IMG/VR virus record: IMGVR_UViG_3300032293_002138
Location: 1-21,611 of that record
Direction: 5' to 3' (one strand)
DNA length: 21,611 bases
DNA from: a virus
In this document: piece by piece, positions 1 to 21,611 of the stretch
How positions within the stretch are numbered: position 1 is the stretch's first letter
Layout: the number at the start of each line of letters is the position of its first letter
Translations under genes and position numbers: made by a program
Notes under the pieces: model-generated
Seen by the model: only the letters and a program-made list of their open reading frames with translations
The model's database searches: none
Told to the model about the DNA's origin: nothing

Positions 1-303
1 ATCTACTGGAAGATTACCTTCGATGTAATCGTCGGCATCAATCATCATTGCCCATTTTGTTTTTCCATGGCAATGCTTGAGAACCTTGGAACGGTTGGTT
101 CCGAAGTCTTCCCATTCATGATCAAGAATTTCACCGGGAATATTGTGAGAATCAAAAAAGTTTTTAATCAACTCTTTTGTGTTGTCGATTGACCCTGTGT
201 CGGCAATGACATAATAGTCAACGTATTTTACAAGAGAACGAAGACATTCTTCAATGTTAGAAGCTTCGTTTTTCACGATCATAGCTAAAGTTAATTTGTG
301 CAT
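1..303 (-). CDS. Family 2 glycosyltransferase, N-terminal part (runs off the window)
   Basis: About 101 residues are visible before the left edge. The protein begins MHKLTLAMIVKNEA, has D-T-G-S-x-D-N-T near residues 36-43, and carries the metal- and nucleotide-sugar-binding D-A-D-D near 89-92. This is the GT-A core of family 2 transferases, which move a sugar from a nucleotide donor in the cytoplasm. I chose the ATG at 303. A second in-frame ATG at 309 lies inside the Shine-Dalgarno-like TAAGGA, which is well spaced for the 303 start. The gene follows the regA stop by a few bases and so belongs to the same leftward unit. In T4 the DNA polymerase gene 43 sits directly downstream of regA, so a sugar gene has been placed here. 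Donor and acceptor cannot be told. Confidence 0.85.
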   Translation of the reverse strand, partial: MHKLTLAMIVKNEASNIEECLRSLVKYVDYYVIADTGSIDNTKELIKNFFDSHNIPGEILDHEWEDFGTNRSKVLKHCHGKTKWAMMIDADDYIEGNLPVD

Positions 304-311
304 GTTCATCC

Positions 312-737
312 TTATGAATTAAAAAATCTTCGCAACGTACCGGGATTGAATTTTTGTATTAGTTCCCAGTTTTCTTTTTCACTATACTTAATTATCTTCA
401 AACCGCTTATGGGCATCTTGTCTTTGATTTTTTCCTTATCAACGACTTCCAAAAGCTCCCAATCTTCTAATAATTTTACGATTGCATTACGCCTTTGAAT
501 GTCCTCATCAGTGGTGTTTGAAGGAAGTTCATCCAATGCAAATAATTCTTTGAAATGGGCAATCACATAGATGTCATCTTTGTGGATAAGATGGCACGAT
601 TGATAAAGTACATTTTTTCCTTTTGGCGAAACACCAATCCTGGAAAGAGTTTCCTTTACGACCATATAATCCTCATCATCTAAAAGATTGATGTGGACTC
701 CTACGTTTTTAAATACTTTATCCGATTTCTCCGACAT
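312..737 (-). CDS. regA: RegA translational repressor of early genes
   Basis: RegA is the T4-type RNA-binding protein that blocks ribosome access at the start codons of many phage early mRNAs, including those for the clamp and clamp loader in T4. The 141-residue protein shares the T4 core from memory: V-K-E-T-L-x-R-x-G near residues 27-35, V-L-Y-Q-S-C-H near 43-49, H-F-K-E near 61-64, then R-R-x-x-I-x-x-L-L-E-D-W. T4 RegA is 122 residues; this one has a longer N-terminus. It lies directly downstream of genes 44 and 62, as in T4, with a 6-base gap to gene 62 that includes an AGGT Shine-Dalgarno-like stretch before the ATG at 737. It may control its own operon as in T4, but no operator was identified here. 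Confidence 0.93.
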   Translation of the reverse strand: MSEKSDKVFKNVGVHINLLDDEDYMVVKETLSRIGVSPKGKNVLYQSCHLIHKDDIYVIAHFKELFALDELPSNTTDEDIQRRNAIVKLLEDWELLEVVDKEKIKDKMPISGLKIIKYSEKENWELIQKFNPGTLRRFFNS

Positions 738-743
738 AAAATT

Positions 744-1133
744 TTAACCTTTATTATCATTTCCACCCTTATATAAGGACTGTCTTAACTTGTCCAAATC
801 ACCGGGTCCAAGTATATTTAGGACTTCTCTGGCTTTCTGCTCACTGTATCCATAGGCTTCTTTTATGACTTCTATGTCGTTATTAGATTCTTTTTTAACC
901 CAAGGAGAAAAACGCTTATTCTTTCTGATAGAAAGCCTGCAAAAATCAAACTGCAGCTTCTTGTCTAGTGTCCAATTGCAATTTACGACATTTGCATGAA
1001 ATATGGTATCGGGAAAAAATGACAGGCAACGGTTTACAACGTAAGGTGGGTACAGCTTTTCTGCCTTCTCATCGTTGTCGAGCAGGGCTTTTTTATCATA
1101 ATTTATGCTATTGAGATAATGCTTGAGTTCCAT
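744..1133 (-). CDS. 62: Clamp loader small subunit gp62
   Basis: Gp62 is the small, non-ATPase subunit of the T4 clamp loader. With four gp44 subunits it opens and loads the gp45 ring at primer-template junctions. Identification rests on position (between gene 44 and regA, the conserved T4 order) and on a sequence consistent with the family: an N-terminal stretch L-K-H-Y-L-x-S-I-N, a central W-x-L-D-K-K-L-Q-F-D, and a C-terminal helical part. At 129 residues it is shorter than T4 gp62 (187 residues), so the C-terminal part is reduced. Its ATG overlaps the gene 44 stop by one base (TGATG), a translational coupling arrangement that suits a fixed 4:1 complex. Confidence 0.85.
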   Translation of the reverse strand: MELKHYLNSINYDKKALLDNDEKAEKLYPPYVVNRCLSFFPDTIFHANVVNCNWTLDKKLQFDFCRLSIRKNKRFSPWVKKESNNDIEVIKEAYGYSEQKAREVLNILGPGDLDKLRQSLYKGGNDNKG

Positions 1134-2077
1134 CAGTTAAACTCACAATCCATCATAATTTGCACAATCATGGCCATTGTATTGATTTCTTGGTCTGCTG
1201 CAAACGAAGCCTTGTACTGATACTCCGCAATAATCAAAATCGCCTGTGGGATTGAATTTGGCTTGAGGACGTTGTACAGTTCATTGTACAGCTTGCGGAA
1301 AAACTCTGTGGTATTCAGATCAATATTTTGAATTGTCCACTTACGGCAAGACGCAAAGTCCTTGGCCTTCATGTATCCAAGAAGCTCCTTGTAGGAGTCG
1401 CAGCTACCCTGTGATAGTATCCCAACATCAATTCTTCCAGAAGAAGAATACCGCTGAAGTTCATTAACAGTACGCCGAATATCCGGAAAATGCTTCTTGA
1501 TGAGGTTGACGAGAACTGGGGTGTCATATGGAACCTTTTCAGTAGTTAGGATGTGTTCCACACGCTTCAGGATTCCCATTGCAACCTGCGCTTTTTCCGC
1601 TCCAGGGACTGTAAAGTCAATTCCTGTGCAACGAGAATGGAGTGCGTCAATGATCCTGTTTTTGTAGTTACAGGTCATGATGAAGCGACAGTTCTTGGCA
1701 AACTCCTCAATTGCACCACGTAAAGCGGGTTGGATTGAGTTTGGATTTGCATAATCAAACTCGTCAAGAATGACTACCTTCAGTCCACCGTTCAAAGATA
1801 CCGTAGAGCAATAATTTCGGATCTTTGTGCGGAGGGTGTCGATACCATTTTCTTCGGAGCAGTTGATGATTATGCTGTCTGCACCGATGTCATTTGCAAG
1901 AGCACGGGCGACCGTAGTCTTTCCCGTGCCTGCCTTGCCGTATAACATCATGTTTGGAATTGTACCTTCTTTGATCATTCCGTTGAAGACAACGGAAAGA
2001 TCTACAGGGAGAATGCAATCCGACAGCGTCTTGGGCCGATACTTTTCGACCCAGAGCAAGTTATTGATGTCTGTCAC
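1133..2077 (-). CDS. 44: Clamp loader large subunit gp44 (AAA+ ATPase)
   Basis: This is the ATPase subunit of the clamp loader that places the gp45 sliding clamp on DNA. The 314-residue AAA+ protein begins with the L-W-V-E-K-Y-R-P-K family signature (residues 8-16). It has Walker A G-K-A-G-T-G-K-T at 47-54, Walker B V-V-I-L-D-E-F-D at 101-108, sensor 1 around T-C-N at 135-137, and the arginine-finger-type S-R-C motif at 148-150. Length matches T4 gp44 (319 residues). Translation starts at a GTG (2077-2075). The GAGGA Shine-Dalgarno sequence lies in the last codons of gene 45, two bases upstream of which the reading frames separate, so the clamp and its loader are coupled. Confidence 0.96.
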   Translation of the reverse strand: MTDINNLLWVEKYRPKTLSDCILPVDLSVVFNGMIKEGTIPNMMLYGKAGTGKTTVARALANDIGADSIIINCSEENGIDTLRTKIRNYCSTVSLNGGLKVVILDEFDYANPNSIQPALRGAIEEFAKNCRFIMTCNYKNRIIDALHSRCTGIDFTVPGAEKAQVAMGILKRVEHILTTEKVPYDTPVLVNLIKKHFPDIRRTVNELQRYSSSGRIDVGILSQGSCDSYKELLGYMKAKDFASCRKWTIQNIDLNTTEFFRKLYNELYNVLKPNSIPQAILIIAEYQYKASFAADQEINTMAMIVQIMMDCEFN

Positions 2078-2079
2078 GT

Positions 2080-2751
2080 TTATCCTCGCTTGATTGCGAT
2101 GTAGTAGGATAGATTCAGAGTCTTGTGAGTAAATTTTGAAATGATGGTATCGGTCAACTCCACGGTGTATGAACCTGGAATAAACTTGATTTCAGACACG
2201 TTGATGGTTCCCTCAAAGTCCGGACCACCGTAGTTGTCGTCCAATACAATCTCAAAACTGTTGCTGGTGCTCTGGCTGGAGTCATCAACGGTAATTACAA
2301 ACTTGCCGTCACCACCAACAAGATTAAAATCGCTGACCTGCAGGATGTTTGCTGCCTTCAATACCTCGTTTAGATCCTTCTCGTCAAGATCAAACTTGAC
2401 CGCGGTCTTAGGCATCTTGACCTCTCGGGTCGGGACGGTCAGAAGAGTCGGTTCCGAGTAGAAATAAGTCACGCTCGAACGACCGTTGGAGATAATGACG
2501 TGGGTTTCATGGAACTCCAGATCAGGGTTCGCAAACATGCTGATAACTCCGAGGAACTTGTTCAGATCCCAAATAGGAACTGAAACGTCAAAGTCTTCGG
2601 CAACATTAGCCTCTGCATAGATGTTCTTACCCGAACTCATGGTCTTCAGGACATTTCCTGGATGGATCAAAATGTTGGAATTGATCGCAGCAAAGTTCTT
2701 GAGAATGTTATAGGTTTCTTTTGTTAGTATCATCTTTGTCACAGTATTCAT
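2080..2751 (-). CDS. 45: Sliding clamp gp45 (DNA polymerase processivity factor)
   Basis: Gp45 forms the trimeric ring that tethers the phage polymerase to DNA. In T4 it also acts as the mobile activator of late transcription together with gp55 and gp33. The 223-residue protein is close to T4 gp45 (228) in length. It shows the two-domain clamp pattern, with an N-terminal M-x-L-T-K-E-T-Y-x-I-L-K-N-F helix and a C-terminal alternation of strands ending in Y-Y-I-A-I-K. Gene context (45-44-62-regA) settles the assignment. Gp55, its partner in late transcription, is about 4.9 kb upstream on the same strand. The ATG at 2751 has only a weak AGAAAG element ahead of it, 20 bases after the stop of the 50-residue gene. 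Confidence 0.93.
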   Translation of the reverse strand: MNTVTKMILTKETYNILKNFAAINSNILIHPGNVLKTMSSGKNIYAEANVAEDFDVSVPIWDLNKFLGVISMFANPDLEFHETHVIISNGRSSVTYFYSEPTLLTVPTREVKMPKTAVKFDLDEKDLNEVLKAANILQVSDFNLVGGDGKFVITVDDSSQSTSNSFEIVLDDNYGGPDFEGTINVSEIKFIPGSYTVELTDTIISKFTHKTLNLSYYIAIKRG

Positions 2752-2771
2752 AATATAAATCTTTCTGTAGA

Positions 2772-2924
2772 TTAGTCAATGTCTTTACGATACATTGTAT
2801 CGTTTAACTTCTGTTTCTGCTCATGCCTGTTTCCGCGAACACTTCTTTTATGTTGCTTTTTACTCAAACCCGATGGCTTGTTCTTGCGGCGATTGGTAAA
2901 CTTTTCAAAGCTATCTTCATTCAT
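2772..2924 (-). CDS. Small basic protein of 50 residues, unknown function
   Basis: Reading the reverse strand between gene 45 and the 94-residue gene gives an uninterrupted ATG-to-TAA frame of 50 codons. The product is strikingly basic and polar: N-R-R-K-N-K-P near residues 11-17, then S-K-K-Q-H-K-R-S-V-R-G-N-R-H. It has no hydrophobic segment. It fills the gap between its neighbours almost exactly (21 bases to the gene 45 ATG, 30 bases to the preceding stop), and a GGAG lies about 13 bases ahead of the ATG. T4 has small genes (rpbA, 45.2) between 45 and 46, so a short protein here fits, but I cannot name it. A nucleic-acid-binding role is only suggested by charge. Confidence 0.7.
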   Translation of the reverse strand: MNEDSFEKFTNRRKNKPSGLSKKQHKRSVRGNRHEQKQKLNDTMYRKDID

Positions 2925-2954
2925 AATTACATTATAACTCCATATATCCTAAAA

Positions 2955-3239
2955 TCAAATTTGAATCCACTGGAATCCATTTGGATCCTTATACCAAATA
3001 TACATGATTCCGGAACCATTTATCCATAGTTGGTTTTCTATCGGGTTTACTGGCGGTTGAGTGCCATAATATGGTTCGGTCAACCCGGTGCTTTCCCAGC
3101 TACCCTTATCTTGAATTGGGCTTTTATTTGTTATTCTTCTGCAAGAATACATTTTTCCCTGATCTACAACCACATCTCCCTTTTTGTAGGTAAAGGGAGT
3201 CCCGTTTGAATTTTTAAATTTAAATTGCCCTCTGAACAT
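2955..3239 (-). CDS. 94-residue protein with carbohydrate-binding-like module
   Basis: Function unknown. The first half resembles the small aromatic carbohydrate-binding fold (CBM5/12-like): Y-K-K-G-D-V-V near 18-24, G near 28, Y31-S-C, then G-S-W near 46-48. The second half has the phage structural-protein pattern N-P-I-E-N-Q-L-W near 65-72 followed by I-M-Y-I-W-Y and G-F-Q-W, common in tail or decoration proteins of marine T4-like phages. There is no signal peptide or membrane segment. It sits between gene 46 and the small gene ahead of 45, an odd place for a virion protein. Its ATG (3239) follows an AT-rich hairpin with no clear Shine-Dalgarno sequence. Assignment to a fold is from motif recall only. 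Confidence 0.75.
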   Translation of the reverse strand: MFRGQFKFKNSNGTPFTYKKGDVVVDQGKMYSCRRITNKSPIQDKGSWESTGLTEPYYGTQPPVNPIENQLWINGSGIMYIWYKDPNGFQWIQI

Positions 3240-3241
3240 TT

Positions 3242-3261
3242 ACAAATATTTAGATATTTGT
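3242..3261 (-). repeat. Perfect inverted repeat at the gene 46 stop
   Basis: An 8-base perfect inverted repeat, ACAAATAT / ATATTTGT, with a 4-base loop. On the leftward mRNA the loop contains the gene 46 stop codon (CTAA), and the stem ends two bases before the ATG of the 94-residue gene. It is AT-rich and lacks a following U-run, so a classical terminator is unlikely. It could affect initiation at the next gene or protect an mRNA end. No function is shown. Confidence 0.45.
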
Positions 3262-4971
3262 CTTGATCTTTGAAAAATTATTTTTCTTTTCAAACTGCAT
3301 CGAAGAATCAAACTTATCAACCAAGGCATCTGCCTTATGACTAATAATAAAGATAGAGCATTTATTCTTCATCTTGTTCAAAAGCTTCAGGAAAGACTCC
3401 GTTCCAGAGGCATCCAGTGATGAATCCAAGATCTCGTCAAAGATCAGTAGGTTGCAATTTAAACTGTTTTTCATCTTGGCAACCTCGCGCCAAGTCAGCA
3501 GTATGGCCAAATCGATACGCTGCTTCTCTCCCTCAGAGAAAGAGGAATATGAGAATGCGTCTCGGTATCGGGACTTGATTGTTTCCTTGAATTCCTCATC
3601 GATGGTGAAATCAACATAGAGGTTAAGCTTTCCGAGGAACTTGTTGACGAGTCCATTGATGATGGGAACATAATGTTTGATGATACGGCTTTTAAGACCG
3701 CCATCCTTGAGAATATCATAGACAACATCGTAGTGAATTTGTTCATTGATCAGTGTCTGTAATGTATTGGTAAGTTCTTGTTTTTCAGATTCAGATTTGT
3801 GCAGAGCCTCTTCCAAGGAAGATATGTTGCTGGATGCTTCTTTATCTTTCTTTTCCTTTTGCAGTCGCTTTACGTTTTCTTCACCATTGCCAATTCTATA
3901 ATTAATTCCCAAGACATCATTGTTCATCGTGTCAATTTCTTCTTTATAGGAATTATATTGGTTTTGGGCTTCAATAAGTTTTTGGTTTTTGTCTTGGGCA
4001 ATTTTTATTGCCTTTTGGCATTCCAATAGTTTCGTCTCTTTATCTTGGATATGCTTTTGCTTTTGTTCGATAGGAAGTTCTTGTCCACAACACTTGCATG
4101 TTGCAGATGTCTTCAAGGACTCTATTTCTTCCTTCAGTGTGGTTTCAAGCGCCTCTGTCTTGGCCAACATCAAAGGAACATCTTTTAGGGACTGGACAAT
4201 CTTTTGATACTTGGCCTGTTCTCCCGAAAGTTTTTCCAGTTGTTTGGCAAACTCATTTTTTTCTGATTTGCTGAGTTTAATATTGGATTCAAAGGATTCA
4301 ATTTTTTCATCGATGGCCTTGATGTCATCCGCATTGTGACTCTTTACCTGCTCAATGAATTGTTTCTGCGCCTTGATCTTTTCGTGTGAGATCTTAACCA
4401 AAGACTCATTCTCGGCTATGCTGACCTTCAGCGATCCCAGTTGTCCCTTAACATACTGGTTCATGTCTGCAAGGATATCAAGATCTAAAAGCCCTTCGAT
4501 AATCTTTCTTCGCTCTGCAGGAGTCAACTGCATGAAGGGGATAAAGTTTGACTTGCCTAGAATGACCACTTGCTTGAAAGCAGAATAATCAAAACCAAGA
4601 ATCTGTTCCTCGAACATTTCTTGGTAATCCTTGGTCTTGGCATTCTGGTCAATCATCTCTCCGTTCTTATGGATCTCAAAGATCTTTGGAGAGAGACCAC
4701 GGCGTACCAAGTAGTGTGCCCCGGACTTGTTGAATTCAATTTCAACGACACATCCTTTAGCATTTACGCTGTTGACCAGCTGGGGTATGTTGATTGGACG
4801 AAATGGCTTTCCGAACAAACCAAAGCAAAGAGAATCAAGCAACGCAAAAGACTTACCGTGTCCGTTAGTTCCAGTCACAAGGGTGGTCTTTCTTGTGTTG
4901 AGGTCTATTTCGGAAAAGTTATTGCCGAATGACCCAAAGTTCTTGAAGCGAACAGTTAAAAATTCAATCAC
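3250..4971 (-). CDS. 46: Recombination endonuclease subunit gp46 (Rad50/SbcC-like)
   Basis: Gp46 pairs with gp47 as the phage Mre11-Rad50-like complex that resects DNA ends and degrades host DNA for recombination-dependent replication. The 573-residue protein has an N-terminal ATPase half with Walker A G-T-N-G-H-G-K-S (34-41) and a Q-loop region near 149-156. A long coiled coil runs from about 180 to 410, interrupted by a zinc-hook-like C-K-C-C-G (292-296). The C-terminal half carries the ABC signature S-F-S-E-G-E-K-Q-R (477-485) and Walker B N-L-L-I-F-D-E (507-513). Length matches T4 gp46 (560). It starts at GTG 4971, overlapping the gene 47 stop in a GTGA arrangement that couples the two subunits. 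Confidence 0.96.
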   Translation of the reverse strand: MIEFLTVRFKNFGSFGNNFSEIDLNTRKTTLVTGTNGHGKSFALLDSLCFGLFGKPFRPINIPQLVNSVNAKGCVVEIEFNKSGAHYLVRRGLSPKIFEIHKNGEMIDQNAKTKDYQEMFEEQILGFDYSAFKQVVILGKSNFIPFMQLTPAERRKIIEGLLDLDILADMNQYVKGQLGSLKVSIAENESLVKISHEKIKAQKQFIEQVKSHNADDIKAIDEKIESFESNIKLSKSEKNEFAKQLEKLSGEQAKYQKIVQSLKDVPLMLAKTEALETTLKEEIESLKTSATCKCCGQELPIEQKQKHIQDKETKLLECQKAIKIAQDKNQKLIEAQNQYNSYKEEIDTMNNDVLGINYRIGNGEENVKRLQKEKKDKEASSNISSLEEALHKSESEKQELTNTLQTLINEQIHYDVVYDILKDGGLKSRIIKHYVPIINGLVNKFLGKLNLYVDFTIDEEFKETIKSRYRDAFSYSSFSEGEKQRIDLAILLTWREVAKMKNSLNCNLLIFDEILDSSLDASGTESFLKLLNKMKNKCSIFIISHKADALVDKFDSSMQFEKKNNFSKIKTNI

Positions 4972-6014
4972 TCTTCATCCTTTGACAGTGCACTATTATA
5001 CGCTTCATCTATTATCTTGGCAAGCATTTGCTTGTCGATTGACTTCTCGTTAATGGTTCCAAGTTCCTCATGTAGTAACTGTAGAGTGTCCTTGTGTACG
5101 TCCACCGCAACCAGTTCAGGGTTTGCGCTAACTTCCTCGGTGACAGCCAATTCCGCCACACCCGCCTCATAGAACTTATCCATGTATTTCTCAAAAGGCG
5201 CAGCCTTAGTTCGCTTCTTGACAAAAATCTTGACGTAGCAATCCTTGAATGTCGAATAGTCCAATTTTTGCGGTTCGTCTTCATTATAGTCAAACGTATA
5301 GAAAAGTTTTCTAGTATTCTGGATGAATACAAGTTCTCTAGACGAAAAATCAAATACGTGGAATCCTTTCGGCTCCCATACATCCGAGAAAGCCATCTGA
5401 TACTGCGTACCCAGGTAATGAATATTATCACGACTAGACTTAACATGATAATGACCGGTGAGTACATAATCAAACTTGTCAAAGTGTTTTGGGTCATATC
5501 CTTGCTCTATAAAAATCCCTCGAATGCTCTGGAAGCCACACAATTCAAGGTGTCCCAACAGAACACTGCATGTGGTTTCTGAAATAAATTTTGCTGCGGC
5601 TTCCTCGTTCTCTGGGTTGATCCATGGTAATAGTGCGACACAGCCAGCTGTCGTGTTTATTTCAACTGGCTCAGAATATATCTCCCAGTTAGCATATTGA
5701 GATACCAATTCATCCAGAGAATTTACTCTATTGTTGTTTTTGTAATAAGTATCATGGTTGCCACAAATTGCAATACACTTGATTCCCATCTCTCTAAGAG
5801 GTTCAAGAAATCTTGTTCTTACCTGATTGAGAGTTTTAAAATTTACATACTTGCGGCGATCAAAAACATCTCCTAGATGAAAAATGGTTTTAATGTTGTT
5901 TTCCTTTATATAAGAAAATAACTGTTCTTCAAAGAACTTTAAAAAATATTCAAGAACGATAGGTGAATCGCCCTTGTACCCAAAATGGGTATCATTAAGA
6001 ATGATGGATTTCAT
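4968..6014 (-). CDS. 47: Recombination nuclease subunit gp47 (Mre11/SbcD-like)
   Basis: Nuclease partner of gp46. All metallophosphoesterase motifs are present in order in the 348-residue protein: L-N-D-T-H-F-G (residues 7-12 region, D8 and H10), G-D-V-F-D-R (D49), G-N-H-D (N86, H87), L-G-H-L-E (H155), and G-H-Y-H (H188, H190). Length is close to T4 gp47 (339). The ATG at 6014 lies inside the end of gmd (20-base overlap) and has no obvious Shine-Dalgarno sequence, so translation is probably coupled to gmd. In T4 the gene upstream of 47 on this side is the alpha-glucosyltransferase gene; here gmd occupies that place. Confidence 0.96.
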
Positions 6015-7062
6015 ATTTTGAATGGTTGTGTTGTTTTGTTGGTGTCATGTGCTTTATCATAAACTCTTTACGTGCGAGTTCCATATCATGGTCAACCATC
6101 ATTCTTACTAAACCATCAATGTCTACTTTGGGCTTCCATCCAAGCTGTCGCTTGGCCTTTTCTGGATTGCCGAGAAGTTGATCTACCTCTGCTGGACGGA
6201 AATACCGTTCATCGGTTACAATATATTGTTCATAGTTTTTTAGACCAGCGTAGGAAAAAGCCTTTTCACAAAATTCTCTCACAGATATCATATTGCCTGT
6301 AGCCACAACATAATCATCCGGGGTATCTTGCTGTAGCATCAGCCACATGGCTTCTACGTAATCGCCTGCATAACCCCAGTCACGCAAAGCATCCATGTTT
6401 CCGAGAACAAGGTTTTTTTGAAGACCTTGGTAGATTCTTCCGATAGCCCGAGTAATTTTTCTTGTAACAAATGTTTCGCCTCTGCGGGGACTTTCGTGGT
6501 TGAAGAGAATACCACATGAGGCATGCAAACCGTAGCTTTCCCGGTAGTTAATCGTTAAATGGTGTCCATATACCTTGGCACATCCATACGGAGAACGTGG
6601 ATAAAATTTGGTGTTTTCTGTTTGAGGTACTTCTTGTACCTTGCCATACATTTCGCTGCTTGAAGCCTGGTAATATCTAATCTGTTTTCCCGACCGATAC
6701 TGATGTTCTTTTGTTGCTTCCAACATATGTAATGTACCTATACCGTCTATCTGGCCAGTGTAAACTGGCATATCAAAAGATACCTTAACATGGCTCTGGG
6801 CACCTAAATTATAAACTTCATCGGGATTGGTTTTTTCAAAAATATTATAGATGCTATTATAATCACTCAAATCTCCGTAATGGAGAAAAAATGTTTTATT
6901 ATAAACCTCTGGATTTTGGATATGGTGTTCCAGACGAGCCGTGTTAAAAGAAGAAGAACGGCGGATTATACCATGCACCGAATATCCTTTAGATAAAAGA
7001 AAATCTGCAAGATAACTTCCATCTTGCCCAGAAATTCCAGTAATTAGCGCACTTTTATTCAT
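5995..7062 (-). CDS. gmd: GDP-mannose 4,6-dehydratase
   Basis: Converts GDP-D-mannose to GDP-4-keto-6-deoxy-D-mannose using bound NADP(H). This is the first committed step to GDP-L-fucose, GDP-D-rhamnose, GDP-perosamine and others. The 355-residue short-chain dehydrogenase has the Rossmann motif [11 protein letters not shown] (8-18), the GMD hallmark R-R-S-S-S-F-N-T (34-41), S-S-S-E-M-Y-G (134-140) and the catalytic Y159-G-C-A-K163. The sequence is full-length and intact. Its ATG overlaps the gp55 stop (ATGA) and its end overlaps gene 47, so it is woven into the essential operon. Base composition is nearer to the replication genes than to the AT-rich island. No GDP-fucose synthase follows in the window; two fucosyltransferase genes lie upstream at 17.5-19.1 kb. 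Confidence 0.96.
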
Positions 7063-7622
7063 ATATCCAATACATCCTTTTTAGTTTTTGTTTTTCTTTT
7101 TACTTTTTTTGGTGAAAGCATTTCGTCAAATCTTTCCATATCGAGATCGGTCAAACCAAAAAAATCTCTTCTTCCTATGTCAACACCGGCATATATTTCG
7201 TTAAACCAGTTATGAAAATCTTTATCGTTTTTTTGTTCTGCAAACTTATACTGAGTATACTTTTCTCTTTTTTCTTTATTGATTATCCTCACAAAAGAAA
7301 ACCAGCAAACCTGGGTTAAATAGCCGAATGGGCTATTAGATTTGCTGGGATCAAAATTATCAATATAAGTAATGCAGTTTAATACCGCATCAGAAACCAT
7401 TTCTTCTCTATATGGGTAATTTGCAAAATTTGGTCTATAGGAAAGTCTGGATGCTATCTTAAGCACACATTCACCTATAAAATCTGGAAGTTTTGGTTTT
7501 TTTCTTCCAGCATTTTCGGCTTCTGATACTTTTTTCTTATATTCAACTAATGCATCGTATAATTCTTGATTACTTACATAATCTGCATCAGAAGCTTTTT
7601 TTCTCTTTTTTACTTTTTTCAC
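7059..7622 (-). CDS. 55: Late-transcription sigma factor gp55
   Basis: Gp55 is the diminutive sigma factor that directs host RNA polymerase to phage late promoters, working with the gp45 clamp. The 187-residue length equals that of T4 gp55 (185). Shared features, from recall of T4, are the N-terminal [11 protein letters not shown] helix (15-25), Y-R-E-E-M-V-S-D-A (71-79), an I-D-N-F-D-P-S-K core near 87-94, and [18 protein letters not shown] (about 101-118), which is the sigma region 2-like DNA-melting segment. A very basic leader (K-K-V-K-K-R-K-K) and a basic tail flank it. Start is a GTG at 7622 without a visible Shine-Dalgarno sequence. Its stop overlaps the gmd start. Confidence 0.9.
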
Positions 7623-7656
7623 AATAGTATTATACTTTCATTTCATCAGAATTCAA
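7622..7656 (-). promoter_or_regulatory. Candidate sigma70-like promoter in front of gp55
   Basis: On the reverse strand, TTGAAT (7656-7651) and TATAAT (7634-7629) are separated by 16 bases. Standard spacing puts the transcript start at or next to the GTG of gp55, which would make that mRNA leaderless. The match is good, but the sequence is AT-rich enough for chance hits, so this is tentative. If real, gp55 could be expressed independently of the sugar island upstream. Confidence 0.3.
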
Positions 7657-8304
7657 GTGCTTATTTAATAGTTTTGTGGCCTTTTCTATGTGAGCTTTTC
7701 CATGAAAACCAAAACATTCTTCTATAACATGATCATTAGAACATTGTATTTCTATAGAAAAATTTTTTGCCACCTCATAAGGGGCAAAATTACATCCATT
7801 TACTTCAAATTGTTTTCTATAATTATGACAAATTGTAATATCTTCATTAAATATTACTTCTGGAATATTTTCGCATAAGTCTAATAACTTTTTAGATCTT
7901 AATGAAAAACCACCATTACCGATGAATTCATCATGAGGGGAAATAGTTTTAAAAAAATTTTTAGGCCATGGAGCTCCAATATAATCATAATTAAAAAAAC
8001 TATTTTTAAATTTATTTGGATTGCAAATAAATCCATCTGCTTGCATAAACAACGCAAACTCTGTATCTATAAAGTTAGAAATATTATATATACAAAATTT
8101 TTGATACTCTCTATAATTTAATTTTTTATTTAATTTTATTATATTTGATATTTTGCTGGAATTGTTACTATGAGTAAAATGAGTTATTTTGGCAAAACTT
8201 CCCAATTTATTCATTTTTTTTATTATATTTTCATTTTTATCATAGTCTTCTCCAGTACCATCACACATAACCAAAGTAACATTTGACAAATTTAATTTTG
8301 TCAT
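7630..8304 (-). CDS. DUF5672-family protein, putative glycosyltransferase
   Basis: The 224-residue protein matches the DUF5672 pattern found in capsule and O-antigen clusters: N-V-T-L-V-x-C-D-G (8-16), F-M-Q-A-D-G-F (86-92), Y-I-G-A-P-W-P (108-114), G-N-G-G-F-S-L-R-S-K (129-138), and N-E-D (153-155). The Q-A-D and N-E-D acids are placed like the metal- and base-type acids of GT-A transferases. Biochemical activity of the family is poorly established, so glycosyl transfer is an inference. It is the last gene of the AT-rich island, 7 bases before gp55, and shares the extreme AT bias of its upstream neighbours. ATG at 8304; stop TAA at 7632-7630. Confidence 0.8.
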   Translation of the reverse strand: MTKLNLSNVTLVMCDGTGEDYDKNENIIKKMNKLGSFAKITHFTHSNNSSKISNIIKLNKKLNYREYQKFCIYNISNFIDTEFALFMQADGFICNPNKFKNSFFNYDYIGAPWPKNFFKTISPHDEFIGNGGFSLRSKKLLDLCENIPEVIFNEDITICHNYRKQFEVNGCNFAPYEVAKNFSIEIQCSNDHVIEECFGFHGKAHIEKATKLLNKHLNSDEMKV

Positions 8305-8317
8305 ATATAAAAAATAT

Positions 8318-9253
8318 TTATCTATTATTTTTTAACCAAGTTTCTAAATTTATTTTTGGTACCCATCCGAGTTCTTTTTTAGCCTTATTATTATCAGCTA
8401 AAGTTACTCTAGATTCCCCAGATCTTGGGGGAATATAAACAATATTGTCACTTATAATTTTTGCAATTTCATTTATAGAATAATTTTTACCTGTTCCTAT
8501 ATTATATATTTCTCCAAATTCATATAGTTTTTGTTTACAATTATTGATCTGCCATTTGTCAAATACTTTTGTTGCTGCTAAAATATTTGCTTCAACAACA
8601 TCAGACACATGTGTAAAATCTCTTCTTTGTTCCCCATCACCAACTATAGTAAGAGGTTCATTATTTTTATTTTGTCTTTGAAAAATACCAATAACAGGTG
8701 CATATTGACCTTTTATGGGCTGTCTTTCACCATATACGTTAAAATATCGAAATATGACAGTCTCAAGACCATAAAGCTTTGAATACATTTTACAAAATTC
8801 TTCTCCTGCAATTTTTGATACAGAGTATGGATTCAAACAATCATTAATCATATCTTCCTTTAAAGGAGGGTCATTTTTTAAACCATATGCAGCGGATGTA
8901 GAAGAGTACACCAATCTTTTTACTTTATATTTTCTGGAAAGTTCTAAAATTGTTGTTGTTCCCAAAACATTTGCTTCAACTGCTTTTAAAGGATTTTCTA
9001 TACAGGGTTGTATCCTTGCTTCCGCTGCTATATGAAAAACAACATCTGGTTTGTGTTTTTCAAAAACTAAAGAACAATTTTTATAATCGCATATATCATA
9101 TTTGTAATTATTTGCTTTATCGTTCCAATAAAATTGGTCGTGTGCGTCTGACGATTCGTTATCAATTACAGTAACATTGTGTCCATCGGCAATTAAACGA
9201 TCAACTAGATTAGAACCAATAAAACCAGCGCCACCAGTGATTAAATATTTCAT
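8318..9253 (-). CDS. NAD-dependent nucleotide-sugar epimerase (UDP-sugar 4-epimerase-like)
   Basis: A 311-residue extended short-chain dehydrogenase. The Rossmann motif is G-G-A-G-F-I-G-S (7-14), the adenine-binding acid is in V-I-D-N (29-32), the catalytic serine/threonine is in Y-S-S-T-S-A-A-Y-G (116-124), and Y143-S-V-S-K147 is the catalytic pair. R-Y-F-N-V-Y-G and G-D-G-E-Q-R-R-D-F-T-H-V follow. These fit the GalE / UDP-GlcNAc 4-epimerase branch, which would supply UDP-Gal or UDP-GalNAc(-type) donors. It lacks features of GDP-L-fucose synthase, so it is unlikely to complete the gmd pathway. Exact substrate cannot be read from the sequence. It starts one base after the stop of the upstream transferase and is well placed to feed the GT7-like enzyme. 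Confidence 0.88.
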   Translation of the reverse strand: MKYLITGGAGFIGSNLVDRLIADGHNVTVIDNESSDAHDQFYWNDKANNYKYDICDYKNCSLVFEKHKPDVVFHIAAEARIQPCIENPLKAVEANVLGTTTILELSRKYKVKRLVYSSTSAAYGLKNDPPLKEDMINDCLNPYSVSKIAGEEFCKMYSKLYGLETVIFRYFNVYGERQPIKGQYAPVIGIFQRQNKNNEPLTIVGDGEQRRDFTHVSDVVEANILAATKVFDKWQINNCKQKLYEFGEIYNIGTGKNYSINEIAKIISDNIVYIPPRSGESRVTLADNNKAKKELGWVPKINLETWLKNNR

Positions 9254-9254
9254 A

Positions 9255-9983
9255 TTATACCTCTATGTAATTTACATTATCAAAAACAAAAAAACCTTTA
9301 TCCCTATGCTCCATAACCGATCCGTGTATGAAAGAATTTATCTGAAGTTTTGAACTATTATGGTGTTTTATACCGGCAGATAAAATATTTCCACCAGAAT
9401 ACAAACAATAATATTTTTTACAACTATGCAAAATATCTGCATAATGTTTCAAACTATCTACTTCCAGTGTATTATTTATAGTATTTTTTAAAGTTATTGT
9501 ATTTAAATTTTTAAACTTTATTAAAAAAATATTTTTATTTTCTTCCATCATTTCATTTATTTTTTTATATAAATTATTTTCGTTATAAAATTTATTAACA
9601 CCATTTTTTAATAAAGATATGGCAGATAAATCTACTAAAGTATATTCAGAATAATTTTGTAAAAAATTTGGTTTATAGTAAATATCAGGATATCTATTTT
9701 GTGGATAAAAGTCGTGTGTTATTTCATTATAAGAAATAATATTATCTGTTGTTTTTAGTGGAAGATCTCCCCGGCAAGAACCAGCATTAATATCGCCATT
9801 ATCTATTCCACTTACGTATGGATTGCATCCCCAAACAAAATCATATATTTCATTGTTGCGATAAGTATTTTTTGAACTTATATAAAATTTTATATTTTTT
9901 TCAGTATATAAACGAGGCAGAGTTGAATATTGTAAATTGTCTCCAAGACCGCCCCATGGCTGTGATAAAATTACTTTATTCAT
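9255..9983 (-). CDS. Putative GT-B glycosyltransferase (GT9/heptosyltransferase-like)
   Basis: A 242-residue protein that opens with S-Q-P-W-G-G-L-G-D-N-L-Q-Y-S-T-L-P (7-23). This is the glycine-rich N-terminal loop seen in heptosyltransferase-like and related capsule transferases (G-G-L-G-D pattern). Near the C-terminus, Y-S-G-G-N-I-L-S-A-G-I resembles the donor-binding loop of GT-B enzymes, which in these families has S/T-G-x-x-x-x-A. It is shorter than canonical GT9 proteins (about 320-350 residues), so assignment beyond a GT-B-like fold is weak. It starts inside the end of the upstream FkbM-type methyltransferase gene (8-base overlap). Confidence 0.65.
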   Translation of the reverse strand: MNKVILSQPWGGLGDNLQYSTLPRLYTEKNIKFYISSKNTYRNNEIYDFVWGCNPYVSGIDNGDINAGSCRGDLPLKTTDNIISYNEITHDFYPQNRYPDIYYKPNFLQNYSEYTLVDLSAISLLKNGVNKFYNENNLYKKINEMMEENKNIFLIKFKNLNTITLKNTINNTLEVDSLKHYADILHSCKKYYCLYSGGNILSAGIKHHNSSKLQINSFIHGSVMEHRDKGFFVFDNVNYIEV

Positions 9984-10656
9984 GCAACCACCAATTTAAA
10001 ATATAATCTGGTTTATTTCTATCGTGAGGGTCGTTTGAAAAATCTAAACCTAAAATAGGGTAATTAATATTTTCTTTTGTAATTTGTTTACACATATCTT
10101 TTCTTAAAAACGAAAGTTCAACTACATCTGGTAAACCTTCTTTTTCTGGGCCACAATTATTACCATGTATATGGAACAGCACATAATTTTTATTTAATTT
10201 TTCTAAAATATTAAATAATTCTTTATTAGGGTTTGTCCACAAATAATGCAATTCAAAATTAATTTGAGAAAATTTTAATAAATTTTCATTTTTTATATTT
10301 GATAAAAGTTCATATTCGGATCCTTCTATATCCATACATAACATTAAATCATTATCTTCAATAAGATCCAATTCGGAATTAAAAAACTTTGAATCAACAA
10401 AAATTTGTTTAAATTCCATATTTTCGTGCCACAATCCATTATATGGATCACAGTCATACATTTTTACTTTTTTTCCTAAAAGACATAAATCGTATTCTGT
10501 CTGTGACACCCAACCAATTCCTAGAGAATAAACTAATTTTGTTTTTTCTAAAGGTTCTTTGTAAACTACATATCCACCATCTTGTTTTGGACCTAATCTA
10601 ATTTTTGTTAGTCCCAAATCATAAGGTGTTAACATGTTTTTAATTTTATTAATCAT
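9976..10656 (-). CDS. FkbM-type SAM-dependent methyltransferase
   Basis: A 226-residue protein with the FkbM/Methyltransf_21-like layout: R-L-G-P-K-Q-D-G-G-Y-V near 20-30, a SAM-binding loop at Y-S-L-G-I-G (43-48), an acidic ribose-binding stretch M-Y-D-C-D-P (66-71), and L-C-M-D-I-E-G-S-E-Y-E-L-L (106-118). The last is the family signature with the presumed catalytic acids. Members commonly O-methylate sugars in surface glycans and natural products. In this island it probably caps or decorates a sugar residue. ATG at 10656; the small HAD gene ends 4 bases upstream. Confidence 0.82.
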   Translation of the reverse strand: MINKIKNMLTPYDLGLTKIRLGPKQDGGYVVYKEPLEKTKLVYSLGIGWVSQTEYDLCLLGKKVKMYDCDPYNGLWHENMEFKQIFVDSKFFNSELDLIEDNDLMLCMDIEGSEYELLSNIKNENLLKFSQINFELHYLWTNPNKELFNILEKLNKNYVLFHIHGNNCGPEKEGLPDVVELSFLRKDMCKQITKENINYPILGLDFSNDPHDRNKPDYILNWWLHE

Positions 10657-10660
10657 ATTT

Positions 10661-10981
10661 TTATTTTTTAAAAAAATTTAAATCATTTATACCTTTATCA
10701 TCAATATAAACATCTGCAAAAGGTTTTCCTAAAACAATTCTATGGTATTTGGCTCCCCAATTATCTAGTTGGTTTTTAGTCTGCTCAAAACAGGCTTCAT
10801 AAGCTTTGCTAGGATTGTCTTGGCTTCTTCTCATTCCTCTTGCCGTAAAGTATACTATGGTGTGACCATTTTCATATAAAGAATTTATTTTTTTTATTCT
10901 TTCATTAAATGGTTTGGCATTTTCATAATCTCCATCTGTTTTGGTGCAAATTGTGCCGTCAATATCTATAACATAAATCAT
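10661..10981 (-). CDS. Small HAD-family phosphatase
   Basis: A 106-residue HAD hydrolase with all four motifs: D6-I-D8-G-T (nucleophile and acid/base aspartates), T46 in F-T-A-R, K86 in L-G-K-P, and D94-D95 in Y-I-D-D. It is a minimal, capless version like those in capsule gene clusters. I start it at the ATG 10981, which overlaps the talC stop (ATGA). A longer frame would need a TTG at 10993 and would overlap talC further. In the heptose-activation pathway a HAD phosphatase (GmhB) removes the distal phosphate after the kinase step. This protein could play that part for the sugar made here, but it is far shorter than GmhB and its substrate is not known. Confidence 0.85.
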   Translation of the reverse strand: MIYVIDIDGTICTKTDGDYENAKPFNERIKKINSLYENGHTIVYFTARGMRRSQDNPSKAYEACFEQTKNQLDNWGAKYHRIVLGKPFADVYIDDKGINDLNFFKK

Positions 10982-11652
10982 TGGCTTCTCCAATTTTTAA
11001 AATCTTCTAAAAATTTATTAACCGAAGATGTAGTTTGTGGATGTGTGTATAATTGTTTTATCACAGATAATCCTGTGGTAACAATATGTGCACCATTATT
11101 CCATGAGTCTAAAACATCAAATGGGGTTCTTATACTGCCAGCAATAATTTTTGTATCACTTTTATTTTGATCAATAAATGAACTCGTATTTTTTAAAACA
11201 ATATTTGGATTACCTCCAATATCTTTTAATCTTGCATAAAATAAAGACACATATTTTGCCCCAGCAAAAGAAGCCATGTTTAATTGGCTTTCTGTGTAGC
11301 AGCATGTACAATTTACATTTATACCATTTTTAGATAGAACTTTTATCGCTTTTAGTTCTTCATAACCTACAGGTATTTTGATATATAGATCATTACAATA
11401 AGTTTTTAACTTATTGTTTAAATTTTTTGCTTCTAAAACAATGTCTTCAAACTTTGTTGAAAAGATTTCAACACTAAAACTTAAATTATTATTTCCACAA
11501 TATTTTGCTAAATTTATGATTAAATTATCAAAATCGCCTTTGGGTTCTTTTGCTATAATTGAAGGGTTTGTGGTTACACCTTGGATAATACCCATTTCAT
11601 TGGCATCAATAATTTCGTTTAAATTTGCCGTATCTATAAAAAGTTGTTTCAT
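10978..11652 (-). CDS. talC: Transaldolase / fructose-6-phosphate aldolase, TalC family
   Basis: A 224-residue TIM-barrel aldolase of the small TalC/FSA group. It has the start F-I-D-T-A-N (5-10), V-T-T-N-P-S-I (26-32), the Schiff-base lysine K92 in Y-I-K-I-P-V, N-V-N-C-T-C-C-Y near 112-119, the barrel segment F-A-G-A-K-Y-V-S, and A-G-S-I-R-T-P. Such enzymes transfer dihydroxyacetone units or cleave fructose 6-phosphate. talC is a well-known auxiliary metabolic gene of cyanophages, where it is thought to push the pentose phosphate pathway. Here it is embedded between a cupin and a HAD phosphatase in a sugar-activation cluster, so it may instead feed or drain a sugar-phosphate pool used for glycan synthesis. 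Whether it is a transaldolase or an aldolase cannot be decided. Confidence 0.92.
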   Translation of the reverse strand: MKQLFIDTANLNEIIDANEMGIIQGVTTNPSIIAKEPKGDFDNLIINLAKYCGNNNLSFSVEIFSTKFEDIVLEAKNLNNKLKTYCNDLYIKIPVGYEELKAIKVLSKNGINVNCTCCYTESQLNMASFAGAKYVSLFYARLKDIGGNPNIVLKNTSSFIDQNKSDTKIIAGSIRTPFDVLDSWNNGAHIVTTGLSVIKQLYTHPQTTSSVNKFLEDFKNWRSQ

Positions 11653-11653
11653 A

Positions 11654-12079
11654 TTATTCCGTTTCTTTAAAAATATATGTTTTTCCGTCTTCTACAATAT
11701 GCGAATCAGAATCATCATCTTTTGATGACCATTCTATTATAACTGTATCTTCCAGAGCAATTCGCATATGCATTAACCCTTTAGGAATATGGATCACATC
11801 ACCTGGATTTAAAATTAATGATTTATTTTTTGCTCTACCAATTCTCAATCCTAATTTTAACTTTCCGGATTCTATATAATACCACTCTTCCTTGTTTACG
11901 TGATACTCCATACTACTCTGTGTCTTTGCCTTCATAAAAATTTTTTTCAAAGCAAATACTTCTGTAGATTCTATCGTTGTTATATTTCCCCAATATTTTT
12001 CTTTAAAATCAATAATTTTTTTAATTTTTGGTAATTTTTGAATTCCGTATTCATTGTCCATAATATTTTTTAAATCCAT
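11654..12079 (-). CDS. Cupin, sugar-phosphate isomerase-like
   Basis: A single-domain cupin of about 141 residues. Cupin motif 1 is visible as S-M-E-Y-H-x-x-K-E-E-W-Y-Y-I-x-S-G, with the metal-type histidine and glutamates. Motif 2 is N-P-G-D-V-I-H-I-P-K-G-L-M-H. The overall pattern resembles the C-terminal cupin of type II mannose-6-phosphate isomerase / mannose-1-phosphate guanylyltransferase, and stand-alone cupins in capsule clusters. Mannose 6-phosphate isomerisation would link to gmd, but epimerase or regulatory roles are equally possible. Start choices are a TTG at 12091, ATG 12079 and ATG 12061. I prefer 12079, which overlaps the AraD-like gene by 29 bases. Confidence 0.78.
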   Translation of the reverse strand: MDLKNIMDNEYGIQKLPKIKKIIDFKEKYWGNITTIESTEVFALKKIFMKAKTQSSMEYHVNKEEWYYIESGKLKLGLRIGRAKNKSLILNPGDVIHIPKGLMHMRIALEDTVIIEWSSKDDDSDSHIVEDGKTYIFKETE

Positions 12080-12740
12080 TTTTTCTTTCAAAGTGTTTTT
12101 TAAATAAACTATTTTGGTTTTTACTATTTGCTATAGTACCACATATATTAAAACTGTAAAGAGCAATTTTTGCAATTTCTTCCAGAACAATTGAACATTC
12201 TAAAGCGTGATCTGGATTATTTGAAAAACTTACACTTCCATGAGATGGTATTAGTATACTTGGAATTTTTAAAGGATCTGTATCTGTACTTTTATACCAT
12301 TTTACAATTTTTTTACCTAAATTGGTTTCGTAATCGTCCAATTCATTTTCTTCCAATTCTTCGCATACAGGAATATCTCCATCATAATAGTCTGCGTGGG
12401 TTGTTCCTAATAGTTTTATAGGCATTTTTGCTTGAGCCCAAGCTGTAGCATACGTCGAATGCGTATGTATTATAGAAGAAATAGAATTAAAATTTTTGTA
12501 AATTTCTAAATGTATTTTCAAATCTACGGATGGTTTTTTGCCCTGGAGTAATTCACCGTTTTCTTTTAATACACATATATTTTTTTTACTCAATAAATTA
12601 AATGGAATTCCTGAAGGTTTTATATAAATTAAACCTTCTTTTTTTATGCTAGCATTTCCCCATGTTAATTTTACTAAATCATTTTTAATTAACGATTGGT
12701 TTAAAAATATGCATTTATCTAATGTATTTTGACATATCAT
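12051..12740 (-). CDS. araD: L-ribulose-5-phosphate 4-epimerase-like class II aldolase (AraD)
   Basis: AraD interconverts L-ribulose 5-phosphate and D-xylulose 5-phosphate by retro-aldol chemistry with a bound metal. At 229 residues this is the length of the E. coli enzyme (231). Landmarks agree with those I recall: T-W-G-N29-A-S, K41-P-S-G, S-V-D73, the metal pair H92-T-H94-S, G-T-T-H-A-D117-Y, S-H167-G, then K-K-H216-F and the C-terminal K-K-Y-Y-G-Q, a hallmark of AraD rather than of fuculose-phosphate aldolase. The gene overlaps the kinase gene by 26 bases. AraD genes usually sit in arabinose-use operons. Here it stands with a RpiB-nucleotidyltransferase and a kinase, so a biosynthetic role toward an activated sugar is inferred. 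Confidence 0.9.
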   Translation of the reverse strand: MICQNTLDKCIFLNQSLIKNDLVKLTWGNASIKKEGLIYIKPSGIPFNLLSKKNICVLKENGELLQGKKPSVDLKIHLEIYKNFNSISSIIHTHSTYATAWAQAKMPIKLLGTTHADYYDGDIPVCEELEENELDDYETNLGKKIVKWYKSTDTDPLKIPSILIPSHGSVSFSNNPDHALECSIVLEEIAKIALYSFNICGTIANSKNQNSLFKKHFERKNGFKKYYGQ

Positions 12741-13557
12741 TATAAAAATTTTCTAAAGAACAATTATTTTTATCTTTTAAAGATATTACATAAGCTGCCC
12801 ACAGATTTGCAAAATCACAACACTCTGTTGCTATATATGCAGCACAAAAAGCATCTCCAGCTCCAATAATATTTTTTACATTTGTTTTATAGCTTTTAAA
12901 GTGGGTAGTTAATTTATTTTTTATACTTCTGCAACCAGAAGAACCCATAGTTACGATATAATTTTTATCTGAATCATAAATTATATTATCAAATTCTTCT
13001 TCATTTAATATCGCCGTATCATAATTTTTATAATTAAAATAATTATTTTTTTTATCAGACATCTGTGCTGATACAAATATTTTATTTTTTACATTTTTAA
13101 GATTTTTTAATAAAGATTCTTGAACAACACCACATCTATAATCATTAATAAAAATTACATCATAATTATTATCAAAAAAATTATAATTTTTAAAATTTAT
13201 TTTTTCTGTATTGCAATCGTTTATTTGCAGATATTTGTATCTTTCATTTTCTTTTATTATCCAATATCTACTTTTTTTATTTGTTTTATTTCCAATATTA
13301 ATTGTTGTAGTACAACAATCTTCCAATAAATGTTCATCTATTTGACTTATGGATGTGACAAAAGTAACATTACACCCAAGAATTTTTAAAAATTTTGTTG
13401 TATTGGCGGTTCCACCCAATTCTTTGTAAGAATCAATCAGATTTCCTTTTAATGTTGGTGATTCTAAAGAAATTCCTGTAGCATTTATATTAATACTTTC
13501 ATCCAGAATAGTATCGCCTATTACTAAAATATTTTTATTTTTTATTTTTTTTCGCAT
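12715..13557 (-). CDS. PfkB/ribokinase-family sugar kinase, HldE kinase-domain-like
   Basis: A 280-residue ribokinase-fold kinase. It opens like the HldE (RfaE) kinase domain: I-L-V-I-G-D-T-I-L-D (10-19), S-L-E-S-P-T-L-K-G near 30-38, and L-G-G-T-A-N-T-T (47-54). It ends with the catalytic I-G-A-G-D-A motif, D235 being the base. HldE kinase phosphorylates C1 of D-glycero-D-manno-heptose 7-phosphate to the 1,7-bisphosphate. In E. coli the kinase is fused to a nucleotidyltransferase, whereas here that second domain is carried by the adjacent gene, fused to RpiB. The kinase start lies within the fusion gene's end (16-base overlap). The substrate could be a pentose, hexose or heptose phosphate. 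Confidence 0.88.
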   Translation of the reverse strand: MRKKIKNKNILVIGDTILDESININATGISLESPTLKGNLIDSYKELGGTANTTKFLKILGCNVTFVTSISQIDEHLLEDCCTTTINIGNKTNKKSRYWIIKENERYKYLQINDCNTEKINFKNYNFFDNNYDVIFINDYRCGVVQESLLKNLKNVKNKIFVSAQMSDKKNNYFNYKNYDTAILNEEEFDNIIYDSDKNYIVTMGSSGCRSIKNKLTTHFKSYKTNVKNIIGAGDAFCAAYIATECCDFANLWAAYVISLKDKNNCSLENFYNDMSKYIR

Positions 13558-14405
13558 GTAGATAAAGATTTAATTTTTTTTAAAATATTTGTAGTCGAGT
13601 AATTGTTTACCAATGGATATATTTTAACATCTATAAAATTTGGTATATTATCACGGATTCTCACTTCTTCAGCGGTCCACTCAGATCCTTTTACCAAAAC
13701 TGACGGATTTAATGTGTTATATAGCGTTTTTAGTTCAGTCTCATCATTAAAAATTAAAACTTCATCCACGTATTCTATTGCTTCTAAAATTTTTTTTCTA
13801 TCTATTTGAGTATTTATTGGTCTATTTTCACCTTTTAATTGTTTGACTCTTTCGTCAGAATCTATAGCTACAACTAGATAATCTCCTTGTTTTTTTGAAA
13901 ATTTTAATAATTCGATGTGTCCTTTATGTATAACATCAAAAACTCCGTTAGTTAAAACAATTCCTTTATGTTTGTCTATTTTTTCAACTCTTTTTACATG
14001 CCTACCTTCAGCCCATTTTTCATTTAACCAAGCATCTACTAATTGTTTCATAGTATCATCATCAGTTATCCAGGATCCTAAACATAAAACATTTGTATTA
14101 TTGTGTTCTTTGGATTTTACAGCTGTTAACATATTATGGCCCAAAGCAGCTCTAACATTTTTAAATCTATTTGCAACAATACACATACCCATTCCGGTTC
14201 CACATATTAAAATTCCAAAATCACATTCTTTATGTGATACAATTGTTGCTAATTGTGAAGCATAATCGACGTAATCAACACTGCTTTCGCTTTCATGTGG
14301 GCCTAGATCGATAACACTGTATTTTTTTTCTTTTAAATAAGTTTTTATAATTTCTTTTGATTTTATACCGTTATGATCAGATGCTATTGTTATAATTTTA
14401 TTCAT
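13542..14405 (-). CDS. Bifunctional RpiB isomerase - HldE-type nucleotidyltransferase fusion
   Basis: A 287-residue, two-domain protein in one intact frame. Residues 1-145 are a complete RpiB/LacAB sugar-phosphate isomerase: I-A-S-D-H-N-G (7-13), G-I-L-I-C68-G-T-G-M-G-M with the catalytic cysteine, H-N-N-T-N-V-L (101-107), and V-D-A-W-L plus G-R-H-x-x-R-V-E at its end. Residues about 149-285 are a cytidylyltransferase-like domain with G-V-F-D-V-I-H160-K-G-H163, the nucleotide-binding HxGH motif, N-R-P-I near 194-197, V-K-G near 238-240 and S-T-T-N-I-L-K-K-I near 270-278, as in the HldE C-terminal domain. I chose the ATG at 14405 because it gives the standard RpiB N-terminus and an 8-base overlap; a GTG at 14432 would add nine residues. 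The fusion implies that both steps act on one pathway. Confidence 0.92.
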   Translation of the reverse strand: MNKIITIASDHNGIKSKEIIKTYLKEKKYSVIDLGPHESESSVDYVDYASQLATIVSHKECDFGILICGTGMGMCIVANRFKNVRAALGHNMLTAVKSKEHNNTNVLCLGSWITDDDTMKQLVDAWLNEKWAEGRHVKRVEKIDKHKGIVLTNGVFDVIHKGHIELLKFSKKQGDYLVVAIDSDERVKQLKGENRPINTQIDRKKILEAIEYVDEVLIFNDETELKTLYNTLNPSVLVKGSEWTAEEVRIRDNIPNFIDVKIYPLVNNYSTTNILKKIKSLSTCEKK

Positions 14406-14988
14406 TTGTTGTTTTATAAACTCCATATGCACATTTAGCTTGATGAAAGCCTATTTCTCCATTAAATGAATAAACTTTTACACAATCACCAAAATAATTT
14501 TTATAATCTTCTAAGCTAAAACTATAAGGGTGTTCATTGTTGGTAGGTAAATCAATGGGTTCAAAAAATTTTATAATTTTTGAATGTTTTTTACATATTT
14601 CTATTAATTTATCTGGATCCTGGACGTGTTGCATTAAATTAAAAATCCAAACTTCATCTACGTATGGAAAGTTGCAAGATTCTGCTTTTTCTTTTATTAT
14701 TTCTATATTTTTATTTTCATATAGATAATCTATCCCTTCGTATGGCGTTGGTTCAATAATATAAGATTTACTATAGTTTGTACAAAAAAGCAATCCTGCA
14801 ATTCTAGCTGGACCTATTTCTACTACAGATTTGCCAGATAAATTTGTATCAATATTTAAATATTTAAAATAATAAGGATAGCTATTTTTATAAGATTCAT
14901 AAGATTTTTCTACAGAATCTTGTATATGATATATTTTTTCACCTATTTGAGCGGATTCCCATCTATTGTCATCTATTGGAATTTTCAT
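14398..14988 (-). CDS. Class I SAM-dependent methyltransferase, putative
   Basis: A 196-residue protein with a class I methyltransferase core. The SAM-binding motif I is V-V-E-I-G-P-A-R (55-62), an acidic residue E79 follows strand 2, and V-W-I-F-N-L-M-Q-H-V-Q-D-P-D (113-126) matches the post-II region of sugar and small-molecule methyltransferases. The C-terminal H-P-Y-S-F-S-L-E-D-Y (153-162) is common in capsule-cluster members. The substrate is unknown; a glycan or sugar-nucleotide O-methylation is the natural guess from context. It lies between a GT-A transferase (3 bases upstream) and the RpiB fusion (8-base overlap). Confidence 0.75.
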   Translation of the reverse strand: MKIPIDDNRWESAQIGEKIYHIQDSVEKSYESYKNSYPYYFKYLNIDTNLSGKSVVEIGPARIAGLLFCTNYSKSYIIEPTPYEGIDYLYENKNIEIIKEKAESCNFPYVDEVWIFNLMQHVQDPDKLIEICKKHSKIIKFFEPIDLPTNNEHPYSFSLEDYKNYFGDCVKVYSFNGEIGFHQAKCAYGVYKTTNE

Positions 14989-14991
14989 TTT

Positions 14992-15873
14992 TTAATCTTG
15001 TGTATTTTTTAATAATTTATTTTTATATAACTCGTATCTCTGTTTATTTATTTTAACATTTAAAATATCTACATTTTCTATTAATTTTTTATAAACTGCA
15101 TATCTTTCCAATGCCCAATTAGCATAGTGTTTATCAACAAATTCATATCCTTGTTTAAAAATTTTAGAACCACTGCCTATTCCAGCAAAATGAATGTACC
15201 AGTCACCGCAGTCTAAATCTTCATTTAATTCCATATATTTATTGACCCTATTCCCCATATTATTTGGGCCACCCACATCATCGTGATTAAAATTAAAAAT
15301 TTTTCCTCCATTTTTTAATATTAAAAATGAAACATAATCAAAAAAATCTAAAATTGGTTGGTTTTCAAAATTCCGACCACATATAGAGGGTGTCAATTCA
15401 TTAATATCTGTTATATTAATTTTATTTTTTTTAAATCCAAAAAAACAAGTCGCAACTACATCTGGCATATGTCTAATGTCATCTCTATTATTTAAATTAT
15501 ATTTATATGGTCTCGGAGGCCCCACCAAAGAATAATCATTATTTAATTTATCTTTTATTTTAGATATACATTCTTTTTTAAAAATTAAATCACTATCAAA
15601 ATGAATGATATTATCGCATGTTGAATCTACTAATATTGCTTTTGCAAAAATAGCAGCTGTCCCATAATGGCCTTTTTTATAAAAAAAATTTATTTCACTT
15701 GTAGGCTCTATAACAATTGGTTTTATTAATTTAAAATCTTTTAATTGATCCAAATCTTCTTCTCTGCCATAGACATGTACAATATCATCGTGGTATTTAT
15801 AAAAACTGTTTAAACAATTTTTTAAAATGTCAGCACAATTATATGCTTCGGTAAATATAAAATAGTCACTCAT
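14992..15873 (-). CDS. GT-A-type glycosyltransferase, putative
   Basis: A 293-residue protein with F-T-E-A-Y-N-C-A-D near residues 7-14 and the metal-binding H-F-D-S-D-L-I-F (91-98; DSD at 93-95), typical of GT-A enzymes. A conserved-looking F-A-G-I-G-S-G-S region occurs near the C-terminus after W-Y-I-H. I do not recognise the exact family. There are no membrane segments, so it is cytoplasmic and soluble. Its ATG overlaps the preceding GT2 stop in an ATGA arrangement, suggesting that the two transferases act on the same chain. Confidence 0.75.
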   Translation of the reverse strand: MSDYFIFTEAYNCADILKNCLNSFYKYHDDIVHVYGREEDLDQLKDFKLIKPIVIEPTSEINFFYKKGHYGTAAIFAKAILVDSTCDNIIHFDSDLIFKKECISKIKDKLNNDYSLVGPPRPYKYNLNNRDDIRHMPDVVATCFFGFKKNKINITDINELTPSICGRNFENQPILDFFDYVSFLILKNGGKIFNFNHDDVGGPNNMGNRVNKYMELNEDLDCGDWYIHFAGIGSGSKIFKQGYEFVDKHYANWALERYAVYKKLIENVDILNVKINKQRYELYKNKLLKNTQD

Positions 15874-16616
15874 AGACTTATCAACCTTTCATTTATTGGT
15901 TTTTGTTTTATTTCTTCTGCACACTGTTCTTGTTTTTTAACATTGATTTTATCATCACTAATAGGATTGACTCTATTATATACATACAATATTTCTTTTA
16001 CGAATCGTGTTCTTTCTCTAGACATTTCTAACATTGGATACATAAATGCGCAGTCGCCAGCCATATCATAATATTCATTAAATTTATTTTTTAAAGCTTC
16101 TTCTGGAATAGCCAAAAATAATTTAGCTCTAAAAGTTCTTAAATGAGATGCCAACCATTTAGAATATTTTTTAAAAGTTCCACTGTGTTTAATTTCTTCC
16201 GGATAATCGTGGTATAAGTGACTTACATTCTGGTAAGGGTAATGGCAGTATGTACCATAGGTCATCCAAACATCGGAACTGGTATAATAATTATTTAAAG
16301 TTGATAAAACATTATTATTTGCCAACCAATCGTCTAAATCTACAGTCACAATAATGCTATTTGGATCTGACACAGAAACACCAAATTTAGTATTTTCTAT
16401 TTGATATTTTCGTTTTTCGTTTTTATATACGGCGATTTTGTCTGGATATTTTTGTTCATATTTTTTTAAAATTTTGTGCGTTTCATCTGTGCTTTGGGCA
16501 TCTATGCATATTATTTTAAAATCATCATAATCTTGCGATAACATTGAGTTTAAAGATGCTGAGACCCAAGATTCGCAATTGTATCCACAACAAACAAATG
16601 TATATGTATTACGCAT
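15870..16616 (-). CDS. Family 2 glycosyltransferase
   Basis: A 248-residue GT2 protein. The N-terminus Y-T-F-V-C-C-G-Y-N-C-E-S-W-V (5-18) leads to the S-M-L-S-Q-D-Y segment (24-30), I-D-A-Q-S-T-D-E-T (38-46) for nucleotide binding, and the metal site V-D-L-D-D-W (92-97). Length covers only the GT-A domain plus a short tail, with no transmembrane helices. The ATG at 16616 lies 8 bases inside the end of the GT7-like gene. Donor and linkage are not predictable from these motifs. Confidence 0.86.
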   Translation of the reverse strand: MRNTYTFVCCGYNCESWVSASLNSMLSQDYDDFKIICIDAQSTDETHKILKKYEQKYPDKIAVYKNEKRKYQIENTKFGVSVSDPNSIIVTVDLDDWLANNNVLSTLNNYYTSSDVWMTYGTYCHYPYQNVSHLYHDYPEEIKHSGTFKKYSKWLASHLRTFRAKLFLAIPEEALKNKFNEYYDMAGDCAFMYPMLEMSRERTRFVKEILYVYNRVNPISDDKINVKKQEQCAEEIKQKPINERLISL

Positions 16617-17568
16617 TTAAAAAATATTCCTTTTTAATTTTTATTAATTTTTTAATTTCATCATAACTTAAATTTACATAATTATTTTTTATATTAACCA
16701 TTTTGTCATGTTCTAAATTTTTATTAATTTCTATTAAATGTGCTTGATGATATAAGTTATTATTTTCAGCATATTCTGCTGAACCAAAATGGTTATTCCA
16801 ATGTTTGTGAAATTCTATTTTTTTATATAAACATTCTAATTTAAACCAAAATAAAGCATCTTCAGGGGCATATCCGTAAAATAACTCACTATCAAAGCCT
16901 CCAACCTCATAAAATAAAGTTTTTGGAACAAGAGTCGATCCACCAACAGCTCCGGGCATATTTTTAGTTGTTTTTGAATAATATTCTTTATCAAGATCTG
17001 GAATTAAATTATTGCTATTATTTTGTAATAATTCTGTATCTTTAGTTGAAAGATTTAAAACCATTTTATTTGAATATGGTTGTATCCAGCTTTTGCAATT
17101 TACAATTAAAGATTCTAAATTTTTAAAAAATAAATTAGGAGTAAGTAAATCGCAGTCATGAAATAAATACCATTCGGAGCTTGGAAAAGCTTTTACACTA
17201 CAATTAAACACCAACCCACGTGAATATAAATCATTTGTATTAGAATTTTTTAAATTTAAAAAACCATAATCAATTTTGTTATTCAAACAGTATAATTTAT
17301 GTTTTGGTCGGTAATCATGCTCACAAACAATAATATTGTACTCATCTGGATTACTTGAATATTTTATACTATTTTTTAAAAAATTTAATGTTGTATGAAG
17401 ATATTTTGTTCTATCTTTTACACCTATAATAATATTATATTTTTTATTTTGTTTATTATAAATAAATTTTTGATCTAAAACATATTTAAAATTATTTTTA
17501 TAAAAATTAGTATATAATAATTTTATATCATCATATGACAAATTTTTAACTTTTAATTCTGTTTGCAT
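16609..17568 (-). CDS. GT7-like galactosyltransferase (beta-1,4-GalT C-domain pattern)
   Basis: A 319-residue protein. The first half is a GT-A domain with I-I-I-G-V-K-D-R (46-53) and the metal motif F-H-D138-C-D140. The second half shows the GT7 C-terminal pattern: G-A-V-G-G-S-T (206-212), G-G-F-D-S-E-L-F (223-230), then Y-G-Y-A-P-E-D-A (231-238), corresponding to the G-W-G-x-E-D acceptor-binding signature of beta-1,4-galactosyltransferases. An UDP-Gal or UDP-GalNAc donor is therefore plausible, and the 4-epimerase gene at 8.3 kb could supply it. A short related stretch, N-L-S-Y-D-D-I-K near the start and N-L-S-Y-D-E-I-K near the end, repeats within the protein. Linkage specificity is inferred, not shown. 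Confidence 0.8.
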   Translation of the reverse strand: MQTELKVKNLSYDDIKLLYTNFYKNNFKYVLDQKFIYNKQNKKYNIIIGVKDRTKYLHTTLNFLKNSIKYSSNPDEYNIIVCEHDYRPKHKLYCLNNKIDYGFLNLKNSNTNDLYSRGLVFNCSVKAFPSSEWYLFHDCDLLTPNLFFKNLESLIVNCKSWIQPYSNKMVLNLSTKDTELLQNNSNNLIPDLDKEYYSKTTKNMPGAVGGSTLVPKTLFYEVGGFDSELFYGYAPEDALFWFKLECLYKKIEFHKHWNNHFGSAEYAENNNLYHQAHLIEINKNLEHDKMVNIKNNYVNLSYDEIKKLIKIKKEYFLNA

Positions 17569-18337
17569 ATTCTTTTATTCCTGTTAAAAAATAATCATCA
17601 AATGAAAAATTTAAAGATTTTGCTATTTCATAATTTTTACTTACATATGGAAACATTTCAAAATATAAATTTTCTGTTAAAGTATTTATATTAAAATTTT
17701 CATTATAAAAAATAATTCCTCGTTCATCAAATATAGACTTTATATAATCATCACCAGCATATATTGGAACGGTTCCAGTCATAAAACAATCTAAAATTTT
17801 TTCTGAAAAATATCCTGGGATGATATCATTTTCTATGGCAAAAGAAAAAAAATAATCTTTTAATCCGGTTAACTTATTTTCTATTGGATTTATACCAATG
17901 CCAAAACAATCAATATTTTTTTTATACTTGTTATAAACAGACACCCGATATTTTTGCATTGGTGTCTGTTGTTTTAAACTTGTTATAAACGAACACAATT
18001 TATTTTTTTTATATAAACCGGGAGAATTAATCCAAGATTTAAAAGGAGGTGGTGTGTGAATAATTTTTTCATTAATTAAATTTTTATTAAAAGATATAAT
18101 TAAATTTGGTTCCAAATAATTTATAATATCTGCATATTTAACATTTAATAAATATTCTGACTCTATTAAATATAAAATTTTAAATTTGTCGGTATTTATT
18201 TTTTTACATGCATCTATGTATATTACCACATCAGCATTATCTAAATTATCAATTTTTTCCCAAAAATTATTATTTGGAATATAATTATTCCATGTAAATG
18301 GATCAAAATACGTTGGAGCCACATATGCATTTATCAT
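17546..18337 (-). CDS. Alpha-1,3-fucosyltransferase, GT10 family
   Basis: A 263-residue GT10-type enzyme (GDP-fucose donor, GT-B fold). The donor-binding region is clear: C-S-F-I-T-S (115-120), Y-R-V-S-V-Y-N-K-Y (130-138), C-F-G-I-G (144-148), K-D-Y-F-F-S-F-A-I-E-N (160-170), Y-F-S-E-K-I-L-D (176-183) and G-T-V-P-I-Y-A-G-D (188-196). These are the hallmark order of alpha-1,3/4-fucosyltransferases. I start at ATG 18337, which shares a base with the GT11 stop (TAATG) and has GGGA upstream. A longer frame begins at 18376 with two more in-frame ATG/GTG choices inside the GT11 gene. It is a soluble bacterial-type form without the heptad tail of Helicobacter enzymes. Confidence 0.87.
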   Translation of the reverse strand: MINAYVAPTYFDPFTWNNYIPNNNFWEKIDNLDNADVVIYIDACKKINTDKFKILYLIESEYLLNVKYADIINYLEPNLIISFNKNLINEKIIHTPPPFKSWINSPGLYKKNKLCSFITSLKQQTPMQKYRVSVYNKYKKNIDCFGIGINPIENKLTGLKDYFFSFAIENDIIPGYFSEKILDCFMTGTVPIYAGDDYIKSIFDERGIIFYNENFNINTLTENLYFEMFPYVSKNYEIAKSLNFSFDDYFLTGIKEYANRIKS

Positions 18338-19125
18338 TAAATGATTTCCCATTTTTTGCAATAAATATCTGACCAATTTTTTGGCATGTTTTGAGAATCA
18401 CCAAACCATTTTGAAGGCGCTATAGTTTTTTTGGAATTCGAGAGCCACGATCCCCACCAACTAAAAGAGCTGTTAGCTAGGATGTGGTAATCACACATTG
18501 TCATCAGACACATGTCAATGTATGAACTTGTATTTTCAACAAATAAAATTGGTCTTTTTAAATTTAAAAACATTTTTTTACTTATTTCAATATCGTCACT
18601 AAAAATATAAATCAATAAATCATCAGGTAATTTGTTCAATGCTTCCTTATAATATTCAATAGAACATACCGGATGATTATGCTGTTGATTAACATAGTCG
18701 CCAAGTCTTATATGAAGAGATATAACTTCTTTTTTAGTTATACTGCGAATATCCAAAGCTTTTTGATATATTTCTTTTTTAAAACAAAACTCTTTTAAAA
18801 GTTCTTCTCTATAATTTTCAAAATATTTTTCACTTTGAAAATAACCACATATATCAGTATCATCCAATATGCCAAATATTCCAGGATTATAACAAAAATT
18901 ATGTTCCATTGCTTTAAATTTTGGACTATAATTTGTGCTATCTTTTGCTGATAAATTTTCAAAACAATCATTTAGTGATAAATTTTTATATTCATCATTT
19001 GATTTATTTTGCATTGGTATTCCAAAATCATAGCCTTTTCTATTTGCTATAGAAAATAAAGTTGCATACTGAAACATTTGGTTACCGAGCCGACCATAAT
19101 TTCCAAGCTTATTAAACGTAATCAT
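18337..19125 (-). CDS. Alpha-1,2-fucosyltransferase, GT11 family
   Basis: A 262-residue GT11 enzyme transferring L-fucose from GDP-fucose, typically to C2 of galactose. Family landmarks are all present: N-Y-G-R-L-G-N-Q-M-F-Q-Y-A (9-21), G-Y-F-Q-S-E-K-Y-F (94-102), the donor-binding H-I-R-L-G-D-Y (138-144), F-S-D-D near 175-178, and the C-terminal A-N-S-S-F-S-W-W-G-S-W-L (217-228). Length is close to the usual 280-300 residues. A GAGG Shine-Dalgarno lies 7-8 bases ahead of the ATG at 19125, which also overlaps the GT25-like stop (ATGA). With the GT10 gene directly downstream, this makes a two-fucosyltransferase pair. Confidence 0.95.
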   Translation of the reverse strand: MITFNKLGNYGRLGNQMFQYATLFSIANRKGYDFGIPMQNKSNDEYKNLSLNDCFENLSAKDSTNYSPKFKAMEHNFCYNPGIFGILDDTDICGYFQSEKYFENYREELLKEFCFKKEIYQKALDIRSITKKEVISLHIRLGDYVNQQHNHPVCSIEYYKEALNKLPDDLLIYIFSDDIEISKKMFLNLKRPILFVENTSSYIDMCLMTMCDYHILANSSFSWWGSWLSNSKKTIAPSKWFGDSQNMPKNWSDIYCKKWEII

Positions 19126-19757
19126 AAATCCTCTGAATCTCTATTTTCTAAAGGTTTATCTGTAAAAAATTGCCATTTATTTGCGGAATCTCTTTCATCA
19201 GCTTGATAAAAAAATGGGTTATTTGGGGTATACACCCTAAAACGATGTTGTAAACCAGCTGCAGCAACATCCCACGGTGTTTTTAGATTGTAAATAAAAT
19301 GTTTATTTGCCATGGCCATATTATTTTTATAGTTTTCACTAATATACAAAATAGCATGAGTAGCTAAAATTCCACTTATTCTTAAATAATTTTCATTATA
19401 TTTTTTTGTTTTATAGTAAATATTTCCATGTGAAACTCCAAGATAAATGCCATCTGCATCATCTGGTATTTCAATAATAGGATTAAAATCCGATGTAAAT
19501 TCTGCATCATCTTCTAATATTAGAAACGGTGTATTTAAATTTTTATCTTTTAAAATATCGAGATGAGATTGACCACATCCAACATAATGGTATATTGTTT
19601 TAGGTGTTCCTTCTGGAGGCTCTATAACTCTAGCGGATTTTCTTATGGTATTTTTAAAACCATAGTTTTTAAATTTATTTTCCATTGCTTCTGCATTTTT
19701 GGTAGCAGAATCTAAATTTATCCATATTACTGGAATTTCACGTAAATCAATTATCAT
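19122..19757 (-). CDS. GT25-like glycosyltransferase
   Basis: A 211-residue protein of the LPS-type family 25: P-V-I-W-I-N-L-D-S (9-17) at the N-terminus, then G-C-G-Q-S-H-L (60-66), and the acidic metal site L-I-L-E-D-D-A-E-F (79-87), the defining motif of this family. This is first in the leftward unit. I use the ATG at 19757. A TTG at 19763 would be in frame, with the GAGG at 19768-19771 closer to it, so the true start may be either. The transcript predicted from the upstream -10 box would begin about 14 bases before this ATG, giving a very short leader. Confidence 0.85.
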   Translation of the reverse strand: MIIDLREIPVIWINLDSATKNAEAMENKFKNYGFKNTIRKSARVIEPPEGTPKTIYHYVGCGQSHLDILKDKNLNTPFLILEDDAEFTSDFNPIIEIPDDADGIYLGVSHGNIYYKTKKYNENYLRISGILATHAILYISENYKNNMAMANKHFIYNLKTPWDVAAAGLQHRFRVYTPNNPFFYQADERDSANKWQFFTDKPLENRDSEDL

Positions 19758-19777
19758 CGTCAATAGACCTCACAGTT

Positions 19778-19805
19778 ATTATAGTTTATTAAAAAATAAA
19801 GTCAA
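19778..19805 (-). promoter_or_regulatory. Leftward sigma70-like promoter of the sugar island
   Basis: On the reverse strand, TTGACT (19805-19800) and a perfect TATAAT (19783-19778) are separated by 16 bases. Transcription would start near 19771, just at the GAGG Shine-Dalgarno sequence of the GT25-like gene. It is the only strong promoter I see ahead of the long leftward gene series, and its box form is that of host sigma70 (early) promoters rather than the T4 late TATAAATA type. Confidence 0.65.
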
Positions 19806-19820
19806 ATATATTTATTTGAC
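19801..19820. repeat. Inverted repeat spanning two divergent -35 boxes
   Basis: A perfect 8-base inverted repeat GTCAAATA / TATTTGAC with a 4-base centre. Each arm carries the TTGAC core of one -35 element, one facing left and one facing right. The symmetry may simply come from placing two -35 boxes back to back, or it may be an operator where one bound protein would cover both promoters. Confidence 0.6.
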
Positions 19821-19842
19821 ATTATCTAGAGTATACTATAGA
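19816..19842 (+). promoter_or_regulatory. Rightward sigma70-like promoter of uvsY-uvsW
   Basis: TTGACA (19816-19821) is followed after 15 bases by TATAGA (19837-19842). A TATACT lies slightly upstream but too close to the -35. The start would be near 19849, leaving a leader of under 10 bases before the uvsY ATG at 19857. The spacing is one or two bases short of ideal, so the -10 assignment is less certain than the -35. Confidence 0.5.
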
Positions 19843-19856
19843 GTAATCTATAAAAG

Positions 19857-20294
19857 ATGAATCTAGAGAACCTTAAAGAACTTATTACTAAAGACTCTCA
19901 AATAGACTCTACAGAGTTAGGAATAGAGTCTCTTAAGATACCTCAAATACACTCGAAGTATCTTACAATTTTATCAGATGTCAAATTACTTTTGACCAAA
20001 CAACAACACGACTTGGCAATTTTAAAATTGCGCAAGTGGAAAATCTATACAGGTAAAGCCTCACAAGAGGAGTTGGAATCTTGGGGTGAGGAACCCTCTG
20101 ACCTCACTCTCTTGAAGAGTGACGTTGATCAATTTATAGAAGCAGATCCAAAAGTAATTGAGCTAAAAGCAAAAATTGCAGTTAGTGAAATAAAACTGAA
20201 GATGGTTGAGGAATTTTTGCGTTCACTCAATAACAGAAACTTTACCATCAAGTCTGCCATAGAGTGGCATAAAATGATGAACGGCGTGGTCTAA
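19857..20294 (+). CDS. uvsY: UvsY recombination mediator
   Basis: UvsY helps load the phage recombinase UvsX onto single-stranded DNA covered by gp32. The 145-residue protein is near the T4 length (137). It begins with the same pattern as T4 UvsY (M-x-L-E-x-L, then D-S-x-I-D-S-T-x-L at 13-21), has S-K-Y/W-L near 33-36, and in the middle R-K-W-K-I-Y-T-G-K near 59-67, corresponding to the T4 basic Y-Y-S-G region. The helical C-terminus ends with R-N-F-T-I-K-S-A-I-E-W-H-K-M. It precedes uvsW by 7 bases. Together they support recombination-dependent replication, as do gp46 and gp47 on the other strand. Shine-Dalgarno is weak (AAAAG directly before ATG). Confidence 0.88.
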   Translation: MNLENLKELITKDSQIDSTELGIESLKIPQIHSKYLTILSDVKLLLTKQQHDLAILKLRKWKIYTGKASQEELESWGEEPSDLTLLKSDVDQFIEADPKVIELKAKIAVSEIKLKMVEEFLRSLNNRNFTIKSAIEWHKMMNGVV

Positions 20295-20301
20295 ATATTA
20301 T

Positions 20302-21611
20302 GTGGATATTGAAGTTGAATCTAGTGATGAAGTTCGTTACTACATCAAGACAGACAATGCTATAAAGAAGGAACTGAGGGATTATTTCTCCTTCATGGTT
20401 CCAGGTGCCCAATATATGCCCATGTTCAAACGCAGAATATGGGATGGAAAAATTCGTCTGTATGATATCCTTACATCTACACTTCCACGGGGTTTGAAGA
20501 CTTATTTAAAAAAGTTTGCGGATGAACGCAAGTATTCCATTTCTTTCAAAGAAAGCAAAAAAGATTTATGTATAGCACCGGAGGAACTTGCTACACTTTA
20601 TACCGGATTAAATGTGACGGTGAAAAAGTCTTCTATACAAATGCACCCGCACCAGTCACAAGCAATCATGCACGCTATAAACAATCACCGATGCGTGATT
20701 ATATCCCCGACAGGATCTGGAAAAAGTTTGATAATATACGTCTTGCTCCGTTGGCTACTATCCGTAATAAAGTCCGACAGAAAAATATTGATTCTGGTCC
20801 CCACGGTGGGACTGGTAAATCAGATGGAGTCTGATTTTTTTGATTATTCAAAGAACGATCCCAAGTGGAATTGCAGGAAGTCAGTACACAAGATCAGTGC
20901 TGGAGCAGAGAAAGAAACAAACAAGCAAATAATTGTTTCGACTTGGCAATCCGTATACAAATTGCCCAGAGAATGGTTTGACCAATTTGATGCTGTGATC
21001 TTTGATGAATGTCACCAAGCCAAGGCCGAATCCATAAATATGATTGGCCAAAAGATGTCAAAGGCTTGGTTTCGAATCGGAACAACAGGAACCTTGGATC
21101 AAGCACAAGCACATCGTCTCAGCATTGAAGGCATTCTCGGCCCAGCTGTACAGTTCATACAGACCAAGAACCTTATGAACAAGGGATTGCTCGCCACCCT
21201 TGGAATCGACGCCATACTGTTGAAGTATACTGAAGCAGAAAAAGAATTGCTAAAAAAGCAAAGATACCCAGACGAAATCAAGTGGCTCATAAGTAATGAT
21301 GGGCGCAATGAGTTCATCCGAGACCTCGCACTCAGCACCAAAGGAAATACCCTCGTCCTCTTCAACTACGTTGAAGGACAAGGGAAGCCCCTGCACGCTC
21401 TCCTTAAGGCAGCGGCTGGCGATAGAAAAGTATATCTTATCTACGGAAAAACGGATGCAGACGCAAGAGAATACATCCGCCGCGTCATCGACACGGAAAA
21501 AAATGCGATCCTTGTTGCCAGCTATGGCACTACTAGTGCTGGTATCAACATTGTTAATCTCGACAATATTATTTTTGCATCACCTACTAAGTCTGTAATT
21601 CGTTTGCTGCA
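20302..21611 (+). CDS. uvsW: UvsW helicase, N-terminal part (runs off the window)
   Basis: UvsW is the superfamily 2 helicase that unwinds R-loops and branched DNA and drives fork regression in T4. About 436 codons are present; T4 UvsW has 587, so roughly 150 residues are missing to the right. The N-terminal domain (R-D-Y-F-S-F near 26-31, W-D-G-K-I-R-L near 47-53) matches T4. Helicase motifs follow: H-P-H-Q-S-Q-A (115-121), Walker A S-P-T-G-S-G-K-S (135-142), D-E-C-H (235-238) and T-T-G-T-L (261-265). I take GTG 20302 as the start, since it gives M-D-I-E-V, like T4 M-D-I-K-V. An upstream stop at 20278 rules out a longer frame, and no ATG in frame precedes residue 32. No Shine-Dalgarno is visible; reinitiation after uvsY is likely. 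Confidence 0.95.
   Translation, partial: MDIEVESSDEVRYYIKTDNAIKKELRDYFSFMVPGAQYMPMFKRRIWDGKIRLYDILTSTLPRGLKTYLKKFADERKYSISFKESKKDLCIAPEELATLYTGLNVTVKKSSIQMHPHQSQAIMHAINNHRCVIISPTGSGKSLIIYVLLRWLLSVIKSDRKILILVPTVGLVNQMESDFFDYSKNDPKWNCRKSVHKISAGAEKETNKQIIVSTWQSVYKLPREWFDQFDAVIFDECHQAKAESINMIGQKMSKAWFRIGTTGTLDQAQAHRLSIEGILGPAVQFIQTKNLMNKGLLATLGIDAILLKYTEAEKELLKKQRYPDEIKWLISNDGRNEFIRDLALSTKGNTLVLFNYVEGQGKPLHALLKAAAGDRKVYLIYGKTDADAREYIRRVIDTEKNAILVASYGTTSAGINIVNLDNIIFASPTKSVIRLL

Follow-up and report, generated by a model that had tools for sequence, protein, structure and literature searches.

The window analyzed here, the whole 21,611-nucleotide stretch of the IMG/VR virus record IMGVR_UViG_3300032293_002138, carries six adjacent genes that form a real unit, conserved together beyond chance, and one of them is a new enzyme fusion, joining an RpiB-like isomerase to a nucleotidyltransferase. 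Judging from sequence, the product of the cassette is probably a non-standard, ADP-activated heptose that serves phage-directed change of the host surface polysaccharide.

Composition and conservation of the cassette

An ORF check recovers six minus-strand ORFs at 10661-14405 that overlap or almost overlap and follow the order given by the initial annotation: RpiB–nucleotidyltransferase, kinase, AraD-like protein, cupin, TalC, and HAD phosphatase. The surroundings in the phage include glycosyltransferase and methyltransferase genes. The features considered are:

13542..14405, minus strand: RpiB-like isomerase and HldE-type (RfaE domain II) nucleotidyltransferase in one fusion protein (family matches and motifs)
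12715..13557, minus strand: PfkB-family kinase, HldE kinase-domain-like (family matches, GAGD motif, loop)
12051..12740, minus strand: AraD-like (L-ribulose-5-P 4-epimerase) protein (family matches and residues)
11654..12091, minus strand: small cupin, candidate sugar-phosphate isomerase/epimerase (relative of cyanophage T4-GC 307)
10978..11652, minus strand: TalC/FSA family protein (family matches and Glu/Phe residues)
10661..10993, minus strand: small HAD phosphatase, EcbF/BcbF-like (family match; relative of cyanophage T4-GC 306)
9976..10656, minus strand: FkbM-family methyltransferase, between the HAD and GT9-like genes (family match)
9255..9983, minus strand: cassette-linked gene with a GT9-like predicted fold (predicted structure)
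8318..9253, minus strand: GalE-like SDR enzyme (family match; copies in several cassette phages)

The ORF list takes GTG 14432 as the start of the fusion gene. Most relatives begin at the position equivalent to 14405 (MNKIITIASDHNG), and the end coordinate of 14405 given initially is therefore preferable.

The cassette was found at 58 loci, 34 of them non-redundant, in uncultured marine phages and in a sugar island of one Prochlorococcus chromosome, with gene order mostly kept across the non-redundant set. Among the 25 loci with full flanks, the nucleotidyltransferase, kinase, cupin, and TalC are each present in 25, and AraD and the HAD phosphatase each in 23. Loci that lack AraD are L105/L248, L026, and L260. 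The genes also diverge in correlated fashion (identity-matrix r of 0.68–0.96, with at most 1 in 2000 permutations as high). The fusion is no frameshift artifact: a single ORF encodes it at 53 of the 58 loci, and all fused forms fall into one clade. The genes had been proposed to belong together, and the neighborhood search agrees: they do not assort independently. Relatives of the kinase and AraD in viral contigs were recovered by alignment-based scans; single-sequence queries with either protein returned no matches there. The searchable literature, which left out most subscription papers, yielded no description of this cassette.

Enzyme families and altered substrate pockets

The fused ORF matches PF02502 (RpiB) at 169 bits and PF01467 / TIGR02199 (rfaE_dom_II) at 134 bits. 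The latter is the top heptose-family match of the nucleotidyltransferase and lies under its cut-off of 181.5; in the profile search the kinase, HAD, TalC, and AraD proteins likewise fall under curated equivalog cut-offs. The RpiB domain exceeds the rpiB equivalog cut-off (TIGR01120, 148.3 vs 138.65 bits), keeps the catalytic Cys, His, and Asp, and scores far higher against RpiB models than against LacA/LacB models. It shares with RpiB and LacAB isomerases the fold, an Asp-His, the CGTG catalytic Cys, a His-Asn, and a C-terminal Arg pair, but departs from them in its nucleotidyltransferase fusion, in DHN for DHA/G/V, and in the replacement of the phosphate-binding Arg113 (M. tuberculosis numbering) by Trp in 58 of 58 cassette copies. 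After redundancy is removed, this Trp is present in 34/34 cassette copies and in 0/17 phage RpiBs that stand alone (p = 7e-14 by Fisher's test, a value inflated by relatedness). In RpiB, Arg113 covers part of the pocket; LacAB binds phosphate otherwise and has a longer pocket for its six-carbon substrate (PMC3755991). The nucleotidyltransferase domain in the window has HKGH and STTN motifs. The NTP-promiscuous heptose nucleotidyltransferase STTR5 carries the motif (F/L)XXGRSTT, whose arginine is reported to permit CTP/UTP use (PMC11573728); the window instead reads PLVNNYSTT, without this arginine, and the residue preceding STT in the nucleotidyltransferase ORFs is Tyr in 50/58 and Arg in one.

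The kinase belongs to PF00294 (PfkB), with TIGR02198 (rfaE_dom_I) as its best NCBIfam match (61 bits; cut-off 345). It retains the GAGD motif, but its substrate loop is SLESPTLK in place of the canonical SPEAPVPV, and most cassettes have SLE(S/T)PTxK. The AraD-like protein (PF00596 / AraD, PRK08193, 218 bits), aligned to 1jdi/1k0w and reference AraDs, has in common with L-ribulose-5-phosphate 4-epimerase the catalytic Asp120, Tyr229, a C-terminal YYGQ, and the zinc His; it differs in the second Ser of the phosphate pocket, with PSVD in the window and Val, Thr, or Ile at the Ser75 position in cassettes, against PSSD in six of six references. These three signatures—in RpiB, AraD, and the kinase loop—predict, at the level of sequence, a changed substrate. 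To our knowledge, no C4-epimerase acting on a heptulose 7-phosphate has been described, a point against such a step in the cassette.

Fructose-6-phosphate aldolase (FSA) has Gln and Tyr where transaldolase has Glu and Phe, and sedoheptulose 7-phosphate is a product of transaldolase. In TalC (PF00923 / fsa_talC_mipB, 177 bits), alignment with transaldolase 3r8r puts the transaldolase-type residues where FSA has Gln59 and Tyr131, Glu within SVE and Phe within SLF, both conserved among aligned cassettes; this enzyme should, therefore, be able to make sedoheptulose 7-phosphate. The best family for the HAD protein is that of the capsule phosphatases EcbF/BcbF (TIGR01689), although its 52 bits compare with a curated cut-off of 162. 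It is 45-60% identical to cyanophage T4-GC 306, to which public records give the name "phosphoheptose isomerase." The cupin has a Cupin_1 match, with PF01050 barely above cut-off, and is 60-83% identical among cassettes.

The GT9-like gene is linked to the cassette in six of the phage records searched and at the Prochlorococcus locus; searches of several deeper cassette records, all of them fragments, did not detect it. Its product matched no GT9 family in a Pfam profile search even at E 10 (HMMER filters drop weak matches), and a comparison with PDB sequences returned nothing useful, leaving the predicted fold as the informative evidence. The top Foldseek matches of the model (mean pLDDT 75.5) are TibC, a GT9 structure (3tov), WaaF, and WaaC, with VIA Z scores of 13.6-11.9 and identity to the matched structures of about 11%; TibC, WaaF, and WaaC are ADP-heptosyltransferases. 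The modeled fold makes this protein a likely user of the cassette's sugar. It is also possible that the GalE-like SDR, which recurs in several cassette phages at 48-69% identity and is not a canonical HldD, modifies the nucleotide sugar later.

Candidate routes to an activated sugar

The initial annotation saw in the isomerase, kinase, HAD phosphatase, and nucleotidyltransferase a parallel to ADP-heptose logic, and this reading gains from the finding that four of the six genes (nucleotidyltransferase, kinase, HAD, cupin) are homologous to a widespread phage heptose module. Relative to the cyanophage T4-GC 304-308 and viral heptose enzymes, identities are 42-50% for the nucleotidyltransferase, 45-60% for the HAD, about 30-37% for the cupin, and about 25% for the kinase. 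Like the ADP-heptose pathway (GmhA, HldE or HldA plus HldC, GmhB, HldD), the cassette clusters an HldE-type C1-kinase and nucleotidyltransferase with a HAD phosphatase and an aldose-ketose isomerase, and has a linked GT9-like transferase. It differs from that pathway in its HAD family, its altered substrate loops, the RpiB fusion, and the addition of AraD and TalC, and no SIS-type GmhA or canonical HldD was found: GmhA-type SIS isomerases (PF13580) gave no match above cut-off in 30 phage records, of which 12 carry the cassette, many are fragments, and four are deposited as complete cyanophage genomes, and TIGR02197 (HldD) fell below cut-off in all 12 cassette records. The common phage module usually has an HldD-like epimerase (TIGR02197, 212 bits); a phage HldD profile matched 93/133 ordinary loci with nucleotidyltransferase and kinase but 0/58 cassette loci, which have RpiB, AraD, and TalC in its place. 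Viral heptose nucleotidyltransferases have been described as single-domain, kinase-fused, or isomerase/kinase-fused (Tang et al. 2024, as summarized in PMC11573728 and PMC11461863), a list that does not include the RpiB fusion. One review reports the phosphatase as absent in viruses; a HAD candidate was present in 86/133 ordinary phage loci here.

For a heptose product, we infer the substrate, step order, stereochemistry, nucleotide, acceptor, and cupin role. TalC, as a transaldolase, would convert fructose 6-phosphate and erythrose 4-phosphate to sedoheptulose 7-phosphate; AraD may epimerize the ketose phosphate at C4, an optional step given its absence from some of the loci; ketose and aldose would be interconverted by the RpiB domain, the cupin, or both; the HldE-like kinase would phosphorylate C1; the HAD phosphatase would remove the terminal phosphate; the RpiB-fused nucleotidyltransferase domain would add AMP from ATP; and the GT9-like protein would transfer the sugar. 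Several observations weigh against this scheme: five of the enzymes score beneath equivalog cut-offs, AraD keeps a full catalytic set and may act on a pentulose, one of two candidate isomerases is left without a clear step, and the GT9-like gene, whose model has a mean pLDDT of 75.5 and about 11% identity to its matches, goes undetected in several of the deeper fragments.

RpiB had been placed in the position of GmhA, which is plausible, but the cupin is a second candidate. Within the heptose reading, and compatible with it, there is some chance—short of even—that the cupin is the GmhA-replacing aldose-ketose isomerase, here as in the ordinary phage module, with RpiB isomerizing the same sugar otherwise. 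The cupin occurs in 123/133 ordinary phage loci, none of the 30 phage records gave a GmhA match above cut-off, and its fold is near phosphomannose isomerase and D-lyxose isomerase in structure comparison. That fold is non-discriminating, however, as many unrelated cupins reach similar Z scores and PDB matches behave likewise; the ordinary phage module could rely on a GmhA of the host; and of the type II phosphomannose isomerase motif of Ser, Gln, His, and Arg (PMC9602691), Ser and His are kept, but Gln is Glu or His and Arg is Lys.

The pentose route favored initially, in which, as spelled out here, D-xylulose 5-phosphate becomes L-ribulose 5-phosphate (AraD), an L-aldopentose 5-phosphate (RpiB), the 1,5-bisphosphate, the 1-phosphate, and finally an NDP-L-pentofuranose, with TalC merely helping to supply pentose phosphates, now appears unlikely. 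It accounts for the catalytic residues of AraD and the rpiB equivalog score. Yet it leaves unexplained the loss of Arg113 and Ser75 at the phosphate ends of the two pockets, requires AraD, which some loci lack, while having no need of the invariant transaldolase-type TalC, and sits poorly with a linked heptosyltransferase-like fold. On these grounds heptose, mentioned at first only as a fallback, is the better bet.

Still less probable is a hexose route from fructose 6-phosphate to tagatose 6-phosphate (AraD-like), an aldohexose 6-phosphate (RpiB, in LacAB style), and, through 1-kinase and phosphatase, an NDP-hexose: LacAB of the same family handles tagatose 6-phosphate/galactose 6-phosphate and does not use the Arg113 contact to bind phosphate (PMC3755991), but the RpiB domain fits RpiB models far better than LacA/LacB models, TalC would be unneeded, and GalE offers a simpler way to ordinary NDP-galactose. 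That TalC, RpiB, and AraD are auxiliary metabolic genes raising pentose-phosphate flux for nucleotide synthesis, with glycan neighbors by chance, is very improbable and largely contradicted—although talC is a known auxiliary gene of cyanophages—by a fusion that forms one clade, a nearly constant gene set whose members diverge in concert, pocket residues peculiar to the cassette, and a chromosomal copy within a polysaccharide island.

Distribution and implications

Many phages carry the cassette, but the initial description of a phage set is too narrow: the Prochlorococcus chromosome carries it too, inside its polysaccharide island. That contig also has GDP-heptose-like genes, as judged by eye only; beside them an extra heptose may look redundant. 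One capped scan of genome contigs, with the cupin as query, gave 129 pattern matches and one relative; rarity in bacteria is shown only for this query and for 400 Cyanobiaceae genomes. A Rhizobium plasmid match spanning 81% of the fusion proved to be an ordinary kinase–nucleotidyltransferase HldE. The uvsY–uvsW end of the window had no match among phage records at the DNA level; at the protein level its nearest relatives are Methylophilales phage Melnitz and cyanophages, at about 45%.

Tentatively, the product may be an undescribed ADP-heptose stereoisomer made via the fusion enzyme, with the cassette moving between phages and Prochlorococcus polysaccharide islands. Should AraD epimerize C4 of sedoheptulose 7-phosphate, a galacto- or talo-series ADP-heptose, for example, could result. 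The scheme gives a defined, testable route to a sugar encoded by marine phages and at least one Prochlorococcus. If right, it would supply viral heptose modules, for which a review reports no phosphatase, with a candidate for that enzyme; would add a phage-mobilized sugar to the surface-polysaccharide repertoire of the ocean; and would suggest that phages remodel host surfaces using sugars whose precursors they make themselves.

The glycan island and the spread of the cassette

The window, a 21.6-kb virus contig, carries T4-like core genes: the minus strand encodes relatives of RegA, gp62, gp44, gp45, gp46 and gp47, and the plus strand encodes UvsY and a UvsW-like helicase. The two groups of core genes enclose a glycan island, made up of genes for glycosyltransferases, methyltransferases and enzymes of sugar-nucleotide metabolism. 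The features discussed here are:

5995–7062: GDP-mannose 4,6-dehydratase, a strong match (TIGR01472, 510 bits), directly after the gp47-like core gene
9255–9983: GT9-like gene
10661–14405, minus strand: cassette of RpiB–nucleotidyltransferase fusion, HldE-like kinase, AraD, cupin, TalC and HAD phosphatase
17546–19125: GT10 and GT11 fucosyltransferase-like genes

All six cassette genes of the initial annotation were recovered, overlapping or nearly so, and its start for the fusion protein, 14405, is preferred because most relatives begin at the equivalent position. Across 9976–11652, TalC, HAD and an FkbM methyltransferase are 96–98% identical to their counterparts in another phage record (L016, 7342–9019), whereas neighboring genes are 53–83% identical, which suggests recent recombination.

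Alignment-based scans for the full-length fusion, with 10 contigs at first and many more thereafter, led to 58 loci combining RpiB with cassette genes (53 as the fusion), or 34 non-redundant loci when cut at 90% RpiB identity. When only non-redundant loci flanked by at least 5.5 kb on each side are counted (25), nucleotidyltransferase, kinase, cupin and TalC are present in all, and AraD and HAD in 23 each; loci without AraD include L105/L248, L260 and L026. The order varies, with HAD shifted upstream or AraD ahead of the kinase, and an unfused variant (L112/L262, L261, L286) reads AraD–RpiB–kinase–TalC–cupin, with the nucleotidyltransferase a few kb away. Pairwise divergences of the six genes correlate (r 0.68–0.96), and the fused forms constitute one clade (support 0.868). 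Judged from its genes, the cassette is a real, conserved nucleotide-sugar unit and a putative variant of heptose activation, its chemistry being predicted. No description of it was found in the searchable literature.

Relation to the ordinary phage heptose module

The phage records with the nearest nucleotidyltransferases include cyanophages, in which this gene adjoins a kinase, a ~110-aa 'phosphoheptose isomerase', a 'cysteine dioxygenase' and an epimerase (T4-GC 304–308). In the cyanophage comparison, the 'isomerase' (T4-GC 306) belongs to the HAD family of the window's phosphatase (45–60% identity) and the 'dioxygenase' (T4-GC 307) to that of its cupin; the nucleotidyltransferase and kinase are also homologous to the window's copies, and the epimerase is HldD-like (TIGR02197, 212 bits). 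These homologies place four of the six cassette genes in a common phage module of the ADP-heptose type. The two public names, used in the cyanophage genomes L010, L012, L014 and L015, look like mis-annotations of a small HAD-type phosphatase and a sugar-cluster cupin.

Viral heptose enzymes (Tang et al., 2024) are reported in two reviews (PMC11573728, PMC11461863), one of which describes the phosphatase as absent from viruses. Of 133 ordinary phage loci (those with nucleotidyltransferase and kinase), 86 carry the small HAD, a candidate for this enzyme. The small cupin occurs in 123 of the 133 (among L002–L174), and no SIS-type GmhA exceeded the cut-off in 30 phage records; the cupin could therefore replace GmhA in the ordinary module, or the host could supply it. 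The cassette departs from the ADP-heptose pathway both in lacking SIS-type GmhA in those records and in lacking phage-type HldD, the profile for which matched 0/58 cassette loci vs 93/133 ordinary loci; several cassette loci have GalE-like enzymes instead. Some phages (L102/L245, L246, L238) carry a second nucleotidyltransferase/kinase/cupin set beside the cassette, which argues for a different product.

Altered active sites and the proposed route

The RpiB counterpart of M. tuberculosis Arg113 was located by way of His102/His99 and the E. coli sequence. Every cassette copy, fused or unfused, has Trp at this position; 25 stand-alone phage RpiBs have Arg (24) or Leu (1). Non-redundant counts are 34/34 vs 0/17 (Fisher p = 7e-14, inflated by relatedness because the Trp forms constitute one clade, support 0.885), and it is the invariance of Trp across this diverse clade that is informative. 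Arg113 binds phosphate and partly covers the RpiB pocket; in LacAB it is replaced, as part of a longer pocket (PMC3755991). The kinase loop, SPEAPVPV in ordinary copies, is mostly SLE(S/T)PTxK in cassettes, and TalC residues are of transaldolase type. In cassette AraD the zinc His is retained along with the catalytic Asp and Tyr, but the second Ser of PSSD, a phosphate ligand that is Ser75 in E. coli, is replaced by Val, Thr or Ile. The STTR5 arginine is absent from the cassette nucleotidyltransferase, making ATP its likely nucleotide.

The GT9-like gene occurs together with the cassette in six phage records among those searched and in Prochlorococcus. Foldseek matches its AlphaFold model (pLDDT 75.5, pTM 0.80) first to the GT9 ADP-heptosyltransferases TibC, 3tov, WaaF and WaaC. 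VIA-align Z-scores are 13.6 for WaaC, 12.7 for TibC, 12.4 for 3tov and 11.9 for WaaF, with the next family at 9.1 and an unrelated chain (9grx_1) at 11.5. The predicted fold is closest to GT9 ADP-heptosyltransferases, a likeness that alone is no proof of donor specificity.

On the simplest reading, TalC would yield sedoheptulose 7-phosphate, AraD would epimerize at C4, RpiB and/or the cupin would interconvert ketose and aldose, C1 phosphorylation would follow, HAD would remove the terminal phosphate, the nucleotidyltransferase domain would adenylylate the sugar, and the GT9-like enzyme would transfer it. If AraD does act at C4 of sedoheptulose 7-phosphate, the stereochemistry would give manno-heptulose and, from it, a galacto- or talo-configured heptose. 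The pentose route from D-xylulose 5-phosphate that the initial annotation preferred is improbable, since it leaves the invariant TalC, dispensable AraD and altered pockets unexplained; a non-standard ADP-heptose for a host surface glycan is the reading we moderately favor.

A cassette copy in Prochlorococcus

In one scan of bacterial genomes, the cassette cupin recovered a single locus, in Prochlorococcus sp. AG-347-M18, where the full set of six genes is arranged as in the window. By eye, the contig carries housekeeping genes (IspF, ThiE, PheS, FtsH, LexA; 31.6% G+C), and the cassette sits within a 26% G+C polysaccharide island of glycosyltransferases, a sugar nucleotidyltransferase and a sugar dehydratase, so that it is most likely chromosomal. 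On the same contig (L191, 1–2790), a row of SIS isomerase, GHMP kinase and sugar nucleotidyltransferase, also read by eye, resembles a GDP-heptose pathway. The fusion occurs in only 1 of 400 Cyanobiaceae genomes. The AG-347-M18 copy nests among phage copies (support 0.957), a position consistent with exchange of the cassette between phage and host.

Follow-up and report, generated by a model that had tools for sequence, protein, structure and literature searches.

Isomerase and nucleotidyltransferase in one frame

Which sugar does a virus activate with a protein that carries an RpiB-type isomerase and an HldE-type nucleotidyltransferase (NT) in a single reading frame? The gene that raises this question lies in a complete IMG/VR virus record of 21,611 bases and 32% GC (the window), within a sugar island flanked by T4-like phage genes for a clamp loader, a sliding clamp, an SbcC-like (gp46-type) nuclease subunit, a late sigma factor and UvsY.

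13542-14405, minus strand: RpiB–NT fusion, 287 aa; isomerase domain residues 1-146, NT domain residues 147-287

The open reading frame (ORF) runs on the minus strand from an ATG at 14405 to a stop at 13544-13542, with an in-frame GTG upstream at 14432. An initial annotation had described two complete domains and a series of motifs in this frame. All of the motifs are present in the translation: Cys68 (in ICGTG), GRHxxR (residues 134-139), HKGH (160-163) and STTNILKKI. The domains are likewise complete, with PF02502 matching residues 5-143 over its full length (profile positions 1-138 of 138; E = 5e-50; 169.4 bits against a cut-off of 24.7) and PF01467 matching residues 151-274 over nearly all of its length (1-130 of 133; E = 1e-18). 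The fusion passed the RpiB equivalog model TIGR01120 (148.4 against a curated cut-off of 138.65); its NT domain matched the HldE/HldC model TIGR02199 with E = 2.8e-39, below the cut-off (134.2 against 181.5 bits), and HxGH is kept in 37 of 37 aligned rows.

An AlphaFold model built from 38 fusion sequences (mean pLDDT 87.3, pTM 0.66) contains two compact folds. In Foldseek searches the RpiB domain matched the RpiB structure 3he8 (TMt 0.92) and the NT domain best matched HldC (5xf2; E = 8e-9); among the 50 best rows for the fusion the top TMq was 0.49, and no row covered both halves well. The protein is a complete RpiB-type isomerase and a complete HldE/HldC-type nucleotidyltransferase in one ORF. 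The NT domain is related to that of HldE, whose kinase also has a relative in the gene next to the fusion, and a kinase–phosphatase–NT logic is common to both systems, but HldE fuses the kinase to the NT, whereas here the isomerase is fused and the kinase is a separate ORF. HldC, a stand-alone heptose-1-phosphate adenylyltransferase, has no isomerase domain.

The sugar island also includes the following features:

14398-19763, minus strand: upstream island with GT2, GT10, GT11 and GT25-type glycosyltransferases (Pfam; GT25 and one GT2 below cut-off)
14398-14988, minus strand: ORF in the upstream island, no family match; methyltransferase-like by eye
16609-17568, minus strand: ORF in the upstream island, no Pfam match
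8318-9253, minus strand: NAD-dependent sugar epimerase/dehydratase (SDR; PF16363, 3e-62)

A GDP-mannose 4,6-dehydratase (5995-7062; 510 bits against a cut-off of 415) lies between gp47- and gp55-type genes. A promoter scan found no excess of promoters (98, against 105 expected in shuffles).

Distribution and ancestry of the fusion

We searched for the family with a DNA pattern spanning the Cys, GRH and HxGH motifs at fixed spacing. This pattern identified 45 further IMG/VR contigs (33 loci with a TGT Cys codon and 12 with TGC) and, in its TGT form, three bacterial contigs, from an uncultured Pelagibacteraceae isolate, the alphaproteobacterium SCGC AAA536-K22 and a Taylorbacteria metagenome-assembled genome (MAG). 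A fourth bacterial copy occurs in genome G1068, from the phylum of the Taylorbacteria MAG (G003); the remaining carriers are denoted G001 and G002. The viral and bacterial counts are lower bounds, as the pattern demands set spacing and motifs and only the TGT form was used on bacteria. No match arose in 100 shuffles of the window. At all 48 further loci the fusion is a single in-frame ORF, a few of them truncated by the end of the stretch. This agrees with the intact frame first annotated and rules out a sequencing, frameshift or assembly artefact. The set comprises 38 distinct fusion proteins including that of the window, to which the others are 52–74% identical. Terminase was found in 10 of the 45 further virus records, including 10 of the 12 records of at least 89 kb, a marker by which the remaining records cannot be judged as phage.

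In protein-level samples, counting the genome at the centre of each, the fusion was carried by 1 of 297 genomes in the order of G001, 1 of 398 in the phylum of G002, 2 of 379 in the phylum of G003 and 1 of 49 in the class of G1068. Among 100 genomes of the G002 phylum, RpiB matches occurred in 47 and TIGR02199 matches in 81, and the two were listed on the same frame in G002 alone. A protein search of INPHARED phages returned 146 partially matching records, none with at least 80% query coverage, and no fusion; 784 PLSDB plasmid records matched, again with no fusion, and the one place reaching at least 80% of the query, H56, is an ordinary kinase–NT HldE. Within INPHARED, PLSDB and the 100 genomes, these results rule out a common housekeeping fusion. 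A relatives search started from the single fusion protein returned NT relatives only, at 8 loci. No RpiB–NT fusion was seen among PDB chains, and none was found described in a literature search to which most subscription papers and InterPro were external. Across these sources, the suggestion that the domain pair is not a described enzyme holds.

The fusions form one group in a tree of RpiB domains (38 fusions and 33 others; support 98/96, from a bootstrap that had not settled) and in a tree of NT domains (37 fusions and 30 others; support 100/100), which fits a single fusion event. Three bacterial copies nest among the viral fusions in both trees, from which G1068 was left out. A separate RpiB-like match was also present in each of the three fusion-bearing bacteria tested, which makes the fusion an additional and dedicated enzyme there.

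A conserved set of six genes

Downstream of the fusion the window encodes five further proteins:

12715-13557, minus strand: PfkB-family kinase, 280 aa (PF00294, 2e-11); overlaps the 3' end of the fusion
12051-12740, minus strand: AraD-like ketose-phosphate 4-epimerase, 229 aa (PF00596, 4e-36)
11654-12091, minus strand: small cupin, 145 aa (PF00190, 1.5e-8)
10978-11652, minus strand: TalC/FSA-type transaldolase, 224 aa (PF00923, 1e-38)
10661-10993, minus strand: HAD phosphatase, EcbF/BcbF-like, 110 aa (TIGR01689, 7e-14, below cut-off; phrog_1238, 5e-33)

Conserved residues mark each protein. All 29 of the distinct kinase rows have the GAGD motif. The AraD-like protein falls below the cut-offs of NF006047 (AraD; 8.5e-65) and TIGR00760 (191.3 against 389.1), and its nearest solved relative is E. 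coli AraD (1jdi, 5e-46), with HADY and the C-terminal YYGQ aligned; His92, His94, His167 and Asp117 occur in 26 of 26 sequences and the C-terminal Tyr is retained, the His residues being those that bind metal in the epimerase. The transaldolase, whose top PDB match is the transaldolase 3r8r (1.6e-38), keeps the Schiff-base Lys92 together with Glu62 and Phe138 in 24 of 24 sequences, the latter two being transaldolase-type rather than aldolase-type residues. The cupin has weak OxdC-type PDB matches and H64 and H108 in 27 of 27, and the HAD protein has DxDxT in all 19 rows with letters at that place (20 rows in total).

Among viral fusions with sufficient downstream sequence, the window included, the kinase that the initial annotation had placed as a separate neighbour lies beside the fusion in 35 of 35 loci, with AraD in 30 of 31, the cupin in 27 of 27, FSA/TalC in 25 of 25, HAD in 21 of 22 and all five in 20 of 22; these counts are drawn from 46 loci, the remainder being too short. 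The exceptions are L046, which has no AraD ORF adjoining the fusion (4573-7744) and whose product might differ from that of AraD-bearing loci, and L057, which has no HAD gene in the sequence covered. The set's functions also surround the fusion, in rearranged order, in the SAR11 genome (FSA, fusion, PfkB, cupin, AraD, HAD) and in two genomes from the same phylum as the Taylorbacteria MAG. The Taylorbacteria contig has AraD, FSA, cupin and PfkB less than 8 kb from the fusion and, by eye, a different HAD-like protein; in G1068 (L070) cupin and HAD appear by eye as one open frame (6320-7420), followed by AraD, FSA, fusion and PfkB, suggesting that the cupin and HAD steps are linked. The G002 contig runs out inside AraD; AraD is found at all four bacterial fusion loci. 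In INPHARED, the PfkB query gave no match and the AraD query matched 19 records, bacterial genome records among them.

Some viral contigs carry additional genes near the set. In L041 a second NT–kinase–cupin trio without an RpiB domain (12270-13752; phmmer matches in L015 and L026) directly follows the six genes, which would fit the making of another activated sugar. By eye, a ketoacyl-ACP synthase III-like protein lies within the sugar island of L033 (11829-12776), and an NAD-synthetase-like protein (L027, 9256-10017) and a NodU-like carbamoyltransferase (L016, 303-1940) lie beside the set.

The gene set bears on the order of reactions. The initial annotation had proposed that the first and last steps of a sugar-activation path were fused, which would favour channelling. 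The NT is probably the last step, as proposed; the conserved neighbours of the fusion include two ketose-phosphate enzymes, a transaldolase and an AraD-like 4-epimerase, and for this reason the isomerase is unlikely to come first. Nor does joining isomerase to NT by itself amount to channelling, since a kinase and a phosphatase must act between them, and both are ORFs separate from the fusion in the loci read. The broader suggestion of a new sugar-activation pathway variant is likely to be right. Neither the conservation of all six genes nor the accompanying GT9 (heptosyltransferase-type) genes figured in the initial annotation.

The isomerase active site departs from RpiB

The fusions share the fold of RpiB/AlsB and its catalytic residues: every one of the 38 distinct fusions retains C68, D10, H11, H101, N102, R135, H136 and R139. 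Beyond the added NT domain, they differ from RpiB/AlsB at two positions. At the site of Arg113 (M. tuberculosis numbering) the fusions carry Trp112, and at that of Gly/Ala12 they carry Asn, each in 38 of 38; the separate RpiBs have Arg at the former and Gly or Ala at the latter, in 33 of 33. In the accessible text of PMC3755991, Arg113 binds phosphate in RpiB, and in that of PMC4783025 it is listed with the positively charged residues that recognise the substrate. According to the same portion of PMC3755991, LacAB, a galactose-6-phosphate isomerase of the same superfamily that takes longer, hexose-phosphate substrates, has Arg113 replaced and uses a different Arg instead. From the change of Arg113 to Trp in all fusions we infer that their substrate is not ribose 5-phosphate but probably a longer sugar phosphate. 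The parts of this system belong to known families; the novelty lies in how the fusion, the exchange of Arg for Trp and the set of six genes come together.

A candidate route to an NDP-heptose

We judge the odds slightly better than even that the fusion serves as a bifunctional enzyme in a phage-encoded pathway to an NDP-heptose other than ADP-glycero-manno-heptose. The reactions, substrate, nucleotide and step order set out here are all inferred. Sedoheptulose 7-phosphate would come from the TalC-type transaldolase and would be epimerised at C4 by the AraD-like enzyme through retro-aldol/aldol chemistry. The RpiB domain, replacing GmhA, would convert the ketose phosphate to an aldose phosphate; the PfkB kinase would phosphorylate O1, the HAD protein would remove the distal phosphate in the role of GmhB, and the NT domain would put a nucleotide, most likely ADP, on the sugar 1-phosphate. 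A GT9-type transferase would then move the sugar to a glycan or protein. The small cupin has no step in this scheme.

Stereochemistry suggests which heptose this might be. Sedoheptulose 7-phosphate epimerised at C4 is D-manno-heptulose 7-phosphate. Known RpiB-family isomerases yield 2R aldoses, so such an isomerase acting on this ketose would give D-glycero-D-galacto-heptose 7-phosphate and hence NDP-D-glycero-D-galacto-heptose. Among seven-carbon sugars, the proposed D-manno-heptulose/galacto-heptose pair would correspond to LacAB's pair of tagatose and galactose.

That last comparison raises a hexose route, from fructose 6-phosphate through tagatose 6-phosphate and galactose 6-phosphate, as with LacAB, to an NDP-hexose. 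LacAB likewise lacks the Arg113 contact, as far as the available text of PMC3755991 goes, and 13 of 38 fusions have Lys at position 42, which counting from a shared Tyr places near LacB Arg39. We nevertheless consider this route quite unlikely: it leaves the transaldolase and the GT9 association described below unexplained, and UDP-galactose is usually obtainable via GalE. LacAB itself consists of two different chains with no NT, and the fusion falls far below the cut-offs of the lacA and lacB models.

A pentose would be the expected product if the epimerase acted as its nearest solved relative, the L-ribulose-5-phosphate 4-epimerase of E. coli, does. D-xylulose 5-phosphate would then give L-ribulose 5-phosphate through the AraD-like enzyme, L-arabinose or L-ribose 5-phosphate through RpiB, and an NDP-pentose through kinase, phosphatase and NT, perhaps for DNA or glycan modification by analogy with the arabinose of phage RB69. 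That the RpiB domain passes its equivalog cut-off agrees with such a route. In RB69, a T4-type phage with its own suspected sugar-activation genes, arabinose is placed on DNA and a SIS-type arabinose-phosphate isomerase gene is suspected, according to the accessible part of PMC6024577; by the same source, the RB69 module differs in that SIS-type isomerase, in its other NT-like proteins and in its arabinose product. We regard the pentose reading as unlikely, because the Arg that holds the pentose phosphate is Trp in every fusion, the transaldolase would be superfluous, and GT9 neighbours together with a heptose-type kinase and NT indicate a seven-carbon sugar.

Evidence bearing on a proposed heptose and its transfer

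Our preferred reading, a heptose pathway distinct from the standard one, has in common with the GmhA–HldE–GmhB pathway four proposed steps, those of an isomerase, a 1-kinase, a phosphatase and an NT. It differs from that pathway in the 4-epimerase, transaldolase and cupin that the set adds and in a GmhA-type isomerase, which was not found in the virus records. For both kinase and NT the nearest models are heptose ones, TIGR02198 (heptose-7-phosphate kinase; 9e-17 for the window's kinase) and TIGR02199, the scores being well below the curated cut-offs for both, and far below for the kinase. GmhA-type SIS_2 genes (PF13580) were found in 0 of 46 virus records, a weak absence given that many are fragments; among the fusion-bearing bacteria, none were found in G003 and G1068, and SIS_2-type genes occur in G001 and G002.

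The viral absence would also suit a simpler scheme, in which the RpiB domain replaces GmhA on sedoheptulose 7-phosphate without epimerisation, ordinary glycero-manno-heptose is the product and the AraD-like gene serves another purpose, as might be read from L046 with its set minus AraD. We hold this to be very unlikely. AraD accompanies the fusion at all but one of the testable viral loci and at all four bacterial ones, and an RpiB-family enzyme would form the 2R rather than the 2S, manno, aldose. Moreover, the SAR11 locus (L066) has GmhA-like and HldE-like genes near the set (12470-13051 and 19240-19998), suggesting two different sugars, that of the set being likely a non-standard one.

Further support for a heptose comes from the glycosyltransferases nearby. 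Known GT9 members are heptosyltransferases. All four bacterial genomes with the fusion have a GT9 gene (PF01075) close to it, and in G002 and G1068 no other GT9 was found. Among the virus records, 11 of 46 have a GT9 at E of at most 0.001, 7 of them over the curated cut-off, at about 6 kb or less from the fusion in 10 and at 15 kb in the eleventh. The combined p for this proximity is about 5e-4 under random placement, assuming one uniformly placed GT9 per record; L015 and L026 share a fusion protein, and dropping L026 brought no change. The closeness may partly be due to shared glycan islands. No GT9 was found in the 8 records with NT relatives, a weak control given that most are short.

By sequence, GT9 is absent from 35 of the 46 virus records, the window's own included, and a structural candidate is present in the window:

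9255-9983, minus strand: predicted GT9-like heptosyltransferase, 242 aa (fold only)

This gene, kept in six other loci, has no PF01075 match at E up to 1. Its AF2 model (pLDDT 74, from an alignment of 7 sequences) gave TibC, WaaC, the Veillonella GT9 structure 3tov and WaaF at Foldseek ranks 1-30. In VIA, WaaC (Z 11.3; rmsd 4.0, 206 aligned) and TibC (Z 11.1; 3.3, 200) were accompanied by NDH-complex chains at Z 9.9, which indicates that proteins outside GT9 have this fold too; the remaining rows were at 7.6 or less. On this model the protein is predicted to be a GT9-like heptosyltransferase. Host waaC is a subject of PMC7530303 in its accessible portion.

Implications

We put forward, as a tentative possibility, that these genes make up a complete, undescribed viral route to NDP-D-glycero-D-galacto-heptose, that dedicated GT9-type transferases attach the sugar to virion proteins or to glycans on the host surface, and that the few bacterial carriers share the viral fusion lineage. 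If true, this would be a second way of making activated heptoses, in which the isomerase has another fold and an epimerase sets the stereochemistry, along a route seen mostly in viruses and rare among the cell genomes sampled. It would give a function to phage genes now under generic or misleading names and would point to particular enzymes for a rare sugar, and it would suggest that some phages produce the sugar donor themselves rather than use that of the host.

Follow-up and report, generated by a model that had tools for sequence, protein, structure and literature searches.

The 21.6-kb IMG/VR virus record analyzed here, the whole of which we call the window, carries T4-like core genes on either side of a 17-gene cassette of markedly low GC content (0.263 vs 0.40). 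The cassette (Table 1) is bordered by uvsY on one side and gp55 on the other, its genes are packed compactly with overlaps, and 17 of 17 reading frames are open. Mosaic exchange is seen alongside the very low GC. The gp44 protein in the window has its best match in Pelagibacter phage Mosig (54.6%), with a cyanophage and a Methylophilales phage scoring slightly lower. Upstream of the cassette, the region is conserved in relatives L017 and L002, with a TTGAC-TATAAT sigma-70-like element and a late-promoter-like TAAATA core both retained at the same place. In the window TATAAATA and CTAAATA occur no more often than chance would give, and an Rfam scan of the window and L002 gave no match.

Table 1. 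Annotated features of the window, with supporting matches.
Feature	Coordinates	Strand	Basis
Cassette upstream region: TTGACT-16-TATAAT, TAAATA core, GTCAAAT...ATTTGAC inverted repeat	19760..19830	-	scan and conservation
GT25-like transferase, first gene of cassette	19122..19757	-	PF01755 20.1 bits (below cut-off 24)
GT11 (alpha-1,2-fucosyltransferase-type) protein	18337..19125	-	PF01531; motif HIRLGDY
GT10 (alpha-1,3-fucosyltransferase-type) protein	17546..18337	-	PF00852 and predicted fold; TAATG-coupled to GT11
GT-A glycosyltransferase with DxD and ED motifs	16609..17568	-	fold; PF02709 below cut-off
GT2 glycosyltransferase	15870..16616	-	PF00535 62 bits
Probable GT-A/GT2-like transferase	14992..15873	-	PF00535 21 bits (below cut-off 23.3)
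Methyltransferase-like protein (by eye)	14398..14988	-	no family match
RpiB sugar-phosphate isomerase fused to HldE-C-type nucleotidyltransferase	13542..14432	-	NCBIfam rpiB, rfaE_dom_II
PfkB-family sugar kinase	12715..13557	-	PF00294 44 bits
AraD-like class II aldolase / ketose-phosphate 4-epimerase	12051..12740	-	PF00596 125 bits
Cupin, sugar-phosphate isomerase/epimerase-like	11654..12091	-	PF00190 35 bits, PF01050 24 bits
Small transaldolase	10978..11652	-	PF00923 134 bits
HAD phosphatase, EcbF/BcbF-like	10661..10993	-	TIGR01689 52 bits (below cut-off 162)
FkbM-type methyltransferase	9976..10656	-	PF05050 23.5 bits (cut-off 22.7)
Protein often following sugar module	9255..9983	-	homologues in 14/46 module loci
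GalE-like nucleotide-sugar epimerase/dehydratase	8318..9253	-	PF01370 209 bits
DUF5672 protein	7630..8304	-	PF18922 72.9 bits (cut-off 24.4)
gmd, GDP-mannose 4,6-dehydratase	5995..7062	-	PF16363 473.9 bits

Glycosyltransferase families and the GDP-sugar route

The first-pass annotation had described three overlapping genes as GT7-like, GT10 and GT11 and read them as a possible assembly line for a Lewis x/y-type glycan. The three overlapping genes are present, all on the minus strand, and two of the family assignments hold. The GT11 protein matches PF01531 at 93.9 bits (E=1.4e-26, cut-off 23.9) and phrog_2644 at 273 bits. The characteristic GT11 motif is HxRR; in the HIRLGDY stretch of the window protein the first Arg is present and the second Arg position is a Leu. 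Among 169 tblastn matches of this protein, H-x-R is conserved in 167 and the full HxRR in 137.

The listed ORF of the GT10 gene begins 39 nt too early; because the GT11/GT10 junction is TAATG, we place the gene at 17546-18337. Its product matches PF00852 at 28.5 bits (cut-off 23.9) and H. pylori FucT (2nzw) by phmmer with E=1.6e-4. The AF2 model (pLDDT 90.8) has a GT-B fold whose nearest solved enzymes are GT10 members and not those of another family, with human FUT9 as the top structural match (Z 17.6, 241 residues, 3.3 A) and the H. pylori alpha-1,3-fucosyltransferase at Z 14.9. The best non-GT10 structure has a Z of 13.9, which is level with lower-ranked GT10 structures, and Foldseek ranks 1-14 are all GT10. 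In 39 aligned sequences E72, R144, N183, E192 and K193 are invariant, and the last three align by phmmer with N240/E249/K250 of H. pylori FucT, which we take to be donor-site residues; our literature search found no paper backing such roles for the H. pylori residues.

The third member of the trio did not retain its GT7 label. It scores 13.1 bits against PF02709 (E=0.078), where the cut-off is 23, and the nearest folds to its AF2 model (pLDDT 75.4, with weak active-site loops) are chondroitin/heparosan synthases, cellulose synthase and ppGalNAc-transferases, with a Z of 13.9 against K4 chondroitin polymerase. The top VIA matches have tied scores and are GT-A enzymes from families other than GT7, and no beta4GalT is found among the best 50. 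In the Foldseek list beta4GalT structures lie between ranks 11 and 20, for a model of pLDDT 75. A tblastn search of phages with this protein gave no match. GT7 is thus not upheld at the family level by Pfam, NCBIfam, PHROGs, PDB sequence search, tblastn or fold, and we conclude from the predicted structure that the protein is a GT-A glycosyltransferase.

A single-sequence query for GT10 relatives in viral contigs returned none; from 448 matches of an alignment query we kept 80 viral GT10 loci. GT11 is present in 66 of these 80 loci and a GT7-like homologue in 3. Since GT10 and GT11 co-occur in many marine phage loci with no detected GT7-like homologue, the trio is not a Lewis signature. The gene order GT25-GT11-GT10-GT-A-GT2 is kept in the syntenic relatives L002/L016 and L017, and in L017 the whole cassette is kept up to the end of the contig. 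Sequence comparison indicates that marine T4-like phages often have GT10 and GT11 genes. For this reason, and because the accessible part of PMC9602691 describes a gmd-fcl-fucosyltransferase set, the fucosyltransferase cassette is of a known kind.

Both nucleotide-sugar genes of the first-pass annotation were confirmed. Of the two, gmd is not part of the low-GC cassette and lies between gp55 and gp47. The UDP-sugar 4-epimerase-like gene is genuine, and its best NCBIfam model is GalE (172 bits, under the cut-off of 262). GDP-L-fucose synthase (fcl) was not found in the 21.6-kb fragment, where the sole candidate scores 80 bits against a cut-off of 500. The annotated phage record S-SRM01 has GT10/GT11 with gmd and a GDP-L-fucose synthase, and this Fcl matches only the GalE-like gene (27%) and gmd (22%) of the window. 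With an identity floor of 45%, fcl is found in 15 and gmd in 18 of the 80 viral GT10 loci, both together in 13, and gmd directly before fcl in 9; when the floor is removed the fcl count becomes 59 of 80, which takes in distant epimerases. Judged from these genes, the donor of the fucosyltransferases is probably GDP-L-fucose.

Several other cassette genes are less readily classified. The start of the GT25-like gene was set at an ATG by comparison with L017 (the listed ORF extends to 19763), and its product matches phrog_24091 at 145 bits and the glucosyltransferase phrog_2835 at 31 bits. The probable GT-A/GT2-like gene is syntenic in L017 and L019. The methyltransferase-like protein has no Pfam match at E 0.1 and a 76% identical counterpart in L017. 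The protein at 9255..9983 matches no glycosyltransferase family in Pfam and nothing relevant in a PDB profile search; a glycine-rich GGLGD stretch close to its N terminus gives it a GT9-like look by eye, and its hhalign alignment to four GT9 proteins reached 4.3% over 36 columns, compared with 0.9% for a GT10 control. We leave this protein unassigned.

A six-gene sugar module

Near the glycosyltransferase trio lies a six-gene sugar module that was absent from the first-pass annotation. The RpiB::HldE-C fusion scores 148 bits with rpiB (cut-off 138.65) and 134 bits with rfaE_dom_II (cut-off 181.5), and the best NCBIfam model for the kinase is the HldE kinase domain (TIGR02198, 61 bits, cut-off 345); neither the kinase nor the adenylyltransferase cut-off of ADP-heptose HldE is reached. 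Indeed, the HldE-C, kinase, AraD, transaldolase and HAD members all fall under curated NCBIfam cut-offs. The AraD-like protein aligns with E. coli L-ribulose-5-P 4-epimerase (1jdi) at 160 bits over residues 11-229. By best matches the transaldolase is of the TAL and not the FSA type (136 bits with 3r8r vs 85 bits with FSA).

We collected 46 viral module loci, which include near-duplicates (30 are left at about 95% identity). The full six-gene set is present in 40 of the 46, in the order of the window in 36, and gaps are at most 60 bp in 31. All but L147, which has RpiB only, carry the full fusion (45/46), and the GAGD motif of the PfkB kinase is likewise found in 45 of 46. The ald2 second-histidine pattern and the cupin PPG-MH pattern, both of which are too strict, occur in 12/42 and 27/45. 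Terminase exceeds its cut-off in 8 of 33 contigs chosen from the module loci and in 8 of the 11 contigs of at least 99 kb; because most module contigs are too short, terminase cannot prove their viral origin. No record in the phage collection spans at least 80% of the fusion, and neither the fusion nor the six-gene module was named in the literature that we searched.

A Prochlorococcus locus has the same module adjoining a sugar-1-phosphate-transferase-type gene, and this copy falls among those from phages. Of 7 cellular loci with the fusion, 4 have a GT9 heptosyltransferase gene nearby. The Prochlorococcus genome that carries the module has no GT9 match, which makes the identity of the product as a heptose uncertain. 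As predicted from the enzyme families, the module product is probably a nucleotide-activated sugar that is perhaps heptose-like. We tentatively suggest, at somewhat less than an even chance, that the module is an undescribed GmhA-free nucleotide-sugar pathway, borne as a single block and for the most part in uncultured T4-like and other large phages. In such a pathway the transaldolase would supply a ketose phosphate, the AraD-like enzyme would epimerise it at C4, and the RpiB domain would isomerise the resulting ketose phosphate to its aldose form. A 1-phosphate would then arise through the PfkB kinase and HAD phosphatase, for adenylylation by the fused HldE-C domain.

Predicted function of the cassette and competing explanations

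From the observed families, gene order, conservation and synteny we infer the donors, acceptor, product and host-surface purpose set out here. The explanation that we consider moderately probable, taken as a whole, is that an operon-like, low-GC cassette, acquired horizontally by a T4-like marine phage, has predicted activities that make sugars and transfer them onto the host cell-surface polysaccharide during infection. GT11 and GT10 would draw on a GDP-activated donor to attach fucose or a closely related 6-deoxy sugar; gmd is supplied by the fragment, and fcl would have to come from the host or from phage sequence beyond the fragment. The GT2, GT25-like and GT-A enzymes would add further residues and FkbM-type methylation would serve as decoration. 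The RpiB::HldE-C fusion, kinase, AraD-like epimerase, cupin, transaldolase and phosphatase would form a dedicated pathway from a ketose phosphate of the pentose-phosphate pathway to a nucleotide-activated (probably ADP-) aldose. The most likely outcome would be an altered host surface that, for example, blocks other phages. The same idea, a phage with fucosyltransferase-family genes in a surface-glycan cassette that plausibly remodels the host surface, is found in the accessible parts of PMC9602691 and PMC7029224.

Because gmd is present and fcl absent in the fragment, the donor of GT10 and GT11 might instead be a different GDP-6-deoxy sugar (rhamnose, colitose, perosamine or a 4-keto sugar) or GDP-L-galactose, and S-SCSM1 is reported in the accessible part of PMC9602691 to have a GDP-mannose 3,5-epimerase. 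We regard this as unlikely given that gmd occurs with fcl in 13 of the 80 GT10 loci, that the fragment is an incomplete genome and that fcl may come from the host. Less likely again is a glycan that coats the virion, as a glycosylated capsid or tail, and not the host. The late-promoter-like TAAATA core conserved upstream of the cassette in the window, L017 and L002 would fit this, but a conserved sigma-70-like element occupies that place as well, TATAAATA counts are at chance, and publications on marine T4-like phages favour host-surface change in their accessible parts (PMC9602691, PMC7029224).

A Lewis-type glycan, in which GT7-like, GT10 and GT11 enzymes make Gal-beta1,4-(Fuc-alpha1,3)GlcNAc with alpha1,2-fucose as in H. 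pylori, appears very improbable to us. Such a product requires a beta-1,4-galactosyltransferase, and the nearest folds of the candidate gene belong to other enzymes: although GT10 and GT11 are genuine and Foldseek does list beta4GalT structures for the third protein, its GT7 Pfam score is under the cut-off, VIA ranks chondroitin/heparosan synthase and ppGalNAcT folds over beta4GalT, Foldseek does so for chondroitin polymerase, and this gene is usually missing where GT10 and GT11 occur together. The fucosyltransferase families, gmd and the epimerase of the original reading stand; the GT7 family is not confirmed and the Lewis x/y glycan is not supported. We give equally little credence to the cassette being neutral stuffer DNA of little function for headful packaging, an idea noted in the accessible part of PMC9529941. 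Very low GC and mosaic exchange would suit it, but all 17 frames are open, catalytic motifs are conserved in most of the 46 module loci and 39 GT10 sequences, and synteny is maintained among divergent phages.

Comparison with known systems and significance

H. pylori builds Lewis antigens with FutA/FutC and a GT7 galactosyltransferase. The window shares the GT10 and GT11 families with that system and has no demonstrable GT7. Closer are the T4-like marine phages S-SCSM1 (PMC9602691, accessible part) and S-SRM01 (MW015081), which like the window combine gmd and fucosyltransferase-family genes with other glycosyltransferases. Both also have fcl, unlike the window fragment, and their GT10 proteins are distant from that of the window (38% identity for S-SRM01). 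Pelagimyophages, as far as the accessible text of PMC7029224 goes, similarly carry rfaE-type and glycosyltransferase genes, read there as O-chain modification; GT8 is their commonest family and many of the genes lie in a host recognition cluster, whereas the window cassette lies between uvsY and gp55.

With the ADP-heptose pathway (GmhA-HldE-GmhB-HldD) the module shares an HldE-C-type nucleotidyltransferase, an HldE-N-like kinase and a HAD phosphatase. It differs in having RpiB fused to the nucleotidyltransferase and an extra AraD-like epimerase, transaldolase and cupin. A GmhA-type (SIS) domain was not found by Pfam in 20 window proteins, an RpiB domain being present instead, nor was an HldD epimerase found in the window (116 bits vs cut-off 274.6, with GalE scoring higher). 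Cyanophage SynMITS9220M01 (PMC7378029) also has heptose-like sugar genes together with talC; these are annotated as heptose kinase, phosphoheptose isomerase and ADP-heptose epimerase, and an RpiB fusion or AraD-like gene goes unmentioned in the accessible part of that report.

Glycan genes are known in marine phages. By itself the fucosyltransferase trio adds little beyond published cassettes, and the six-gene module is the less ordinary part: compact, fixed in order, and found in many uncultured viruses and rare host loci, it constitutes a testable enzyme set. If it is the pathway suggested above, phages would provide the remodelling of host glycans with a complete supply of activated sugar. 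The module also suggests that some phage transaldolase genes may serve glycan synthesis and not central carbon metabolism.

Layout and relatives of the cassette

The window is a viral fragment of 21,611 bases from IMG/VR. T4-like core genes lie at both of its ends, among them a late sigma factor matching phrog_234; gp44, gp45, gp46/47, uvsY and uvsW are putative assignments from gene order and similarity. A cassette of 17 minus-strand genes, most of which overlap or nearly touch their neighbours, is located between uvsY and gp55. Its GC content is 0.263, whereas the core regions on its two sides have values of 0.401 and 0.406. The closest relative of the window gp44 is in Pelagibacter phage Mosig (54.6%), followed by cyanophage S-RIM14 (51.9%) and Methylophilales phage Melnitz-3 (51.8%), and Melnitz-3 is also closest for uvsW (44.9%). 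Because these relatives are spread over Pelagibacter phages, cyanophages and Methylophilales phages, the host is not fixed.

Features of the window
Feature	Positions	Strand	Remark
GT2-type gene	1-309		truncated by the record end; adjoins gp62; outside the cassette
gmd	5995-7062	-	outside the cassette
epim (GalE-like epimerase gene)	8318-9253	-	
Putative exchange block	9900-11753		
fkbM	9976-10656	-	
Sugar module	14432-10661	-	consecutive: RpiB::HldE-C fusion, PfkB, AraD-like, cupin, transaldolase, HAD
Third protein (GT-A)	16609-17568	-	
GT10	17546-18337	-	
GT11	18337-19125	-	
Divergent promoter region	19760-19830		TTGAC-TATAAT and TAAATA core conserved

The gene order of the cassette recurs in two other uncultured viral contigs. 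In one (L002/L016) it is conserved from GT25 through GT2 with protein identities of 65–71%, and in the other (L017) from GT25 to epim, where the contig ends. Window and L017 share 75% DNA identity across 13.2 kb, mostly 65–85% around a block of ∼1.85 kb that is 98% identical and covers fkbM, HAD, transaldolase and the end of cupin. This pattern points to recent exchange or recombination within the cassette that included part of the sugar module. A third contig (L019) carries its glycosyltransferase block at another core position, following gp62. Homologues of the extra GT2-type gene of the window occur near GT10 cassettes in L019 and two further contigs (L018, L021). The promoter region contains an inverted repeat, GTCAAAT...ATTTGAC, kept in the window and L002. 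In the S-SCSM2R record (L014, 2951-3048) a wcaG ncRNA is annotated immediately 5' of the sugar genes; an Rfam search of the window returned no such ncRNA.

Fucosyltransferase genes and the third glycosyltransferase

The GT11 and GT10 genes proposed in the first-pass annotation are real and belong to a known kind. GT11 scores 93.9 bits with Pfam. GT10 scores 28.5 bits against a cut-off of 23.9 and matches the H. pylori alpha-1,3-fucosyltransferase (phmmer, E=1.6e-4). Structural comparison could have moved the latter protein to another family; with an AlphaFold2 model built from 39 aligned sequences (mean pLDDT 90.8), Foldseek returned only GT10 enzymes at ranks 1–14, and VIA placed human FUT9 (Z 17.6) and H. 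pylori FucT (Z 14.9) ahead of the first non-GT10 row (13.9). In the H. pylori enzyme we take N240, E249 and K250 to be donor-binding; the residues that phmmer pairs with them are invariant in 39/39 aligned sequences. At TAATG, the stop codon of GT11 overlaps the start codon of GT10 by a single A.

The third protein, with DxD and ED motifs, is a GT-A glycosyltransferase, but its membership of GT7 is not confirmed. The Pfam model gives 13.1 bits against a cut-off of 23; with a predicted model of pLDDT 75.4, Foldseek ranked K4 chondroitin polymerase first and listed beta4GalT structures further down, between ranks 11 and 20, and VIA gave a tie among chondroitin, heparosan, cellulose-synthase and ppGalNAcT rows. 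The suggestion that the three enzymes together build a Lewis-type glycan is not supported.

In a phage collection, tblastn detected GT10 relatives in 21 records (by name 14 Synechococcus phages, one 'Cyanophage' and six others), GT11 relatives in 102 and relatives of the third protein in none. Among uncultured viruses we confirmed 448 GT10 relatives, 80 of which were kept for locus comparison; their neighbours include a GT11 match in 66, GT25 in 12 and the third GT-A protein in three. At an identity floor of 45%, gmd is found in 18 of these 80 loci, fcl (GDP-L-fucose synthase) in 15 and both in 13, with gmd immediately 5' of fcl in nine of the 13. The S-SRM01 record likewise holds gmd, GDP-L-fucose synthase, NodZ-type and alpha-1,2-fucosyltransferases and a GT10 gene, all inside 12 kb. 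Phage S-SCSM1 is reported to carry three fucosyltransferase genes together with gmd and GDP-L-fucose synthase, a set interpreted as serving host-surface modification (PMC9602691). Given these locus counts and the two phages, a fucose-type surface cassette in marine T4-like phages is already known.

The six-gene sugar module in viruses and cells

The sugar module is a new variant among phage-borne nucleotide-sugar genes; searches of the open-access literature listed no paper naming it. Its RpiB domain exceeds the curated cut-off, whereas the other module domains are recognisable yet fall under strict cut-offs. The AraD-like protein is closest to L-ribulose-5-phosphate 4-epimerase (160 bits, versus 56 for the best fuculose-phosphate aldolase), and the transaldolase to true small transaldolases (136 bits, versus 85 for the best FSA).

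A profile search of viral contigs recovered 46 module loci (30 distinct at ∼95% identity). The complete RpiB::HldE-C fusion is present in 45, all six genes in 40 and the gene order of the window in 36, with gaps of ≤60 bp in 31; companions are GT11 (28/46), GT10 (8/46) and gmd (12/46). Of the 33 module contigs screened for terminase, eight gave a score above cut-off, and these make up eight of the 11 contigs ≥99 kb. In the phage collection 161 records match the fusion partially, none covering 80% of it, and 19 match the AraD-like protein, none with a cyanophage name.

A genome scan gave 80 cellular loci among the matches listed, 73 of which match essentially the RpiB part and seven the fusion over its whole or nearly whole length. 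The fusion loci, at least seven in number, come from one Prochlorococcus, three Parcubacteria-type MAGs, two MAGs of Acidobacteria and Longimicrobiales, and one archaeal MAG. Among the matches listed, four of these seven have GT9 genes close to the fusion. The single-cell contig of Prochlorococcus sp. AG-347-M18 carries all six genes in a picocyanobacterial polysaccharide locus, with Bac_transf and Wzc-like genes close by, and among 200 same-genus genomes AG-347-M18 alone has the fusion. In the tree this copy falls within the phage copies, and its starred group (branches 99/98 and 99/96) includes the window; the remaining six cellular copies cluster together (90/89). In a Parcubacteria contig (L153, 9605-10846) cupin and HAD phosphatase are fused in a single 413-aa frame, and two other loci (L150, L152) have cupins of double length.

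Proposed pathway and product

Transaldolase and AraD-like enzymes both target ketose phosphates at their C3-C4 bond, and the pair could therefore jointly build and then re-configure a ketose phosphate. RpiB would convert this to an aldose, PfkB and HAD would yield the 1-phosphate, and the HldE-C domain would form the ADP sugar. Judged from gene content, the product may be a heptose, a reading weakly favoured because of the GT9 neighbours and the likeness to HldE, and weakened because GmhA and HldD are missing and no GT9 match was found in the Prochlorococcus AG-347-M18 genome. Most likely, unusual sugars are made by the phage and then transferred onto the host surface polysaccharide.
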